Shown here piece after piece: positions 1 to 64,000 of a DNA stretch of 64,000 bases. Numbering within the stretch: the first letter of the stretch is position 1; each line of letters starts with the position of its first letter. Position numbers and translations under genes: made by a program. This stretch comes from Thermococcus sp. 21S7 (GTDB taxonomy: Archaea > Methanobacteriota_B > Thermococci > Thermococcales > Thermococcaceae): the NCBI RefSeq assembly GCF_012027615.1, contig NZ_SNUT01000002.1, positions 310,001 through 374,000 of the forward strand, in the 5' to 3' direction. The notes beneath the pieces are model-generated. The model was not told the DNA's origin. It did no database searches and saw nothing but the letters and a program-made list of their open reading frames with translations.

Positions 1-577
1 GCTGCTTCCTCCTCACGAACTCCTTCCAGAGCTCATCCATCGTAACAACGGGCAGGCCGTGCTCCTCGGCGAATGCCAGAGTGAACTCTCTGTCGTGGGA
101 GTCGCCTTCATCGTTCAGTATCTCGATAATGAGGGCGTAGCGCCTGAAGCCCAGCATCTCCATAAGCTCCAGCGAGCCTTCGGTGTGGCCCTTTCTCCTG
201 CTAAAACCAACACCACCTAGCACCTGGAGGTGCCCGGGATAGCGGAAGGCCTCGATGCCCAGCCCCTCGGCGAGCTTTTTAGCTGTTAAAGCCCTCTCCT
301 CTGCCGTTATGCCCGTGAACGTCTCCCCATAATCGACCGGAATCAGGAAGTTGGTCTCACCCTCCTTGCTCGGGAGAGGGAAGAACCCCCTTTCCAGGGC
401 CCGGTCCATGTCCATCGTGAGGCATAGCAGCCCCTTGGCCGAGAGCATGAAGCTGACGACCTCAGACGAGGCAATCTCCGCCGGAAAGACGAGGTCTGCC
501 TCGAACTCCCTCTCATCATCTATCAGGACGATGGGCTTCCCATCGAGCACAGCTTTCCTAATCTCCCCCCAGTTCAT
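1..577 (-). CDS. ribB: 3,4-dihydroxy-2-butanone 4-phosphate synthase (3' end cut by window edge)
   Basis: Makes the four-carbon precursor of riboflavin from ribulose 5-phosphate. The visible 192 residues carry the acidic substrate loop IDDEREFEAD (residues 19-28), a TGITAEERALT segment and a GHTEGSLELM motif, which are hallmarks of RibB. The ATG at 575-577 overlaps the TGA of the riboflavin synthase gene by four bases, implying translational coupling. The frame is still open at base 1, so whether a GTP cyclohydrolase II domain follows cannot be seen. Stand-alone RibB is a little over 200 residues, so little need be missing. Third gene of the rib operon in this window. Confidence 0.93.
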   Translation of the reverse strand, partial: MNWGEIRKAVLDGKPIVLIDDEREFEADLVFPAEIASSEVVSFMLSAKGLLCLTMDMDRALERGFFPLPSKEGETNFLIPVDYGETFTGITAEERALTAKKLAEGLGIEAFRYPGHLQVLGGVGFSRRKGHTEGSLELMEMLGFRRYALIIEILNDEGDSHDREFTLAFAEEHGLPVVTMDELWKEFVRRKQ

Positions 578-1131
578 ATCCCCGCCTCCATGATGCGCTT
601 TACGTATCTGGCCAGAACGTCAATCTCGTAGTTCACCCTCTCCCCCGGACGGAGAATGCCGAGGTTGGTGTTTTTGAGTGTGTACGGAATTACCTGAACC
701 CAAAAGCGGCTGGCTTCTACCCTCGCAACGGTGAGGGAAACTCCGTTTAGGGCTATGGAGCCCTTCTCAGCTATTCCCCACCTCTCGGCAGGCATGTCAA
801 AGACCATCCACGTCGTGTTCCCGCTCCTCCGCGAGGCTATAAAGCGAACCGTCCCGTCAACGTGGCCTGTAACTATGTGGCCGTCCAGACGGTTGCCGAG
901 CTTCAAAGCCCTTTCGAGATTCACCAGTCTGGCCTCGCGCAGGTTGGTTCTCCTCAGCGTCTCCTCGCCGACGTCGAAAACGGCGGTTTTTCCATCGAAT
1001 TCAACGACCGTTAGACAGGCCCCGTTCACCGCGACGCTGTCGCCCGGTTTGACATCAAAAGGGAGCTCGACGTACAGCTTTCCTGCTGAGTAGTGGGCCC
1101 TTCCGGTCCCCTCAACGATTCCACTGAACAT
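574..1131 (-). CDS. ribE: riboflavin synthase, bacterial (lumazine-binding) type
   Basis: Converts two 6,7-dimethyl-8-ribityllumazine molecules into riboflavin. The 185 residues are two tandem lumazine-binding barrels: the first opens with MFSGIVEGTG and contains NGACLTV, the second contains HIVTGHVDGTV and NGVSLTV. I start at the ATG at 1131 (MFSGIV) because all family members begin this way; a start three codons upstream is possible. The gene overlaps the end of ribD by 20 bases and the start of ribB by four. This is the bacterial type of enzyme and not the unrelated archaeal RibC of methanogens, so the rib genes were probably acquired from bacteria by an ancestor of the lineage. Confidence 0.95.
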   Translation of the reverse strand: MFSGIVEGTGRAHYSAGKLYVELPFDVKPGDSVAVNGACLTVVEFDGKTAVFDVGEETLRRTNLREARLVNLERALKLGNRLDGHIVTGHVDGTVRFIASRRSGNTTWMVFDMPAERWGIAEKGSIALNGVSLTVARVEASRFWVQVIPYTLKNTNLGILRPGERVNYEIDVLARYVKRIMEAGI

Positions 1132-2194
1132 CTCTACCACCGGGGTAAGCTGTTACGAGGAAGCTCTCACCAATCCTCTCAATTGATTCAACCCTCAGGG
1201 GAGGTGCCTTGTTGGCGTCCTCGACTTTCAGGCATTCAAAGGGCTTTATTCCCCTCCCAAAGAGCTTGGGGCCGTAGAAGAGGTAGAACTTGTCCGCAAA
1301 AGCTAGGAATTCACAGGCAATCCTCCCGCCCTCGATGAGGACACTGTCAATTCCGAGCTCCCCAAGCTTCCGGAGTATCCTCCCGGGCTCGATTATCGGG
1401 TAGGCCTCACCTACGCCCTCGAAGAGCCCCGGTCTTTCGGTGAAGAAGATGGCCCTTCCATCATTGAACAGGTTGAACCTCCTTCCCCTCCGTACTTCCT
1501 CCGCCACCCTGCCCGAGCGGTCGAGGACTACCTTAACCCTCTCCGGACAGTTATCGAGCCGGCAGTTGAGCCTCGGATTGTCCCTGAGAACAGTTCCAGA
1601 GCCAACCATAATTGCCATGTGCATCTTTCTAAGCTCCTGAACCCTTGCCCTCGCCGCCTCGCCGGTTATCCACTGGGAGGAACCGGTTTCGGTCGCGATG
1701 AAGCCGTCAAGGGTCAGGGCAAGCTTGATGGAAACGAATGGCATTCCGGTGGTCACGTACTTGATGAAAACCTCGTTGAGCTTTCTCGCCTCCTCCTCAA
1801 GAACGCCGACCTCAACCTCTATTCCTGCACTCCTCAGCTTCTCAATCCCTCTCCCGGAGACGACCGGGTTTGGGTCTACCATCGCGACGACGACGCGCTC
1901 AAGGCCCTCCTTGATAATCCTGTCCGCGCAGGGCGGCTGTTTGCCCCAGTGGGAGCACGGTTCGAGAGTCACGTACATGGTCGCCCCCTTAACGTCGTGT
2001 CCCTTTCTCCTGGCGTCCTCGATAGCGTTTACCTCCGCGTGCTTTCCTCCGAACCGTTGATGCCAGCCGACGCCGATTACCTCACCATCTTTGACCACGA
2101 CCGCCCCAACCATTGGATTAGGGTTCACCAACCCGGCGCCGCGCCTCGCCAGCCCGAGGGCGATTCTCATAAAGCGCACGTCTTCCTCCCTCAT
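1112..2194 (-). CDS. ribD: bifunctional riboflavin deaminase/reductase
   Basis: Catalyses deamination and then side-chain reduction of the pyrimidine intermediate of riboflavin synthesis. The N-terminal half (about 1-145) is a cytidine-deaminase fold with the zinc motif HAE near residue 53 and PCSHWGKQPPC; the C-terminal half (about 150-360) is the NADPH-dependent reductase. Length (360) is normal. It heads the operon. Start choice is open: the ATG at 2194 fits the usual N-terminus (DVRFMRIAL) but has no ribosome binding site and would be nearly leaderless, whereas a GTG at 2179 lies five bases behind a perfect GGAGG. The predicted TATA element (2214-2224) puts transcription start near 2194-2200. 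Confidence 0.95.
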   Translation of the reverse strand: MREEDVRFMRIALGLARRGAGLVNPNPMVGAVVVKDGEVIGVGWHQRFGGKHAEVNAIEDARRKGHDVKGATMYVTLEPCSHWGKQPPCADRIIKEGLERVVVAMVDPNPVVSGRGIEKLRSAGIEVEVGVLEEEARKLNEVFIKYVTTGMPFVSIKLALTLDGFIATETGSSQWITGEAARARVQELRKMHMAIMVGSGTVLRDNPRLNCRLDNCPERVKVVLDRSGRVAEEVRRGRRFNLFNDGRAIFFTERPGLFEGVGEAYPIIEPGRILRKLGELGIDSVLIEGGRIACEFLAFADKFYLFYGPKLFGRGIKPFECLKVEDANKAPPLRVESIERIGESFLVTAYPGGRDVQWNR

Positions 2195-2203
2195 GTTGGA
2201 AAC

Positions 2204-2234
2204 TTTGTTCCAGGTTTTTTAAGATTTTGTTCCA
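2204..2234. promoter_or_regulatory. direct repeats flanking the ribD TATA box
   Basis: TTTGTTCCA occurs at 2204-2212 and again at 2226-2234, exactly 22 bases apart (about two helical turns), on either side of the AT-rich element CTTAAAAAA that is the likely ribD TATA box on the minus strand. The inner copy also forms an imperfect palindrome (TGGAA at 2197-2201, TTCCA at 2208-2212) overlapping the probable transcription start. The arrangement is what a repressor site looks like. Which factor binds is unknown. Confidence 0.45.
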
Positions 2235-2292
2235 TAATTGAGACAACACAACCTTTTTATTCTTCAACCTCAACGTTTAGACGGTGGTCTTC

Positions 2293-4140
2293 ATGGATGA
2301 CCCGTACATCTGGATGGAGAACCTGCAGGACGAGCGTGTTCTTGAGATGGTCGAAAGGGAGAACGAGCGCTTTAGGGAGTTCATTGGAGAGCTGAGCGAC
2401 GAACTGTTTCCGGAGGTCTGGGAGTACTACTCGATGCCAACCCTCTACGGCGCGAAGCTCACCGAAAAGGGCGTAATAGCGATGTTCAAGGAGAAAGACA
2501 GACAGATAATCAGATGGCTCGGTGGGGATGTCATAGTTGATTCCAAAGCCCTTGAGGAGGAGCTTGGCGACGAGGTTCTGCTCCAGGGCTTCACCGCCGA
2601 CGGGAAGGGAAGGTTCCTCGCCTACGGCTTCTCGATAGGCGGCGCCGACGAGGGGATAACCCGAATCATAGACCTCAAAACCGGAAAGCTCATCGACGAG
2701 ATGAAGCCCTCGGTCTGGAACGTGACCTTCCTTGGGGACGGCTACTACTTCTCCCGCTTCTACCGGCACGGTGAAACGCCCGACGGGGTTAAGGCTCCAG
2801 CGGTGAGGCTCTTCTGGAAGGACGGCAGTGGGGAGAGGATGGTCTTCGGCGAGGGGCTCGGCTCCGGCTACTTCATCTCGCTGAGGAAGAGCGCCGACGG
2901 GGAAACGGCGATGGTGACCGTCACCTTCGGCTGGAACAGCGCGGAAATCCACGTTGGGCCAATAGCTGAGCCGGAGAGGTGGGAGAAGGCCTATTCGGCA
3001 GAAGTGCCAGCCGAGCCGATCGATGTAATCGACGGAAAGCTCTACGTCCTCACGAGGGAAGGGAGGGGCCTCGGAAAGGTCGTGGCAGTTAAAGACGGCG
3101 AAGTTACCGAGGTTATCCCAGAAGGCGAATTCCCGCTGGAGTGGGCGGTCATCGTGGACGGAAAAATACTCGCCGGCAGGCTTGTCCACGCGAGCTACCA
3201 CCTTGAGGTCTACTCCCTGGACGGTGAAAAGCTTGACGAGATGGCCTTCGACCTTCCGGGAAGTGCCCATCCCCTCGACACCGACGGGAAGAAGGCTTTA
3301 CTCCGCTACGAGAGCTTCACGGTTCCGTACAGGCTCTACGAGTTCGATGGAGAGCTTAATCTCATAGAGGGGCAAGAAGTTGAAGGGAACTTCAAGGTCG
3401 AGGAGGACTTCGCGGTCTCGAAGGACGGGACGAGGGTTCACTACTTCCTTGTGAAGGGCGAGAGGAACGAGAAGAAGGCGTGGGTCTTCGGCTACGGCGG
3501 CTTCAACATAGCCCTAACCCCGAGGTTCTTCCCGCAGGCGATACCTTTCATAAAGCGCGGCGGAACCTTCGCGATGGCCAACCTCCGCGGCGGTTCCGAG
3601 TACGGCGAGGAGTGGCACCGCGCCGGAATGAGGGAGAACAAGCAGAACGTCTTCGACGATTTCATAGCGGTTCTCGGCAAGCTGAAGGCAGAAGGCTATA
3701 GAGTTGCCGCGTGGGGCAGGAGTAACGGAGGCCTTTTGGTCTCGACAACGCTCACCCAGAGGCAGGACGTGATGGATGCAGCGCTGATAGGTTATCCCGT
3801 CATAGATATGATGCGCTTCCACAAGCTATACATCGGCAGCGTGTGGGTTCCCGAATACGGAAACCCCGACGACCCGAAGGACAGGGAGTTTCTCCTAAGA
3901 TACAGCCCGTACCACAACGTGAAGCCGGCAAAATATCCGTCGACGCTCATCTATACCGGCCTCCACGACGACCGCGTACATCCTGCACACGCCCTTAAGT
4001 TCTTCAAACTGCTGAAGGAAGTAGGTGCCCCCGTCTACCTCCGCGTCGAGACCAAGAGCGGCCACATGGGGGCCTCACCAGAAACGAGGGCTAGGGAACT
4101 GACAGACCTGCTCGCGTTCGTGGTGAAAACGCTTTCCTGA
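2293..4140 (+). CDS. prolyl oligopeptidase (S9A)
   Basis: Cytoplasmic serine peptidase that cuts short peptides after proline. The 615 residues match the P. furiosus enzyme almost throughout: a beta-propeller (about 60-360) and an alpha/beta-hydrolase domain at the two ends. The catalytic triad is visible as Ser477 in GRSNGG, Asp560 in HDDR and His591 in SGHMGAS. I start at ATG 2293 (MDDPYIWMEN), four bases behind GGTGGT, and not at the upstream GTG (2284), because the family begins with this MxDPYIWMEN peptide. A TATA-like CCTTTTTATTC lies near 2252-2260. It is transcribed divergently from ribD and shares a 98-base intergenic region with it. Confidence 0.96.
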   Translation: MDDPYIWMENLQDERVLEMVERENERFREFIGELSDELFPEVWEYYSMPTLYGAKLTEKGVIAMFKEKDRQIIRWLGGDVIVDSKALEEELGDEVLLQGFTADGKGRFLAYGFSIGGADEGITRIIDLKTGKLIDEMKPSVWNVTFLGDGYYFSRFYRHGETPDGVKAPAVRLFWKDGSGERMVFGEGLGSGYFISLRKSADGETAMVTVTFGWNSAEIHVGPIAEPERWEKAYSAEVPAEPIDVIDGKLYVLTREGRGLGKVVAVKDGEVTEVIPEGEFPLEWAVIVDGKILAGRLVHASYHLEVYSLDGEKLDEMAFDLPGSAHPLDTDGKKALLRYESFTVPYRLYEFDGELNLIEGQEVEGNFKVEEDFAVSKDGTRVHYFLVKGERNEKKAWVFGYGGFNIALTPRFFPQAIPFIKRGGTFAMANLRGGSEYGEEWHRAGMRENKQNVFDDFIAVLGKLKAEGYRVAAWGRSNGGLLVSTTLTQRQDVMDAALIGYPVIDMMRFHKLYIGSVWVPEYGNPDDPKDREFLLRYSPYHNVKPAKYPSTLIYTGLHDDRVHPAHALKFFKLLKEVGAPVYLRVETKSGHMGASPETRARELTDLLAFVVKTLS

Positions 4141-4261
4141 CTTCTTCACTTCTCCATTTTTCAGTCCAACGTTTTCAGGATGGCGGCTATTTTTGGACAT
4201 TTTTTTGTTGAATTCGAAACCATTATAAGCCCCCTATTGACTTAAACCTGGGTAAGGAGCC

Positions 4262-5281
4262 ATGCCGAGCTACATCGTTGTTGGCGGTCAATGGGGAGAC
4301 GAGGGCAAGGGCTCTGTTATCGCCTACCTTGCCCTGAAGGACGAACCTGAAATCATAGCTCGCGGCGGCGTTGGAACGAACGCGGGCCACAGCGTTTTTA
4401 TCGAAGGCAAGAAGTACGCGGTGAGACAGCTGCCGACGGCGTTCATCCAGACGAAGGCCCGGCTTCTCGTGGGTGCGGGCGTTCTGGTTGACCCGGGGGT
4501 GTTCTTCCACGAGCTCCAGCACCTCAGGGACTTCAACGTCGCCGAGAGAGTTGGCATAGACTACCGCTGTTCCATAATCGAGGACGAGCACAAGAAGCTC
4601 GACAGGAGCAACAGCCACCTCCACGACAAGATAGGGACCACAGGAAGCGGCTGCGGGCCAGCTAATGCTGACAGGGTCATGAGGAGGGCGAGACTTGCAA
4701 GGGACGTTCCCGAGCTTGAGCCATACCTGACGGATGTGGCTCAGGAGGTCAACGATGCCCTGGATGACGGAAAGCTCGTACTCGTCGAGGGGACGCAGGG
4801 CTTTGGGCTGAGCCTCTACTACGGAACCTACCCCTACGTCACCTCGAAGGACACGACCGCTTCGGCCATAGCGAGCGACGTGGGAATAGGCCCGACGAGG
4901 GTTGACGACGTCATAGTCGTGTTCAAGAGCTTCCCGACGAGGGTTGGGGAAGGGCCGTTCCCGACCGAGATGAGCCAGGAGGAGGCGGAAAAGCTTGGCC
5001 TCGTCGAGTACGGAACCGTCACGGGAAGGCGGAGGAGGGTCGGCCGGTTCGACTTCGAGTTCGCCCGCTACTCCGCGAGGCTCAACGGCGCGACGATGAT
5101 AGCCCTTACGATGCTCGACAAGTATGATAAGGATGCCTTCGGCGTCACCGACTACGACAAACTACCGAGGAAGGCCAGGGAGTTCGTGGAAGAAATAGAA
5201 GAGCGCGTCGGCGTCTCGGTCGGGCTCATAAAGACCGGGCCCGAGCTGGAGCACATAATAGACAGAAGGGAAAACATCTAG
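4262..5281 (+). CDS. purA: adenylosuccinate synthetase (short archaeal form)
   Basis: Joins IMP and aspartate using GTP in the first committed step to AMP. The P-loop motif GDEGKG is at residues 12-17, preceded by VVGGQW. At 339 residues it is the short form typical of Thermococcales (bacterial enzymes have about 430) and lacks several surface loops. A TATA element (CATTATAAGCC near 4222-4232) and GGTAAGGAG just before the ATG support the start. It stands alone: the upstream gene ends 121 bases away and the downstream gene is convergent, their two stop codons overlapping by two bases at 5279-5280. Confidence 0.96.
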
Positions 5282-6072
5282 CCCTCTAGGAACTCCAAAA
5301 TCATGCCCCTGACCCTTTCTTTCTTCAGTTTTGCTATCTCTTCAAAGGAGAGCGTCTCTTCAAGCCATCTGATGAACCTGTAGCCGAGATAGTAGCCGGT
5401 AAACTTCATTCCAAAGAGCTCGTACCACGAGCCAAAGAACGGGTTCAGGGGTTCGTTTTCCCGGATCCTTCTTGAGAACTCCTCCTTAATGCGCCGCTCG
5501 TTTCTCGTGCACCATTCGAACCATCCATCGTATTCGAGGTGCCACGGTCTCCCGGTTACAATGTCCTCCACCCTCTGGGCGAATCCCTCAGTATAGAGCC
5601 ACATCATTCCCTCATCTTCGAACTTCTCTATGTCCTCCCCCCTCAGAACCCAGTGGACCAGGTGTCCAAACTCATGGGCGACCAGTCCTTCGAGCCTGTC
5701 GTACCAGTTGAGCTCCGCTATGGCTTCGAGGCCGAAGAGGATTGAAGGCCTCCCCATGAACTCCGTTACCCATCCTGCCCCGTTCTCAAGGCCGACGTAG
5801 ATTACCACGTTGTAGCCCTCGACTTTAAAAAGCCTCTTAATCCTCTGTTCCACCCCGGGGAGGACTTCCAATAAAGCCCCATGGGCCAGATTGAGCTCTT
5901 CAGTTGTTCTCTTGGTGAGGAGCTTTAGGTACTCCCTCCAATCCGTCTCGTACCTTTCGTAGTCCCACTTGATTTTCTCGAAGAGCTCAGGGTACTCCTG
6001 AATATACCTCAACCAGCTTTCTTTGCTACCGTTCCAGTGCCTGAGGAAAGTCGAAAACGTGTCGATGAACAT
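5278..6072 (-). CDS. putative gluzincin-type zinc metallopeptidase
   Basis: I do not recognise a named family. The 264-residue protein has HEFGH at 133-137 (HExxH) and, 25 residues on, Glu162 in LYTEGFAQ, the spacing and context of gluzincin peptidases with an 'EG(L/F)A' third ligand. No signal peptide or membrane segment is visible, so it should be cytoplasmic. It is rich in Trp and Tyr. The gene ends by overlapping the stop codon of convergent purA and starts 12 bases after the end of the hydrolase gene at 6085, so the two are not overlapping but probably co-transcribed. Peptidase activity is inferred from the metal motif only. Confidence 0.7.
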
Positions 6073-6084
6073 TGAAAAACCTCC

Positions 6085-6864
6085 CTACCCCCTTGCATGC
6101 TCCACCATCCACTCGACAATCGTCCCATAAAACTCGTCCGCCCACTCCGGGTCCTCGAATATCTCGTGGTAGGCTCCTTCGAATTCCCTAATTGCCTTGT
6201 CCCCCACTGTGAGCTCTTCTAGAAGTCTCCTCGAACCCTCGGGTGGTGTTATCACGTCCGCCGTGCCGACGATTAGCAGCACGGGAACTTTTATCCTTCC
6301 CGCCTCCTCATGGGCTAGCTCCATGTTCTCGAAGATGCTCCTCCCGAGTTTTGCGGAAATCCTGTCGTGAACGAGGGGGTCTTCAACGTAGCGCTTCACT
6401 GCCTCGGTGTTCCTGGAAAGCAGCTCCGGCTTCAGCCCGTTGGAGAGGACTATCCCAGGGGCAATTTTCCCGAGGAACTTCGCAAGGGCCACCATAAACC
6501 CGGACGTTTCTGGGCTCTTGGCGAGCGCCGGCGAGGACGCCGCCACGCCCCGTATCCTCTCGGGTCTCGTCTCGGCGTAGCGTATAACCGTCAGACCGCC
6601 GAGACTGTGGCCAAAGAGGAATGGCTTTTCGCTGATCTCATCTATAATGCCGTCGATTATCTCCATAGCTTCTTCAACGCTTGTATGTCCCCTCTTGCCT
6701 GGGCTCTTCCCGTGGCCGGGCCAGTCGAAGGTGTAGACGGCAAAACCCGCATCGTTGAGTTCATTAATCAGCCTCCCGTACCTTCCGCTGTGCTCGCCCA
6801 GGCCGTGGACGAGAACGACCCAGCCGAGTCTGGGTTCGCCGAAGCTGGCTTTGTGGACTTCCAT
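6085..6864 (-). CDS. alpha/beta hydrolase, lysophospholipase/monoacylglycerol lipase type
   Basis: Serine hydrolase of the monoacylglycerol-lipase branch, likely acting on carboxyl esters of small lipids; the substrate is inferred. The nucleophile elbow GHSLGG places Ser87; the acid is the Asp of VGTADVITPP and the base the His of GAYHEIF. The oxyanion segment VLVHGLGEHSGRY near residues 17-30 is typical of the group. I start at ATG 6864 (MEVHKASF), five bases behind GGTGG; a GTG three codons earlier is the alternative. The 259-residue length is normal. No signal peptide is visible. Confidence 0.85.
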   Translation of the reverse strand: MEVHKASFGEPRLGWVVLVHGLGEHSGRYGRLINELNDAGFAVYTFDWPGHGKSPGKRGHTSVEEAMEIIDGIIDEISEKPFLFGHSLGGLTVIRYAETRPERIRGVAASSPALAKSPETSGFMVALAKFLGKIAPGIVLSNGLKPELLSRNTEAVKRYVEDPLVHDRISAKLGRSIFENMELAHEEAGRIKVPVLLIVGTADVITPPEGSRRLLEELTVGDKAIREFEGAYHEIFEDPEWADEFYGTIVEWMVEHARG

Positions 6865-6930
6865 AACACCCACCGCCCTAGAAAATGGATGAGAAGAGGA
6901 TTTAACGTTTTCCCCGGATGAAAGAAAGGT

Positions 6931-7587
6931 TCACGGAGAGAAGGGGCTCTCCTTGAGCCTCTCATTAACGAAGCGCACTGCCCTCTCGATGTCCGAACCG
7001 ATGGTCTCGGGTTCGGGCTTCATCTGGATGTAGAACACGTTGGTCTTCGGCGTCAGGGAGACGTGTTTAACGTTGTGGGGGTTTGAGAAGCTCTCGATGA
7101 GTGCCTTCAGGTTTTCCACGTCACGCCTCTTCTCGTAGAGTGCCTCGTACTGCCTGCCGGCTATCTCAACGACCTCCTTTTTGAGCAGTTCCTCGTTCTC
7201 TATCCTTGGCCTCATGCGGTAGTAGCCTTTCTGTATCAGGTGTGCCTCGCGCTTTATCTCCGAGAACGGCCGGACGACAACGTAGAGCTTGTCGTGTCTG
7301 CTCGTGATGAGCGCTATCGGGAAGTAGAGGATGCTCTGCCTGGGCAGGAGCGTGAGGGTGTACTCGAACTTCCTGATGTTCTCCCTGTTCACCTTGTAGT
7401 AGGCGCGAAAGCCGATGTAGCCGCCGAGCCAGACGTATTCCTTATCCTCCGGCCTGACAACGTCCTCTATCGCTCTGAGGTAGTGCTGCATGAGCTGAAG
7501 GTTGAGCTTTCGACCCTTAAAGAACTGGAGCGACGAAACGGCCGCGAGAACCATCACCGCAAGGATAAAGCCGGACGTTACCTCCAT
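6931..7587 (-). CDS. membrane-anchored protein of unknown function, ArsA-cluster
   Basis: Not recognised. The 218 residues begin with one membrane segment (about residues 5-22, GFILAVMVLAAVSSLQFF), followed by a soluble, charged domain with no cysteine or evident catalytic motif. It is the last gene of a minus-strand group (9141 to 6931) with a DUF59 protein two bases upstream, an ArsA/Get3-like ATPase and another unknown protein. That linkage suggests a role at the membrane with the ATPase, perhaps in targeting or inserting membrane proteins; this is inference from gene order only. Confidence 0.75.
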   Translation of the reverse strand: MEVTSGFILAVMVLAAVSSLQFFKGRKLNLQLMQHYLRAIEDVVRPEDKEYVWLGGYIGFRAYYKVNRENIRKFEYTLTLLPRQSILYFPIALITSRHDKLYVVVRPFSEIKREAHLIQKGYYRMRPRIENEELLKKEVVEIAGRQYEALYEKRRDVENLKALIESFSNPHNVKHVSLTPKTNVFYIQMKPEPETIGSDIERAVRFVNERLKESPFSP

Positions 7588-7589
7588 GA

Positions 7590-7883
7590 TTAGACCTCCT
7601 CAATCGGGTAGTACCGCTGCAACGTCGTGTCATCAACTATCTCAAAGTATCCCAGTTCACTCCCTAAAACGTTTACCATGTCCCTGATTATCCTCGCCTG
7701 TAGGGGCCAGTTAACGGCCATTGAAAATGGGGTCGCGGGGGTGCTCCTCGCGAAGGCGACGTATATCGTCGTCGTGTCTTCCTCAACGACCACCCTGGTC
7801 ACGAGGCCCTCGCTGACTATGTCCATCCCGGTGAAGGGATTTTTCACGTTTCTGAGCAGCTGGAGTACCTCCTCACTCCTCAA
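7590..7883 (-). CDS. DUF59/MIP18-family protein without the usual cysteine
   Basis: The DUF59 (MIP18/SufT-like) family helps in iron-sulphur cluster assembly. The 97 residues open with the signature NPFTGMDIVSEGLV (residues 15-28), a form of the family's DPxTGxxIVdxGLV. The short loop that normally reads TTPGCPL is STPATPFS here, so the reactive cysteine is missing and the protein has no cysteine at all. It overlaps the ATPase gene by 11 bases. Such a cysteine-less copy tied to an ArsA-like ATPase may be an adaptor and not a cluster carrier. Confidence 0.8.
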   Translation of the reverse strand: MRSEEVLQLLRNVKNPFTGMDIVSEGLVTRVVVEEDTTTIYVAFARSTPATPFSMAVNWPLQARIIRDMVNVLGSELGYFEIVDDTTLQRYYPIEEV

Positions 7884-8865
7884 GGACTAGACCTCCAAGC
7901 CTTTCGAGCCACTTCATGCCCCTCGGCTCCTCTGCGAACATGGGTACCCTGATGACCTCCACACCCTTGAACTTCCTCCCTATCTCCGAGAGAACCTTCT
8001 CCTGGGCTTCGAGCTTGACCTTCAGCTCGGGAATCTCCTCCTTCAGCGTTATGACCTTGTTGACGACTATCAGGTTGAACGGCACCTTGAACTTCTTCAG
8101 GCTCTCGCGGGCCCTCTCCGTCTCGTAGAGCGGGAGCATCTCCGGATTCATAACCGCTATGACGCTCGTCCTCTCGGGGTCGGTGATGACCTTCTCGACG
8201 AACTCAACTTCCTTCCTGTACGCCTTGAGCTCCTTCATAACCGCGTCTTCCTCTTCGTCCTTCGGCAGCGTGAACTCCTCGCCGTCAACGACGAACTTCT
8301 GCTCTCCCTGTATCTTCGCTATGGCGCGTCTCCTGTCGAGTATCTTGCGCCTTATCTCGATCAGCTTGTCGGCCCAAATGAGCGAGATTCTCGGCAAAGC
8401 CAGGACGCGGAGTGTGAGCCCCGTCGGCGGCGTGTCGAAGACTATAACGTCCCATTCGTCTCCTCTGGCCAGTATCTCCCTTACGGCCTCAAGCGTCGCG
8501 TACTCCTCTATGCCGGGCGAGAAGCTGAGCACCTCGAAGTACTTCTCCAGATTTATGACGGTCAGGTAGCGGTACATGTGTTTGAGGTTCTTCTCAAGGT
8601 GCTTGAGGTAGTCCCGGATGAGCTTCTCCATGTCCAGCTCACTGGCGTAGAGGTTATCGGCGAGCTTCTTCGGTTTGTCATTGAGCTTGACCATGAAGAC
8701 GTCGCCGAGGTTGTGCGCCGGGTCGAGTGAGACTATGAGAGTCTTGTAGCCTTTCTTCGATAGTGCCACGGCCAGGGCGGCGCTCGTGGTGGTTTTCCCA
8801 ACACCGCCTTTGCCTATAACGAACACGGTTCTGAAGCCTTTCTTCGGAAGGAGGAACTCCCTCAT
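7873..8865 (-). CDS. ArsA/Get3-family ATPase
   Basis: Deviant-Walker-A ATPase of the family containing ArsA and Get3/TRC40. Residues 18-26 read GKGGVGKTT, the switch region is SLDPAHNLGD and the A-loop DTPPTGLTLRVL, all diagnostic. There is a single ATPase domain (330 residues), as in Get3, and not the double domain of bacterial ArsA. The CxxC zinc motif of eukaryotic Get3 is absent. The arsenite permease genes in this window are far away (55.7 and 60 kb), so a role in targeting tail-anchored membrane proteins is more likely than arsenic resistance; this is inference. Confidence 0.9.
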   Translation of the reverse strand: MREFLLPKKGFRTVFVIGKGGVGKTTTSAALAVALSKKGYKTLIVSLDPAHNLGDVFMVKLNDKPKKLADNLYASELDMEKLIRDYLKHLEKNLKHMYRYLTVINLEKYFEVLSFSPGIEEYATLEAVREILARGDEWDVIVFDTPPTGLTLRVLALPRISLIWADKLIEIRRKILDRRRAIAKIQGEQKFVVDGEEFTLPKDEEEDAVMKELKAYRKEVEFVEKVITDPERTSVIAVMNPEMLPLYETERARESLKKFKVPFNLIVVNKVITLKEEIPELKVKLEAQEKVLSEIGRKFKGVEVIRVPMFAEEPRGMKWLERLGGLVLEE

Positions 8866-8874
8866 GCTCTCACC

Positions 8875-9141
8875 TCAGTCTATGTCGAACATTCCCGCCA
8901 CCTCGGCGAAGACGTCGTCCAAATCAACCGCCCTCTGGTGCATCACCCTGATTTCCCTCACCATGTGTGGCATGAGCCTTATGACCAGCGTCGTCGGTGG
9001 GGAGGGTATCCCCACGAAGGCCCCCATGAGCACGAGGGCGAAGACGTTCTCAAGCTCCCTCAGCTCGAACTCTATGTACTCCGTGGACTGGTGCTTGAAC
9101 GACTCCATGAATCCCCTGAGAAAATGCTTCACGGGCTCCAA
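8875..9141 (-). CDS. small helical protein upstream of the ArsA-like ATPase, TTG start
   Basis: Not recognised. An 88-residue protein, mostly helical, with a mildly hydrophobic middle (FALVLMGAFVGIPSPP) but no clear membrane anchor. The start is decided by the ribosome binding site: GGAGGTG followed by AAAACA and TTG at 9141. A GTG at 9150 is part of that GGAGGTG and lies too close. The reading frame is open further upstream, but that part overlaps cstA's end and has unusual Ser/Cys-rich composition, so it is not coding. The next gene, the ATPase, starts nine bases downstream; the two are surely co-transcribed. Confidence 0.75.
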   Translation of the reverse strand: MEPVKHFLRGFMESFKHQSTEYIEFELRELENVFALVLMGAFVGIPSPPTTLVIRLMPHMVREIRVMHQRAVDLDDVFAEVAGMFDID

Positions 9142-9181
9142 TGTTTTCACCTCCAAAAGCGAAAGGAAAGAAGGAAAGGGT

Positions 9182-10882
9182 TCATGCAGCCGCGTACTCC
9201 TCTGCCGGCCTCTTCCAGGCCCCGTACCAGTCGAAGACCAGGAGCAGGTTGAGGAGCAGGCCGACGACGGTGATGAGGCTGACCCAGAACCCTGGCCTGA
9301 TGACAACTAGGAACCAGACGAGCGCGGCCGTGACGGTGACCCACAGAAACAGTGCCGGAATAACGACCGCCCACTTCCAGGCTCCCGCTGGCCTCTGCAC
9401 CTTGGCAACCCACAGCGATGCCGTCATCATTGCGATGCTCGCGAGCATCTGGTTCATGCCGCTGAAGGCCGGCCAGATGATGAGCCAGCTGCCGCCCCAG
9501 GCCATGTAGATACCGAAGGCGACGAGGATTATTGAGGCGATCCACTTGTTCTTGAGCACCTCCGGCCCGTGTACCATCTCCATAATCTCCTGCCAGGCGA
9601 ACCTTCCGAGCCTCGTCGCCGTGTCGAGGGTCGTCAAAGCGAAGGCCGAGACCCAGAGGCTGGCGAAGACCGCTCCCGTCTTGAAGGGTATTCCGAAGGC
9701 GTCTTCGAGGCCGTAGGCGTAGCTCTTGGCAAAGATTCCGACCTTTATTCCGTGCTTGACGACCTGGATGGCGTACTGGCTTCCCCAGTTGTTGTAGTCA
9801 ACGGGGATGTTCATGTTCTGGAAGACTTGGAGACCGTAGATGGCTATCGAGGCTATGACGATGGTTGAAAGGAAGCCTTCGGTGAACATGCCGCCGTAGC
9901 CGACCATCAGGCCGTGGAGTTCGTTGTCGAGCTGCTTGCTCGTTGTTCCAGAACCGACGATGGAGTGGAATCCGCTCAGCGCTCCACAGGCGATAACCAG
10001 CGGTATCGTCGGCCAGAACGGCGACGGCTGTCCGCCGACGACGTTGGCAGACCATGTGGTGAACGCCGGGGCCGTGAAGGTTCCGCCGCCCTTGATTCCG
10101 ACGACTATGAAGGCCAGGCCGCCGAGTATGAGGCCGAACCAGAGGATGTAGGCGTTGAGGTAGTCCCTCGGCTGGAGCAGTATCCACACCGGAAGCGAAG
10201 AGGCAATTATGATGTAGAGTCCGAGGACTATGTACCAGGTCTGCTTGCTGGCCTCAAGCGGGAACTGGAAGCCAAGCCATATTGCGATGACGAGGAGCAC
10301 TAGGCCGATTATTGTTCCGAGCTTGAAGTCTATCTGCACCTTGTAGAGCAGCCATCCAAGGATCACGGCTACACCGAGGAAGAGCAGAGAAGCGGTTGCT
10401 GCCTCAGGAGTGCCAATGAATATTCCCGCTATAACCGCCGCGAATGCCGCTATGACGAGCACGAGCGCAAACCAGACGTAGAGCTCGAAGGCCATGCTCG
10501 TCCTCCTGCTCATGAGCTTTCCTGCGATCCACTGGACGGACTTACCATCGTAGCGAACCGATGACATCAGTGATAGATAGTCGTGGACGGCGCCTATGAA
10601 GACGTTGCCGAACCAGACCCACAGGAGTCCGGGCAGCCATCCCCATGCCATCGCCACGGCCGGACCGACTATCGGCCCAGCTCCGGCTATTGAAGCGAAG
10701 TGGTGTCCGTAGAGAACCATCGGATGCGCTGGAACGTAGTCAACACCGTCGTAGAGCTTGTGGGCAGGCGTTGGTCTGTTGGGGTCGGCCCTGACGACCT
10801 TGCTCTGGAGACTTCTGCCGTAGGTAAGGTACAGTCCAACGTATATCGCCGCTGCTACCAGGATTATTACAGCAGAGTTCAT
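9182..10882 (-). CDS. cstA: CstA-family peptide/pyruvate transporter
   Basis: Integral membrane protein of the carbon-starvation CstA family, which imports peptides or pyruvate in bacteria. The 566 residues carry some sixteen hydrophobic segments and family motifs early on: VPAHPMVLYGHHFASIAGAGPIVGPA (residues 49-74, cited in pieces PAHPMVLYGHHF and GAGPIVGPA). For a peptide-fermenting archaeon, uptake of peptides is the likely role. It has its own promoter (TTTATAT at about 10929-10936), a GGGGGTG ribosome binding site five bases before the ATG, and a repeat pair around the TATA box. A 40-base gap separates it from the ArsA cluster. Confidence 0.93.
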   Translation of the reverse strand: MNSAVIILVAAAIYVGLYLTYGRSLQSKVVRADPNRPTPAHKLYDGVDYVPAHPMVLYGHHFASIAGAGPIVGPAVAMAWGWLPGLLWVWFGNVFIGAVHDYLSLMSSVRYDGKSVQWIAGKLMSRRTSMAFELYVWFALVLVIAAFAAVIAGIFIGTPEAATASLLFLGVAVILGWLLYKVQIDFKLGTIIGLVLLVIAIWLGFQFPLEASKQTWYIVLGLYIIIASSLPVWILLQPRDYLNAYILWFGLILGGLAFIVVGIKGGGTFTAPAFTTWSANVVGGQPSPFWPTIPLVIACGALSGFHSIVGSGTTSKQLDNELHGLMVGYGGMFTEGFLSTIVIASIAIYGLQVFQNMNIPVDYNNWGSQYAIQVVKHGIKVGIFAKSYAYGLEDAFGIPFKTGAVFASLWVSAFALTTLDTATRLGRFAWQEIMEMVHGPEVLKNKWIASIILVAFGIYMAWGGSWLIIWPAFSGMNQMLASIAMMTASLWVAKVQRPAGAWKWAVVIPALFLWVTVTAALVWFLVVIRPGFWVSLITVVGLLLNLLLVFDWYGAWKRPAEEYAAA

Positions 10883-10901
10883 AGTTGCACCCCCGTGTGG
10901 G

Positions 10902-10946
10902 TTTTCGGCCTAATGTAGATTTGTGTTCATATAAATGCTTTTCGGC
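10902..10946 (-). promoter_or_regulatory. cstA promoter with repeats on both sides of the TATA box
   Basis: On the minus strand TTTATATGA (about 10928-10936) is a good archaeal TATA element 46-54 bases before the cstA start, giving a leader of about 25 bases. The octamer TTTTCGGC (plus strand) occurs at 10902-10909 and 10939-10946, that is, near the transcription start and just upstream of the TATA box. Repeats in these two places are consistent with operator half-sites. The binding factor is unknown. Confidence 0.5.
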
Positions 10947-11058
10947 AAAAAGCTGAAATTTTTTCGTTTTTAAACCGAATGTTTAAAACTCAGTGGCAGT
11001 TCCGTGAAAAGACTTTTTGTGCAGGGAGTTGGAAAAAAGAAGGGCGGAGAAGGTGGTT

Positions 11059-12843
11059 TTACTCCAGCTCCATCAGCGTTTGTCCGGTGTCGACGGTGTC
11101 GCCTTCTTTTACGAGGATTCTCTTCACCACTCCATCCTTCGGTGCCGAAACTTCGTTCTCCATCTTCATCGCTTCCAGAACGAGGAGACCCTGGCCGGTC
11201 TTGACTTCCTCCCCTTCCTTAACTAGAATCCTTAGAACCCTGCCCGGCATTGGCGCAGTGACGGCCCCCTCTCCGAAGGGAGCGGGAGCCTGAGTCGTCG
11301 GGACAACCGGAACAGGGGCAGGAGCGGCTACTGGGACGGGAGCGGCTGCCGTTTTTGGAGTGCTGGACGGAGCTGAAGCCCCTGCTATCTGGGGCAGGTA
11401 TCTTAGGGCGCTCAGGTCGACGCCCTCAACGCCGACCTCGAACTCGACGCCGTCCACGTAAATCTTGAACTTCTGAACCGCCGGCGGCATCTTGGGCCTC
11501 TGCCTGCCCTCCTTTCTCGCCCTGAAGAACTCCAGCGCCACCTGAGGGAAGAGGCAGTAGGTCAGAACATCCTCCTCATTCTTCAGGTAGCCCAGCCCCT
11601 CAAGCTCCTTTCTGCATTTCTCCAGTGCTGGTTCGAGCAGCTCCCCGGGTCTTACGGTTACGGGTTCCTCCTCCCCCAGAACCTTTGCCCGTAACTCGGG
11701 GTTTATCTCCCCCGGCGGCCTTCCGTAGAGGCCCCTGATGTAGTTCTTGACCTCCTCGGTTATCCTCTCGTACCTTCCAAAGAGAACGTTGAGAACCGCC
11801 TGCGTCCCGACTATCTGGCTGGTCGGCGTTACCAGCGGCGGCCATCCGAGGTCTTCCCTGACGCGTGGAATCTCCTCCAGAACCTCCTGGAGCCGGTCGA
11901 GGGCTTTCATCTCCTTCAGCTGGGAGATTAGGTTGGAGTACATTCCGCCCGGAACCTGGTACTTCAGAACGTATGGGTTCACCATGAGGGCCTCCCTGTG
12001 GAGCATTCCGGAGTACTTCTCGTCGAGGAGCCTCTTCAGGTACCTCGAAACCTCGTGGATAAGCTCCCTGTCGAGGTGGCTCCCAACGGCCTCGGGCAGG
12101 GCGTGCCAGATGGTCTGTATGCCCGGCTGGGCCGTTCCGAAGGCGAGCGGGCTTATGGCCGTGTCTATGTAGTCCGCCCCGGCCTCGACGGCTTTGAGGT
12201 ACGTTGCTACGGCCATTCCCGTTGTGGAGTGGGTGTGGACGTTTACGGGAACACCGTAGCGTTCCTTTATCTCGCTCACCAGTTCGTAAGCCTTCCGCGG
12301 CGTCAGCAGGGCCGCCATGTCCTTGATGGTTATCACATCAACATCGAGCGCCAGGAGTTCTTCGACCTTTCCCAGGTAGTACTCCAGGGTGAACACCTTT
12401 CCGGTCGTGTACGCTATAACCCCCTGCACCTCCGCCCCGACTTCCTTCGCCTTCTTAATGGCCACCTCCATGTTCCTGACGTCGTTGAGGGCGTCGAATA
12501 TCCTGAATATGTCTATCCCGTTCCTGTGGGCCAGTTCGACGAACCTTTCAACCACGTCGTCGGGGTAGTGGCGGTAGCCAACGACGTTCTGCCCGCGCAG
12601 GAGCATCTGAAGCTTGGTTCTGGTGATGTTCTCCCTCAGGAGCCTCAGGCGCTCCCAGGGATCCTCGCGGAGATAGCGGATGCAGACGTCGAAGGTGGCC
12701 CCTCCCCAGACCTCCATTGAGTAGAAGCCGATTTTATCCATCTTCTCAGCCACGGCGAGCATGTCATCCGTGGTGAGGCGGGTCGCTATGAGGGACTGAT
12801 GAGCGTCGCGGAAGGTCGTGTCAATTATCTCAACGCGCGTCAT
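11059..12843 (-). CDS. oadA: biotin-dependent carboxyltransferase (oxaloacetate decarboxylase alpha / pyruvate carboxylase B) with biotin carrier domain
   Basis: TIM-barrel carboxyltransferase (starts EIIDTTFRDAHQSL) acting between oxaloacetate or pyruvate and biotin, followed by a conserved helical domain, an Ala/Pro-rich flexible linker (about 485-520) and a C-terminal biotin carrier domain with the lysine of EAMKMENE at residue 560. Length 594 matches OadA/PycB. Biotin ligase lies 1 kb away at 13902. No biotin carboxylase or sodium-pump beta subunit is in this window, so whether it decarboxylates oxaloacetate or carboxylates pyruvate cannot be decided. TATA-like GACTTTTAAGTG (about 12874-12885) and GGAGGTGAG precede the ATG. 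Confidence 0.9.
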   Translation of the reverse strand: MTRVEIIDTTFRDAHQSLIATRLTTDDMLAVAEKMDKIGFYSMEVWGGATFDVCIRYLREDPWERLRLLRENITRTKLQMLLRGQNVVGYRHYPDDVVERFVELAHRNGIDIFRIFDALNDVRNMEVAIKKAKEVGAEVQGVIAYTTGKVFTLEYYLGKVEELLALDVDVITIKDMAALLTPRKAYELVSEIKERYGVPVNVHTHSTTGMAVATYLKAVEAGADYIDTAISPLAFGTAQPGIQTIWHALPEAVGSHLDRELIHEVSRYLKRLLDEKYSGMLHREALMVNPYVLKYQVPGGMYSNLISQLKEMKALDRLQEVLEEIPRVREDLGWPPLVTPTSQIVGTQAVLNVLFGRYERITEEVKNYIRGLYGRPPGEINPELRAKVLGEEEPVTVRPGELLEPALEKCRKELEGLGYLKNEEDVLTYCLFPQVALEFFRARKEGRQRPKMPPAVQKFKIYVDGVEFEVGVEGVDLSALRYLPQIAGASAPSSTPKTAAAPVPVAAPAPVPVVPTTQAPAPFGEGAVTAPMPGRVLRILVKEGEEVKTGQGLLVLEAMKMENEVSAPKDGVVKRILVKEGDTVDTGQTLMELE

Positions 12844-12959
12844 TCTCTCACCTCCACTCGGGGCTATGCCACGTCACTTAAAAGTCTTACGACGTTCGGT
12901 GGATAAGAATTCGACAATTGCCTAAGAAAAGCTGCAAAGATAGGAAAGAAACGTGGGGT

Positions 12960-13805
12960 TCAAATAAGCCCCTCCGCCTTTGCCGCTTCTTCCGGCTCCT
13001 CGTTGCGGTGTATTACCCTTATGAGGGCCTTTATAAGCGGCTCTGGGTCTTCGCGCTGGAAGATGTTCCTTCCCACGACGGCTCCGGCTCCCCCAGCCTC
13101 AACGACGTCGTAGACTACCTTCAGGAAGTCAACGGGGTTCTCGGTCTTTGCCCCGCCGCTGAGGAGAACGGGAACGCCGGCGGCGGCGTCAACGACCTTG
13201 GCGAAGGTCTCCTTCGAGCCCGTCCAGTAGGTCTTTATCATGTCCGCACCGCTCTCGACCGCAGCCCTGGCGCCGTACATGACGACGCGGTAGTCCTCTT
13301 TCTTCCCGTACTTCTCGTTTATGTACGGCCCGCGTGGGTAGGCGAACTGCACAACCGGGAAGCCGAGGTCGTGGGCGTAGCTCGCTATCTCCGCAAACTG
13401 GCGCATCATGACGTCTTCCTGAGGCGAACCCCAGTAAACGGTCGCCGCTATCGCATCGGCGCCGAGCTTGACCGCGTCCTCAACGAAGCCCAGCTGGCTC
13501 TGGAGGAGCTGGTCGTCCTTCGGGCGGAGGTTCGTCTTGCTGGTGAGCTTTATCATCAGACCCCTGTCGGGCTTCACGTCGCTTCCGGCTATTCTTACCA
13601 GGCCGGGAAGCATCATAACGCCGTCGATGCCAGCCCTCATGACCTTCCTTATGATTATCCTCGGGTCGATGTGCTCCCAGTGCTCCTCGAAGTCGGTCGG
13701 CCCGTGTTCGAAGCCGTGATCCATGGCGAAGATGAGCGCTCTTCCATCCCTTCTGAAAAACCTTCCAAGGCGCCTTTTAATGCCGACGTTCTGATATGCA
13801 TCCAT
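12960..13805 (-). CDS. fba: archaeal class I fructose-1,6-bisphosphate aldolase
   Basis: DhnA-type aldolase using a Schiff-base lysine to interconvert fructose 1,6-bisphosphate and two trioses, in the modified Embden-Meyerhof path and gluconeogenesis. The 281 residues equal the P. furiosus enzyme in length and share its blocks [32 protein letters not shown] and LLSGGAKT; the Schiff-base Lys is in [10 protein letters not shown] start at ATG 13805 ([10 protein letters not shown]), behind GGTGAT at 13815-13810; an upstream GTG (13814) is part of that site. The glycolytic regulator motif at 13809-13825 covers the start region, so expression should follow sugar availability. Confidence 0.95.
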
Positions 13806-13808
13806 ACT

Positions 13809-13825
13809 AATCACCGGGAGTGATA
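13809..13825 (-). promoter_or_regulatory. Thermococcales glycolytic motif (Tgr/TrmBL1 site) at the aldolase promoter
   Basis: The plus-strand bases AATCAC-CGGGA-GTGATA match the published TGM consensus TATCAC-N5-GTGATA at 11 of 12 fixed positions. The likely TATA element on the minus strand (CCTTAAATC, about 13838-13846) lies upstream, so the site sits on the transcription start, the place where the regulator Tgr represses glycolytic genes when maltooligosaccharides are absent. Placement and consensus come from the literature on T. kodakarensis; binding here is inferred. Confidence 0.75.
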
Positions 13826-13901
13826 TATGATTTGGAAGATTTAAGGTTTTCCTTGACGAAAAAGTGTTTAAGCCCCGGGTCGAATTTCGGTCGGTGGTTG
13901 G

Positions 13902-14624
13902 ATGGCAGAGGGCAGGGAAACCACGGTAGGTATTAGGGTCATCAGTCTTGAAGAGGTCGATTCCACGAACGAATACGCGAGGAGAATCGCTTCCGATGTT
14001 CCTGAAGGCACGGTCGTCCTTGCAAAGCGGCAGACCGCCGGGAAGGGCCGGAAAGGACGCTCCTGGGCATCCCCGGAGGGCGGCATCTGGATGAGCGTCG
14101 TTCTGAAGCCTTCCGGAGTGGACCCCCGGCTCGTCTTCGTTGGCGCTCTGGCAGTCACGGATACGCTCTCTGATTTCGGCATCTCCTCGGGTATAAAATG
14201 GCCGAACGACGTCTGGGCTGCGGGCAAGAAAATCGCCGGGATTCTGACGGAGGGGAAGGCGGGTGAATACGTCGTTCTGGGGATCGGTTTAAACGTTAAC
14301 AACCCAGTTCCCCCCGAGCTTCGATGGGATGCGGTTTCCATGATGGAGCTAACCGGGACTTCGCTGCCCCTGGACAGGGTTCTTGAGAGGCTGCTCTTCC
14401 ATCTGAACGGCTGGTATCGGGTTTTTAGAGAACGTCCTGAACTCGTGATGGCCAAAGTTCGTGAGAGAACGTTTATCCTCGGGAGGATTGTAAAGGTTGT
14501 TGAGGATGACAATGCTCTAATCGGTCGTGCAGTGGACGTTTTAGACGATGGATCACTTCTACTTGACGTTGGCGGACAGTTAAGGAGAATCCTATACGGT
14601 GATGTTTCGTTAAGAATTGTCTAG
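13902..14624 (+). CDS. birA: biotin--protein ligase (no DNA-binding domain)
   Basis: Activates biotin with ATP and attaches it to the carrier lysine, here most likely Lys560 of the carboxyltransferase encoded at 11059-12843. The 240 residues contain the adenylate-binding loop GKGRKGRSW, the segment [17 protein letters not shown] and a C-terminal SH3-like cap. There is no N-terminal helix-turn-helix, so it is a monofunctional ligase and not a repressor. ATG at 13902 follows GGTGGTTG; a TATA-like GTGTTTAAG lies near 13864. It is divergent from the aldolase gene. Confidence 0.93.
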
Positions 14625-14727
14625 CTTCTTTGTCATATTGCCATAATTCTACCCAGAAGATTAATATAATATCAAATGGTCTATCTATTTGCTGATGTCC
14701 AACAACCCGCTGAATGGAGGTATTGGA

Positions 14728-16002
14728 ATGTCAAAGGGTTTGCTCAGAGCGTATTTGGACGTGCCCGTGCTTCAAAAGATTCTGGCCGGCTTGGTCCTCG
14801 GTATTATCGCCGGAGTACTGCTGCCGGGCTATGCCGGGACCCTCAAACCTCTCGGCGACCTGTTCATCCGCCTGCTGAAGATGCTAGTGATGCCCATTAT
14901 ACTGTTCTCACTGATAGTCGGTGCCGCCAGCATCAACCCTGCAAGGCTCGGGAGGGTCGGCGTCAAGATAATCCTTTACTACCTGGCCACTTCAGCCTTT
15001 GCGGTCTTCTTCGGCCTGCTGATGGGCAACGTCTTCAAGCCTGGAAGCGGCATCGAACTCGGAACCGGAACAGGAAAAGCCATTCAGGCCCAGGCTCCCT
15101 CCCTCGTTCAGACGCTCCTAAACATAGTGCCGACCAACCCGTTTGCCGCTTTTTCAAACGGCCAGGTGCTGCCGACGATATTCTTCGCCATAGTCTTTGG
15201 AATATCCATCAGCTACCTCATGAACAGCAAAGATGAAAGGCTCAGAACTGCCTCCGAAACCCTTTATAGGGTCGTCGATGCCGCCGCAGAAGCAATGTAC
15301 AAGATAGTCGCCGGCGTCATGCAGTATGCGCCCATAGGTGTCTTCGCCCTCATCTACTACGTCGTCGGTACATTCGGACCCAACGTAGCCGGACCTCTGG
15401 TTAAGGTTGTGGCTGCCGTTTATCTCGGCCTGATTCTTCAGATATTCCTTGTCTACGGCCTCCTCCTGAGGATGTTTGGCATAGACATCATTAAGTTCCT
15501 CAAGAAGGCCAAGGATGCGATGATCACCGCTTTCGTTACCAGGAGTTCCAGCGGAACGCTTCCGGTTACCATGCGCGTCGCAGAGGAAGAGATGGGCGTC
15601 GACAGGGGAATATTCTCCTTCACGCTGCCCCTCGGCGCAACGATAAACATGGATGGAACTGCACTCTATCAGGGCGTCACGGTTCTTTTCGTGGCCTACG
15701 CTATCGGCCAGCCATTGACTATCGGGCAGCAGCTGGTTGTTATACTCACCGCCGTTCTGGCGTCCATAGGCACCGCGGGCGTTCCTGGAGCCGGTGCGAT
15801 AATGCTCGCCATGGTTCTCCAGAGCGTCGGCCTCGACCTGACCGAGGGGAGCCCCGTTGCCCTCGCCTACGCCATGATACTGGGCATTGACGCCATCCTC
15901 GACATGGGCAGGACCATGGTCAACGTCACCGGCGATCTGACGGGAACTACGATAGTGGCCAAGACCGAGGGCGAGTTAGACGAATCCAAGTGGAAGGGCT
16001 GA
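14728..16002 (+). CDS. gltP: sodium-coupled aspartate transporter (GltPh/GltTk family)
   Basis: Trimeric elevator-type symporter that takes up aspartate with sodium. The 424-residue sequence follows GltPh closely: SSSGTLP in hairpin 1, [10 protein letters not shown] in helix 7, [11 protein letters not shown]-like [12 protein letters not shown] in hairpin 2, and [12 protein letters not shown] in helix 8, whose Arg selects acidic aspartate-type substrates. I start at ATG 14728 ([11 protein letters not shown]) because a perfect GGAGGT precedes it by six bases and it aligns with the start of GltPh; the frame extends 13 codons upstream without such a site. TATA-like AGATTAATATAA lies near 14658-14668. 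Confidence 0.94.
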
Positions 16003-16126
16003 TTTTTGGTTTCTTTTACCCTCTTCTTGCCTTTTGCCAGGTTTTTCTTTCCCTACTTCTGGGATAAAGTTAAATACTCCGATGCGGCGCTAGTTACCAG
16101 TACAGATGGAATGGAGGTAGTGTGTA

Positions 16127-17599
16127 ATGAAGAGAGTGCTTGCGGTGCTTTTCGCCGCGATTCTGCTGACGCCGCTCATCGGCCCGAACTTCGCGCTTGC
16201 CGGGGATACGGCTCCCGTGGTCTACAGGCAGGACTTCACGTTCAAGATAATCGTTCTGCCCAACGGCAGCGCCAACATAACCATGAAGACCGTCTGGCTG
16301 GGACCGAAGGAGGAGATAGATAAGCAGATAGAGAAGATTCTCAACGAGACCCAGAACGGCAACATGACGATGGAAGAGGCCATAAAGAAGTTCGAGCAGG
16401 AGCAGCTCACCAGGTACATTCAGGGCCTCACCCAGGCAGGAGTAAAGCTGGTGAACGAGAGCATGAAGTCCTACGGCATAGAGGAGGGCAACAACATAAC
16501 CCTCGTCTTCAACGCGATAGCCCTCGACTACGCCAAATACTACTCCTACGACCACTACTGGGAGCTCCGGATCGACCCGACCAGGGGATACGGCTCCATG
16601 ATGGTCCCCGATACGGGGTTCCCCTTTGGAATCGAGGCCAACAACACGTTCATAGTTGTCCTTCCACCCAACGCGACGCTCCTGAGCTACCCCAAACCCT
16701 TCGTCAAGCAGTACAACCAAAGCCGGTTCGCGGTCGAGTCGAGTGCTGAGGGCGATACCGTCATCGTTCGCTCCCGCATATACCTCGAGCCCTGGCTGAC
16801 CCCGGACGGTTTTAAGTCCCTCTTCGGGGATTACGGAGACTACTACATCCGCTATAAGACCCCCTACGAGGGAGTCGAGCACTACGAGAAGAGCATAACC
16901 AACGAGTACATTACCATTGACGTGTACTCCAACGGCACCGTCAGGCTGCACATGAAGGACGAATACGTGGAGCCCCTCAGGGACGTCATCGCCAGAAAGG
17001 CCGAGATAGTGTCGTACGGGGTTCAGAACGTTACTGAGTACATACTCAGGACGTACTCCCTCGCGCTCGGTTACCAGGGGGCCATAGTGGACGGGGGCAA
17101 GGTCACCATCCTCGGACTCAACGAGACAACCGCGCCCCTCGTCATCGACGCGGAGTACATGCTCAGAAACTTCACGAAGTACGAGAACGGATCGTACGTC
17201 TACACCTTCGACCCAACGATGGGAATGGCCCAGAGCCTCCAGGACAGGAGCGAGTACGAGGTAAACAACACCCTGCACCTCACCCTCAACCTGGCCGACG
17301 GCGGGGAGTTCATCGAGGTGCCCGACAACATCAGCACCGAGGTCAAGGGCAACCGCTTCACCATGACCGTTGTCCGCAGGGGGAACACCCTGGAGATTGT
17401 CTCCAACGTTTACATCCGCTACGGCGCCCAGCCGGAGGACGTGAAGGCCCTCCTCGCCAACCGCACCAGCGCAACGGTCAGGTACACCCTGCCGGCCGGC
17501 GAATCCAGCGGGGGAATGAGCGACACCCAGAAGACGGCCGCGGTCATCGTTGCGGCGCTTCTCGTGGTCCTGGCGGTGGCCTTCTGGAAGAGGCGCTGA
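16127..17599 (+). CDS. secreted, C-terminally membrane-anchored surface protein
   Basis: Not recognised by function. The 490 residues have a signal peptide (about 1-26, MKRVLAVLFAAILLTPLIG...), a long extracellular part with many N-glycosylation sequons (NGS, NIT, NMT, NNT) and no cysteine motif, then one membrane helix (about 469-485) ending in WKRR. This is the layout of an archaeal surface protein. It has its own promoter (GTTAAATACTCC near 16069) and GGAGGTAG before the ATG. A long antisense frame (17983-16094) across it is an artefact of GC-rich codon use. Confidence 0.8.
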   Translation: MKRVLAVLFAAILLTPLIGPNFALAGDTAPVVYRQDFTFKIIVLPNGSANITMKTVWLGPKEEIDKQIEKILNETQNGNMTMEEAIKKFEQEQLTRYIQGLTQAGVKLVNESMKSYGIEEGNNITLVFNAIALDYAKYYSYDHYWELRIDPTRGYGSMMVPDTGFPFGIEANNTFIVVLPPNATLLSYPKPFVKQYNQSRFAVESSAEGDTVIVRSRIYLEPWLTPDGFKSLFGDYGDYYIRYKTPYEGVEHYEKSITNEYITIDVYSNGTVRLHMKDEYVEPLRDVIARKAEIVSYGVQNVTEYILRTYSLALGYQGAIVDGGKVTILGLNETTAPLVIDAEYMLRNFTKYENGSYVYTFDPTMGMAQSLQDRSEYEVNNTLHLTLNLADGGEFIEVPDNISTEVKGNRFTMTVVRRGNTLEIVSNVYIRYGAQPEDVKALLANRTSATVRYTLPAGESSGGMSDTQKTAAVIVAALLVVLAVAFWKRR

Positions 17600-17671
17600 G
17601 CTTCTTTCTTCCTTTCTTCCACGTTTCGATACCCATTTAAAGGAGCGCTCCAATTTTGGTTGGTGGTCAGG

Positions 17672-18313
17672 ATGACGCGCAAGCTCTACTACGAGGATGC
17701 CTACCTGAGGGAAGCGAAGGCAAAGGTTCTTGAGGTAAAGGAGGGTGCCCTTCTTCTCGATCAGACGATATTCTATCCAACCGGCGGCGGTCAGCCCCAC
17801 GACAGGGGGACGATAAGCGGCGTTGAGGTTCTGGACGTCTACAAGGATGAGGAAGGAAACGTCTGGCATGTGGTAGCCGAGCCCGAGAAGTTCAAGCCCG
17901 GCGACGAGGTTGAGCTTAAAATCGACTGGGACTACCGCTACAAGCTCATGAGGATTCACACGGCGATGCACCTCATGGAGCACGTCCTTAACGTCGTCCT
18001 GCCCGGTGAGTGGGAGCTATACGGCAGCGGCATGAGCGTCCAGAAGGGCCGCTACGACATAACCTACCCTGAGAACGCGAACCAGTGGAAGGAGCAGATT
18101 ATAGAGACCTTCAACAGGCTCGTTGACGAGGGCGGCGAGATGAAGATATGGTGGGAAGGGGAGACCCGCTACACCCAGATAAGGGACTTCGAGGTAATTC
18201 CCTGCGGCGGAACCCACGTGAGGGACATAAAGGAGATAGGGCACCTGAAGAAGTTCAAGCGCTCCAGCCTCGGAAAAGGAAAGCAGAGGCTGGAGATTTG
18301 GCTGGAGGATTGA
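17672..18313 (+). CDS. alaX: alanyl-tRNA editing protein AlaX (medium form)
   Basis: Free-standing editing domain that deacylates serine or glycine mis-attached to tRNA-Ala. The 213 residues include the glycine-rich TGGGQP segment (37-42) and the four zinc ligands: H96 and H100 of HTAMH, and the Cys and His of CGGTH near residue 180. The length and the glycine-rich motif match AlaX-M of Pyrococcus. I start at ATG 17672, four bases behind GGTGGT; the frame extends to a TTG at 17660 that has no better site. A TATA-like CATTTAAAGG is near 17634. Confidence 0.92.
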   Translation: MTRKLYYEDAYLREAKAKVLEVKEGALLLDQTIFYPTGGGQPHDRGTISGVEVLDVYKDEEGNVWHVVAEPEKFKPGDEVELKIDWDYRYKLMRIHTAMHLMEHVLNVVLPGEWELYGSGMSVQKGRYDITYPENANQWKEQIIETFNRLVDEGGEMKIWWEGETRYTQIRDFEVIPCGGTHVRDIKEIGHLKKFKRSSLGKGKQRLEIWLED

Positions 18314-18316
18314 AGA

Positions 18317-18988
18317 CTAGATGCAGTCTTCAATTTTGGCCTTCATTTCTTTCCCATAATCCTTGATGTTCGGGGACTTGATGACCTTGAGGATAACCGT
18401 GTTCTCCCCGAACCTGACATTGAAGACCCTGCTGGCGTGCTCCCGGAATTCTTTTAGGGTTCTCTCGCTGAAAAGTTCGGTGTTTATGAAGTAGACCGTT
18501 GTCCTTCTTTCATCACCCAGATACGGCCTTATCATATAGCCGAAGAGGGATTCCAGTTCCCTCCTCTCCCCTTCGTGCATCGCCAGAACCTTATCAAAGC
18601 CAAGCACAATCCTGATCGTGTAGTCCGTGTTCACTTTCCTCAGAGCTTCTTCGTAGTGCTTTTTCCGTATCGGGAACTCTTTGCTGAGGTCGACCCTGCC
18701 GAGGACGTTTCCGGTCTTGAGCAGACCGCCGATTTTTATGACGTTGGCGGTATCGATGAGCTCCGTATCGACGTCCGCCAGTTTCATATGGGTTCTGAAA
18801 ACATGGAGCTGGTCAAGTTCATCCACTATGACCACGGGAAGTCCGTTCTTTCGCAGGCACTTCAGAATGAGGTGCAGAAGTATGTGAACCGGCTCTCTGG
18901 AGGTGTATTCGATTAGAATATCCTCACCGGGCTTAATGCTCCGGAGGTATTCAACCAGAGACTCATCACCAAGGCTCGTCATGGCCAT
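18317..18988 (-). CDS. DUF257 family protein
   Basis: Belongs to the Pyrococcus/Thermococcus protein family DUF257, of unknown function. The 223 residues look like a RecA/KaiC-like alpha-beta fold in outline: PGEDILIEYTSREP near the start in the place of a P-loop (no GKT), VVIVDELDQLH, and IRIVLGFDK. These proteins occur in several divergent copies per Thermococcales genome. It is convergent with alaX (three bases between stops) and stands alone. The degenerate ATP-site reading is my inference. Confidence 0.75.
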   Translation of the reverse strand: MAMTSLGDESLVEYLRSIKPGEDILIEYTSREPVHILLHLILKCLRKNGLPVVIVDELDQLHVFRTHMKLADVDTELIDTANVIKIGGLLKTGNVLGRVDLSKEFPIRKKHYEEALRKVNTDYTIRIVLGFDKVLAMHEGERRELESLFGYMIRPYLGDERRTTVYFINTELFSERTLKEFREHASRVFNVRFGENTVILKVIKSPNIKDYGKEMKAKIEDCI

Positions 18989-19066
18989 CCCCTTCTTAAA
19001 AAAGGAGGGGTTCAGTGTAAAAAGCTTTTGTTAATTTGCTAATGGAATGTCAGTCAGCCCGTTTTC

Positions 19067-20059
19067 TTACTCTTTAAACACGTAGAAGTACCTCTCCAGG
19101 CTTTTATGAACCCTCTGGTAGTACTTTCCTACCAGTTTGAAGCCCACCTTTTCAGCTTCCACATCTCCATCGAAGTCCGCCGGAAACGCTATCGCCAGCC
19201 TGCCGCCCTCCTCAAGGACACCGTAGATGCTTTCCAGCACCTTCCTGTACAGCTCGTCCCTCTTCCTCCCAGCGAGGGTGGCGGAGGTGCCGTAGGGCGG
19301 GTCGGTAGCAACGGCTTCAAACCGCTTGTCGAACAGCTCCCCCAGCCTCGTCGCATCGCCTAGCTTTAGCTCGTAGCCCTTTATCCCGTAGTGCCTGAGG
19401 TTCATCTCCGCACCTTCGACCATCTCCGGCCTTATGTCCACCCCGTAGACCTTCAGGCCGAGCAGTCCCGCCTCCATGAGAATTCCGCCGGCACCCATCA
19501 TGGGGTCGAGGAGCTCCCTTTTGGCCTTCGTGAGGTTCACAAGCGCGCGTGAAACCCTCGGGTGGAGGGAAATCGGCCTGAAAAACGGCCTGTGATGGGC
19601 TTTTCTGCTCTCGAAGTCCTTGGGGTCGAAGAAGCGGAGCCTTATCCCGGCGTAGACCCTCTCGCCGCAGTAAACCCGGACGAGCGTGTCCGGCCTTGAG
19701 AGGTTCACCCTGAAGCCCTGGGCGTGTATGACCGCACCTAGCTTTCTGGGAAGGTCGAGAACGTTAAAGCGGCAGTTGGCCATGGTCTCGGTGTCGACCT
19801 TAAAGGTTCCTTTAATCGGCCATTCCACCTCCTCTGCCTTCCGGAGGAGCTCCTCTATGGAGTCCGCCTCCACGATAAGCTCCCCGTACTCGTGGGCCAG
19901 GCCGAGGCGGTTTAAGTATGGGAACGCCCTCTCATCGGCGTCTATCTTGAGGAAGAGATAATCTTGACCGGCTATCCTTCCGCCGGCCAGTTCCAGCATG
20001 GCCTTTACCTCGTCCCTCGCCATCTCCGGCAGGTTTCCGAGTATCTCAACGTAGAGCAT
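19067..20059 (-). CDS. trmG10: tRNA (guanine-10-N2) dimethyltransferase, THUMP type
   Basis: Methylates N2 of guanosine 10 in tRNA, using S-adenosylmethionine. The N-terminal THUMP-containing half (about 1-150) is followed by a Rossmann methyltransferase with [13 protein letters not shown] (SAM loop), [10 protein letters not shown] and the N-methylase motif ATDPPYG. Length 330 and architecture match the Pyrococcus abyssi enzyme. It begins 24 bases after the end of the histidine operon, on the same strand, so it may be read through from it. Confidence 0.9.
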
Positions 20060-20083
20060 GGTTGGAGCTTTTCGGAGGGGTTT

Positions 20084-20815
20084 TTAAGTTTGTTCCCCCT
20101 CCAGCAGTTCCTTCAGGAACTCGTTAACGTCCCCCACGTCCCGCCCCACCATGACGAAGTCGAACTTCCTCCCGTATCTCTTCCTGTAGTTCTCCACGAA
20201 GAGCTCGTCGTTGAGTGTATCTCCGACGTAAACTCCGGACTCTCCCTTCACGAGCTCCCACAGTGCCCTTGGGTCTGGCTTCAGGTAAAGCTCCCTGGTG
20301 ACTGCGTTTTCGAACTTGAACCCGATTATCCTCTCGGCGAGCTCCATCTCCAGGACACTCCGTCCCGTGATGACCCCCACCTTGAAGCGCTCCGACGCCC
20401 TTTTCAGGAGCTCCCTCCTCACGATGGGGCGCTCCTTCCTCCACAGCCCGGAAAAGTCGAATATCCTTTCGGGGTATTCCCTGCCGAGGTAGAAGGTGTT
20501 GAAAACCCTCTCGATACTCCCGCCGAAGACCTGAAAGCCGAACTTCTCGCGAACCCACTCTATGGTTCCCCCCTCCGGGAACTCCGCGATGAGCTCCTCC
20601 GCCCTTCCCGAGAGTGCGAAGAGTATCAGCGCCTCGCTGACCTTGAAGTCATCTCCAAAGGAGCCTTTCCTTCTGAGCTCCCTGACCCATTCCGGCTTTA
20701 TCTCCCTCTCCACTCCAAATGACCCTAGAAAGTACTCGGCGGTGAGCTTCGTGGCTTTATCGTAGCTCTCGCTCACGTCTATGAGGACACTGTCAACGTC
20801 GAAAACTATCCACAT
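20084..20815 (-). CDS. histidinol-phosphate phosphatase, HAD (DDDD) type
   Basis: Hydrolyses histidinol phosphate, the step missing from the standard his genes of Thermococcales. The 243-residue HAD protein has motif I FDVDSVLID (residues 4-12), motif II GVITGRS and motif IV GDTLND. A monofunctional HolPase of this superfamily was described for Thermococcus onnurineus, and the position as last gene of the his operon, overlapping hisC by 10 bases, fits. Note Ser replaces the usual Gly after the second motif-I Asp (DVDSV). Confidence 0.85.
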   Translation of the reverse strand: MWIVFDVDSVLIDVSESYDKATKLTAEYFLGSFGVEREIKPEWVRELRRKGSFGDDFKVSEALILFALSGRAEELIAEFPEGGTIEWVREKFGFQVFGGSIERVFNTFYLGREYPERIFDFSGLWRKERPIVRRELLKRASERFKVGVITGRSVLEMELAERIIGFKFENAVTRELYLKPDPRALWELVKGESGVYVGDTLNDELFVENYRKRYGRKFDFVMVGRDVGDVNEFLKELLEGEQT

Positions 20816-21825
20816 CCTTCCACCTCCAGGTATTCACTGAGGGCCTCCACCAGCTTCCGGTTCTCCCACTTCCTCCCCACGGTGACCCGTATGTGGCCGT
20901 CGAGCCTTCCCGAGAGCTTTCTGACCACTATGCCCTTCTCCAGGAGGAACTCGTAGGCGTTCAGCCTCATCAGGAGGAAGTTCGCGTCGCTCGGGTAGGT
21001 GAACTCCCGGAAGGCCTTCCTTATCTTCTCCCGCTCCTCGATTATCTTTGCCACGCGCCTCTCCACGAGGTCGTAGTGCCTGAGCACAACCTTCACGGCC
21101 GCCATGGTCATTATTCCAACGCTGAACGGCGACTTTACCCGGTAGAGCGCATCGACAACCTCCTCGTTCGCCAGGATGTAGCCCGTTCTGACCCCAGCCA
21201 GACTGAAGGCCTTGGAGAAGGTCCTCAGCACTATGAGGTTTGGGTACTCCTCGATGAGCCTCCAGAGGCTCTTCCCTGCGAACTCCGCGTAGGCCTCGTC
21301 GAGGACGACGGCCCTTCCAGTATCGAGAACCTTGACTATCTCCTCCTCCGGCTGGAGGTTTCCGGTGGGGTTGTTGGGTGAGGCTATGAAGGTTACCCTC
21401 GCGTTTCTGGCCTTCTCCGCTATTGCCCCGCCGTCTATCGTGAAGTCCTCCCTCAGGGGCACCTCAACGACCGGGATACCGTTCAGCTTCGCGTAGAAGT
21501 CGTACATGCCGAAGGTCGGCGGCGTCGTGACTATGTAGTCCCCCTCGAAGAGCCAGACGAGGTAGCCTATCAGCTCGTCCCCGCCGTTCCCGACGGCAAC
21601 GTTCTCCGGGGAGATTCCGTAAAACTCGGCTATTGCCTTCCTCATGGGCATGGAGGTTATGTGGGGATAGCGGTTGAAGCTCAGCTCCCTCAGCTCCTCG
21701 AATATCTTCTCCTTTACCCAGCCTGGTAAATCGTAGGGGTTTTCGTTCTTATCGAGCCTTATCGGGTAGTCCCCCTCCATGACGCGGTACGGTTCGAACG
21801 ACTTAACGAGTTCCCGGATCCTCAT
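20806..21825 (-). CDS. hisC: histidinol-phosphate aminotransferase
   Basis: PLP enzyme of fold type I converting imidazole-acetol phosphate to histidinol phosphate with glutamate. The PLP lysine is in [23 protein letters not shown] and SPNNPTG are also characteristic. Length 339. The start overlaps the hisIE stop by four bases (ATGA at 21822-21825). Confidence 0.95.
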
Positions 21826-22445
21826 CCCCGCCGCCTCCTCAGCTCGGCCATCACCTCGCCGAGGGAAACGTCGTTGTAGGCGAGAAGGACAAGCAGGTGG
21901 TAGAGCATGTCGGCGGTTTCGTAGATCAGACGCTCTCTGGTTTCCGCGACGAGAACCTCGACGGCTTCCTCGCCGAACTTCTTGTATATTCTCTCCCTGC
22001 CCTCCTGGAACAGCCTTGAGGTGTATGAGCCCTCAACGGGCTTCCCCTTCCTCTTCCTTATCAGCTCCTCAAGCTCCCGCAGGATGGTCAGCGAGTAGTC
22101 CATGGGCAGAACCCTCTCCGGCTCGCCCAGCTTCCTGTAGAAGCAGGAGTAGTTCCCCGTGTGGCATGCCGGGCCTTTCTGCTCGACGATTAGGAGAAGT
22201 GCATCGTCGTCGCAGTCAACCTTTATCTCCCTAACGCGCTGAACGTTCCCGCTCACCTCGCCCTTCATCCTGACTCTTCCCTGCGAGCGGGAGTAGTAGT
22301 GGGCGTAGCCGGTCTGGAGGGTTCTCCTTAACGCTTCCCTGTCCATGTACGCCAGGGTGAGAACCTCTCCCCCTGTGTCCTGAACGACGACCGGAACAAT
22401 CCCGCCGTTCTTCTCCCAGTTGACCTTTTCGATCAGTTCCTCCAT
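21822..22445 (-). CDS. hisIE: phosphoribosyl-AMP cyclohydrolase / phosphoribosyl-ATP pyrophosphatase
   Basis: Bifunctional enzyme for steps 2 and 3 of histidine synthesis. The N-terminal cyclohydrolase (about 1-110) shows metal-binding CDDDALL and [12 protein letters not shown]; the C-terminal pyrophosphatase (about 115-207) is the all-alpha MazG-like domain with [11 protein letters not shown] and [13 protein letters not shown]. Length 207 is normal for the fused form. Nine bases separate it from hisF. Confidence 0.95.
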
Positions 22446-22454
22446 GCTACCACC

Positions 22455-23213
22455 TCAGTAGTCCAGCCTCACGGGGATTCCCCTCTCGGCAAGGAATCCC
22501 TTCAGCTCGCCGACGGTGTATTCTCCGTAGTGGAAGATTGACGCAGCCAAAGCCGCCTCCGCCCCGGCTTTGAAGGCCTCGTAGAAGTGCTCGGGTTTTC
22601 CCGCTCCCCCCGAGGCTATCACGGGAATCTCAACTGCCTCTGCAACGGCCCTCGTAAGGGGTATGTCGAAGCCCTCCTTCGTCCCGTCCGTGTCCATGCT
22701 CGTGAGCAGTATCTCGCCGGCGCCGAGCTCCTCAACACGCCTAGCCCACTCAACTGCATCAATTCCCCTCGCCTTCCTCCCGCCGTGGGTGTAGACCTCC
22801 CAGAAGGAGCCGTTCCACTTGGCGTCTATAGCCACCACGAGGTTTGCACTGCCTATGAGCTCAGCTATCTCCCTCACGAGCTCGGGCCTTTCAACGGCGG
22901 CGGTGTTGATGAAGACCTTATCGGCACCGCGCTTGAGTATCTCCCTCGCCTCTTCAACCGTCCTTATGCCCCCTCCCACCGTGAAGGGGACGTATATCTC
23001 CCCGGCTATTCTCTCGACGAGTTCCAGCAGGATTCCCCTCTTCTCATAGGACGCCGTTATGTCGAGGAAGACTATCTCGTCTATCCCCTCGCTCTCGTAG
23101 CGCTTTGCCAGCTCGACCGGGTCACCCGCATCGCGAATATTCCTGAACTTTATTCCCTTGACGACCCTTCCGTCCTTTATGTCCAGCGCCGCGATTATCC
23201 TTTTCGCGAGCAT
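22455..23213 (-). CDS. hisF: imidazole glycerol phosphate synthase, cyclase subunit
   Basis: TIM barrel that closes the imidazole ring using ammonia from HisH. The catalytic aspartates lie in [13 protein letters not shown] (Asp11) and VAIDAKWNG; phosphate-binding ends VGGGIR and ASGGAG are visible. The 252-residue length is standard. Overlaps hisA by 19 bases. The first residues [11 protein letters not shown] carry Ala where most homologues have Cys. Confidence 0.96.
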
Positions 23214-23893
23214 TTCGCCACCTCCAGAAGCTCCTCAAGTGAGACGAGCCCTTCATACAGCGCTTTTCCGACTATGGTCCCTGAAAATCCTATTTCGGCG
23301 AGCCTTCTCAGGTCACCGGCGCTCGAAACTCCTCCGGCGTAGATGAACTCCTCGCTTTCCCAAAACATCTCTATCTCCTCTATCCCGGTCAGCGTCCCGT
23401 CCCTCTCGACCGAGGTGTAAACGAACCTGTTCACATAGCTCCTCAGCAGTTCGTAGGCCTCTTTGACTTCCATCCCGCTCTCAAGCCAGCCCCTGACGGC
23501 AACATTTCCGCCCATTGAGTCCAGGCTGACGGTTATCCCATCGAAGTCGTCGGTTATCCTCCTGAGGAACTCCAGGTCGAACGCCTTCGTGCCTATTATG
23601 ACGTTCTCCACCCCGGCTTCGTAGGCTTTGGCCACGGCCTCGTAGCTCCTGAGGCCACCTCCGAGCTGGACTCTCAGCCCGGTCTCCCGGATTATCCTTT
23701 CGACGACGTGGAGGTTCTTCGGGAAGCCCTCGAAGGCACCGTCGAGGTCAACGATGTGGATTTTGTCAACCAGCTCGGCGAAGCGCTCCGCTATCTCAAC
23801 GGGATCGCCGTAGACCTTAACGTCCTTTCTCCTCCCCTTGTAGAGCCTCACCGCCTTTCCTCCCATGAGGTCTATGGCCGGATAAACCTCCAT
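23195..23893 (-). CDS. hisA: ProFAR isomerase
   Basis: TIM-barrel isomerase opening the ribose of ProFAR to PRFAR. The catalytic Asp pair is in [13 protein letters not shown] (Asp8) and [16 protein letters not shown] and YAGGVSS bind phosphate. At 232 residues it is slightly short but complete. One base separates it from hisH. Confidence 0.94.
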
Positions 23894-23894
23894 C

Positions 23895-24491
23895 TCAGAG
23901 CCCCCTGAAGTTTCTCATCACTGCCAGCCCGTTCCTCCCGCTCTTCTCCGGGTGGAACTGGACGGCGTAGACGTTATCCCTGCAGACCGCTGATGTGAAG
24001 ACTACCTCCTTCCCCTTCGACCCGTAGTCGGTAACGCCCGCGATTATCTCCTCCTCGCTCGGCCGGGCATAGTAAGAGTGGACGAAGTAGAAGTACGCCC
24101 CATTCCTGATTCCCTCGAAGAGCGGGCAGTCCTTCTTCTTCCACAGCTGGTTCCAGCCGATGTGCGGGGTCCTAACTCCCAGGAACCTGACCACATCTCC
24201 CCTGAAAACCCCGAGGCCGGGCTTTCCAGGGCTCTCCTCGCTCCCTTCGAAGAGGAGCTGGAGGCCGAGGCATATCCCGAGGAAGGGCTTCCCCTCGTTT
24301 ATCGCGTCGAGTATGACCCCCCTCAGCGGTTTGAGCCTCTCCATGACCGCCCCGAAGTTGCCGACGCCGGGGAGGACGAGCTTTTCTGCTTTTTCAATCT
24401 CGTAGGGGTCGCTCGTGATGACTCCCCCTAAAGCCTTCCTCACGTTGGCGAGGTTTCCTATACCTAAATCCACTATCGCTATCACCCTCAC
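23895..24491 (-). CDS. hisH: imidazole glycerol phosphate synthase, glutaminase subunit
   Basis: Class I glutamine amidotransferase that feeds ammonia to HisF. The nucleophile Cys is in GICLGLQLLF, the His-Glu pair in AVQFHPEKSG; VLPGVGNFG forms the oxyanion strand. 198 residues. The start overlaps the hisB stop by four bases. Confidence 0.96.
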   Translation of the reverse strand: MRVIAIVDLGIGNLANVRKALGGVITSDPYEIEKAEKLVLPGVGNFGAVMERLKPLRGVILDAINEGKPFLGICLGLQLLFEGSEESPGKPGLGVFRGDVVRFLGVRTPHIGWNQLWKKKDCPLFEGIRNGAYFYFVHSYYARPSEEEIIAGVTDYGSKGKEVVFTSAVCRDNVYAVQFHPEKSGRNGLAVMRNFRGL

Positions 24492-25024
24492 ACCTCCAGC
24501 AGGCCCTTCGTGCTCTCCAGCTTCTCACTCTCCCCGATGGCCTTGCCGAAGGCCACACCGAGCCCCTTGAAGACCGCCTCGATAACGTGGTGCGCGTTAA
24601 CCCCGCTCAGCGTTTTCACGTGGATCGTTGCCCTCAGCGAACGCGCCAGCCCCCAGAGGAACTCCCTAACCAGAGCCTTCTCGAAGCCCTCCTCTTCCTC
24701 TTGGAACTCCAGTTCGACGCTCACGTAGGGCCTTCCCGATATGTCCACCGCGACCAGGACTAAAGCGTCGTCCATCGGCATTATTGCGCTTCCGAAGCGG
24801 GCGAACCTCTCCGGGAGCTTTGAGCGCAGCTCCTCACCGAGGGTTATCCCGACGTCCTCCCACAGGTGGTGTCTGAGGTCGTAGCTGGCCCTAACCTTCG
24901 CCTCCCGGCCCATGTAGAAAAAGAGGACCGTGAGGAGGTGGTCGAGCACCTTATCGCCCGTCCTTATCCCTCCGGCCGCATCGAGCTCCACGGTTACGTC
25001 GGTTTCCCTCGTTTTCCTGTTCAT
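24488..25024 (-). CDS. hisB: imidazoleglycerol-phosphate dehydratase
   Basis: Manganese-dependent dehydratase giving imidazole-acetol phosphate. Both metal motifs are present: [10 protein letters not shown] in the first half and [11 protein letters not shown] in the second. The 178 residues are a monofunctional enzyme, without the phosphatase domain found fused in enterobacteria, consistent with a separate HolPase at the end of the operon. The start overlaps the hisD stop by four bases. Confidence 0.95.
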
Positions 25025-26154
25025 TTCCTCACCTCCATGCTCCTCCTGTGGAAGGCCATCCCCTCTATCTCCGCCAGCCTCAGTCCAAGCTCCCTCTCGG
25101 CGAGGAACTCCTCCCTGCTCACCTGGGCGATGCTTATCGGCTTGAGGAAGTCCCTAACCGTCAGGACACCGCTGAACTTCGCCGCTCCTCCGGTCGGCAG
25201 GACGTGGTTGACGCCGAGGAAGTAGTCCGCTGCCGGAACGGGCGTGTATGGGCCGAGATAGATTGCACCGGCGTTCTCGATCAGGTCAACGAGCTCCATG
25301 GGCCGGGCGGTGATTATCTCAAGGTGCTCCGGTGCTATCTCGTTGGCCTTCTCGGCGCACTCCTCAAGGCTCTCGCAGAGTACGACCTCTATCCCCTCGC
25401 GCGAGCAGTATTCGGCAAGTTCTTTTGAAGTGGTCAGGAGCCACGCCCTGCTGTCCTTCCCGTGCTCAAGCTGACTGAGGAGGTCGGCCAGGACGTAGTC
25501 TTTCTCCGCCGTCCCGTCCGCTATCACCGCTATCTCCGACGGCCCGGCGAGGCTGTCTATTCCAACAGCTCCAAAGACCTGCCTCTTGGCCTCGTTGACG
25601 AACCTGTTTCCGGGCCCGAATATCTTGTCCACCTTCTTCATGCCGATGCCGTAGGCCATCGCCCCTATGGCCTGAACGCCGCCCAGCTTGTAGACCTCAT
25701 CGATACCGAGAAGCCTGGCCACGTAGAGCACGTAGGGGTTCACCTTACCGTCTTTCGGCGGAATTGCCACCGCTATCTCCCTGACGCCCGCTATCTTTGC
25801 CGGCACCCCCACCATCATCAGCGTCGATGGCAGCGGCTTCCCGCCGGGGACGTAGATTCCTATCCTCCTTATCGGACGGTATATCAGGCCGTATAGGGAG
25901 CCGTTCTTGAGGAACAGTCTCTCCCTCTCCATCTGCCTCTCGTGGTACTCCCACAGACGCTCTATTGTGCGGAGGATTATCTCACGGTCTTTTTCTGGTA
26001 TGCTTTCCACGGCCTCCTCGAATTCCTCTTCGGTTACGCGGAAAGGCCCTTCATAGCCGTCGAACTTCTTCGAGTACTCCCTGACGGCTTCGATACCCCT
26101 CTCGCGGATGTCCTTCAGCATTCCGGCGACGTAGCTCTCAAGGTCAAAATCCAT
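25021..26154 (-). CDS. hisD: histidinol dehydrogenase
   Basis: Zinc enzyme catalysing the last two oxidations to histidine with NAD. Blocks [42 protein letters not shown] and [11 protein letters not shown] are diagnostic. At 377 residues it is some 50 shorter than bacterial enzymes; the shortening is at the two ends and is usual in this lineage. Its start lies within the end of hisG (11-base overlap). Confidence 0.95.
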
Positions 26155-26785
26155 TCCTAATCACCTCCTTTATTGCGAAGACAAGCTCGTTTATCTCCTC
26201 AAACTTTGTTTTCTGGGCTATCCTGTTCACGAAGAGCAGGGCGGAAACGTCCATTATCTTCTCCACCTCTGCGAGCCCGTTGGCGCGGAGCGTGTTTCCG
26301 GTCTCGACGATGTCCACTATCGCGTCGGCTATTCCTATCTTCGGCGCCAGCTCAATGCTCCCGTGGAGCTTCAGGACCTCCACCTCCACGTTAAGGCCCT
26401 CAAAGAAGCGCCTCGTTATCCTGGGGTACTTGGTGGCTATCCTGTAACCGTCCATCTCCTCGGGCTCAACGACCCTTTCCGCCGGCATGGCCAGGCTCAG
26501 CCGACACTTTCCGAATGGGAGCTCAAGGGGTATGAGGACGTCGCTTCCGCGCTCCTCCACGACATCGCTCCCGGAGATGCCGACATCGATTCCGTACTCA
26601 ACGTAAACCGGAACGTCAAAAGCTCTCGCAAGGAGAACCTCGTAGTTGCCGACCCTCTCGATGAGCCTCCTCTCAGCCGGAACCCTCAGCTCGATCCCGG
26701 CCTTTCTGAGGACTTCCAGAGAACCCTGAAGGAGCCTTCCCTTGGGGAGGACGAACCTTATTGGGGAGCCGTTGGAACGCTTCAT
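26144..26785 (-). CDS. hisG: ATP phosphoribosyltransferase, short catalytic subunit
   Basis: First enzyme of histidine synthesis. It has FVLPKGRL at the start (residues 12-19), SGSDVVEE, and SALLFVNR at the end. At 213 residues it is the short form, which lacks the regulatory ACT-like domain and needs HisZ; hisZ is indeed the adjacent upstream gene (TGA and ATG directly adjoin). Confidence 0.95.
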
Positions 26786-27676
26786 TCACTCCACCTCCAC
26801 CGGAATGCCCATCCTCACGAGCCTCTTGGCTTCTGCAAAGACTTCCTTGGGTTCTCCGCTCAGCTTTTTCCGGTTCCTGTCCCCCTTTTTCTTAAAGAGC
26901 TTCGAGAGCGCCCCCATATCGAAGGCAAAGCCAAACGCCGGTTTCCCTTTGAACGTATACTCCCCGCCCCCGCCGAGCGGCTTTCCCAGTTCGGGCGAGT
27001 AGACCTCGAAGAGTATGTCGCGGTAGTAGGGGAGCGGCCTGACCGTGCCGAAGTCGATGAAGAGCCTCTCGTCGTTAACTGCCTCAACTATTCTGTCGAG
27101 CTTCCCGTAGCCGCTCTCCTTTCCCCAAAAGTTGAAAAGCTTCCACAGCTCCTCCTTTTTCTCTTTGCCTATCTGGAGACGCTCTATTATCTCGAAATTC
27201 CTTCTCACAAGTGCCCTGTAGATTTCCCCCCGGAACTCCTTCACGTCCTCGGTGGCCCTCTCCCAGACCTTCAGGCTTCCGATGTCTATGTAGAACTCCT
27301 CTATTCCCACGGCTTCGAGGGCAGTTATGACCGCGAGAAGAACCTCGGCGGCCATCTTCGTGACGTCCCCGCCTATGTACTCCACCCCGGCCTGCCACTG
27401 CCCCCTTATGCCGCCGTCAAGCACTTCGCTGATGTAGTAGACCTTGAGCTTCTCGGGAGGTTCCTTGGTGTTCTCAAGTATCTGCGACGTTATGTCGGGT
27501 TTTATAACGTAGAATTCGTTGTTGTACGCGAATTTTGTTCCTTTCCTCAGATTCTCGCTGTACTCCTCGATGGCGGGGAGGAAAATCTCGCGGTAGCCCC
27601 ACAGCTCGAATGTTCTTCTCAGGTACTTTCCAATCTCCGACAGCTTCTCTGACTCGGCCAGTAAGCCATTTCTCAC
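26786..27676 (-). CDS. hisZ: ATP phosphoribosyltransferase regulatory subunit
   Basis: HisRS-like protein without synthetase activity that assembles with short HisG and confers feedback control by histidine. The 296 residues keep class II synthetase features (FLPAIEEYSE, motif-2-like KVYYISEVLDG, motif-3-like GGGGEYTF) but lack the anticodon-binding domain. GTG start at 27676 behind GGAGGGG. It is the first gene of the operon, preceded by an untranslated leader of about 190 bases. Confidence 0.92.
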   Translation of the reverse strand: MRNGLLAESEKLSEIGKYLRRTFELWGYREIFLPAIEEYSENLRKGTKFAYNNEFYVIKPDITSQILENTKEPPEKLKVYYISEVLDGGIRGQWQAGVEYIGGDVTKMAAEVLLAVITALEAVGIEEFYIDIGSLKVWERATEDVKEFRGEIYRALVRRNFEIIERLQIGKEKKEELWKLFNFWGKESGYGKLDRIVEAVNDERLFIDFGTVRPLPYYRDILFEVYSPELGKPLGGGGEYTFKGKPAFGFAFDMGALSKLFKKKGDRNRKKLSGEPKEVFAEAKRLVRMGIPVEVE

Positions 27677-27897
27677 ACTAACCCCTCCTGTTTTATTGAC
27701 GGAATCAAGGGTGACAGAACTATTCGAGTCTAACGAAGTCCCAGAAGAGTCAATGATGGCGGTAGCTCACCAGAAGAGCCGGTACGCTAAGGTACCTCTC
27801 GTTTGGCTCCTTGAAACACGTTCCAACCGTCGCCGTTTTCCGGAACATCTTCTTTCCCTCCGTTGGTGCCCACCATAGGCTGAGGGTGTTTAAAATA
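27677..27897 (-). promoter_or_regulatory. his operon promoter and long leader
   Basis: On the minus strand ATTTTAAA (about 27889-27896) is the best TATA element upstream of hisZ and predicts a start near 27868, leaving about 190 leader bases, whereas most leaders in this window are 10-35. The leader contains a small reading frame with its own ribosome binding site (see 27750-27848), a GGTAC-N6-GTACC hairpin, and the nonamer CCAGAAGAG twice (27741-27749, 27770-27778). Upstream of the TATA box lies the inverted repeat ATTCAGC-N9-GCTGAAT (27918-27940). Apart from these and the promoter of the plus-strand gene at 28055, the 378 bases between 27677 and 28054 hold no convincing gene. Confidence 0.5.
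27750..27848 (-). CDS. possible 32-codon leader peptide of the his operon
   Basis: ATG at 27848 lies eight bases behind a perfect GGAGG (27857-27861). The frame runs MFRKTATVGT...LLVSYRHH and stops at 27750-27752, so its last two sense codons are CAT CAT (His-His). It starts about 20 bases after the predicted transcription start, so it would be the first translated frame of the his mRNA. Composition is unremarkable apart from the ending. Leader-peptide attenuation is not established in archaea, so the peptide may be chance; the ribosome binding site makes it worth listing. Confidence 0.3.
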   Translation of the reverse strand: MFRKTATVGTCFKEPNERYLSVPALLVSYRHH

Positions 27898-28054
27898 TTA
27901 TCCCCCAACTTGTTGTCATTCAGCCGACTTTTTGCTGAATATATGTCATTATGTCCGCAACGCGATGAGGTGCTCATTTTCACTTGAAATGTTTGACTTG
28001 ATATACCCAAAAGATTAATAGCCTTTCCCGGCTATAATGTAGCGGTGATTCTTG

Positions 28055-28579
28055 ATGGAGATAACAGATAAGGAAGTTTTTGAGATTGCCATAAACGCGG
28101 AGATACGGGCCAAGGAGGCCTACGAGAAGCTGGCTTCGCTCGTCAAGAGCGACATCATACGTGATGAACTCATCTTTCTGGCTGGAGAGGAGAACAAACA
28201 CCGGGAAATAATAGCCATGATGGCCGAGAAGTTTGAAGGCGACAGGGCTGAGGCAAAGAAGATTGATATCGACATCATGGGCGAGTTCAATGTTATCGCC
28301 GAGAAGATGGGCGAGGTCATCAAGAAGCCGGACGTAAACATCGACGAGATATATGAGATAGCCATGAAGGCCGAACTCGTCAGTGAAAGGCTCTACAATG
28401 AACTCGCCGGCTACGCCGCCACCGAGAAGACGCGGCTCATACTCCAGATGCTCGCCGACATGGAGCGCAACCACTACAACATCCTCCGCAAGCAGTACGA
28501 GTACATAACCCGCTATCCTGACATATACAAGGAAGAGTTCTACGACCAGCTGATGAAGGACATCAACTTCAACTTCTGA
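28055..28579 (+). CDS. ferritin-like/rubrerythrin-domain protein
   Basis: Single four-helix ferritin-like domain (COG1633 type, 174 residues) without a rubredoxin tail. Di-iron ligands appear as two E...ExxH sets: NAEIRAKEAYE with GEENKHRE in the first half, and KAELVSERLYNE with DMERNHYN in the second. Expected to bind iron and handle peroxide or store iron; the exact reaction is unknown. ATG at 28055 follows GGTGAT by five bases; TATA-like AAAAGATTAATAG near 28010-28020. It is divergent from the his operon. Two similar proteins are encoded at 32697 and 35990. Confidence 0.85.
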   Translation: MEITDKEVFEIAINAEIRAKEAYEKLASLVKSDIIRDELIFLAGEENKHREIIAMMAEKFEGDRAEAKKIDIDIMGEFNVIAEKMGEVIKKPDVNIDEIYEIAMKAELVSERLYNELAGYAATEKTRLILQMLADMERNHYNILRKQYEYITRYPDIYKEEFYDQLMKDINFNF

Positions 28580-28602
28580 CACGTTTTTACTTTTTCACGT
28601 GT
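28579..28602 (+). terminator. possible terminator after the ferritin-like gene
   Basis: Directly after the TGA, ACACG (28579-28583) and CGTGT (28598-28602) flank two runs of five Ts (28584-28588, 28591-28595). T-runs are what archaeal RNA polymerase uses to stop; the short inverted repeat may be incidental. Confidence 0.4.
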
Positions 28603-28733
28603 TTGGACTTTCCCAGACTTAAGTGTCCTTTCCTGCTTTCTTTTCATTGTTTAATGCTAACTTTGGAACGCCGAAAGGTTAATAAATAACGTTAATGTAA
28701 CATTGAGTGCAAAACCCTGTTTGAGGGGGGGCG

Positions 28734-29147
28734 ATGCCAAGAAAGGTGTCGGTCCTATTCCTGATGGGAGTTTTGTTCTTTGCAGGAGTAGCCGTGGCAC
28801 TGGACGGCAACGAGCCGGAAGCAATAACCCGGGATCCCCTTGTCCACGACGAGAACACCTACGCACCCACCGATGATGGAAGCCTCTACTGCTGGATAAG
28901 CGGGTACGCGAGCCAGAGCCAGCCCGGTTACCTCTACAACATCTACGGAGACGCTGGTTCGACTGGAGTTTGTGAGCTATGGAGTACGAAGTTCCGCCCG
29001 TCCACCGCAACCCCGCCGGCCGGATACGCTTGGGACTCTGCCCAGATAGCCGCCACCGGCTGGTGCCCCTTCTGGCCCAAGACCATCTACGCCGAGATAA
29101 CTTGGGTTTCGGGAACTACCTACACAAGTACAACTGAAGAAAGTTGA
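28734..29147 (+). CDS. small secreted protein rich in Trp, Tyr, Ser and Thr
   Basis: Not recognised. 137 residues with a signal peptide (about 1-22, ending AVA-LDG). The mature part of some 115 residues is rich in aromatic residues and has three cysteines (53, 80, 111), each next to or near Trp (CW, CELW, WCPFW). A TATA-like AATAAATAAC near 28681-28689 and GAGGGGGGG precede the ATG. It lies 25 bases before the ABC-exporter cassette and is probably co-transcribed with it. It could be a secreted factor or the substrate of that exporter; neither is shown. Confidence 0.7.
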   Translation: MPRKVSVLFLMGVLFFAGVAVALDGNEPEAITRDPLVHDENTYAPTDDGSLYCWISGYASQSQPGYLYNIYGDAGSTGVCELWSTKFRPSTATPPAGYAWDSAQIAATGWCPFWPKTIYAEITWVSGTTYTSTTEES

Positions 29148-29172
29148 GTGAATCGTAATCGGAGGGAATCAC

Positions 29173-30225
29173 ATGAAGAGGATTTCCAGGTTTTTTGTTC
29201 TCTTCTTTTTCGTTCTTTTGATCCTAAGCCCGCTCGTCTCGGCAACGCCCTACTGGTTCAAGGAGGGGATATACGCCAAGTATGTCGCCAGAGGTTGGCT
29301 CTCAATCGACCTGAACACCTCCATGGGGAACGTCTCCTATTACTGCCCCCGAGTGGAGTTCACGTGGCGTGTCCTCAGGGTTTCCGGCGATAAAGCCCAG
29401 GTGTCTCTTTTGCTCAGGGGGGTCAACTGCACCCGGGAGGCGTATTCCACCCTCAGCCTGGATGAAGCGAGAACCCTTCTCCTGAAATACCAGAAGCGCT
29501 ACAACTTCACGGGCGGGGGCTGCCTTGATGTCTCCATCACAGGGGGCGACGTTACCGTGTGCGAGAACAGCTACTCTGAACGGACGGCACAGCGGGCCGT
29601 TAACCTGATGATCATGGAGGGAGAAGGCAGGCTGGCCAACAAGTCCTACGTGTCGGAGAACTTCAGCAGGGCCGGAGTCGTTGAGATTGACCTGACCACG
29701 GGGGAAATCCACGTGAACGGCACCCCCGCTGGAGGGAACTTCCTCTGGGTCGAAAATCCCGCCAACATCACGGGACTTGAAATCCTACCAGGGCTGGAGG
29801 TTGAGACGGTCAAGATGATAAACTCGACCGCGATGACATACTACGGCGACTTCAACGCCCCGGTTTACATGGCCCACACGAACATGATGAGCCTCGACAA
29901 TCGGACTATGGGAAAGGACGTTATCCTCTACGACGGCTCGAGCGGTCTGGCGATAGCCTTCTTCACGCCTTTCAGCCCGCTGTGGAAGGCCCTCGGTGTG
30001 AGTAGTACTATGATTCAGGACACGGAGTTCGCGAGGGAGCACGAGAGGGAGATCAAGGAGAACAACAAGATGCCTCCCTTTGGACTGGTCTTGGCCGAGA
30101 CCAACATAGACTTTACCAAGCCAGCGGAGCTTCCGGAGGAGGGACCGTCGAGGACGGCGGTCGTTGTCGTAGTTGGTATCGTCGTGGCTCTTGGTGCGCT
30201 ATTCATCTGGAGGTGGAGGAAGTGA
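29173..30225 (+). CDS. secreted, C-terminally anchored protein of the exporter cassette
   Basis: Not recognised. 350 residues: signal peptide (about 1-25), an extracellular domain with five cysteines (near 57, 86, 116, 126 and others) and several N-glycosylation sequons (NTS, NVS, NFT, NFS), then one membrane helix (about 326-345) ending WRWRK. ATG at 29173 follows GGAGG. Its stop overlaps the GTG of the permease gene (GTGA at 30222-30225), so it is coupled to the transporter and may be an extracytoplasmic partner of it. Confidence 0.75.
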   Translation: MKRISRFFVLFFFVLLILSPLVSATPYWFKEGIYAKYVARGWLSIDLNTSMGNVSYYCPRVEFTWRVLRVSGDKAQVSLLLRGVNCTREAYSTLSLDEARTLLLKYQKRYNFTGGGCLDVSITGGDVTVCENSYSERTAQRAVNLMIMEGEGRLANKSYVSENFSRAGVVEIDLTTGEIHVNGTPAGGNFLWVENPANITGLEILPGLEVETVKMINSTAMTYYGDFNAPVYMAHTNMMSLDNRTMGKDVILYDGSSGLAIAFFTPFSPLWKALGVSSTMIQDTEFAREHEREIKENNKMPPFGLVLAETNIDFTKPAELPEEGPSRTAVVVVVGIVVALGALFIWRWRK

Positions 30226-30965
30226 AGGAAGTCCTCCGCGGGGAGCTCCGCTCCCCCTTAAACCTGACCCTGGCTTCAGCAGGGGCCGTTCTCGTTGGGA
30301 CGGTGATGAAGAGGTACTACCTGACCTGGAGCGCCGGTTCCAGTGGTGGACCTCATGGGGTTGAGATGCTTGGTTCGGTTTTCAGGGACGCCTTCACCGG
30401 CGACGTTTACCTGCTCCTCGCGATACTGGTTCCCTTCATAATAACCCTGGCCGTGAGGCTGGAAAGGGACGAGGGCGTTGCCCTCTCGGTGTACTCCCTT
30501 CCGGTTTCGAGGGTTAAAATACTCCTCGCCAAGTTCTTGGCGGCTTTCCTCACGCTCTTCATCTTCGTCTTCTCGGTGCACCTGCTGCTCTTCTACCTCC
30601 ACTTCGCAGACACCCCCAAAGCCGTCATCGAGGTGCTGAAGGTCCAGACCGTACCAATGGCGTTCTTCTACCTCTCGGCCCTTCTCTTCATGGTCTCAGT
30701 CGCGGCAGTGGTTGCGATAACCTCGCCCAACACCTATGTCTCCATCTTCGGGGGCTTCATAGCTCTCTACCTCCCCGAATTTTTGGGGACGACCTGGTAC
30801 GGGCCGGTGCCGTGGAGGAGTTTCCTGACAAGGCACTATTTCGCCACCATTTCGATTCGAATGGATCCGCTGTTCTCGTGGGCCTTCGTGAAGATAACCC
30901 TCCTTCCGGCGCTGGTGTTACTTGCCCTATACCTGCTCATCGGCAACTGGAGGGACGTGAGATGA
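30222..30965 (+). CDS. ABC-2-type transporter permease
   Basis: Membrane subunit with six hydrophobic segments in 247 residues and the cytoplasmic loop typical of ABC-2/NosY-like permeases (YSLPVSRVKILLAKFLAAF, in which a substrate-independent SRxxxLxxK pattern is seen). GTG start at 30222 follows GGAGGT by seven bases; a GTG nine bases upstream is the alternative. It pairs with the ATPase gene at 31396; one small membrane protein gene lies between, all with four-base overlaps. Confidence 0.85.
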   Translation: MKEVLRGELRSPLNLTLASAGAVLVGTVMKRYYLTWSAGSSGGPHGVEMLGSVFRDAFTGDVYLLLAILVPFIITLAVRLERDEGVALSVYSLPVSRVKILLAKFLAAFLTLFIFVFSVHLLLFYLHFADTPKAVIEVLKVQTVPMAFFYLSALLFMVSVAAVVAITSPNTYVSIFGGFIALYLPEFLGTTWYGPVPWRSFLTRHYFATISIRMDPLFSWAFVKITLLPALVLLALYLLIGNWRDVR

Positions 30966-31399
30966 GGCTCTTCCGGGCGCTCCTCCTTGTCCTCATGCTG
31001 GTCTCGCTTGTAAGCCTCGGTCTGCAGTCCAACCTCAAGCCGAGCGACGTTCACTACAAAACGGCCTTCGTGTCCGGGATGGACGCAACAGCCGTTTACA
31101 TCTCCTCCATGGCGTCGGTGAAGCTCTACGCCGTCGGCACCGGGGAGTTCTGGATAGAAGACCTGCAGACGGGGGAGACTATATTCACCGGCGAAGTGGA
31201 GGGCAACGGGGCCTTCGCGCTCGTCTTTCCCCACCCCGGATACTACGAGTTCGGCGGGAACTCCACTCAGGGCATCACGATAACGATAACGCCCGTTGAT
31301 GTTGGCTTCCCAGGGAAGCAGAAATCCACCCACCTGTGGGCATCGGCGTTGTTCGGCGGGCTTCTGGCGCTGACGCTCCTAGGGGGTGGCAGGAAATGA
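30962..31399 (+). CDS. small membrane protein of the exporter cassette
   Basis: Not recognised. 145 residues with an N-terminal membrane or signal segment (about 5-23) and a C-terminal membrane helix (about 125-141, WASALFGGLLALTLLGG), the part between being extracytoplasmic by the positive-inside rule and beta-rich. ATG at 30962 overlaps the permease stop (ATGA) and its own stop overlaps the ATPase start (ATGA). The tight coupling says it belongs to the ABC complex, perhaps as an accessory subunit. Confidence 0.75.
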   Translation: MRLFRALLLVLMLVSLVSLGLQSNLKPSDVHYKTAFVSGMDATAVYISSMASVKLYAVGTGEFWIEDLQTGETIFTGEVEGNGAFALVFPHPGYYEFGGNSTQGITITITPVDVGFPGKQKSTHLWASALFGGLLALTLLGGGRK

Positions 31400-32091
31400 G
31401 CGCGGTAATCGAGGCAAGGGATTTGCACAAGTACTTTGGGCCGATAAAGGCCCTTAATGGTGTTACCGTTGAGATACCTGAGGGCCTGACGCTCATCCTC
31501 GGACCCAACGGTGGTGGGAAGAGCACGTTCATGAAGGTCTCGCTGGGCCTCTACAAGCCGACTAAGGGAACCGTGAAGCTTCTCGGAGAGGACCCCTGGA
31601 AGCACCCAGAAACGAGAAAATCCGTTGGCGTGGCCTTCGACCCAGGAAGGTTCCCAAAGCTGACGACGGGGCGGGAGTGGCTGGAGTTCATTGCGCGAAC
31701 GCGGGGCGCTAATTTGAACGATGTTGAAAAGGCCGCCAAGCTCTTCGGCATCGAAGACGCCCTCGACAGGAGGATAGACGGCTACTCCTCGGGAATGCTG
31801 AAGAGGCTGAGCCTCGCGCAGGCTTTCGTGGGAGAGCCTGGCGTGGTGTTTCTTGACGAACCGCTGGCCAACCTTGACTTCGAGAGCGTTTCCGAAATCG
31901 TGGGCGTCATCGGGAAGTGGAAAGGCAAAGGTAAGAGCTTCGTTCTCATAAGCCACATATGGGAGCCCTTTGAAGGGCTGGCCGACTACGGAGTGGTCAT
32001 CAGCGGCGGAAAGGTCTACCTGAAGGGCCAGTTCTCGGAGATACGTGAAAGGATTGAGGGCATGTTCCGGCCGCCCGCGGTAGGGGAATGA
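31396..32091 (+). CDS. ABC transporter ATP-binding protein
   Basis: Nucleotide-binding subunit for the permease at 30222. Walker A GPNGGGKST near residue 36, signature YSSGMLKRLSLAQ, Walker B VVFLDEPLANLD and H-loop LISHIWEPF are all present in 231 residues. The second signature residue is Ser-Ser-Gly in place of the commoner LSGG, as in many ABC-2 exporters. ATG at 31396 overlaps the previous stop by four bases. Last gene of the cassette that begins at 28734 or 29173. Confidence 0.92.
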   Translation: MSAVIEARDLHKYFGPIKALNGVTVEIPEGLTLILGPNGGGKSTFMKVSLGLYKPTKGTVKLLGEDPWKHPETRKSVGVAFDPGRFPKLTTGREWLEFIARTRGANLNDVEKAAKLFGIEDALDRRIDGYSSGMLKRLSLAQAFVGEPGVVFLDEPLANLDFESVSEIVGVIGKWKGKGKSFVLISHIWEPFEGLADYGVVISGGKVYLKGQFSEIRERIEGMFRPPAVGE

Positions 32092-32114
32092 GACGTCGGC
32101 TTTTGATTTTTGAA

Positions 32115-32642
32115 TTATTCCCTTTTGAGCACGACGAACTCCCGGTAATCCATCATCTTGACGAAGCCTTTTCTCAGGTAGTACGAATAGGCCTCAAGCT
32201 CCGGGAAGGTTATCACGTAGGGTACTTTTCCGAGCTCCCTGAGGCGCTGAATGGCAAACTCTAGGAGCTCCGAGCCGTAGCCCCTGCCCCTGTACGAGGG
32301 GTCGACCATGAAGAACTCTATGAGTCCGGTTTTCTCTCCCTTTATCTCCTCCGGCACCCACCAGACGTCCTTGCCTTCGAGGTTGTAGACGAGGGCGACC
32401 GTTCCGGCTATCCTTCCCCCATCGTCCCTCAGAACGTAGAGCTCGTCGAACTCCTTTCCAAGACGGAACTCAAGGAACGGTTCGTAAACCCTTCTGAAGC
32501 CCTCAACGTCGTCCGTTGATGGCTTGTTCTCCACCCACTCCAGGGCAGGGTATGCGCCTCCGGTTCCCTGATAGACCCTGAAGACGAAGTGAACCAGTTC
32601 ATCCTTGAGTCTCAGCGGCTCATCCACCCTCTCAATCCGCAT
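32115..32642 (-). CDS. GNAT-family N-acetyltransferase
   Basis: Acetyl-CoA-dependent acetyltransferase of unknown substrate. The 175 residues show the GNAT core: strand 4 EFFMVDPSYRGRGYGSELLE with the CoA loop RGRGYG, and the late Tyr of AYSYYLRKGF. Convergent with the exporter cassette and divergent from the ferritin-like gene at 32697. Confidence 0.88.
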   Translation of the reverse strand: MRIERVDEPLRLKDELVHFVFRVYQGTGGAYPALEWVENKPSTDDVEGFRRVYEPFLEFRLGKEFDELYVLRDDGGRIAGTVALVYNLEGKDVWWVPEEIKGEKTGLIEFFMVDPSYRGRGYGSELLEFAIQRLRELGKVPYVITFPELEAYSYYLRKGFVKMMDYREFVVLKRE

Positions 32643-32696
32643 AACTGTCCACCAAAGGTTATTAGGGCCCGAAACCTAAAACGTTTTGGTGATAGC

Positions 32697-33176
32697 ATGA
32701 ATGAACTTGAAGCTCTGGCCCTGGCCCTTGAAGTTGAGAAGGCCGAGTTGAAGTTCTACATAAGGCTGGCAAAAAAGGCCGGCGACGAGAGGGCCAGGAA
32801 GATGTTTCTGTTCCTGGCAAACGAAGAGGCGGGCCACTGGGAGCTGTTCGAGGAGAAGTTCGTCGAGAAACTCATAGAGGAATGCGAACTTCCCGCCGTT
32901 GACAGGGCCGTCCTTGAGAGCCTTCAGGTGGAGGCCGACGAGAGCAAGCTGAGTGAAGTGGATGCAGTGAGGATAGGCATGGAGCAGGAAAAGAAGACCT
33001 GGGAGTTTTACGAGAGGGCCGCCAGGGAGGCGGAACACGAGGACGTCCGGCGCGTGTTTGAGGAGCTGGCGAAGGTGGAGAAGAGCCACTACGAGCTGCT
33101 CAAGGCCCAGTACGACTCGGTGATGAAGACCGGCATCTGGATGGACTATCAGGATTTCAGCCTTGAGGTGGACTGA
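32697..33176 (+). CDS. ferritin-like/rubrerythrin-domain protein
   Basis: 159-residue single ferritin-like domain. Ligand sets are EVEKAELKFY with NEEAGHWE in the first half and GMEQEKKTWEFYE with KVEKSHYE in the second, the E...ExxH pattern twice. ATG at 32697 is four bases behind GGTGAT. Upstream an inverted repeat TTAGG-N8-CCTAA (32662-32679) lies near the promoter. Likely iron binding or peroxide removal; sequence resembles the proteins at 28055 and 35990. Its last 20 bases overlap the convergent frameshifted gene. Confidence 0.85.
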   Translation: MNELEALALALEVEKAELKFYIRLAKKAGDERARKMFLFLANEEAGHWELFEEKFVEKLIEECELPAVDRAVLESLQVEADESKLSEVDAVRIGMEQEKKTWEFYERAAREAEHEDVRRVFEELAKVEKSHYELLKAQYDSVMKTGIWMDYQDFSLEVD

Positions 33177-33857
33177 ATTCCTGCTCCCCACTGCCGGGGC
33201 GTGAACCTCGGGGTCCTATGATATCCGGCAGAACTTCGGGGGCTTCCAGTAATTGGACGTCGTGCCTTTTACGAAGCTCCCCGCGCAGCCAGTACGAATG
33301 CTCCACTCCAACCAGGACCAGCATTTTGCCGTCCTTCCTCCCCTCATTTGCCTTGAGAATCTGTTCCAGGAAATGCCGGTTCCATTCTTCCCATGCCCTG
33401 CCCTCTTTATTCCCGAACAGTGAGTTCTGGTACTTGTGCTTAATCTCAAAATGCCGATCTGTCTCGTAGGAATTGACATCAAGGACTGAACTCCACCACT
33501 GGAAAAGCACCTCATACAAAGTCTCCACGTAGAGCTTAAAATGCTCCAGAGCGTCCGGATTGTTTTCCTGTACGTTTTCCGTTGACTCCCTCGCCATCTG
33601 TATCAGTTCGGAATACTTCGGCTCGGGCGGTTCGAGTGAGATGACTCGCATTTTAGTTTATCAATCAGGGGATAGACGCTTTTCTGGTACTCCTGCTTTA
33701 TCTTCTGCGGCACCCTGCCCTCAACGTCTGAAGACCTCAGTTCAACGGCGAGGATATCGGGGGAGAAGCTCCAAATTATATGCGCCAGGTCTTCATAGGT
33801 GTAGTAATCCACGTGGCCGTGGAACTGGTGCAATGTGGAGAGAACCAGAACCTTCAT
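33157..33857 (-). pseudogene. frameshifted gene, possible TraB/ChaN-like protein
   Basis: Two overlapping frames make one continuous protein. The first (33857-33603) begins MKVLVLSTLHQFHG...DILAVELRSSD...YPLIDKLK and should continue, after a -1 shift in the AAAA run at 33651-33654, into the second (MRVISLEPPEPKYSEL..., stop at 33157). Adding one A there gives about 233 residues. The start pattern (short strand, TLHQ, then PDILAVEL) and the later LVLVGVEHSYWL weakly recall the TraB/ChaN hydrolase fold. It may be a dead gene, a sequencing error, or a programmed -1 shift. TATA-like CTTTTATAG lies near 33890-33897. Confidence 0.65.
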
Positions 33858-33968
33858 AATATCACGTCCTTTATAGTGTTAGAGAAACGGTACTATAAAA
33901 GACTTTGCCAGAGAATTATTTCTACGCCTCCAGACAAGGAAAAAGGGGATTAATGCGGCTATTGCACT

Positions 33969-34346
33969 TCATTCCACCAGAACGTTGACGAGCTTAACAT
34001 CCCGGCCGATCTTCTTCCTTATCCTTTCGATTATCTCGGGGTCGTTGAAGTCGATGACCTTGCCCCCGCTTATCAGGTTGATGTGCGGCTCCGTGTTGAG
34101 CTCCACCCTCGTTTCTCCGTCCAGGGAGAAGAGTTCGAGCAGGCCAAGCTCTTTCAGCGTCAGGACGTTGGAGTAGAGCGTGGAAAAGCTCATGGTTGGG
34201 AACTCTGCTTTGATCTCACGCAGAACGTCCGTGAGTGATGGATGTTCGTTCCCGATTCTATCGAGTATCTCCATCAGTTTAAGCCTCTGCGGTGTGAGCT
34301 TGTATCCGCTCTCTTTGAGCCGTTTGAGGGCCTTTTCTTTCCACAT
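33969..34346 (-). CDS. Fur/PerR-like transcriptional regulator lacking the zinc cysteines
   Basis: 125-residue Fur-family protein: winged helix (about 1-80) with GYKLTPQRLKLMEIL and SFSTLYSNVLTLKELGLL, then a short dimerisation domain. The place where canonical Fur has HHHLIC(xx)CGK reads EPHINLISGGK, so the structural zinc CxxC is absent, and the C-terminal tail is short. It is divergent from dpsL; the shared 103-base region holds a perfect inverted repeat (34385-34401). Most likely represses dpsL and itself in response to iron or peroxide; this is inference. Confidence 0.88.
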   Translation of the reverse strand: MWKEKALKRLKESGYKLTPQRLKLMEILDRIGNEHPSLTDVLREIKAEFPTMSFSTLYSNVLTLKELGLLELFSLDGETRVELNTEPHINLISGGKVIDFNDPEIIERIRKKIGRDVKLVNVLVE

Positions 34347-34384
34347 GATTTAAGCTACACTTCCCGGCTTATAAGTCTTTCTAA

Positions 34385-34401
34385 TTAGAACTAACTTCTA
34401 A
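34385..34401. promoter_or_regulatory. inverted repeat between the fur-like gene and dpsL
   Basis: TTAGAA-CTAAC-TTCTAA is a perfect 6-5-6 inverted repeat midway between two divergent TATA elements: CTTATAAG (about 34362-34370, minus, for the regulator) and TTTATTAGG (about 34410-34419, plus, for dpsL). Overlapping partial palindromes TCTAATTAGA (34380-34389) and TTCTA-AA-TAGAA (34396-34407) extend it. AT-rich 15-20-base palindromes are typical of Fur/PerR boxes, making this the likely operator. Confidence 0.6.
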
Positions 34402-34449
34402 ATAGAAAAGTTTATTAGGTAGAAATGCTAACAGTTTTTGGTGAAAACT

Positions 34450-35001
34450 ATGTCTGAACACAACCGAAGGCTTGTTGAGAAAGCCGGAATAGATGTGGAA
34501 AAACTCCTGGACATGTTGCTGAGGGCCGCAGCCGCGGAGTTTACGACCTATTACTACTACACGGTTCTGAGGAACCATGCGGCAGGTATGGAGGGCGAAA
34601 CGATAAAGGAGATAGTCGAAGACGCCCGCCTTGAGGACAGGAACCACTTCGAGGCCCTCGTTCCGAGGATTTACGAGCTCGGCGGTGAGCTCCCGAGGGA
34701 CATCGGTGACTTCTCCAAGATGGCCTGGTGCCGCGACGCTTACCTTCCCGGGGAGCCGACCGTTGAGAACATCCTCAAGGTTCTCTTAGAGGCGGAGCGC
34801 TGTGCAGTCGGTGTTTACACCGAGATATGCAAGTACACCTTTGGAAAAGACCCGAGAACCTACGACCTGGCTCTGGCGATACTCCACGAGGAGATCGAGC
34901 ACGAGGCCTGGTTTGAGGAGCTCCTTACCGGCAAGCCGAGCGGCCACTTCAGGAGAACCAAGCCCGGAGAGAGCCCGTTCGTCTCAAAGTTCCTGAGGTG
35001 A
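34450..35001 (+). CDS. dpsL: Dps-like ferritin (DpsL, thioferritin)
   Basis: Forms a 12-subunit cage that oxidises and stores iron with hydrogen peroxide, as shown for the P. furiosus and Sulfolobus homologues. The 183 residues have the bacterioferritin-like intrasubunit site: E30, E62 and H66 (EDRNH), E114, and E148 with H151 (EEIEH). Cys118 and Cys127, plus Cys94, are in positions compatible with the thioferritin cysteine pair. ATG 34450 follows GGTGA by five bases. In P. furiosus this gene is next to the ferritin-encapsulin gene; here it is followed by a shell-less ferritin domain at 35044. Confidence 0.92.
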
Positions 35002-35043
35002 AAAGATTATTAACCTCCGGACGTATTATGGGGTGGTGATACC

Positions 35044-35346
35044 ATGCTCGCTGAAAAGCCCTACCTCCTCGGGAGGGAGAAGCCCCTCTCAAAGAGGGAA
35101 ATAGCCCAAGCCCTTCGCTGGGCCATCGAGGCCGAGCTCGACGCCATAAGCTTCTACGAGCAGCTGGCCGAGCTGATAGAGGATGAGAGGATAAAGCACA
35201 TATTCTACGACGTCGCCAACGAGGAAAAGGAGCACGTTGGGGAGTTTCTGGCGGCGCTCCTTGAGGTCGATGAGGAGCTCGTGAAGTACATGAAGGAAGG
35301 CTTTGAAGAGGTTGAGGAAGAGACCGGCATAAAGGTCGAACTGTGA
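35044..35346 (+). CDS. stand-alone encapsulated-ferritin-like (EncFtn) domain
   Basis: The 100 residues align with the first ~99 of the P. furiosus encapsulin (PfV), which are the internal cargo ferritin: compare GREKPLSKREI, AELDAISFYEQ, DVANEEKEHVGEF and GFEEVEEETGI here. Iron ligands of the family are E31 and the E61xxH64 motif. EncFtn subunits have half a ferritin bundle and make the di-iron site between two subunits. Here the protein stops after this domain and no shell sequence follows, so it is either a natural free EncFtn or serves a shell encoded elsewhere. ATG follows GGTGGTGAT; 42 bases after dpsL. Confidence 0.88.
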   Translation: MLAEKPYLLGREKPLSKREIAQALRWAIEAELDAISFYEQLAELIEDERIKHIFYDVANEEKEHVGEFLAALLEVDEELVKYMKEGFEEVEEETGIKVEL

Positions 35347-35472
35347 CCTTTTCGTTCCTCTTTTCCCTCGCTTCCTTTCGATTCTCGTGCACTAAGCAGT
35401 ATGTTAATGCACCTTTTTGCTCAATGAAAAACGTTATTAAGGTTCGATGTTCATATAGTTCTGGTGATGTGC

Positions 35473-35916
35473 ATGGTTGAACCACTTGTTAAGAGGGCCT
35501 ATGAGACCGAAAAGAAGGCCGCCGCGAGCTACACCGATGGTCTCGGCCTCATAAGGGGACAGGGACTGAGGTACACCAAGGTTGAGGAAGTCGTCGGCAG
35601 GATAGCCGTGGACACGATAATACACAAGCACCTGATGAAGGCCATTCTGGAAGCCCAGAAGGAGCTGGAGAAGCTCGCGGGAGAGGGGCCAATAGAGGAG
35701 GTCAAGGAGGTTGAACTTGTACCCGAGCAGAAAGCCCTGGTCAAGCGCTTTGCCGAGATGCACCTGGACATCGAGAAGGACATGATAGAGACCTACCAGA
35801 AGATGGCGGAGAAGATGACCCACCCCCTGTTTAAGAGCCTCGCCGAGGCCCTTGTCGAGAACGAGAAGGAGCACCACAGGATTCTGGCGGAGCTGATAGC
35901 AAAGTACAGGGAATGA
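35473..35916 (+). CDS. ferritin-like protein
   Basis: 147-residue helical protein with ferritin-like spacing: EKKAAASY near the start, DTIIHKHLMKA, EMHLDIEKDMIETY, and ENEKEHHRI near the end (ExxH). The first helix lacks a clear ExxH partner in the usual place, since it reads DTIIHKH, so the metal site may be altered. ATG 35473 is four bases behind GGTGAT; codons upstream (MMC) are unlikely to be used. Separate promoter likely (AACGTTATTAAGG near 35430). Function within iron metabolism is inferred from family and neighbours. Confidence 0.75.
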   Translation: MVEPLVKRAYETEKKAAASYTDGLGLIRGQGLRYTKVEEVVGRIAVDTIIHKHLMKAILEAQKELEKLAGEGPIEEVKEVELVPEQKALVKRFAEMHLDIEKDMIETYQKMAEKMTHPLFKSLAEALVENEKEHHRILAELIAKYRE

Positions 35917-35989
35917 GCCGGTGCCCCGGCGGTGTCGTGCTCCTTCTTATCCTCTTTGTGTTGGTCCGTTCAAAATAATAAAAACCAGA

Positions 35990-36514
35990 TTAAGGCCCCA
36001 CGTGCATCATTCCGCTGTACATCTCCCAGTCGAGGAGGAGCTCGTATTCCGCGCGGAGAGTGTAGTAGTGGCCTTTCTCAATGTCGCTGAGGTAGCGCAT
36101 GAGCCTTTTCCTATCCTCCGTATCGACTATACCCTCAATCTCCTCGTAGAAATGGGCGGCGATTTCCTCCGCCCTCATGGCCCACCGGATGAGGTCTATG
36201 ATGTCCTGAACGCCCTTGAGTTCACGGGCAACGGGCTTGAGTTCGGGCCCTATGTGCTCCGCGGGATAGATAACCTCCTTTCCTGGGAACATTGACTCGT
36301 ACATCTTCCTGAGTAGCGCCTCGTGCTTGCCCTCCTCCCCAGCGAGCCACACTATCTTGTCTTTCAGGGCCTGAATCTCTATCCTCTCGGCGAGGCTCTC
36401 ATAGAACTTTCTCGCTCCGATTTCGGCCTTTATGGCCATTCCGAGAAGCTCCTCAAGGGAGAAATCCTTAACCTTTTCGAGGGGCAACCCCTCGTCCAGT
36501 TCGGGCGGAACCAT
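35990..36514 (-). CDS. ferritin-like/rubrerythrin-domain protein
   Basis: 174 residues, same type as the proteins at 28055 and 32697. Ligand sets are KAEIGARKFYE with GEEGKHEA and RAEEIAAHFYEE with DIEKGHYY. It carries a short N-terminal extension (MVPPELDEGLP) and a Met/His-ending tail (YSGMMHVGP). Its ribosome binding site GGAGG lies inside the end of the upstream DUF59 gene, three bases away, so the two are one operon: membrane protein, DUF59, DUF59, ferritin-like. The link between a di-iron protein and two cluster-assembly proteins suggests co-operation in iron delivery or repair. Confidence 0.85.
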   Translation of the reverse strand: MVPPELDEGLPLEKVKDFSLEELLGMAIKAEIGARKFYESLAERIEIQALKDKIVWLAGEEGKHEALLRKMYESMFPGKEVIYPAEHIGPELKPVARELKGVQDIIDLIRWAMRAEEIAAHFYEEIEGIVDTEDRKRLMRYLSDIEKGHYYTLRAEYELLLDWEMYSGMMHVGP

Positions 36515-36517
36515 AAA

Positions 36518-36868
36518 TCATCCCTCCGCAAGCAGCAGTCCAAGTTCATTGTAGATTTTTATCCTATTAAACCCTTCCGCCTTCAGGACGTCCGCTATCT
36601 CCCTCAGTATTTTGTTTTGGACGTTTATGGCCAGCATCTGGCAGAAATGACACTCCGGCGTTGACCCGGCCATCAGAAGGAAAACTTCAACCTCGTTCCC
36701 TTTCACGGTTAGCCCGTAGAGGAGTCCCTCATCGACTATGCTGAGCCCGGTTTCGGGGTCGTGAACGTTCTCCAGAATCCGGACTACCCTGGAAACCTCG
36801 GGGGGCAGGTTCTTTTTGGGCCCTTTTTCGGGCCTCTTTTTTGCCCTGAAAATTTCAAAGAGCCCCAA
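36518..36868 (-). CDS. DUF59/MIP18-family iron-sulphur assembly protein, TTG start
   Basis: 116 residues with an N-terminal basic stretch (RAKKRPEKGPKK) and a DUF59 domain: DPETGLSIVDEGLLYGL (about 37-53) and the loop GSTPECHFC, which keeps the reactive cysteine and adds a second. This is the only one of the three DUF59 copies in the window that retains it. The start codon appears to be TTG at 36868, three bases after the stop of the upstream DUF59 gene; no ATG is available in frame before the domain. Expected to help load Fe-S clusters onto targets. Confidence 0.85.
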   Translation of the reverse strand: MGLFEIFRAKKRPEKGPKKNLPPEVSRVVRILENVHDPETGLSIVDEGLLYGLTVKGNEVEVFLLMAGSTPECHFCQMLAINVQNKILREIADVLKAEGFNRIKIYNELGLLLAEG

Positions 36869-36871
36869 GGC

Positions 36872-37231
36872 TCAGGCCCTCTCCGCGCTTATATCCTCGA
36901 TAGTATACCCCTTCTTGTTCTCAAAAACTCCGACGGGGTTGTTCTTGAGGTCGTAGACGTAGACGTTCTGGAACTTCGCCAGGGCAAAGCGCTCGATTAT
37001 GTCTCCGATTATCTTCGAGTAGGCTATAGCACTCGCTCCGGTTATGTTGTACTCGGCGTGGCTCTCGAAGTTGAGCCAGACCTTGAGCGTGTCCCCGTTT
37101 ACCTCAAGCCCCGCAACCACTCCCGAGTCGAGTATGTCTCCCCCCGTGACGGGGTCGGTTATTTTGGCAAGCTCGTCCAGAACCGCTCTGTAGTGCTCCG
37201 GCCACTCCCTGTCCGGCATGTAAACCTTCAT
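36872..37231 (-). CDS. DUF59-family protein without the usual cysteine
   Basis: 119 residues; DUF59 signature DPVTGGDILDSGVVAGL (about 28-44). The loop that holds the family's cysteine reads ESHAEYNITGA, with no cysteine in the protein. ATG 37231 follows GGTGAG by five bases; the frame runs further upstream but that part overlaps the end of the next gene and has no ribosome binding site. Followed directly by the second DUF59 gene (three bases). May form a heteromer with it. Confidence 0.8.
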   Translation of the reverse strand: MKVYMPDREWPEHYRAVLDELAKITDPVTGGDILDSGVVAGLEVNGDTLKVWLNFESHAEYNITGASAIAYSKIIGDIIERFALAKFQNVYVYDLKNNPVGVFENKKGYTIEDISAERA

Positions 37232-37263
37232 TTTTCTCACCGTGGTGAGTTTGGGGTGTCCGG

Positions 37264-37911
37264 TTATAAGCCTTCCTGGGCAGTTATGTGTATTCCGGGG
37301 TAGTTTGAGGATAGTTTGAAGTACGTCACCGTGAGAACTCCAACCCAGAGGAGCACCGCGGCAACGTAGGGAAGCACTATTATGGCCTTTATCATCCCAT
37401 AGGTATCGTCCAGAACGTACCTGGTCCAGGAGAACAGGACGATGAGCCACGAAGAGACCACTATCAAATGTTTTTGAATCCCCGATACAATCATTATGTG
37501 GGCGTTCATCAGGAGAAGGAGGGCTAGAAATGGGCCGGCGTATGCCACATCAACGGCAACCGTTGAATAGTTCCCCGCCAGGAAGAGGCTCAAGAGTGTC
37601 AGGACGCTCTGAATCATGAGCCTCCCGGTTATCCTCTCGACACCAACGTTGGCGAGCGCATACCCGATCATCGCGGGTCCAATCAGAATGAGGGAGAGCA
37701 CTGCAGCCGTCATCCCGCCGCTACCGAGAATCCCCCACGTGAATCCCAGAGAAGTCAAAAGTCCCCCCAGCAGCATAACGGTTGGGTACAGGCTTTTTTT
37801 ACCGCCTCGACCCTTTTCAATCTTGCGCAGAATCATCCAGGCAAGGAAAATGCCGAAGAATATCAGCATCCCGGTGGAGCTCATCACGATTTTATACCAC
37901 AGTTCGGACAT
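37264..37911 (-). CDS. polytopic membrane protein of unknown function
   Basis: Not recognised. 215 residues with seven hydrophobic segments separated by very short loops (around 12-28, 42-60, 65-85, 98-112, 120-140, 145-160, 175-195 of the sequence). Basic loop RKIEKGRGGKK after the first segment suggests it faces the cytoplasm. The ATG at 37911 is used here; a GTG four codons upstream is equally possible because neither has a strong ribosome binding site. Likely first gene of the operon with the two DUF59 genes and the ferritin-like gene (32-base gap). Confidence 0.7.
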   Translation of the reverse strand: MSELWYKIVMSSTGMLIFFGIFLAWMILRKIEKGRGGKKSLYPTVMLLGGLLTSLGFTWGILGSGGMTAAVLSLILIGPAMIGYALANVGVERITGRLMIQSVLTLLSLFLAGNYSTVAVDVAYAGPFLALLLLMNAHIMIVSGIQKHLIVVSSWLIVLFSWTRYVLDDTYGMIKAIIVLPYVAAVLLWVGVLTVTYFKLSSNYPGIHITAQEGL

Positions 37912-38019
37912 CTTTCTCAGCACCTTAAACAGTTCAAACGGAAGAATTTAGTACGTCACCATAAATAAACCTTCCGGCAGGTTTGCGGCGAATCACTAAA
38001 AAAGAGGGGGTTGGGGAAA

Positions 38020-38367
38020 TCACTCAAGCGCGACCTCGTTCTCCCAGAGGCCGTGGATGTTGCAGTAGCTGAGCGCGTAGAGCTTGCCCTTCTTCTGGGT
38101 CTTGAAGAAGAAGGCCGCCCTCGGCTCGGTGAGCGGGTCGCTGTGGTTGCTGAACTCGGCCCTGCCGACAAGAACCGGGAAGTTCTCCCCCTCGGGGTGG
38201 AAGTAAAGTTCGATCCAGGCAATGTGGTGCTCCGGGGTGTTCGGATGCGGTATCTCTTTACCGACGCTGACATCGACCCTAACGAGGTCGCCGTCCTTTT
38301 CGTACTCTATAACGGGGACGTGCTTCTCCCCCTTCCAGTCTCCACTCTTTATGGTTCCGCTTATCAT
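38020..38367 (-). CDS. sor: superoxide reductase (neelaredoxin type)
   Basis: Reduces superoxide to peroxide without making oxygen, taking electrons from rubredoxin. All iron ligands known from P. furiosus are present: Glu14 and His16 (GEKH), His41 and His47 (HPNTPEHH), Cys102 and His105 (CNIHG). It is 115 residues, nine shorter than the P. furiosus enzyme, through a shortened loop around residues 73-80. ATG 38367 matches that enzyme's start (MISxTI) and follows GAGGTGG. It lies ten bases after the rubredoxin gene and is surely co-transcribed with its electron donor. Confidence 0.96.
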   Translation of the reverse strand: MISGTIKSGDWKGEKHVPVIEYEKDGDLVRVDVSVGKEIPHPNTPEHHIAWIELYFHPEGENFPVLVGRAEFSNHSDPLTEPRAAFFFKTQKKGKLYALSYCNIHGLWENEVALE

Positions 38368-38377
38368 CTCAACCACC

Positions 38378-38539
38378 TCACTCTATCTTTTCAAACATGT
38401 CCTTTGGCGCACCGCAGAGCGGGCAGACCCAGTCCTCGGGAAGGTCTTCGAACTTGGTTCCCGGGGCGATTCCAGTGTCTTCATCGCCCTCATCCTCATC
38501 GTAGATGTAGCCGCAGACCATACATTTCCATTTGGCCAT
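38378..38539 (-). CDS. rub: rubredoxin
   Basis: 53-residue one-iron electron carrier. The FeS4 ligands are Cys6 and Cys9 (KCMVCG) and Cys39 and Cys42 (VCPLCG), with the usual [17 protein letters not shown] and acidic surface. Donates electrons to superoxide reductase, rubrerythrin and the flavodiiron protein, all encoded nearby, and is reduced by the NAD(P)H:rubredoxin oxidoreductase at 39229. ATG 38539 matches the family start (MAKW); another ATG six bases earlier is possible. TATA CCTTATAAGG (about 38573-38582) precedes it, with an inverted repeat just upstream. Confidence 0.96.
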
Positions 38540-38581
38540 AGACATCGCCTCACTCTAGTGTTATTAATTCGCCCTTATAAG

Positions 38582-38596
38582 GTTTGCGCCTCAAAC
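38582..38596 (-). promoter_or_regulatory. inverted repeat upstream of the rubredoxin-superoxide reductase promoter
   Basis: GTTTG-CGCCT-CAAAC is a perfect 5-5-5 inverted repeat directly upstream (minus strand) of the TATA box at about 38573-38582. A second overlapping repeat, CTCAA-AC-TTGAG (38590-38601), adjoins it. The place upstream of the TATA/BRE is where archaeal activators bind. Its half-site resembles the GGTTTGG half-sites at the rubrerythrin promoter. Confidence 0.5.
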
Positions 38597-38620
38597 TTGA
38601 GAAATGGAAAAGCGAAAGAT

Positions 38621-39136
38621 TTACTCAAAGACCACGAACTTATCTCTGGGGGCACCGCATACCGGGCAGTACTCAGGGGCTTCATCGACGGCGGTGTAGC
38701 CGCACACCGGGCAGATGTAGACCTTCTTTATCTCGATGTCCCTTCCGCTCTCGACCTTTTCCTTGGCCTCGGCATAAAGCTCCGCGTGTATCTTCTCGGC
38801 CTCCAGGGCGTAGTGGGTCGTCCTTACCGCGTCCCTCTCGCCCTGGAACTCGGCGGTGTTCTTAAAGACCGGGTACATCTCCTCGACCTCGTAAGTCTCG
38901 CCGTCTATACCCGCCTGCAGGTTCTCGGGGGTCTTTCCAAGGTGTCCAAGCGCTATGAAGTGGTTCTTGGCATGGACAAACTCAGCGTGGGCGATAGCCC
39001 TGAAGAGCTTGGCTATGTTGGGGTATCCCTCCTTCTCTGCCTGTTCGGCAAAAATCAGGTACCTCATGTGTGCCATGCTTTCGCCGGCAAAGGCATCCTC
39101 CAGAAACTTCCGGGTCATTTTTCTTTCCACTGCCAT
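38621..39136 (-). CDS. rbr: rubrerythrin
   Basis: Peroxide reductase with an N-terminal di-iron ferritin-like domain (EDAFAGESMAHMRY; AHAEFVHAKNH; HYALEAEKIHAELY) and a C-terminal rubredoxin-like iron site (Cys142, Cys145, Cys157, Cys160 in CPVCG and CPVCG). 171 residues, nearly identical to the P. furiosus protein. Electrons come from NAD(P)H through the oxidoreductase and rubredoxin encoded on either side. Its promoter region (39137-39228) has TATA GTTATATAC and three GGTTTG half-sites. Confidence 0.96.
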   Translation of the reverse strand: MAVERKMTRKFLEDAFAGESMAHMRYLIFAEQAEKEGYPNIAKLFRAIAHAEFVHAKNHFIALGHLGKTPENLQAGIDGETYEVEEMYPVFKNTAEFQGERDAVRTTHYALEAEKIHAELYAEAKEKVESGRDIEIKKVYICPVCGYTAVDEAPEYCPVCGAPRDKFVVFE

Positions 39137-39175
39137 ACGATATCACCAACAAACGGTGCTGCACTATCATTTTCG

Positions 39176-39214
39176 GGTTTGGAGTATATAACGATTTTCC
39201 AAACCAAAGGTTTG
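39176..39214 (-). promoter_or_regulatory. half-site cluster around the rubrerythrin TATA box
   Basis: GGTTTGG (39176-39182) and CCAAACC (39199-39205) form a perfect 7-base inverted repeat enclosing the TATA element (GTTATATAC, minus strand, about 39184-39192). A third half-site, GGTTTG (39209-39214), makes CAAACC-AAA-GGTTTG with the second. The upstream part TTTCCAAACCAAAGGTT (39196-39212) also matches the sulphur-response regulator SurR consensus GTTn3AACn5GTT except for its first base. Regulation by SurR or another redox factor is inferred. Confidence 0.6.
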
Positions 39215-39228
39215 ACGAAATCTGCACT

Positions 39229-40314
39229 TCAGTCAATAGGCAGTCCCTCTTTGATGGCTTTTTCGAGCCTGAACGCTTTCTTTACATTACCGAGGACAAC
39301 GGCCCCGACGAGGCTTTCCCCTTCGTAGAAGACCTTCGTATCCTTCCCGAGCCAGCTCCCAGGCCCTTTCGTTTTTCCGATAATCGCCACACCGAAGTCG
39401 GCGAACTTGAAGAATGCATACCTGAAGGAGAAGTCGTAGCGGTCGTCAGCACCCCTCAGGAGGTTGGCGAGAACCTTTGCCTGCTCCACGGCGGCCTTTG
39501 CTGTTCCCCCAACGACGCCGCCGTGCTCGGCGCAGTCGCCTATCGCGTAGACATTCCGCGCGGAGGTTCTGAAGCGGTCGTCTATGAGTATTCCCCTGCC
39601 GGTGTGGATGCCGCTTCTCACGGCCAGCTCTTTGTTCGGCACTATCCCGAAGGCGCAGACCTTCAGCCCGCCCTTGATGTAACCTTTATCGGTTTTTAGA
39701 CCCTCCTCGTCAGCCCCCAGAGCGTTCGTTTCCAGATGGAACTCAACGCCCGCTCCTTCGAGCCTCTCCATTATAATTTCGCTCAGCTCTCCATCGAGGC
39801 CGAGCAGGGCCCTCCCTCTGTGAACCACCCTCACGGTGTGGCCGGCTTTGGCAAGGTTTCCAGCGAGTTCGAGCGCTATGAAGCCCCCACCGAGAATAGT
39901 TATCTCGCCCTCCTTTTCAAGGCGCTCTTTTATCAGCTTTGCATCGTTGAGGGTTCTAAGCGTTAGGATGTGCTCCTTCCCTTTTATAGAGGGTTCTCTA
40001 GCCCTCGCTCCGGTCGCTATGACGAGGACGTCGTAGGGTATCTCGCCCTTGTCCGTCACGAGAGCATTCCGGGGTCTATCGACCAGCTTTGCCTCCGTCC
40101 CGAGGAGCAGGTTTATTCCTCTCTCCTCGTACCACTCCCTGGAATATGGGAAGAGCTTCTCCTCGGGAATGAAGCCCGCTATGTAGTGGCTCAGCATGGG
40201 CTTGGAGTAGTGGGGCAGGTTTTCCTTTTCCACGAGTGTTACATCAAACTCCCCGGCCAGGCGCTTGGCCAGCTCAACCCCACCCGGCCCGTTCCCAACG
40301 ATAACGACCCTCAC
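39229..40314 (-). CDS. nrorA: NAD(P)H:rubredoxin oxidoreductase
   Basis: FAD enzyme that reduces rubredoxin with NAD(P)H, feeding superoxide reductase and rubrerythrin. 361 residues; FAD site [16 protein letters not shown] at the start, NAD(P) site [15 protein letters not shown] near 145-160, and the second FAD motif VYAIGDCAE near 265. Close in length and sequence to the P. furiosus enzyme. GTG start at 40314 behind GAGGT. Lies between the ferritin-like gene (11 bases upstream) and rbr, probably co-transcribed with the former. Confidence 0.92.
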
Positions 40315-40324
40315 GGTTCAGACC

Positions 40325-40864
40325 TCACGGCCTAGTGTGTGGGGTAAGGTAAAGCTCCAGCTGGTTCACCACGTAGTCAACGGGGGCGTTGATATATTCT
40401 GACTCTCCATGGGTAATCTCCTCAAGATACTCCACGTGACTTTTTATTGCGGCATAGTGCGCCTTCTCTTGGGCTGCCAGAAACTTGAATATGCCTCTCT
40501 GTTCGGGGAACATCTCGGCGAGGTGCGAATAGATTCTTTCGGCGTTTCTCTCATTTTCCAGGGCTATCCTTGTAGCCTCTATGAGATTCCCAACGGTGTC
40601 TATCTTCACGGTCGTTTCCGCGAGGGGTATGTCCTGTGGGATGGGATAGTCTGTGTTCCCAAAGAGGCCCTCGTACAACTTGAGGAGTATCCTCTTGTGG
40701 CTTTCTTCCGCCTTGGCTAGATCTCTAAAGAATTCGCCGAGTAGAGATCCGCTCTTTGAAGCCAAGTGTCCGTAAAGTTCCCTCGCATCGTCTTCTGAGG
40801 CGAGGGCATACCCCAGTATCTCCTTGGGGGAGAGCTGGGCAAGTTTGTCAAGAACATCTTCCAT
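40325..40864 (-). CDS. ferritin-like protein upstream of NROR
   Basis: 179-residue ferritin-like protein. First half: ASEDDARELYGHL with KAEESHKRI; second half: ALENERNAERIYSHL with AQEKAHYAA, again two E...ExxH sets. A C-terminal tail of about 25 residues is extra. I start at ATG 40864 (MEDVLDKL), four bases behind GGTGAT and about ten after the expected transcription start (TATA GTTTAAATAC near 40893-40902); longer versions would start upstream of the TATA box. Being in one transcript with the rubredoxin oxidoreductase, it is a candidate terminal acceptor such as a peroxide reductase. Confidence 0.85.
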   Translation of the reverse strand: MEDVLDKLAQLSPKEILGYALASEDDARELYGHLASKSGSLLGEFFRDLAKAEESHKRILLKLYEGLFGNTDYPIPQDIPLAETTVKIDTVGNLIEATRIALENERNAERIYSHLAEMFPEQRGIFKFLAAQEKAHYAAIKSHVEYLEEITHGESEYINAPVDYVVNQLELYLTPHTRP

Positions 40865-40932
40865 CTGCATCACCTTTTTCATGTTCCACATTGAAGTATT
40901 TAAACCTGTATGGGTGAAAAAAGAAAAGCCCA

Positions 40933-42162
40933 TCACGAGATCCACGCCACGAGTTTCCTCACGCCCTCCCTTAGACGCTCCTCGTCCTCCGGCCTCGGCA
41001 TGCCGCGGCTCTCGACGGTGTCCACGTGGTCGAACTTGCTGCGCGTTATGAGGGTCTCTATCTTCTTGCCGGCAACTCCCGCCCAGCCGAAGGCTCCGAC
41101 GATGAGAACGGGCTTCTCGTAGTTGGCCTTGTCCACTATCTCGTAGAGGGCATACCTTATGCGCGGGTGTATCTCGGCCTCGTAGGTCGAGGCGCCGATG
41201 ATTATCGCCTCGCTGTCCGGGACTTCACCCAGTATGTCGCTCACCGCAGGGGCTTCCTTGTCCGTGAACCGGTAAACAACTGGGTTCAGTCCGTTCTTCC
41301 TCAGCTCGTCGAGGACTATGCCCATCCTCCGCTCAACGAAGCCGTACATGGAGTCGTAGATGACGAGAACCTTACCCTTCGTGACCTCCCCAGCCCCGAC
41401 TGCCTCGTAGTGCTCGAATATCCTGGCCGGGTTCTTCCTCCATATTAGGCCGTGCCCGGGGAGTATCATCCTCGCCTCTTCGACTATTCCGAGGCTCTTG
41501 AGCTTCTTGATGTTCTGGACAATGTACTTGTGGTAGTGGCCTATGACGGTCACTATGTACTTGGTCACGTGGGGGAGGTACCTCTGAACGACCTCCTCGT
41601 CGCTGTCGTCTATGGCCGGCGGGATTGAGTAGCCGCCGCCGGCGTCGCAGCTGAATATGAGCCTGTCCTCAACCACGTAGGTTATCATCGTGTCCGGCCA
41701 GTGGAGCCAGGGAACGGTTATGAAGCGGAACGTCTTGCCCCCTATGCTCATCTCCTCGCCGTCCTTTATGGTGTAAAAGTTCTCGACCACCTTCTCGCCG
41801 TAGAAGCCCTCCAGGAAGCGCTTGGCGAAGCTCGTGCCTATGAGTTTGGCTTTGTAGCCGTTGGCCTCAAGGAAGGCCGGAAGGGCCCCGGTGTGGTCCG
41901 GCTCGGTGTGGTGGATTACGACGTGGGTTATCTCCTTTGGGTCGATCAGCTTTCCGAGGGCCTCCATGAAGAGGTCGGTGTATTCGGTTTTGCTCAGGTC
42001 GAAGAGAACCGTTGCGCCGTCGAGCTTCATCAGGTAAGCGTTGTAGGTTATCCCCTCGGGGATGTCCCATGTGGCCTCAAAGTATCTTATCCTGTCATCG
42101 TCGACCCGGATTATGTACAGCTCCGGGTCATCCAGAATACGCTCAACTTTGACCTCGGGCAT
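40933..42162 (-). CDS. fprA: flavodiiron protein (A-type flavoprotein)
   Basis: Reduces oxygen to water (or nitric oxide to nitrous oxide) with electrons from rubredoxin. The metallo-lactamase domain (about 1-250) has the di-iron ligands in HTEPDHTG, the His of HWPD, the Asp of FSCDAGGGY and the His of PGHGLIWR; the flavodoxin domain (about 255-400) has VIYDSMYGFVE and IIGASTYEAE for FMN. 409 residues from ATG 42162 (MPEVKVERI), which follows GGTGAT. It stands on its own promoter within the oxidative-stress group. Confidence 0.93.
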   Translation of the reverse strand: MPEVKVERILDDPELYIIRVDDDRIRYFEATWDIPEGITYNAYLMKLDGATVLFDLSKTEYTDLFMEALGKLIDPKEITHVVIHHTEPDHTGALPAFLEANGYKAKLIGTSFAKRFLEGFYGEKVVENFYTIKDGEEMSIGGKTFRFITVPWLHWPDTMITYVVEDRLIFSCDAGGGYSIPPAIDDSDEEVVQRYLPHVTKYIVTVIGHYHKYIVQNIKKLKSLGIVEEARMILPGHGLIWRKNPARIFEHYEAVGAGEVTKGKVLVIYDSMYGFVERRMGIVLDELRKNGLNPVVYRFTDKEAPAVSDILGEVPDSEAIIIGASTYEAEIHPRIRYALYEIVDKANYEKPVLIVGAFGWAGVAGKKIETLITRSKFDHVDTVESRGMPRPEDEERLREGVRKLVAWIS

Positions 42163-42261
42163 TTCTATCACCGAACCTATTTGGTGCGGAAGCATAAAAA
42201 GCCTTTCTTAACCAAAAAGTTAAGGACAGAATTGGGTAGAGTTAAAATTCCGAAAGGGAAC

Positions 42262-42714
42262 TCACCCTCCATCCAAAAGCTTGAATATCTCCTCCAGGTC
42301 GGGCACCTCCCTTATCGGATAGACCTTGAAAAAGAGAACCTTTCCGTCTTCGTCTATGAGGACGTTTGCCCTCTCTGAAAAGCCCTCCTTTTCGCGGAAC
42401 AGGCCGTAGAGCTTCGCAACCTCCCCATGCGGCCAGAAATCGCTCAGAATCCTGAGCTTCTTAAGGCCGATATGCTCGGCCCAGGCCTTCTTGCTCGGCA
42501 CTGGATCGACGCTTATCCCGACGGGGACGACGTTCAGGCTCTCAAAGCGTTCATGGTTTTCCTCAAGCGCCTTCATCTGCTTCTCACATATCCCCGTCCA
42601 GGCAAGCGGGTGGAAGGACAGCAGGACCTTCTTTCCCCTGAAATCGCTCAGTCTGAAATCCTCTCCGCTCTGGTCCTTCAGAACGAAATCCGGAGCATAT
42701 TCTCCAATCTCCAT
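42262..42714 (-). CDS. peroxiredoxin with a single cysteine
   Basis: AhpC/TSA-superfamily peroxidase. The peroxidatic Cys43 is in FHPLAWTGIC, the PxxxTxxC motif, with Arg later in SERANVLID. It is the only cysteine among 150 residues, so the enzyme must be resolved by a separate thiol partner (1-Cys or AhpE-like behaviour). A bacterioferritin-comigratory-protein assignment would also fit. Located downstream of, and on the same strand as, the 2-oxoacid oxidoreductase genes, 46 bases away. Confidence 0.9.
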   Translation of the reverse strand: MEIGEYAPDFVLKDQSGEDFRLSDFRGKKVLLSFHPLAWTGICEKQMKALEENHERFESLNVVPVGISVDPVPSKKAWAEHIGLKKLRILSDFWPHGEVAKLYGLFREKEGFSERANVLIDEDGKVLFFKVYPIREVPDLEEIFKLLDGG

Positions 42715-42760
42715 AAGGACACACCTCCAGTGTTCTCAAATTGGAAAAATGAAAGGTTCC

Positions 42761-43636
42761 TCAGAGCCTCTTACTCTCGAAGAACTTCTCAACGAGGTCA
42801 AGCTTCGGCTCGCGCTTCCACAGGGGCCTCTTGTCGGTTCTGTATGCCGGAACGCTCTCCTCAAATGTCGGCCTCTCGTTGACGTAGAAGACCCCCAGCG
42901 GGAGCGGGTCGGTTTCGATGGCCCGCTTGAATGCCGCCTCCCTGTCGAAGGGGCCATCATCCATCCAGTAGGTGTGCTCCCTGTACCAGGCGTAGGTGTT
43001 CACCTTGTTGAAGCTGACGCACGGGTGGAGGACGTCGACTATGGCCAGGCCCCTGTGCCGGATTGCCTTCTTGATTATCTCGACGCTCTCCCTGAAGTAG
43101 CCCATGAAGGTTCTGGCCACAAAAGAGGCGTTCATGGCTACCGCCAGCGCGACGGGGTTGAAGGGCTCCTCAAAGACTCCCCACGGCTGGGTTGGGGTTT
43201 TCATTCCAACCATCGTCGTCGGTGACGCCTGGCCCTTCGTGAGGCCGTATATCTGGTTGTCGTGGATGAGAACCGTTATGTCCGGGTTCCTCCTTATCGC
43301 GTGGAGAAGGTGGTTGCCGCCTTCAGCGTACATGTCGCCGTCTCCGCCCTCGGCTATAACCGTCAGTTCCGGGTTTGCCGCCTTAACGCCCGTCGCTATG
43401 GGTATCGCCCTGCCGTGGAGCGTGTGGTAGCCGTTGGCGTTGATGTAGTGGGGCATCTTCGCGGCCTGGCCTATACCGCTGATTATCGCCACCTCGCTTG
43501 GCCTCAGTCCAAGTTCGGCCAGAGCTGAGATGAGTATGTTCCTTATGCCGAAGTTGCCGCAGCCAGGGCACCAGGCGACGTCCTCGCTTCCCGGCCTTCT
43601 GGCCTCAAAGGCCTCCCTGCCGGTGGGCAGATTCAT
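42761..43636 (-). CDS. 2-oxoacid:ferredoxin oxidoreductase, beta subunit
   Basis: Thiamine-diphosphate-binding subunit. 291 residues with WCPGCGNFG near residue 22, the TPP/magnesium motif GGDGDMYAEGGNH near 97-109, and NQIYGLTKGQ. Only two cysteines of the N-terminal CxxC are evident plus one near AWCPGC, enough for part of an Fe-S site. Pairs with the alpha-gamma fusion gene, whose stop it overlaps by four bases. The specific oxoacid (2-oxoglutarate, or branched-chain or aromatic) cannot be told from sequence by eye. Confidence 0.9.
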   Translation of the reverse strand: MNLPTGREAFEARRPGSEDVAWCPGCGNFGIRNILISALAELGLRPSEVAIISGIGQAAKMPHYINANGYHTLHGRAIPIATGVKAANPELTVIAEGGDGDMYAEGGNHLLHAIRRNPDITVLIHDNQIYGLTKGQASPTTMVGMKTPTQPWGVFEEPFNPVALAVAMNASFVARTFMGYFRESVEIIKKAIRHRGLAIVDVLHPCVSFNKVNTYAWYREHTYWMDDGPFDREAAFKRAIETDPLPLGVFYVNERPTFEESVPAYRTDKRPLWKREPKLDLVEKFFESKRL

Positions 43637-45345
43637 TCTATCACCCCCTTCAGGGCATCAAAAACCTCTTCCACCGAAAACGGCCTCCCATCGTACTTCA
43701 GAACCCTGTGGTGGACCTCAACGTCCAGCTCCTTTCTCAGAAGGTCGGCGAACTGGCCGGGGATGTTGTTCTCGACGACGATTATCGTTTTGCCCTCGAA
43801 GAACCGCTTCGTCTCCGGGTTGAGCGGGTAGACCCAGCTGAAGTGGAGCAGGGCCACGTCATCTCTCCCGAGTTTCTCTATGGCCTCCTCAACGACATGG
43901 AGTGTTGAGCCCCACGAAACCACGAGGTATCTCGCTTTTTCACTTCCGAAGAGCCTCGGCAGGGGCGCGTTCTTTCTTATCGTTTCGAGCTTTAGTTTGG
44001 CCCTTTTCTCCTGCATCTTTCTCGTAAGCCCGGCGTCTTCCGTTATGTCCCCCCACTCGTCGTGTTCGTTGCCATTCGCTATGACAACCTCCTCGCCGTA
44101 GCCCGGAACCGCTCTGGGTGATATCCCATCTTCCGTAAGCTCGTATCTCATATAGCCGGGCTTTGCCTCGACGATGTGCCTCTCGAACCTCACCTTCCCC
44201 AGCTCGGGCTTCGGCAGGTTGTAGTAGGTGTCCACGAAGTACTGATCCGTCAGGATTATCACCGGAACCTGATATCTATCCGCTAGGTTGAAGGCCTCGG
44301 CGCTGAGGTAGAACACCTCCTCCATACTGCCGGGCGCGAGGATTATCCTCGGAAAGTCGCCGTGGCCGGCGTAGAGGACGAGGTTTAGGTCGCCCTGCAT
44401 CGTTCTCGTCGGCAGGCCCGTTGCAGGGCCGGGCCTCTGGGCGAGGTGTATCACGATCGGGTTCTCCGCCATTCCGGCAAGGCTTAAAGCCTCGCTCATC
44501 AAAGCGAAGCCCCCTCCTGAAGTGCTCACCATCGCCCTCGCTCCCGCGAACCACGCTCCGAGAGCCATGTTTATCGCCGAAATCTCGTCCTCGACCTGCT
44601 CGACGATTATCCCGAACTCTTCGGCGTGCTGTGCCGCGAAGGTCGAAACGCCCGTTGAGGGACTCATCGGGTAGAAGCTGAGGAAGTTCATGCCTCCGGC
44701 TAAGGTACCTATTCCTACCGCTTCGGTCCCGCTGAGGAGGATTTCCTCCCTGACTTTCTCGTCCCTCTCAATCTCGACCCTTATCGTCCCTTCCTCGCAG
44801 AGCTTAACGCCCAGCTCGTAGCCTTTCCTCGCCGCCTCGATGTTCTTGTTCACGACGTTCTCGCCCTTGCTCCCGAAGCGCTTCCTTATGTACTCCTCGA
44901 TGGCGTTAAAGTCGCCGTGGAAGAGGCCGACTATCAGGCCGGCGGCGGTTGTGTTGAGGTAGAGCTGGCTCCCCGTTTCGAGGGCAAGCTTCGTGAGGGG
45001 CACCTCGACGAGGTTCACCCTGTTGAGAAAGCTCTCCTCGACGTTCTCCCTCTCACCGAGGACGACGGTAGTGTCTGAAATCCTGTCCTCCACCCAGCTC
45101 AGAACGCCCTGCTTGAAGGGGACGAGGATATCTATCCTCCTCACGAAGGCCCTGACGCGCCTTGAAGAAACGCGTATCTCGGTGGTGTTTATCCCGCCCC
45201 TCACGCGGGACATGTACTCCTTGTTGGCATAGACGTGATAGCCCGAGCGCTTCAGCGCGTACGTCAGAATTCCTTCAACGGTCTGAATTCCCTGCCCGGC
45301 CGCTCCGCCGAGAACTATGGAAACCTCACCACGGAACTCAGACAT
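43633..45345 (-). CDS. 2-oxoacid:ferredoxin oxidoreductase, fused gamma-alpha subunit
   Basis: 570-residue fusion of the gamma domain (about 1-190; GGAAGQGIQTVEGIL, then SRVRGG) and the alpha domain (about 205-570; GTEAVGIGTLAGGMNF, SYPMSPSTG-like FYPMSPSTG, STSGGGFALM). Together with the beta subunit it oxidises a 2-oxoacid to acyl-CoA and reduces ferredoxin, central to peptide fermentation. No 4Fe-4S delta subunit gene is adjacent. The likely TATA box (GATTATAAATG near 45461-45471) is about 120 bases upstream, giving a leader of some 95 bases, long for this genome. Confidence 0.9.
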   Translation of the reverse strand: MSEFRGEVSIVLGGAAGQGIQTVEGILTYALKRSGYHVYANKEYMSRVRGGINTTEIRVSSRRVRAFVRRIDILVPFKQGVLSWVEDRISDTTVVLGERENVEESFLNRVNLVEVPLTKLALETGSQLYLNTTAAGLIVGLFHGDFNAIEEYIRKRFGSKGENVVNKNIEAARKGYELGVKLCEEGTIRVEIERDEKVREEILLSGTEAVGIGTLAGGMNFLSFYPMSPSTGVSTFAAQHAEEFGIIVEQVEDEISAINMALGAWFAGARAMVSTSGGGFALMSEALSLAGMAENPIVIHLAQRPGPATGLPTRTMQGDLNLVLYAGHGDFPRIILAPGSMEEVFYLSAEAFNLADRYQVPVIILTDQYFVDTYYNLPKPELGKVRFERHIVEAKPGYMRYELTEDGISPRAVPGYGEEVVIANGNEHDEWGDITEDAGLTRKMQEKRAKLKLETIRKNAPLPRLFGSEKARYLVVSWGSTLHVVEEAIEKLGRDDVALLHFSWVYPLNPETKRFFEGKTIIVVENNIPGQFADLLRKELDVEVHHRVLKYDGRPFSVEEVFDALKGVIE

Positions 45346-45533
45346 GGGACATCACTCCCACAGGCCTTCTGCCGGGAGTCTGTGTCTCCATCAGCCTCAT
45401 CAGAAGTTCGAGCACAAAACGAAAACCCTTTCGGATAGATTTTGGGACATTTTTGCCCATTTATAATCACCGATAGGTATTAGTGTGCAAAGCTATATAA
45501 AGGTTTCCGCCCAACTTTGGTTGGAGATGCGGA

Positions 45534-46550
45534 ATGCCAAGTAGGAACTTCGAATCCCAAGCTGCAATCTTTGCAGGTGGCTGTTTCTGGTGCATGGAGG
45601 AGGCCTTCGAGAGACTGCCCGGGGTGGGTGAGGCAATAACAGGTTACACCGGCGGCTGGGTCGAGAACCCGACCTACGAGCTGGTCTCGACTGGAGAGAC
45701 CGGCCACCGTGAGGCTGTCAAGGTCATCTACGACCCTTCAAAGATTTCCTACGAGAGGCTTTTAGATGTCTTCTGGAAAAACATAGACCCGACCGACCCG
45801 TACGGCCAGTTCGCAGATAGGGGCGAGCAGTACAGGACGGCGATTTTCTACCTAAATGATGAGCAGAAAGCCCTTGCTGAGGAGTCCAGGAGGAGGCTTG
45901 AGCTTTCGGGAATCTTCGAGGAACCGATAGCGACGGAGATACTGCCGGCCGGGGAGTTCTATCCTGCGGAGGACTACCATCAAGGCTACTACCTCAGCTT
46001 TTCTGAACATTACAGGCGCTACAAGACATACTCCGGGAGGCTCGGCTTCATAAAAGCCGTCTGGGAGGAGAACCGGCACTTCCGCCTGTTCCCAGAGAGG
46101 GAGCGCTACTGGCTCGGCTGGAGAAAGCCGGCCGATTCAGAGCTTAGGAAACTGCTGACGCCCCTCCAGTACGCGGTCACACAGCTCGGGGCAACCGAAC
46201 CGCCCTTCCGGAACGAGTACTGGGAGAGCCACGAGGAGGGCATTTACGTCGATATAGTGTCCGGTGAGCCGCTCTTCAGCTCCCTCGACAAGTTCGACTC
46301 AGGAACGGGATGGCCGAGCTTCACCAAGCCCCTTGAGGAGTGGGCGATAGTTGAAGCCGAGGAATGCGAGGGCTTCCTCTGCGGGAGGGAGGTTAGAAGC
46401 CGCTTCGCGGGCTCTCACCTCGGCCACGTCTTTGAGGAGACAACGGCAACTGGAAAGCGGTACTGCATAAACTCGGCCTCGCTGAGGTTCATACCCGGGG
46501 AAGAACTGAGGAGGCACGGCTACATAGCCTACGAGGGACTTTTCAAATAA
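45534..46550 (+). CDS. msrAB: MsrA-MsrB fusion, methionine sulfoxide reductase
   Basis: Repairs both R and S forms of methionine sulfoxide in proteins. The N-terminal MsrA domain (about 1-185) has the catalytic Cys17 in GGCFWC; the C-terminal MsrB domain (about 205-338) has GTGWPSF and the catalytic Cys311 in RYCINSASL. The MsrB zinc CxxC pairs of many bacteria are absent. A fused MsrAB is known from T. kodakarensis. TATA GCTATATAAAGG (45489-45500) and GGAG support the ATG. It is divergent from the 2-oxoacid oxidoreductase. Confidence 0.95.
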
Positions 46551-46562
46551 AAAAGAGGGGGC

Positions 46563-46916
46563 TCAGAGCTCCTCAATGACTCCCCTGACGACCTCAAGGG
46601 GCTCCTTGATGATCTCCAGCACGTCGTCGGCGGTGTTTATGGCGACGTAGGTCTCGCCGTCCTTCCGGTAGAAGAGCACCGGGCACGGGGCGAAGGAGCC
46701 TATCTCGTAGTCCTCCTTGGTCATCTCGTAGAATATCTTGGGGTTGCAGACCCAGAGAATTCTGTAAGGCTCCATATCGACGCCGACCTTGGACTTGACG
46801 ACATCGCTCGGGGTAAACTCAAGAACAACCTTGTAGCCCTTCTCCTCCAGCTTCGCCTTAAACTTCTCCTCGGCCTCCTTGAGGCCCAGGCTGAGTTTCC
46901 TCCTGTACCTGTACAT
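46563..46916 (-). CDS. DUF302-family protein
   Basis: 117 residues of the DUF302 family, a small alpha-beta domain of unknown function found beside thiol and metal genes. Recognisable blocks are KFKAKLEEKGYKV, PYRILWVCNPK and APCPVLFYRKDGETYVAINT; the cysteines in VCNPK and APCPV are conserved-looking. ATG at 46916 follows GGTGGT. It lies 12 bases after the CcdA-like gene on the same strand and is probably its operon partner. A second DUF302 gene is at 58801. Confidence 0.8.
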   Translation of the reverse strand: MYRYRRKLSLGLKEAEEKFKAKLEEKGYKVVLEFTPSDVVKSKVGVDMEPYRILWVCNPKIFYEMTKEDYEIGSFAPCPVLFYRKDGETYVAINTADDVLEIIKEPLEVVRGVIEEL

Positions 46917-46928
46917 CAAACCACCTCC

Positions 46929-48224
46929 TCAGAGCTGTGAGAGCGATTCAAAGAGGGAACTCCAGAGTTTGAGCGGTGTGAGCTCGGTCAGCATCATCAG
47001 GCCGAGCAGGACTAGAATCACTCCGAGGGCTTGCTCCCACCTTGCCTTGCCCTTTCCGCTCAGGGAGAGCCTTCCGGAGAGGAACTTCCTGTTAACCCAC
47101 TCGCCGAGGTCTTTCGATGCCGTCAGCAGGTAAACTGTGAGGCCCATTCCGAGGCCATAAGTCCCCATGACGATGACCCCGCTCAGCGTATCTCCGCTCA
47201 GAGCAGCTGTTATCACCGCGAAGCCGACGTAGGGAGCAATGCACCCCAGCCATGTTGCACCCAACGCCGAACCGAGGGCGAAGTCGTAGGCTATGCCCCT
47301 CTTTGAGGCTACCCTGTCCGTGGCCGAGAAGCTCAGCAGCCTTTCCATCCTCGTGCTTACCCTCTCGCTCACGAAGCTCGCACCGATGACCACGAAGCCG
47401 ACCCCGCCGATGAGGTAGAGCGCCCCCTGTATCTGGGAGGCGTAGCCGCCGAGGCTGCCGACGAGGGCACCGAGAAGGGCAAAGGAAGCCACCATTCCGG
47501 CTATTATCGCCTCAACCTTCCTCCTGGCGAAGGTCAGGGAGAGGGTTCCGACTATGACCGGCAACACACAGGGCGAGAAGACGCTGACGATCCCGGCGGA
47601 GAATATCGGCAGGAGAACGGCCAGGCTGAGGTTGCTCCTCCCGCTGGGGGACTCTGAAACGTCCTGAGTAGAGGACTTTTGTTCACCGGGCTGGGTGGCG
47701 GTTTGGGGTTCCTCCGTGGCCTTTTCCAGGAAGTATGCCAGCCCATCGGGGTTCAGAGCCCCTACGGCCACTCCCTTCAGAACCATAGTTCCGTTAACGG
47801 CCTTGAAAACGACCATGGTTGGCGTTCCCGGGACGCCGACGCTTATCTCTTCTCCAGGACTCTTTGGATTGTAGTAGCCGGCGTTCTCCGGCTGTATGAC
47901 GAGGACGGGGTCGTAGACCCTGTACCTGAGCGTCGTTATCGAGCGGCCTTTGTAAACGTCCACTGAAACGAGCACGAACCCGTTGAGTGCCTTTTCGGCG
48001 GCGGCCGTTGGGAAGACGCTCGTTTTCATGTAGTTGCATGCCGGACAGCTCTCGGAGTGGTAGAAGACGAAGAAGTACCTCCCCTCGTTCGAGGAGACCA
48101 GTTCCTGGAGTTCCTTATCGGTCGTGACGTCATGAAAAGACAGGTTCCCGTATTTGACGGTTCCCGCGCTGACCAGCGGTATGAGTAGCGATAGAATCAC
48201 GAGCATCAAAAGCGCCCTGCGCAC
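46929..48224 (-). CDS. thioredoxin-CcdA fusion, DsbD-like membrane thiol transporter
   Basis: 431 residues: signal or anchor segment (1-20), an extracytoplasmic thioredoxin domain with SCPAC (Cys60, Cys63) and cis-proline GVPGTPT, a Ser/Thr/Gln-rich linker (about 170-205), and a CcdA membrane domain with redox cysteines in FSPCVLPVIVG and LGCIAPYVG. It should carry electrons across the membrane to thiols outside. I start at GTG 48224 (MRRALL), five bases behind GGTGA and about ten after a start predicted from TATA-like CTTTTTAACC near 48255; the frame runs 22 codons further upstream. Confidence 0.85.
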   Translation of the reverse strand: MRRALLMLVILSLLIPLVSAGTVKYGNLSFHDVTTDKELQELVSSNEGRYFFVFYHSESCPACNYMKTSVFPTAAAEKALNGFVLVSVDVYKGRSITTLRYRVYDPVLVIQPENAGYYNPKSPGEEISVGVPGTPTMVVFKAVNGTMVLKGVAVGALNPDGLAYFLEKATEEPQTATQPGEQKSSTQDVSESPSGRSNLSLAVLLPIFSAGIVSVFSPCVLPVIVGTLSLTFARRKVEAIIAGMVASFALLGALVGSLGGYASQIQGALYLIGGVGFVVIGASFVSERVSTRMERLLSFSATDRVASKRGIAYDFALGSALGATWLGCIAPYVGFAVITAALSGDTLSGVIVMGTYGLGMGLTVYLLTASKDLGEWVNRKFLSGRLSLSGKGKARWEQALGVILVLLGLMMLTELTPLKLWSSLFESLSQL

Positions 48225-48286
48225 TCCTTTCACCTGAAAAAAGATTAATAGGGTGGTTAAAAAGTCTTTTTTTGAAGCTTTTTTCA

Positions 48287-48613
48287 TCAAAACGTCATCG
48301 GAACGTAGCCTTCTTCAATTAGCTCGGCGATGATTGAGCCGACGTACTCGACTCTGGTGTGCCTTCCGAGCATGTCCACGAAGCCTTTCTCCTCCGCTAT
48401 TCTCCGGCATGCCGTCGGAAGCTTCCCCAGCTCCCTGAGCCTCTCTATCCACGGGATGAAGCGCTCATCGCCCCTTGCAATCGCATCCTCGATGGGGCCG
48501 AAGAGTATCACCTCAACGTCCTCCGCCCATCCGTTCTTTATCGCGTTGACCGCCCACATGAAGCCCGGTATTGCCCTCCCGTCCGCGCTTGATATTATCA
48601 CCAGCGCCTTCAT
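48287..48613 (-). CDS. DsrE/DsrF-like protein
   Basis: 108-residue protein of the DsrE/F fold, a family that carries sulphur in relays. Visible: MKALVIISSADGRAIPGFMWAVNAI (strand and first helix; quoted in part as VIISSADGRAIPG), VEVILFGPIEDAI, and one cysteine in LPTACRRIAEEKG, in the region where TusD-like proteins have the active cysteine. ATG at 48613 overlaps the stop of the small cysteine-rich gene by four bases. Probably works with its neighbours in sulphur or thiol transfer. Confidence 0.8.
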   Translation of the reverse strand: MKALVIISSADGRAIPGFMWAVNAIKNGWAEDVEVILFGPIEDAIARGDERFIPWIERLRELGKLPTACRRIAEEKGFVDMLGRHTRVEYVGSIIAELIEEGYVPMTF

Positions 48614-48831
48614 CCATCCACCTCCGTCGTGCCGAGGTGAGCCCTGAGTTCCTCCATGTCCGAGGCTGAGATCTCAAGCTCTCCAGCGATGATGTTTATC
48701 CTTCCGCAGTCGTACTTGGCGCAGAGTCCTATGCAGCCCTCGACGCTTACCTCGTAACCGGCTTTCCTGAGGACGTCAACGACCTCGTCAAGCCTTTCAC
48801 CGGCACAGAATTTGCACACCTTCGCTTCCAT
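48610..48831 (-). CDS. small cysteine-rich protein, DUF1450/thioredoxin-like ferredoxin type
   Basis: 73 residues with five cysteines: CKFC at the start (6, 9), then GCIGLCAKYDCG (33, 37, 42). The strand-helix-strand with CxxxC recalls DUF1450 proteins and thioredoxin-like 2Fe-2S ferredoxins, and it could hold a cluster or zinc. ATG 48831 follows GGTGGG by four bases. It overlaps the DsrE-like gene. Not assigned to a defined function. Confidence 0.7.
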   Translation of the reverse strand: MEAKVCKFCAGERLDEVVDVLRKAGYEVSVEGCIGLCAKYDCGRINIIAGELEISASDMEELRAHLGTTEVDG

Positions 48832-48924
48832 ATATCCCACCGAGACTTTCTACTCTGGCCGCTTTATGGCGTTTATTTTTTGCACCTTGGAAAATTAAAT
48901 GGAAGAACAGTTGACAGTGTGGAA

Positions 48925-49461
48925 TCATTTCCAGGGTTCGCCAAAGCGGTTGAAGCTTACCTTCCCCCACTCGAAAACCTCGTCCCCGTGGGGAGGCTTT
49001 TTCTCCGCGGGGTAGCCGACCCCTATGATGCAGAGGACGCGGTAGTTCGACGGTATTCCGAGCAGTTCCCTCACGTAGTCCTCGGCGGTTCTCCTTTCAT
49101 CGTGCATCCTGTTTCTTATCTGCACCCAGAAGGAGCTCAGCCCGAGATCGAACGCGGCCAGCTGGATGTGCTCGGCCGCTATGCTCGCGTCCTCCACCCA
49201 GACGTCGCTCCGGCTCCCTTCAGCGGTCACGACTATCGCCAGAGGAGCCGTTGCCAGACCTGAGGCGCCGAGCTTTGCCTTTGAGAGTGCCAGGAGCTTT
49301 TCCATATCATCCACCACGATGAAGTGCCAGGGCCTCCTGTTGAAGGAACTCGGTGAGAGAAATGCCGCCTCAAGGAGTCTCTCCACGAGTTTGCGGGGAA
49401 CCGGCCTCTCCTGGAAGCGCCTCACGCTCCTCCTCTTCCTGAGGACTTCGAAGAACTCCAT
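48925..49461 (-). CDS. nitroreductase-family flavoprotein
   Basis: FMN- and NAD(P)H-dependent reductase of the nitroreductase fold; physiological substrate unknown. 178 residues with RKRRSVRRF at the start (FMN phosphate contacts), SPSSFNRRPWHFIVV, and CIIGVGYPAEKK near the end. Compact size matches the archaeal members. Divergent from the E1-like gene at 49592; in a redox neighbourhood it may use quinones, disulfides or metals. Confidence 0.88.
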   Translation of the reverse strand: MEFFEVLRKRRSVRRFQERPVPRKLVERLLEAAFLSPSSFNRRPWHFIVVDDMEKLLALSKAKLGASGLATAPLAIVVTAEGSRSDVWVEDASIAAEHIQLAAFDLGLSSFWVQIRNRMHDERRTAEDYVRELLGIPSNYRVLCIIGVGYPAEKKPPHGDEVFEWGKVSFNRFGEPWK

Positions 49462-49591
49462 GCCACCACCGGGAAGGATTTCTTGAAACCGTTTAATACC
49501 TTTCCCACGGTGGTGTTTCCCAGAACTGTCCAGAACTTTTGGTTTTCAAAAGCCTTTTTTGAGGGCTTTAAAACTTCTCAATGGTGAGAGT

Positions 49592-50563
49592 ATGGTAGGG
49601 GTGAAGATGGACTTTTCGAGGCACTTCCCAATCATAGGAATAGAGGGACAGAGAAAGCTGAGCGAGAGCACCGTGGCTGTGGTCGGGGCCGGCGCGCTGG
49701 GGAGCTGGGAGGTTTACTTCCTGCACAAGCTCGGCGTTGGAAGAATAATCGTTATCGACAGGGACTTTGTGGACGAGAGCGACCTTCCCAGGACGATATA
49801 CACCAAGGAAGACGTCGGAAAGCCTAAGGTCGAGGTTCTGAAGGAGCGGTTTGGAGTCATCGGGCACTTCGAGGACCTCAACCCCGGGACGGTGAGCCTT
49901 CTCGACGAGGCGGACCTCATAATCGACGGAACGGACAACATCTACACGAGGCAGGTTGTGAACGACTACGCGATAAAGACCGGAAAGCCCTGGATTTACG
50001 TGGGTGTTCTGGCAACCTACGGCAACATAATGCCGATAATCCCCGGCAAAACCGCCTGCTTCCGCTGCCTGATGCCCAGGCTCCCGGAGAGACCCCTGCC
50101 GACCTGTGCGATAGCGGGAATAATGAGCTACGTTCCGAGCTTCGCGGCATCTCTGGCCGTTGCCCTGGCGGCAAAGATTCTGCTCGGCGAAGAAGTCGAG
50201 AATGAGCTGTTCTTTTTCGACCTCAAGAGCATGGACTTCGAGAAGGTCAAGATACCGAGGAGGGAAGACTGTCCCGCCTGTGTGAGGAAGGAACTCACGT
50301 TTCTCGAAAAGCGGATAAAGGTCGAGCGCATGTGCGACGGCTCGATACAGGTGACCCCGCCCATGCCCATGAGCATAAACCTCGACGAGTTCGTGGAGAG
50401 GCTTGAGAAGCTTGGCATCGAGTACCTGAAGACGAGCCAGTTCATCCAGTTCGAGGACGACTACGCCGAGATACTGGTGTTCAAGACGGGCAGGATGGTA
50501 ATCCGCGGTGCCGAAGACGAGAAGGAAGCCAAGAACTTCTTCGCCCGCTATCTGGGTGGTTGA
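49592..50563 (+). CDS. E1-like adenylyltransferase (UbaA/MoeB/ThiF family)
   Basis: Activates C-termini of ubiquitin-like sulphur carriers by adenylation. 323 residues: Rossmann ATP site VVGAGALGS (about 31-38), Asp in VIDRDFVDESDLPR, zinc cysteines in CFRC and CPAC, and the likely thioester cysteine in PTCAIAG. An extra C-terminal domain (about 245-323) follows. ATG 49592 is four bases behind GGTGA, but a TATA-like CTTTAAAA at 49566-49573 is close; ATG 49607 is the alternative. Two bases before thiI, so probably part of tRNA thiolation or cofactor sulphuration. Confidence 0.88.
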   Translation: MVGVKMDFSRHFPIIGIEGQRKLSESTVAVVGAGALGSWEVYFLHKLGVGRIIVIDRDFVDESDLPRTIYTKEDVGKPKVEVLKERFGVIGHFEDLNPGTVSLLDEADLIIDGTDNIYTRQVVNDYAIKTGKPWIYVGVLATYGNIMPIIPGKTACFRCLMPRLPERPLPTCAIAGIMSYVPSFAASLAVALAAKILLGEEVENELFFFDLKSMDFEKVKIPRREDCPACVRKELTFLEKRIKVERMCDGSIQVTPPMPMSINLDEFVERLEKLGIEYLKTSQFIQFEDDYAEILVFKTGRMVIRGAEDEKEAKNFFARYLGG

Positions 50564-50564
50564 A

Positions 50565-51656
50565 GTGATAATCGTGCGCTACGGCGAGGTCGGCATCAAG
50601 GGCGGCAAAAGGAGGGAGTTCGAGAGGAAGCTCAGGGACAACGTACTCGCCGCGCTGAGGAGGAAGGGGATAAAGGGGAGGGCGAAGATAATCAGGGGGC
50701 GGATACTGGTCGATGCCCCGGACGAGGCGGCCCAAATAATCGCCAAAGTGCCAGGTGTGGTTTCGGTCTCCCCCGCGAGGGAAATGGACTACGAGGATAT
50801 TCCGGCATACCTGAAGGACGTCCTGAAGGGGCTGAATCCAAAAAGCTTCAAGGTCGAAACCCAGAGGCTCGATAAAACCTTTCTCAAGACATCGATGGAG
50901 ATAAACCGCGAGATCGGAGCCTTTATCGTCGAGAACTTCGGCTGGAAGGTGGACCTCAAGAACCCCGAGCTCGTCGTTGGAATAGAGATAATAGCCGGGA
51001 AGGCCTACGTATTCCTCGAAAAGCTCAGGGGCGTTGGAGGTCTGCCCGTTGGCACCCAGGGAAAGGTCGTCGTTCTGCTGAGCGGGGGCATAGACTCTCC
51101 CGTTGCCGCTTTCCTCATGCTCAAGAGGGGGGCAGAGGTCATTGCGGTGCACTTTGACCAGGGGCTGAACGCGAGAAACGTCGTCGAGAGGGTCGTTGAC
51201 ATACTGGAGGACTACTCCCCCGAGCCGATAGAGCTGATAGTGGAGAACCACTTTGAGATTTTGAAGCCCTACGTGAGTGCCCTCATCAAGGCTAGAAAGC
51301 AGGAGTGGACGTGCGTGGTCTGCAAAGTGGCGATGCTGAGAAGGGCCGCTGAGATAGCGAGGGAGAAGGGTGCGCTCGGGATAGTGACCGGCGACAGCCT
51401 CGGACAGGTGGCCTCGCAAACCCTCTCGAACCTGTATTTCGAGACGATGAGCGTGCGCTTCCCGGTTCACAGGCCCCTCCTCGGCATAGACAAGGAGGAG
51501 ATAGTGGCGATAGCGAGAAGGATAGGTACCTACGAGGCGTTCCTTGAGTATCCCTACTGCGACTGCCCGTTCCGGCCGGAGAGGGTCGTCACGAGCGGGA
51601 AGCTTGAGGAGTTTCAGCGCGTGCTTGAGGTGCTGGAGCGGGAAGGGGTGGTATGA
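50565..51656 (+). CDS. thiI: tRNA sulfurtransferase ThiI
   Basis: Makes 4-thiouridine in tRNA (and sulphur for thiamine in some organisms). 363 residues: ferredoxin-like and THUMP domains (about 1-165), then a PP-loop ATPase with LLSGGIDSPVAA. There is no rhodanese domain, as in other archaea; instead CVVC (in WTCVVCK) and a later cysteine in YPYCDCPF match the Fe-S cluster ligands described for methanogen ThiI. GTG start at 50565, four bases behind GGTGGT and one base after the E1-like gene's stop. Confidence 0.92.
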   Translation: MIIVRYGEVGIKGGKRREFERKLRDNVLAALRRKGIKGRAKIIRGRILVDAPDEAAQIIAKVPGVVSVSPAREMDYEDIPAYLKDVLKGLNPKSFKVETQRLDKTFLKTSMEINREIGAFIVENFGWKVDLKNPELVVGIEIIAGKAYVFLEKLRGVGGLPVGTQGKVVVLLSGGIDSPVAAFLMLKRGAEVIAVHFDQGLNARNVVERVVDILEDYSPEPIELIVENHFEILKPYVSALIKARKQEWTCVVCKVAMLRRAAEIAREKGALGIVTGDSLGQVASQTLSNLYFETMSVRFPVHRPLLGIDKEEIVAIARRIGTYEAFLEYPYCDCPFRPERVVTSGKLEEFQRVLEVLEREGVV

Positions 51657-51705
51657 GGAAAGCTTTTAAAGTAACCGGGTGTAACTATATCTGGAGGTGG
51701 TTGAG

Positions 51706-52230
51706 ATGCTGAGCGAAAAGATGCTCGAAGCCCTCAACGAGCAGCTGAACAGGGAGCTTTACTCGGCCTACCTGTACTTCTCGATGGCAGCCTATTTTGA
51801 GGACATGAACCTTGAGGGCTTCGCCAACTGGATGAAGGCCCAAGCCGAGGAGGAGCTTGGCCATGCCCTGAGGTTCTACAACTACATCTACGACAGGAAC
51901 GGCAGGGTCGAGCTGAAGGAGGTCCAGAAGCCTCCGAAGGAGTGGGAGTCACCGCTCGCTGCCTTTGAGGCCGCCTACGAGCACGAGCAGTTCATAAGCA
52001 AGTGCATAAACGAGCTTGCCGCACTGGCGGAGGAGGAGAAGGACTACTCCACGAGGGCATTCCTTGAGTGGTTCATAAACGAGCAGGTCGAGGAGGAGGC
52101 GAACGTCAAAAAGATAGTCGATAAGCTCAAGTTCGCGAAGGACAGCCCGCAGGTTCTCTTCATGCTCGATCAGGAGCTCGGCCAGAGGGCGCCGAAGCTT
52201 CCGGGGCTTCTCCTTCAGGCGGGAGGCTGA
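51706..52230 (+). CDS. ftnA: ferritin
   Basis: Classical 24-subunit iron-storage ferritin, 174 residues, almost identical to that of P. furiosus. Ferroxidase residues are in [11 protein letters not shown] (Glu17 region), [12 protein letters not shown] (E and H), AYEHEQ and [10 protein letters not shown] 51706 ([10 protein letters not shown]) follows GGAGGTGG; three codons upstream are not used. TATA GCTTTTAAAG near 51662-51671. It stands between thiI and the suf operon, so iron storage sits next to Fe-S assembly. Confidence 0.97.
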
Positions 52231-52308
52231 TTTTCTTCCTCTCTCGTTCTACTTTTGCCCCTTTGATTACCCATATTTGTGGAGAAAGGTTTTAAAAGTG
52301 TGCTTTTC

Positions 52309-52324
52309 TACCCAAACACGGGTA
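52309..52324 (+). promoter_or_regulatory. inverted repeat at the suf transcription start
   Basis: TACCC-AAACAC-GGGTA is a perfect 5-6-5 inverted repeat about 20 bases after the TATA element GGTTTTAAAAG (52288-52298) and so on the probable transcription start of sufCBD. A repressor bound there would block initiation. It resembles none of the other repeats in this window. Confidence 0.5.
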
Positions 52325-52343
52325 AAGAGAAACGGTGATGCTC

Positions 52344-53087
52344 ATGCTGAAAGTGGAAAATCTCCATGTTAAGGTTGCGGGTAGGGAAATTCTGAAGGGG
52401 GCGGATTTTGAACTTAAAGGGGGCGAGCTTCACGTCGTCATGGGACCAAACGGAAGCGGAAAATCCACGCTGGCTTTAACAATAGCCGGACACCCGAGGT
52501 ACAGCGTTACCGAGGGAAGGATACTCTTCGACGGCGAAGACATCACGGGGGCAAAGCCCGAAGAGAGGGCCAGGAAGGGCATCTTCCTCAGCTTCCAGCA
52601 TCCGGTTGAGGTCGAGGGCGTCAAGGTTATCAACTTCCTCCAGAGGACGCTGAAGAACCTGCGGGGGATAGACGAGGTTGAAGCCTACGACAGGATTTTC
52701 CAGGCGGTGGAGGAGCTGGGCCTCGACAGTTCAATGCTCTCCAGGGAGCTCAACGTCGGCTTCTCCGGCGGCGAGAGGAAGAAGCTGGAGATGCTTCAGG
52801 CTTACCTCGTGAAGCCCAAGCTACTCATTCTGGACGAACCGGACAGCGGTGTGGACGTTGATTCCCTCAAGGTCATCGCAGGAGTTATAGCCAAGCTACA
52901 CAGCGAGGGGACGGCGATACTTCTCATCACCCACTACGGAAGAATACTGGAGTACCTGAACCCGCAGAGGGTGCACGTGCTGAAGGACGGAAAGCTGGCC
53001 GTTTCCGGCGGAATGGAGCTTGTAAAGCTCATAGAGGAGAAGGGCTTCGCGGCGGTGGAGGACAATGGGGCAGCAGTCAAGGCTTGA
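52344..53087 (+). CDS. sufC: SufC, ATPase of the SufBCD Fe-S assembly complex
   Basis: ABC-type ATPase that drives cluster assembly on SufB-SufD. 247 residues: Walker A GPNGSGKST, signature FSGGERKKLEM, Walker B LLILDEPDSGVD (the Asp-Ser-Gly-Val is typical of SufC) and H-loop ITHYGRIL. ATG 52344 is three bases behind GGTGATG; the codons before it are not needed. Its end overlaps the sufB start by 23 bases. Confidence 0.96.
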   Translation: MLKVENLHVKVAGREILKGADFELKGGELHVVMGPNGSGKSTLALTIAGHPRYSVTEGRILFDGEDITGAKPEERARKGIFLSFQHPVEVEGVKVINFLQRTLKNLRGIDEVEAYDRIFQAVEELGLDSSMLSRELNVGFSGGERKKLEMLQAYLVKPKLLILDEPDSGVDVDSLKVIAGVIAKLHSEGTAILLITHYGRILEYLNPQRVHVLKDGKLAVSGGMELVKLIEEKGFAAVEDNGAAVKA

Positions 53088-54492
53088 AGAGATACTCAAG
53101 GCGGGCTCCCTTGAGGAAATCCTCGGTACCGCCGTCCCGTACCCCAAGGAGATAGAGCTCAAGGGGGAACTCACAAGGGACATGGTCGAGGAGCTTTCAA
53201 GGATAAAGAACGAGCCGGATTGGATGCTCAGGCACCGCCTTAAGGCCCTTGAGCTGTTCCGGAAACTGCCGATGCCCAAGTGGGTGGTGGGAATAGAGGA
53301 GCTAGACCTTGAGAGCCTCACCCTGTATTCCAAGCCTGAGATAGGCAATGAAGTTAAAGACTGGGACGACCTGCCCGAGAACATCAGGAGAACCTTCGAG
53401 CGCCTGAACATCCCGGAGATAGAGAAGAAGTTTCTCTCTGGCCTGACGGCAGTCTTCGACAGCGAGAGCGTCTACTCCAACCTCAAGGCCGAGTTCGAGA
53501 AGATGGGAATCATAATGCTTCCCATGGAGGAGGCGGTTCAGAAGTACCCCGACCTTGTGAAGAAGTACTTCGGCAGGGTCTTTCCGGCGGGAGAGCACAA
53601 GTTTTCCGCCTTACACCACGCCCTCTGGAGCGGTGGGGTCTTCGTTTACGTGCCGAAGGGCGTCAGAATCCCCTTCCCGGTCGAGGCGTTCTTCGTCATA
53701 GGCTCGGCCCTGGAGGGACAGTTCGAGCACACGCTTCTTGTCGCCGACGAGGGAAGCTACATCCACTTCATAGAGGGCTGCAGCGCGCCGATGTACAAGG
53801 GCTTTTCCTTCCACGACGGTATGGTCGAGATATACGCCCACAAAAACGCCACCGTTAAGTTCACCACCATACAGAACTGGAGCAGGAACGTCATCAACTT
53901 CAACAACAAGCGCGCCATCATAGAGGAGAACGCCTACGTCGAGTGGATAGAGGGCAGCATCGGCAGTCAGATAACCTACACCTACCCGTCGAGCGTCCTG
54001 AAGGGTGAGGGAGCGAGGACGGCACAGTACGTAGTCTCGCTGAGCAACGGCCCCTTCATGAAGGACACCGGGGCAAAAACCTGGCATCTGGCCCCAAACA
54101 CCAGCTCGAAGATAGTCTCCAAGAGCATAAGCGCCAACGGTGGAATAAACATCTACCGCGGGCTGGTGAGGATTCTTAAAGGTGCGAGGAACTCTACAGC
54201 CACCGTTTCCTGTGACTCGCTCATCCTCGACGAGGAGAGCAAGGCCTACACATACCCGCACAACCAGAGCGACGAGCCGAGCGCGAGCATAATCCACGAG
54301 GCGACGACCGGAAAGCTCGGCGAGGACAAGCTCTTCTACATGAACCAGAGGGGCATAAGCGAGGAGGAGGCGAAGAGCCTCATAGTCCTTGGATTCATCA
54401 GCGAAATCCTCGAAGGCCTGCCATTCGAGTACGTGGAGGTTCTCAAGAAGGTCATAGAGCTTGAGTTCAGCGAGGTTGGGGGTGTTGGCTGA
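53065..54492 (+). CDS. sufB: SufB, Fe-S scaffold
   Basis: Scaffold on which clusters are built. 475 residues with the parallel beta-helix core; FIEGCSAPMYKGFSFH carries a conserved cysteine and VSCDSLILDEESKAYTYP the C-terminal part whose Cys and the later Glu are needed in bacteria. Length matches SufB and exceeds SufD. Its stop overlaps the sufD start by one base (TGATG). Confidence 0.95.
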   Translation: MGQQSRLEEILKAGSLEEILGTAVPYPKEIELKGELTRDMVEELSRIKNEPDWMLRHRLKALELFRKLPMPKWVVGIEELDLESLTLYSKPEIGNEVKDWDDLPENIRRTFERLNIPEIEKKFLSGLTAVFDSESVYSNLKAEFEKMGIIMLPMEEAVQKYPDLVKKYFGRVFPAGEHKFSALHHALWSGGVFVYVPKGVRIPFPVEAFFVIGSALEGQFEHTLLVADEGSYIHFIEGCSAPMYKGFSFHDGMVEIYAHKNATVKFTTIQNWSRNVINFNNKRAIIEENAYVEWIEGSIGSQITYTYPSSVLKGEGARTAQYVVSLSNGPFMKDTGAKTWHLAPNTSSKIVSKSISANGGINIYRGLVRILKGARNSTATVSCDSLILDEESKAYTYPHNQSDEPSASIIHEATTGKLGEDKLFYMNQRGISEEEAKSLIVLGFISEILEGLPFEYVEVLKKVIELEFSEVGGVG

Positions 54493-55601
54493 TGGTGCTA
54501 CCTTCAATCACCCGCGAGGCCCTTGAGAGGCTCACCTACCAGAAATACGGCGACAGCCCAACGATTAAGAGCTACACCAAGTGGAAGCTCTTCGAGGAAA
54601 ACTCCCCGCTCAGGCTTCCAACCGAGGCGGAAGCCAAGGACGTTCCGATAAAGGGGCACGTCGTTTTATCGGGAAGCGGGGCGGACTTCAACCTTCCTGC
54701 CAACGTCCAGCTGAGCGAAGGGACCCTGGGTCTCTCCCAGCCGGAGGAATCGAGAATCCTGGGCTTCCACTTCTACGCCCTCAGGAAAGCGTACAGGCTG
54801 AGGATTACCGGGGATCTGGCGGAGCCCCTCGTTATAGTCTCCCACCTCTCCGCCAAGGCCTTTATCAGCCACCACATCAGCATCGAGGCCGAGAACGTTA
54901 AGGCCCCGATAATAATCTACGACATGGCCGAGGAAGGGACTAAGTCCCTCGTGGTCGAGCTTAAAGCCAAGAACTCCGAGCTTGAGGTTCTGACCGTTGG
55001 GAGGCACTCCTCGCTGTCCCACTACCTCCTCAGGGCGAGCCTCGGGGAAGGCACCAGGGTCAGGGCCTTCACGGTCATAAGCGCCGGGGAGATGAGCCAC
55101 CACCGTGAAGACTACTCCCTTGAAGGGGCAAAAAGCGAGCTGATACTCAGGGGCATGCCGATAGCCATCGGTAAATCCGTGGACTACCTCACCAACGTCC
55201 TCCAGTACGGAGAAAAAACGGTGAGCGAGACGAGGGTTCACGGGTTCTCCTACGAGAACGGCTGGACGGTTCACAGGGGGGTTGCCAAGGTCTTTGAGAG
55301 CGCCAGGAACTCATCGAGCGGCGTCGCCTCCCAGATAACCATAATGGACGAGGGTTCACTCGGCGTCAGCGTGCCGATGCTTGAGGTCGATACGGGAGAA
55401 ATCGAGTCGGCCTTCCACTCCTCGGCGGTGAGGCAGTTCGACGAGGATGCCCTCTTCTACCTCCGGTCGAGGGGCCTCGACAGTGACGAGGCGATGAGCC
55501 TCTTCGTCCACGGCATTGGGGAAGCTCTCAGCAGTCACCTCGAAAGGCTCCGCGGCAAGGCCAGGGGAAACGTCGGGGAGCTCATAGAGGGGCTACTCTG
55601 A
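54492..55601 (+). CDS. sufD: SufD, partner of SufB
   Basis: 369-residue SufD/SufB paralogue completing the SufBC2D complex. The beta-helix repeats and C-terminal block SQITIMDEGSLGVSVPMLEVDTGEIE with ARNSSSGVASQ are typical (cited in short pieces ARNSSSGVA and MLEVDTGEIE); FHSSAVRQFDEDALFYLRSRG matches the family's conserved end. It lacks the SufB cysteine motif. No SufS or SufE gene is present here, so the sulphur donor is elsewhere. Confidence 0.93.
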   Translation: MVLPSITREALERLTYQKYGDSPTIKSYTKWKLFEENSPLRLPTEAEAKDVPIKGHVVLSGSGADFNLPANVQLSEGTLGLSQPEESRILGFHFYALRKAYRLRITGDLAEPLVIVSHLSAKAFISHHISIEAENVKAPIIIYDMAEEGTKSLVVELKAKNSELEVLTVGRHSSLSHYLLRASLGEGTRVRAFTVISAGEMSHHREDYSLEGAKSELILRGMPIAIGKSVDYLTNVLQYGEKTVSETRVHGFSYENGWTVHRGVAKVFESARNSSSGVASQITIMDEGSLGVSVPMLEVDTGEIESAFHSSAVRQFDEDALFYLRSRGLDSDEAMSLFVHGIGEALSSHLERLRGKARGNVGELIEGLL

Positions 55602-55704
55602 CCATTTAACGCTTTCATTTTTCATCCCAGGATTGTTTAACACTGCCGTTTTCTATTCGGGATAAAGAACTGAGATGGACTGCAGCGAACATGAGCTACA
55701 ATCA

Positions 55705-56802
55705 TCACTCGTCTGTGGGAATCGGTATGGAGCTTCCCATCTCCAGCTCTGCCTTAAAGAGGTGCCTTGTTCTGTTGGCAATCCATACAAGGCTCAGCAT
55801 TATGGGTACCTCTTCGAGGACTCCAACAACGGTGGCCAGCGCTGCACCGCTCTCAAGACCGAAGAGGGCTATCGCAACGGCCACCGCCAGCTCGAAAAAG
55901 TTGCTTGCCCCTATAAACGATGCCGGAGCGGCCACTTTGTGGGGGAGTTTCCAGAACCATGACCACCCGTAGGCAATGGCGAAGATGAGGTAGGTCTGGA
56001 TCGTCAGCGGGACTGCTATAAGGGCTATGTGGATGGGGTTCTCAAGGATTATACTGCCCTGGAAGGAGAATAAAAGTATCAGCGTCAGCAGGAGGCCCAG
56101 TATTGAGACGGTACCGAGCTTGGGAAGGAAATTACTCTCAAACCACTCAGGACCTTTTGTTCTAAGAATGTGCTTTCTTGATATGTAACCTGCGGTAAGG
56201 GGCACGACCACAAAGAGCACCACCGAGAGGATGAGCGTATCGTAGGGTACGGGGACCCTGTTCAGGCCCATGAGAAAGCCCACTATTGGAGCGAACGCAA
56301 AGAGAATTATAATGTCGTTCGTTGCCACCTGTACGAGCGTGTAAAGAGGGTCTCCGTCCGCGAGGTAGCTCCACACAAAGACCATTGCTGTGCATGGGGC
56401 TGCCCCGAGAAGGATTGCCCCGGCAATGTATTCCTTCGCCAGGGCAGGCTCGATAAGACCGAATTTCGATGAGAACAGCATTCCGATAAAGAACGAGCTT
56501 ATAAGGAACATACTGAATGGCTTTATCAACCAGTTGGTCGTCCAGGTAACGATGAGTCCTTTAAGCATCTGTCCCTTATGCACCTTTCTTACCGCCGAGA
56601 AGTCCACCTTGACCATCATTGGATATATCATAGCCCATATCAGAATGGCTATCGGTATGTTGACGTTGGCGATTGTGAACTTTGAAAGGGTCTCTGGAAG
56701 GCTGGGGAGGAACTTTCCAATGGCTATGCCAAGCAATATGCACAAAATGACCCACAGGGAAAGGTATTTTTCGAAGAATTTCAGCCCCTGTTTACTTCCC
56801 AT
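55705..56802 (-). CDS. acr3: ACR3-family arsenite exporter
   Basis: Membrane protein of ten hydrophobic helices (365 residues) that expels arsenite. The essential cysteine of the family is in ILLGAAPCTAMVFVWSYL, and VEEVPIMLSLVWIA is a late signature. I start at ATG 56802 (MGSKQGLKFFEK), four bases behind GGGGAG; eleven codons upstream are possible but unlikely. TATA TTTTATATG near 56835-56843. It has no adjacent ArsR; the CadC-like regulator is 4.5 kb away. Substrate is inferred from family. Confidence 0.9.
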   Translation of the reverse strand: MGSKQGLKFFEKYLSLWVILCILLGIAIGKFLPSLPETLSKFTIANVNIPIAILIWAMIYPMMVKVDFSAVRKVHKGQMLKGLIVTWTTNWLIKPFSMFLISSFFIGMLFSSKFGLIEPALAKEYIAGAILLGAAPCTAMVFVWSYLADGDPLYTLVQVATNDIIILFAFAPIVGFLMGLNRVPVPYDTLILSVVLFVVVPLTAGYISRKHILRTKGPEWFESNFLPKLGTVSILGLLLTLILLFSFQGSIILENPIHIALIAVPLTIQTYLIFAIAYGWSWFWKLPHKVAAPASFIGASNFFELAVAVAIALFGLESGAALATVVGVLEEVPIMLSLVWIANRTRHLFKAELEMGSSIPIPTDE

Positions 56803-56827
56803 TGCTCTCCCCGTGTGGTATGAAGAA

Positions 56828-56905
56828 TTATTCATATAAAAGGGTTTCCCAAAACTCTATGCGGGAATCCTCCCTTGCCGTTCCGAGAATTATCTTGATC
56901 TTCAT
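56828..56905 (-). pseudogene. truncated remnant of an NADPH-dependent FMN reductase
   Basis: A 25-codon frame with ATG at 56905 directly after GGTGATAGG: MKIKIILGTAREDSRIEFWE and five more residues, then TAA. The first 13 residues match the start of SsuE/ArsH-type NADPH-dependent FMN reductases (MKIKIILGTxRExR), and the rest is lost. The acr3 TATA box (TTTTATATG) lies in its last codons, so the reductase gene was cut and its place taken over by the acr3 promoter. ArsH-type reductases often accompany acr3. Confidence 0.5.
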
Positions 56906-57009
56906 CCTATCACCATAATTGGTTTGCTTTTAAGATATCTAAATTTGTTCTTCAGAATTGAATATCTTCGATTTTTGAACTTCTCATTTTGTTAAAGCAA
57001 CCTTTTTAA

Positions 57010-57025
57010 ATTAGGGATGCCTAAT
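57010..57025 (+). promoter_or_regulatory. inverted repeat in the peroxiredoxin promoter
   Basis: ATTAGG-GATG-CCTAAT is a perfect 6-4-6 inverted repeat directly downstream of the TATA box CTTTTTAAA (57002-57010) and about 20-35 bases before the peroxiredoxin ATG, around the expected transcription start. A looser form TTAGG-N8-CCTAA occurs at 32662-32679 before a ferritin-like gene. Confidence 0.5.
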
Positions 57026-57044
57026 AGAAGACGGTGATGCAGAA

Positions 57045-57614
57045 ATGGTGAAGGTTGGAGAAATCGTTCCGGACTTTGAGGCCGATGCGTACCTTCCGGA
57101 GAAGGACGACATCGGAAAGGTCAAGCTTTCGGACTACAGGGGCAAGTGGGTTGTTCTTGCCTTTTACCCGGCTGATTTCACCTTCGTCTGCCCGACGGAG
57201 CTTGAAGAGCTGGCCGACTATTACGAGGAGTTCAAGAAAGAAGGGGCTGAAATCCTCAGCGTTTCCACCGATACCGCCTACGTCCACAAGGCCTGGCACG
57301 ACACTTCTCCCGCGATCAAGAAGATAAAGTACCCGATGCTCGCCGACCCTGCTGGAAAGATATGCCGCCTTTTTGGCACCTACATCGAGGACGAGGGCGT
57401 TTCATGGAGGGCGACCTTCATAATAGACCCTGACGGAAAGGTCGTCCACATGGAGATGCACGACCTCAGCATAGGAAGGAGCGCGAAGGAGATCCTCAGG
57501 AGGCTCAAGGCTTCCAAGTACGTCCGCGAGCACCCCGGTCAGGTCTGCCCGGCCAGCTGGGAGCCAGGTAAGGAGGCCCTTGAGGTCAGCCTCGACCTGG
57601 TAGGAAAGATATGA
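57045..57614 (+). CDS. 2-Cys peroxiredoxin (AhpC type)
   Basis: Thiol peroxidase removing hydrogen peroxide and alkyl peroxides. 189 residues; peroxidatic Cys49 in FTFVCP and resolving Cys in HPGQVCPASWE near residue 171; a further Cys is in GKICRLF. Length is that of typical AhpC, shorter than the 216-residue decameric Prx of Aeropyrum. ATG follows GGTGAT by six bases. An inverted repeat covers its promoter. Confidence 0.95.
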   Translation: MVKVGEIVPDFEADAYLPEKDDIGKVKLSDYRGKWVVLAFYPADFTFVCPTELEELADYYEEFKKEGAEILSVSTDTAYVHKAWHDTSPAIKKIKYPMLADPAGKICRLFGTYIEDEGVSWRATFIIDPDGKVVHMEMHDLSIGRSAKEILRRLKASKYVREHPGQVCPASWEPGKEALEVSLDLVGKI

Positions 57615-57845
57615 TGGGTCTTTCCATTCTGTAAATTTTTCTCCCCTATTTTTGCCAAGATGGAGTCAAGCTTTCGCCCCTTTTCACAGATTTGGGAAAT
57701 TCGGCAGGTTTTCATATCGGGAGATGCTCCCTTCGAACCCTGTTGGTTTGACACGTGGCATATTCCATTGGGGATATAGCATGCCTCCGTCCCTTTTACG
57801 AAACTTCGATTTGGCAAAAATAAAACCCATAAGCTGCCTGAGGAA

Positions 57846-57863
57846 TTTTAGACTGACCTAAAA
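57846..57863 (+). promoter_or_regulatory. inverted repeat at the FTR1 promoter, candidate iron-regulator site
   Basis: TTTTAG-ACTGAC-CTAAAA is a perfect 6-6-6 inverted repeat between the TATA element (CAAAAATAAAAC, about 57815-57825) and the ribosome binding site GGAGGTG (57868-57874) of the iron permease gene. TTTAG/CTAAA half-sites with this spacing resemble DtxR/IdeR-type operators. The P. furiosus DtxR homologue is known to repress iron uptake; binding here is inferred. Confidence 0.55.
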
Positions 57864-57879
57864 AATTGGAGGTGAACCC

Positions 57880-58737
57880 ATGAGCGTTGGTGCTTTCCTC
57901 ATAACCTTCAGGGAGGCCCTTGAGGCGGCCATAATAGTGGCGATAATAATAGCATACCTGAGAAGAACCAACCGGGCGAACCAGATAAAGGACGTCTGGA
58001 TAGGCACCGCCCTGTCGGTTGGCGTCAGCGTCCTCCTTGGAATCGGCATACTGAAGTTCTACGGGGGCTTGGCCGAGAAGGAGCTCTTCGAGGGAATAGC
58101 CTCGTATCTGGCCGTGATAGTCCTGACGACCATGATATACTGGATGGCAACCAAGGGAAGGAACATCAGGGCGGAGATAGAGAGCAAGGTGAGCAGATCA
58201 ATAGCCCCTCTAGCGTTAATAGGCTTCACCTTCATCGTGGCCTTCAGGGAGGGGCTTGAGACGGTTCTCTTCCTCACGCCCTTCATGACCCAGAACCTAA
58301 CTGAAACGCTCCTAGGCCTCGTCGCTGGATTGGCGGGAGCGCTCGTGCTGGCCTACCTGATATACGGGGTTGGAATGCGCATAGACCTGAGGAGGTTCTT
58401 TTACTACAGCTCCATCCTGCTGGTGTTTGTGGCGGCCGGCCTTGCGGGCTACGGCACGCACGAGCTGATAGAATGGGCTGAGGAGGAGGGCTATTCCCTC
58501 GGAGTGCTCGCGGTTACCGCCTACGACCTCGGGATTCCGAGCGAGAGCATCTGGCACCACAAGGGCGCCATAGGCTCGGTCTTTGCCGTCATCTTCGGAT
58601 ACTCCGTGAGCATGGAGTGGGGCAGGGTATTGGTGCAGTTTGGATACCTCATAACGGCCCTCTACCTCGTGCTCAGGGCATACGGTAAGGAACCGGTGCT
58701 GAACCGCGAGAAAAAGGCCGCGGAGAGCCTCTCTTAA
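57880..58737 (+). CDS. FTR1-family iron permease
   Basis: Seven-helix membrane protein of the FTR1/EfeU family for high-affinity iron uptake. The two iron-binding motifs REALE (residues 11-15) and REGLE (in FREGLETVLF) are intact. 285 residues. No multicopper oxidase, EfeO or EfeB gene is adjacent, so it may take up ferrous iron directly, or work with the DUF302 protein whose gene starts 63 bases downstream. The 265 bases before it hold its promoter, an iron-type inverted repeat, and nothing else I can support. Confidence 0.92.
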   Translation: MSVGAFLITFREALEAAIIVAIIIAYLRRTNRANQIKDVWIGTALSVGVSVLLGIGILKFYGGLAEKELFEGIASYLAVIVLTTMIYWMATKGRNIRAEIESKVSRSIAPLALIGFTFIVAFREGLETVLFLTPFMTQNLTETLLGLVAGLAGALVLAYLIYGVGMRIDLRRFFYYSSILLVFVAAGLAGYGTHELIEWAEEEGYSLGVLAVTAYDLGIPSESIWHHKGAIGSVFAVIFGYSVSMEWGRVLVQFGYLITALYLVLRAYGKEPVLNREKKAAESLS

Positions 58738-58800
58738 TTACCCATTTTTGACCCGCAATGAATAAAAAGGGTGAAACAAACCTCAATCGAGGTGAGAAAC

Positions 58801-59184
58801 GTGGAGGATGAGTTCTACTACGTCAGGCGCTTTGAGGAAGATCTGGACTTCGTATGGGAGCGCTTTAAGAAAAGGCTTGAGGAGGCGGGCTTTCTGCTCA
58901 TCGGTGAGCGCATTCCGGTGGCTATAACCGAGACTGAGGAGGGAATAATAGCGGACTACCACCTTCTCTTCATCTGCCACAGCGAGCTCGTTGAGGAGCT
59001 GGTCAAGATAGACCCCAACATCGGGGCACTGCTTCCGTGCACCGGCTTCGGCTACCGCACGGAGGACGGAAACTACCTCGGTGTTACCCTGCCGAGCGTT
59101 GCCTGGAAGATCGCCGGCGAGAGGGTCGTCGAGCTGATGCGCCCAATGGAGGAACAGGTGAAGGAGATCATTGATTCGTTATAG
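58801..59184 (+). CDS. DUF302-family protein
   Basis: 127 residues of DUF302. Blocks: FVWERFKKRLEEAGF, HLLFICHSELVEE and ALLPCTGFGYRTEDG, corresponding to WVCNPK and APCPV in the copy at 46563, so the two cysteine positions are kept. GTG start at 58801 is five bases behind GAGGTGA; ten further codons upstream would start before the expected transcription start (TATA-like GAATAAAAAG near 58759-58768). It follows the iron permease; function unknown. Confidence 0.8.
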   Translation: MEDEFYYVRRFEEDLDFVWERFKKRLEEAGFLLIGERIPVAITETEEGIIADYHLLFICHSELVEELVKIDPNIGALLPCTGFGYRTEDGNYLGVTLPSVAWKIAGERVVELMRPMEEQVKEIIDSL

Positions 59185-59278
59185 TTTTCAATGATTGAAC
59201 TTCAGTCCCCATCTTCTTTCCACATTGCCAAGAATAAGCCCCATAAGCTTTTCTTCTAAGCCCCTATTGGTGATGCGA

Positions 59279-59485
59279 ATGACCGAAGTCGTGTTGAAGA
59301 TACCGAACATGAGCTGCAAGCACTGCGTTATGAGGATAACCAAGGCTATAGAGAGCGTTGGTGCGAAGGGTGAAGTCAGCCTTGAGGAAAAGAAGGCCGT
59401 CGTCCAGTTCGACCCTGGAAGGGTCCGCCTGGAGGAGATAATCAGGGCCATAGAAAGGTACGGCTACGAAGTGGAGGCGCCGTGA
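59279..59485 (+). CDS. heavy-metal-associated (CopZ-like) domain protein
   Basis: Small cytoplasmic metal chaperone of 68 residues with the single ferredoxin-like HMA fold; metal-binding cysteines in NMSCKHCVMRI (CxxC), the hydrophobic GYEV near the end. CKHC with His between the cysteines is close to copper-chaperone forms. ATG 59279 follows GGTGAT by four bases. No copper ATPase is next to it, but a Zn/Cd/Pb-type ATPase with its own HMA domain is 2.3 kb downstream. Confidence 0.88.
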   Translation: MTEVVLKIPNMSCKHCVMRITKAIESVGAKGEVSLEEKKAVVQFDPGRVRLEEIIRAIERYGYEVEAP

Positions 59486-59635
59486 GAATTATTAAAGACC
59501 GGCCTGGATGGGTATTCAAACGATTACCGCTTCTTTTATTCATCTCGTATTTGAGTGGTGGTGGAGTCCCTAAAAGGTTATACGGCCTTTTTTCCACACA
59601 GTAAATAGGCATGTGTTCATTAAGGAGGTCTCGCC

Positions 59636-60112
59636 ATGTCCCCTGTGCCGCCACCGATAATGAGAAGACCAGACCGCTGGAGAGAACTCACTCCGGAACT
59701 TGCCGAGAGGGCGGTAGAGACAGTGAAAAACGCCCTTCCCTTCTTCACGGCTGGAACGCCGATCGTCCATCACACACCACACGGCATTCACGTTGATGTC
59801 CCCGTGATGTACCTGAGCTTTGCCGTGGACAGGGTTCACTACAACCCTGAGACGAAAACCCCCGCTCCAAAGGGCCTGCCGCCGGAGTCCGAGGCGGTCG
59901 AAGTCAACCTGGAGGAGGTTAGGGAGCGGGTTCAGGCACTCCTGGGAGAACTCAGCGTTCTCAGCGGGGCCGAGTTCCATGCAGAGGATTTCTGGGTCGT
60001 ACCGGTGGCGTGGAAAAGCTTTATAATCCTGCACGTCCGCGTCTCGGCTGATGGCAAGGAGATCGTTCCGGATTACGGCCTTACAGAGGAGGTTAGGAGA
60101 CACGGTAGCTGA
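59636..60112 (+). CDS. protein of unknown function before the ArsB/NhaD-type permease
   Basis: Not recognised. 158 residues, no cysteine, no membrane segment; a Pro-rich start (MSPVPPPIMRRP), a His-rich stretch PIVHHTPHGIHVDVP near 43-57, and a beta-alpha pattern after it. A strong AAGGAGGT six bases before the ATG and a TATA-like GGTTATACGG (about 59574-59583) show it is translated. The permease gene overlaps its end by up to 62 bases, so the two are coupled. The histidines might bind metal; this is a guess. Confidence 0.75.
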   Translation: MSPVPPPIMRRPDRWRELTPELAERAVETVKNALPFFTAGTPIVHHTPHGIHVDVPVMYLSFAVDRVHYNPETKTPAPKGLPPESEAVEVNLEEVRERVQALLGELSVLSGAEFHAEDFWVVPVAWKSFIILHVRVSADGKEIVPDYGLTEEVRRHGS

Positions 60113-61190
60113 GAGGCTGAAGGGCTTCGCAAGGCGTGAATGGTTCCTCACGGCACTCCTGGTGCTTTACCTAGCCCTGATTCTCAACGACCGTTCCCTA
60201 CCACGCAGAACCCCCGACCTGGTTGACTGGGGAAGCCTCGCCCTGATAACGTCGCTCATACTCGTCTCAAAGGGCCTTGAGCTGTCGGGAATCTTCACCC
60301 GTCTTTCCATCAGACTCATATCTCTCTCCGGCGGCTCCGAGCGGAAACTGATGCTCCTACTCATACCCACCATCGCCTTCTCCTCCGCGGTGATAATGAA
60401 CGACACTGCGATGCTCGTCTTCATCCCGCTGGTCATCATCACCTCCCGGCTCGCCGGGATAAACACCGCCCGTGCCGTTACGCTTTCAGCCATAGCGGCG
60501 AACGTCGGCTCGGCGCTGACGCCGATCGGCAACCCTCAGAACATCATAATCTGGAACACCTACGGGCCCTCCTTCGTGGAGTTCACGGGGGCGATGCTCC
60601 CCTTTGTCGTCCTCTGGCTCGTTATCCTCCTGCTCTTCACGGCCACCATCGGCGACCGGAGGCCCTCGGTTGAGAAGCTGCCGCCCATTGCGATTAGGAA
60701 GAGACTGCTCCTCGCTTCACTCTCACTGCTGATAGCCGATGTCGCCTTGGCGGAAATCGGGAAGTCGCTCTGGACGCTTCCCCTAACACTGGCAGTTCTT
60801 CTCGCCCTCGGAAGGGAAGCTCTGCTGGGCTTTGACTGGGCGCTGGTTCTAACTTTCGCCTTCATCTTCGCCGATTTTGGCGAGGTTGCACGTTTGATCT
60901 CAGGGCATTCAGTCCCCTCGGAGGGACTGACGCTGTTCCTTGCCTCAGCCGGATTGAGTCAGCTCATCAGCAACGTTCCGGCAACGGTGGTCTTCCTCTC
61001 ATCCGGAAGGCCGGAGTGGCTCCCCCTTGCCCTCGGTGTGAACCTTGGGGGCACCGGGATAATAACCGGCTCCCTCGCGAACCTCATAGCCCTCCGCATC
61101 TCCGGAATTGGCATGAGGGACTTCCACAGGTTTTCCATTCCTTACTTTTTGGTGGCATTGGGGATTTCGATTCTGGTACTTCTAATCTGA
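60051..61190 (+). CDS. ArsB/NhaD-superfamily permease
   Basis: Ion permease of the IT superfamily (ArsB, NhaD, CitM-like): 379 residues, ten to eleven membrane helices, family motifs SAVIMNDTAMLVFIPL, NVGSALTPIGNPQN (the GNP-Q/N pore motif) and QLISNVPATVVFLS in the second repeat. Substrate could be arsenite, sodium or an organic anion. The start is uncertain: ATG 60051 lies inside the previous gene without a ribosome binding site, and no ATG, GTG or TTG follows before the first helix, though GGAGG occurs at 60086-60091. Confidence 0.85.
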   Translation: MARRSFRITALQRRLGDTVAERLKGFARREWFLTALLVLYLALILNDRSLPRRTPDLVDWGSLALITSLILVSKGLELSGIFTRLSIRLISLSGGSERKLMLLLIPTIAFSSAVIMNDTAMLVFIPLVIITSRLAGINTARAVTLSAIAANVGSALTPIGNPQNIIIWNTYGPSFVEFTGAMLPFVVLWLVILLLFTATIGDRRPSVEKLPPIAIRKRLLLASLSLLIADVALAEIGKSLWTLPLTLAVLLALGREALLGFDWALVLTFAFIFADFGEVARLISGHSVPSEGLTLFLASAGLSQLISNVPATVVFLSSGRPEWLPLALGVNLGGTGIITGSLANLIALRISGIGMRDFHRFSIPYFLVALGISILVLLI

Positions 61191-61226
61191 TTTTTCGACC
61201 GGTTTCGAAATGGGAAGGTTTATAAA

Positions 61227-61250
61227 ACATTTGCACAACTGCTCAAATGT
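61227..61250 (+). promoter_or_regulatory. CadC/ArsR-type operator
   Basis: ACATTTG-N10-CAAATGT is a perfect 7-10-7 inverted repeat that begins at the last base of the TATA box GGTTTATAAAA (61217-61227) and ends 14 bases before the regulator's start. Its outline matches SmtB/ArsR-family operators (such as ATATGAA...TTCATAT). The regulator encoded directly downstream is the obvious ligand, giving autoregulation and metal-induced expression of the efflux pump. Confidence 0.7.
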
Positions 61251-61264
61251 AGAGGTGATTCGTG

Positions 61265-61621
61265 ATGACGGAAGTGTGTAAGGTGTATGAGGAACATCTG
61301 GATAAAATCCTGGAAGCCCAGGCAAAGCTGCCCGAGGAGGAGGGCATACTCGAAGCGGCCGACTTCTTCGATGCCCTTGGAAATCCTACCAGGCTTAAAA
61401 TCCTGCTCGCGCTCATGGAAGCCGGAGAGCTCTGCACCTGCGACCTCTCGGCGATAACCAAACTCTCCGTTTCGGCAATCTCCCACCAGCTCCGCATTCT
61501 TAAGGATCGGAAAATCGTGACCTACCGCAAAGACGGCAAGAACGTCTTCTACCGTCTCGACGACGAACACATCATGAGGATATTGAAGACCGCTCTCGAA
61601 CACCTTTCGGAGGCAAGATGA
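61265..61621 (+). CDS. ArsR/SmtB-family metal sensor, CadC-like
   Basis: 118-residue winged-helix repressor. The metal site of CadC-type sensors is visible: Cys near the N-terminus (TEVCKVY) and ELCTCDLS at the start of the DNA-binding region; the recognition helix is SVSAISHQLRILKDRKIV. Cadmium, lead or zinc would release it from DNA. ATG 61265 is seven bases behind GGTGAT. Its stop overlaps the start of the P-type ATPase gene (ATGA), so sensor and pump are one operon behind the operator at 61227-61250. Confidence 0.92.
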   Translation: MTEVCKVYEEHLDKILEAQAKLPEEEGILEAADFFDALGNPTRLKILLALMEAGELCTCDLSAITKLSVSAISHQLRILKDRKIVTYRKDGKNVFYRLDDEHIMRILKTALEHLSEAR

Positions 61622-63702
61622 TGGCAAAGAAGCTCAAACTTGAGGGTCTCGACTGCGCGAGCTGTGCCTACGAGATAGAGGAGGCCCTCAAAAAGGAGGG
61701 CTTTGAGTTCGCGCTGGTCAACTTCGCCACCAAGGAGGCGGTTATAGAGGGCGACGTTGAGAAGGCCAAGGAGATAATCAAGAGGGTCGAACCGGACGTT
61801 GAAGTCACAGAAGCGGACGAGCACGACCACGGTCACGGGCACCACCACGAGCACGGTGAAGAGGACCCCAAAAAGGCTCTCTACTTCATAATCCCGTCGC
61901 TCATGCTCTTTGGCATCGGAGTGGTACTCCGCTATTACTACGGCATGGACAACACCTTCGTCTTCGGGGTCTTCGTTGCGAGCTACCTCCTCGTTGGCTG
62001 GAAGGTGCTGAGGAGCGCCGTCGTCAACTCCATACACGGCAACGTCTTCGACGAGAACTTTCTCATTGCTGTGGCTACGCTTGGAGCCTTCGCCATCAGG
62101 GAATATCCAGAAGGAGTTGCCGTCATGCTGTTCTACGTCGTCGGCGAGTTCTTCCAGGACCTTGCTGTGGACAGGTCACGGCGCTCCATAAAGGCCCTTC
62201 TGGCCCTCAAGGCGGAGTACGCTAACCTGCTCCGGAACGGAGAGGTAGTCAGGGTGAAGCCGGAGGAGCTGAAGGTCGGCGATGCGATCCTTGTAAAGCC
62301 TGGCGAGAAGGTTCCCGTCGATGGCGTCATTATAGAGGGTGAATCCACCGTAGACACGTCCGCCCTGACGGGTGAGAGCGTTCCCAGGACGGTGAGGGAA
62401 GGGGAGGAAATCCTATCCGGCATGGTCAACCTCTCCGGCCTCCTCAAGGTTCGAGTGACAAAGGAGCTTAGCGAGTCAACGATATCGAGAATTCTGGAAC
62501 TCGTCGAAAACGCGGGCGCCAGAAAGGCCAGGACCGAGAAGTTCATAACGCGCTTCGCCCGCTACTACACTCCCGCCGTCGTCGGGCTCGCGGTTCTCGT
62601 GGCCACTCTTCCGCCGCTGATTACGGGGGATCCGTTTTCAACGTGGGTTTACAGGGCGCTGGTTCTGCTCGTAATCTCGTGCCCCTGTGCGCTCGTCCTC
62701 TCAATCCCGCTCGGCTACTTCGGCGGCATCGGAAGGGCAGCGAGAGATGGAATACTCGTCAAGGGCTCCAACTACCTCGATGCACTCAGGGACGCAAGCA
62801 TCGTCGCCTTCGACAAGACCGGCACGCTGACAAAGGGCGTCTTTAAGGTCACAAAGGTGGAAACCCGGAACGGATTCAGCGAGGATGAGATAATAAGGTT
62901 CGCGGCTTTGGCGGAGGCCCACTCGAACCACCCGATAGCAAAGGCCATACGCGAGGCTTACGGCGGAGAAATCAACGAGGCCGAGATAGTTGAGTACGAG
63001 GAGATAGCCGGCCACGGCGTCAGGGCGAGGATTGACGGCGTTGAGGTCATGGTCGGAAACGACAGACTGCTCCACCGGTTCAAGGTCGAGCACGACACGT
63101 GCAGGGTCAAGGGGACGGTTGCCCACGTGGTCATCAACGGAAAATATGCGGGCTACATAATAATCTCCGACGAGATAAAGGACGACGCCCCGCTCGCTGT
63201 GAAGGAGCTCAAGCGCCTCGGGGTTCAGAAGGTTGTTATGGTAACCGGTGACGGCAGGGACGTTGCCGAAGAGATAGCGGGACAGCTTGGCCTCGACGGG
63301 TTCTACGCGGAGCTGCTGCCTGAGGACAAGGTGAAAGTCATAGAGGAGCTTGAAGCAGAAACCACGGGAAAGGTCGTCTTCGTGGGAGACGGCATAAACG
63401 ACGCGCCGGTGCTGGCGAGGGCCGATGTTGGTGTTGCAATGGGAGCGCTCGGAAGCGACGCAGCAATAGAGACGGCCGACGTCGTCATAATGGACGATAG
63501 GCCCTCAAAGGTGCCGCTGGGAATCAGGATAGCGAGGAAGACCCAGAGGATAGTGTGGCAGAACATAGTATTCGCCCTGGGAGTTAAGTTGGCCTTCATA
63601 AGCCTCGGAATCCTCGGGGAGGCGACCATGTGGGAGGCGGTCTTTGCCGACGTGGGCGTCGCCCTGATAGCGGTCTTCAACGCGATGAGGATTCTGAGGT
63701 GA
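61618..63702 (+). CDS. zntA: Zn2+/Cd2+/Pb2+-exporting P-type ATPase
   Basis: 694 residues: N-terminal HMA domain with LDCASC (Cys13, Cys16), a His/Asp-rich linker (about 69-85, DEHDHGHGHHHEHGEED) that probably binds zinc, then a P1B ATPase core with TGES, CPC at 355-357, phosphorylation site DKTGT at Asp399, TGDG and GDGINDAP. The sequence after CPC (ALVLSIPLGYFGGIGRA) is the zinc/cadmium/lead type and not the copper type. Controlled by the CadC-like gene it overlaps. ATG 61618 follows GGAGG by four bases; ATG 61621 is equally usable. Confidence 0.94.
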   Translation: MMAKKLKLEGLDCASCAYEIEEALKKEGFEFALVNFATKEAVIEGDVEKAKEIIKRVEPDVEVTEADEHDHGHGHHHEHGEEDPKKALYFIIPSLMLFGIGVVLRYYYGMDNTFVFGVFVASYLLVGWKVLRSAVVNSIHGNVFDENFLIAVATLGAFAIREYPEGVAVMLFYVVGEFFQDLAVDRSRRSIKALLALKAEYANLLRNGEVVRVKPEELKVGDAILVKPGEKVPVDGVIIEGESTVDTSALTGESVPRTVREGEEILSGMVNLSGLLKVRVTKELSESTISRILELVENAGARKARTEKFITRFARYYTPAVVGLAVLVATLPPLITGDPFSTWVYRALVLLVISCPCALVLSIPLGYFGGIGRAARDGILVKGSNYLDALRDASIVAFDKTGTLTKGVFKVTKVETRNGFSEDEIIRFAALAEAHSNHPIAKAIREAYGGEINEAEIVEYEEIAGHGVRARIDGVEVMVGNDRLLHRFKVEHDTCRVKGTVAHVVINGKYAGYIIISDEIKDDAPLAVKELKRLGVQKVVMVTGDGRDVAEEIAGQLGLDGFYAELLPEDKVKVIEELEAETTGKVVFVGDGINDAPVLARADVGVAMGALGSDAAIETADVVIMDDRPSKVPLGIRIARKTQRIVWQNIVFALGVKLAFISLGILGEATMWEAVFADVGVALIAVFNAMRILR

Positions 63703-63960
63703 AGGCGCTGCTACACTCTCGGCGTCCTTTTACATTTTGCCCCGTTGCCCGCGAACTGGAATGATCATGGAACGGAAAGACGTCGGGCACTTGCTCCTCG
63801 CACTTCTGCCTCCAGTAGCGTTCATCATCGGTTGCCCGTCCAACGTCCGACCTGGACTGTGCCTCGGGCGCGTCTTCGATGATCGAGTCACTTGGGATTT
63901 CCGAGAAGGGGGAACAACCCATAAATAATTCTTTGGAATAAACTTTCACCGGGGAGCCCC
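63703..63960 (+). other. intergenic stretch, no supported gene
   Basis: 258 bases after the ATPase gene. Reading frames of 53-90 codons exist on both strands but have no good ribosome binding site, no recognisable motif and odd composition. A TATA-like CATAAATAAT (63919-63928) near the end is the likely promoter of the gene starting at 63961. Confidence 0.5.
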
Positions 63961-64000
63961 ATGGATTCAGAAGTATCGCGGGTGTGCCGAACCCAGGAGG
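63961..64000 (+). CDS. start of an unidentified gene, cut by window edge
   Basis: ATG at 63961 follows GGGGAG by four bases and a TATA-like element (63919-63928) by about 35. Only thirteen codons are visible (MDSEVSRVCRTQE), too few to identify. Confidence 0.35.
   Translation, partial: MDSEVSRVCRTQE

Follow-up and report, generated by a model that had tools for sequence, protein, structure and literature searches.

In the window, i.e. the whole stretch of 64,000 nucleotides of Thermococcus sp. 21S7 DNA that was analysed, the his operon lies on the minus strand and consists of nine genes, of which hisZ is the first. The features of the operon and of the region ahead of it are as follows:

About 27889 to 27898, minus strand: TATA-like box ATATTTTAAA, the putative his operon promoter (from the sequence; A/T boxes are similarly placed in relatives)
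27856 to 27861, minus strand: Shine-Dalgarno (SD) sequence GGAGGG of the leader frame (from the sequence; an SD precedes the ATG in most relatives' leaders)
27750 to 27848, minus strand: leader peptide gene MFRKTATVGTCFKEPNERYLSVPALLVSYRHH, 32 codons, ATG at 27848 and TGA at 27752-27750 (from sequence and conservation)
27765 to 27771, minus strand: internal SD-like element GGTGAGC, 8 nt ahead of the first His codon (from pairing with the 16S tail)
27753 to 27758, minus strand: putative sensor codons CAT CAT (from the CAT bias of leader His codons)
27742 to 27749, minus strand: element CTCTTCTG with a TTCT core, directly 3' of the leader stop (from the comparison of 46 loci)
27742 to 27755, minus strand: 5' arm of a stem, CATTGACTCTTCTG (predicted pairing)
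27676 to 27690, minus strand: 3' arm of the same stem, CAGGAGGGGTTAGTG, which includes the hisZ SD (27688-27682) and the start of its GTG (predicted pairing)
27682 to 27688, minus strand: hisZ's own SD, GGAGGGG (from the sequence)
26786 to 27676, minus strand: hisZ, ATP phosphoribosyltransferase regulatory subunit (TIGR00443, E 3e-34, a clear match yet below the curated cut-off; hisG is directly next)
20806 to 26785, minus strand: hisG, hisD, hisB, hisH, hisA, hisF, hisIE and hisC, the remaining his operon (profile matches)

Since hisZ through hisC follow downstream, the leader marks the start of a complete his operon. The TATA-like box predicts a transcription start at about 27868, and as such the leader frame should be transcribed. 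The first-pass annotation had described a 32-codon frame with a perfect GGAGG and terminal CAT CAT codons, whose stop lies 73 nt before the GTG of hisZ (27676), and on the minus strand both its coordinates and its description are correct. The observation is in fact stronger than it was stated there; the choice of a rare codon, the SD-like element and the TTCT element had been missed.

Directly after hisC, a HAD-type hydrolase is encoded at 20084-20815 (TIGR01548, below cut-off), which may supply the histidinol-phosphate phosphatase otherwise absent from the his operon. Next to the operon is a cluster of small proteins resembling ferritin or rubrerythrin, no fewer than seven in all (28052-36514 and 40325-40945), and a Fur-like regulator is found within this cluster at 33969-34346, both read by eye from the translations. 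In several loci (e.g. L003, L004 and L032), TGACA/TGTCA repeats are located directly upstream of the his promoter and in places form a palindrome such as TGTCATAATGACA; in the window itself, no palindrome was found near the his promoter with a stringent pattern. These elements suggest that a DNA-binding repressor acts on the operon besides the leader.

For the comparison across the family, 94 Thermococcaceae genomes were searched with HisZ, and the upstream regions of all 46 genomes in which hisZ was found, representing six genera, were read. An ATG frame of 12-40 codons that ends in two to four His codons is present in 46/46 of them, although the genomes are related, such that the counts are not independent events and the key tests were carried out with clade representatives. 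Frames were counted over 49 loci, as three public records duplicate genomes already included. In a 47th genome (G091), the leader is followed by the beginning of hisZ at the contig end. The loss of the frame in relatives, which the first-pass annotation had named as evidence that would speak against its proposal, was hence seen in none of the hisZ-bearing genomes, and the terminal His codons are likewise kept in every one. Since HisZ identity within the set is as low as 57%, this conservation must be long-term. Typical leaders end in LLVSYRHH, AFLVSYCHHH, AVSYYHHHH or LRVSLHH, with the extended forms HHLF, HHRLF and HHPF, and the bodies that precede these ends are unrelated between lineages; the leader of genome G012, for example, reads MVERSIKSRVLSMGASLLFKVTYCHHLF and precedes the hisZ located at G012:C1:203622. 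The gap between leader and hisZ amounts to 24-80 nt, and hisZ itself starts with a weak GTG or TTG in 43/49 loci. In Thermococcus kodakarensis, the his cluster comprises TK0242-TK0251 (PMC9986279).

That the frame is a coding one is indicated by the position of its start codons. Counted by frame with respect to the His codons, SD-preceded ATGs show a ratio of 47:2:0 (49 in total), and while the distances between the SD-ATG and the His codons are many and varied, all those in frame 0 are multiples of three. The His frame is open in 49/49 loci, whereas 49 loci have a closed +1 frame and 39 a closed +2 frame, but this openness is partly built in because the frame was picked by its His codons, and the bias of the SD-ATGs is the cleaner test. 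Within clades of equal length, no codon-position bias of substitutions was found in the leader body. Selection on the protein body was consequently rejected, leaving the body free and the frame and its end as what is kept; for a leader that is read only for its codons, a divergent body is what would be expected. A short open reading frame with a ribosome binding site directly upstream of a biosynthetic operon, and conserved codons, placed where regulation would act, for the amino acid that the operon makes, are two of the features by which a ribosome-mediated amino-acid leader peptide (an attenuator in the broad sense) is recognised, and both are found here. From sequence comparison, a His-codon leader peptide in front of the his operon is therefore well supported. 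A leader that is read into hisZ by frameshifting or read-through was rejected, as the frame relation varies (gap modulo 3 of 0, 1 or 2); the window's leader is, by coincidence, open into hisZ in the +1 frame.

Within the 94 genomes, the leader is exclusive to his operons. When a sequence-only motif model was run over them, it matched 42/46 his leaders and that of G091 at E < 0.001, and no other site scored better than E 0.019, none being convincing beyond the his leader. The four that were missed (G007, G021, G053 and G069) are among the most divergent. No leader precedes trpC in related Thermococcus genomes, where the gene starts directly behind its promoter, and at the trpC promoters of L068, L069 and L071 CTGTCCAAATA-like elements are found by the TATA box; trp thus seems to be controlled differently from his. 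A simple scan of the 2.09 Mb of G012 for residue-rich short open reading frames before genes gave no convincing leader for other amino acids, although such a scan of a single genome is noisy. Outside the family, no His-His leader was found at hisZ relatives in DHVE2, Thermoplasmata, Thermotogae and Caldiserica, and no plasmid match for the leader was found either.

The His codons themselves are unusual. Leader His codons are CAT in 112/116 cases, whereas in ordinary genes CAC prevails, with 49 CAC vs 5 CAT in sixteen genes of the window and 8059 vs 2349 in G012. With a CAT share of 9-23% in ordinary genes, the leader almost always uses the disfavoured codon. Ahead of these codons, pairing with the 16S tail, which we take to be GAUCACCUCCU, peaks sharply between 13 and 9 nt ahead of the first His codon and reaches ≤-4 kcal/mol in 83% of the 46 loci, against a background of 13% in hisZ coding sequence. 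The internal SD-like element is present in 20/23 clade representatives and is built from differing sequences, namely GGTGA or GAGG depending on the clade. The serine at -3 is coded by AGC or AGT and never by TCN, and shifts to ACT or ATT occur with GGTGA kept. As its spacing of 8 nt to the first CAT corresponds to that between an SD and a start codon, the element should slow a ribosome at the point where its decoding site holds the His codons. Behind the His codons, a TTCT lies at exactly +3, +6 or +9 nt from the last of them in 46/46 loci, even where the stop codon is elsewhere. Both elements would lie beneath or within reach of a ribosome stalled at the His codons. In many clades, a direct repeat CTTCTG (or TTTCTG) flanks the His codons, in the window within 27742-27781, with one copy just before the internal SD and the other just after the stop, and either could pair with an SD.

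As regards RNA structure, the leader of the species in the window is predicted to form a stem that would hide the SD and start of hisZ, with the His codons and TTCT together making up one of its arms. Within this clade, 14.6 pairs with the hisZ SD and start are expected vs 5.7 for shuffled motifs, and 0/40 shuffles score as high; across clade representatives, the stem is no better than shuffles (p=0.65). Most members of the window's clade, along with L013-L015 and L017, show strong pairing between the motif and the hisZ SD, but it is absent in several genera, so this stem cannot be the output step everywhere, and sequestration of the hisZ SD is ruled out as a universal mechanism, the stem not being general beyond certain clades. 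The whole leader of the window folds no more stably than shuffles, and the predicted opening energies at 80 °C barely differ with vs without a ribosome and are mixed across loci, although folding parameters are poor guides at 85 °C. For competing folds, covariation is slightly above that of shuffles but is equalled when the structures are slid by 3 columns. On the same ground, a conserved local hairpin GGTGAGC-TACY-GCCATCA was rejected: a change from C-G to U-A at one pair is suggestive, and structures slid by 3 score equally. The inverted repeat GGTAC-N6-GTACC that had been pointed out inside the frame does exist (27781-27796) but takes the weaker form GGTGC-GTACC in near relatives, is disrupted in L012 and is missing elsewhere, and as such is ruled out as a regulatory structure. 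On the coding strand of the window, no intrinsic terminator was found between leader and hisZ, and a run of five T occurs between leader stop and hisZ in 12/46 loci only, with no T run conserved. Attenuation by an intrinsic terminator was rejected on these grounds. The attenuation proposed in the first-pass annotation consequently survives in part: its leader peptide with His codons stands and is conserved, whereas attenuation with a terminator of the bacterial type is not supported, there being neither a terminator nor a conserved U tract.

From our point of view, the region is probably a leader (attenuator) through which the ribosome makes the his operon responsive to histidine. What sequence and comparison show is the frame, its His codons and their bias towards CAT, the SD-like and TTCT elements on either side, the exclusive association with hisZ and the stem predicted in the window's clade. 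That the leader is translated, that ribosomes stall on it, what they mask and in which direction hisZ is regulated are inferred, and one can imagine these steps as follows. A ribosome would initiate at the leader ATG and reach the terminal, rare CAU codons, on which the SD-like sequence at start-codon spacing would slow it. If charged His-tRNA is scarce, the ribosome would stall on CAU and cover the downstream UUCU; if His-tRNA is plentiful, it would finish and leave at UGA, and the freed UUCU element would repress hisZ. In the species of the window, freed CAUUGACUCUUCUG could pair with the SD and start codon of hisZ and thereby block translation, and since most of the 5' arm CATTGACTCTTCTG would lie beneath a ribosome that has stalled at CAT CAT, stalling would open hisZ. 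Either the other clades use another output, or the stem is a local refinement built on a masking of TTCT that applies more generally. As a tentative generalisation, for which we see a fair deal less than an even chance, one could speculate that the sensor needs no terminator and, in most lineages, no sequestering stem either, in that the internal SD holds the ribosome on CAU and the stalled ribosome masks a UUCU that shuts the operon off.

The main rival concerns the output step. With the same sensor, the output could be termination that depends on FttA (aCPSF1): a stalled ribosome would shield the RNA and stay coupled to RNA polymerase, and after its release, 24-80 untranslated nt with UUCU would let FttA terminate before hisZ. 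TTCT keeps a fixed place with respect to the His codons however far away hisZ is, which would suit this, and as no RNA stem is needed, it fits all clades. For T. kodakarensis, steric exclusion of FttA by the coupled ribosome and competition for RNA polymerase have been proposed as a hypothesis (PMC11616081), and the KH domains of aCPSF1 bind U-rich RNA (PMC8716108). However, no U tract is conserved in the leaders, where the five-T run is confined to the minority given above, and UUCU is a putative FttA site at most, so that we regard termination as possible but rather unlikely. It is also conceivable that the conserved peptide end V-S/T-Y-x-H-H arrests the ribosome and senses free histidine instead of His-tRNA, as V at -4 in 37/46 and Y at -2 in 34/46 loci might indicate. 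The residues before the His codons nevertheless vary (C, R, Y, L or F at -1; S, H, P or R at -2), the changes preserve the SD-like nucleotides (AGC, AGT, ACT, ATT) and not the amino acid, and a peptide effect leaves the choice of a rare codon unexplained, which makes nascent-peptide arrest improbable.

Two further explanations dispense with histidine sensing or with the peptide altogether. A constitutive short upstream gene might simply feed ribosomes to hisZ by reinitiation, for which the short gap and the weak GTG/TTG starts of hisZ would be suitable; such a role is proposed for bacterial leader genes (PMC4833913). The terminal His-His in every genome, the rare CAT, the lack of a leader before trpC and the exclusive link to his are all left unexplained by it, and we consider it quite improbable. 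Lastly, the region could encode no leader peptide at all but represent a DNA operator, a structured RNA or an antisense C/D-box RNA with a chance CATCAT, given that the motif is largely conserved at the nucleotide level and that the opposite strand reads ATGATGA, which resembles a C box. Against this stand the evidence for the frame and a His run whose length varies in codon steps, and on the other strand no conserved D box was seen by eye. The covariation of the GGTGAGC/GCCATCA hairpin is weak and no better than that of the structure slid by 3. No Rfam family matched at the gathering threshold or at E up to 1, amino-acid leader families included, on which ground a C/D-box or other known RNA was rejected. 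As a whole, this last explanation appears highly improbable.

Leader peptides that are read by the ribosome and thereby control amino-acid operons are a textbook mechanism of bacteria, and to our knowledge, ribosome-mediated control of this kind has so far been established only there. In the open-access literature, to which the search was confined, we found no archaeal amino-acid operon described as having a leader peptide. A His leader throughout an archaeal family would show that archaea, whose RNA polymerase, termination factor and ribosome are their own, likewise gauge amino-acid supply via the translating ribosome. The mechanism could be tested in the genetically tractable T. kodakarensis.

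Among known systems, the enteric hisL attenuator shares with the Thermococcaceae leader a short leader with terminal or near-terminal His codons before the his operon and, if our reading is correct, stalling as the sensor. The leader described here differs from it in having two to four His codons, in lacking a terminator hairpin with U run and any Rfam match, and in being served by an archaeal ribosome and polymerase. The His count is two in half of the species, which is few beside bacterial his leaders such as that of Escherichia coli with its seven His codons. Translational attenuators of the ermC type resemble the predicted situation in the window's clade, where a stalled ribosome would open a stem and thereby expose the SD of the following gene; their signal, however, is an antibiotic in place of the His-tRNA proposed here, and the stem of the his leader is not family-wide. 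A third likeness is to E. coli tnaC, behind which a Rho site lies, in that a stalled ribosome may mask an element just downstream of the stop. Here, the factor would be FttA with UUCU as its putative site, and an arrest peptide is a feature of tnaC. In the same organisms, the fluoride/crcB and preQ1 riboswitch-type leaders of Thermococcales are likewise cis-regulatory 5' leaders (PMC4247193), but they are ligand-binding RNAs whereas the his leader is coding. In the same transcriptome paper on T. kodakarensis from 2014, archaeal attenuators and riboswitches were described as being without direct experimental in vivo support (PMC4247193). Overall, since the terminator of hisL and trpL is missing and the feature shared with ermC occurs in some clades only, we class the his leader of the Thermococcaceae as a variant form of leader-peptide control, and should the masking sensor prove true, archaea would have a solution of their own that differs from the transcription attenuators of bacteria as well as from the translational attenuators of the ermC type.
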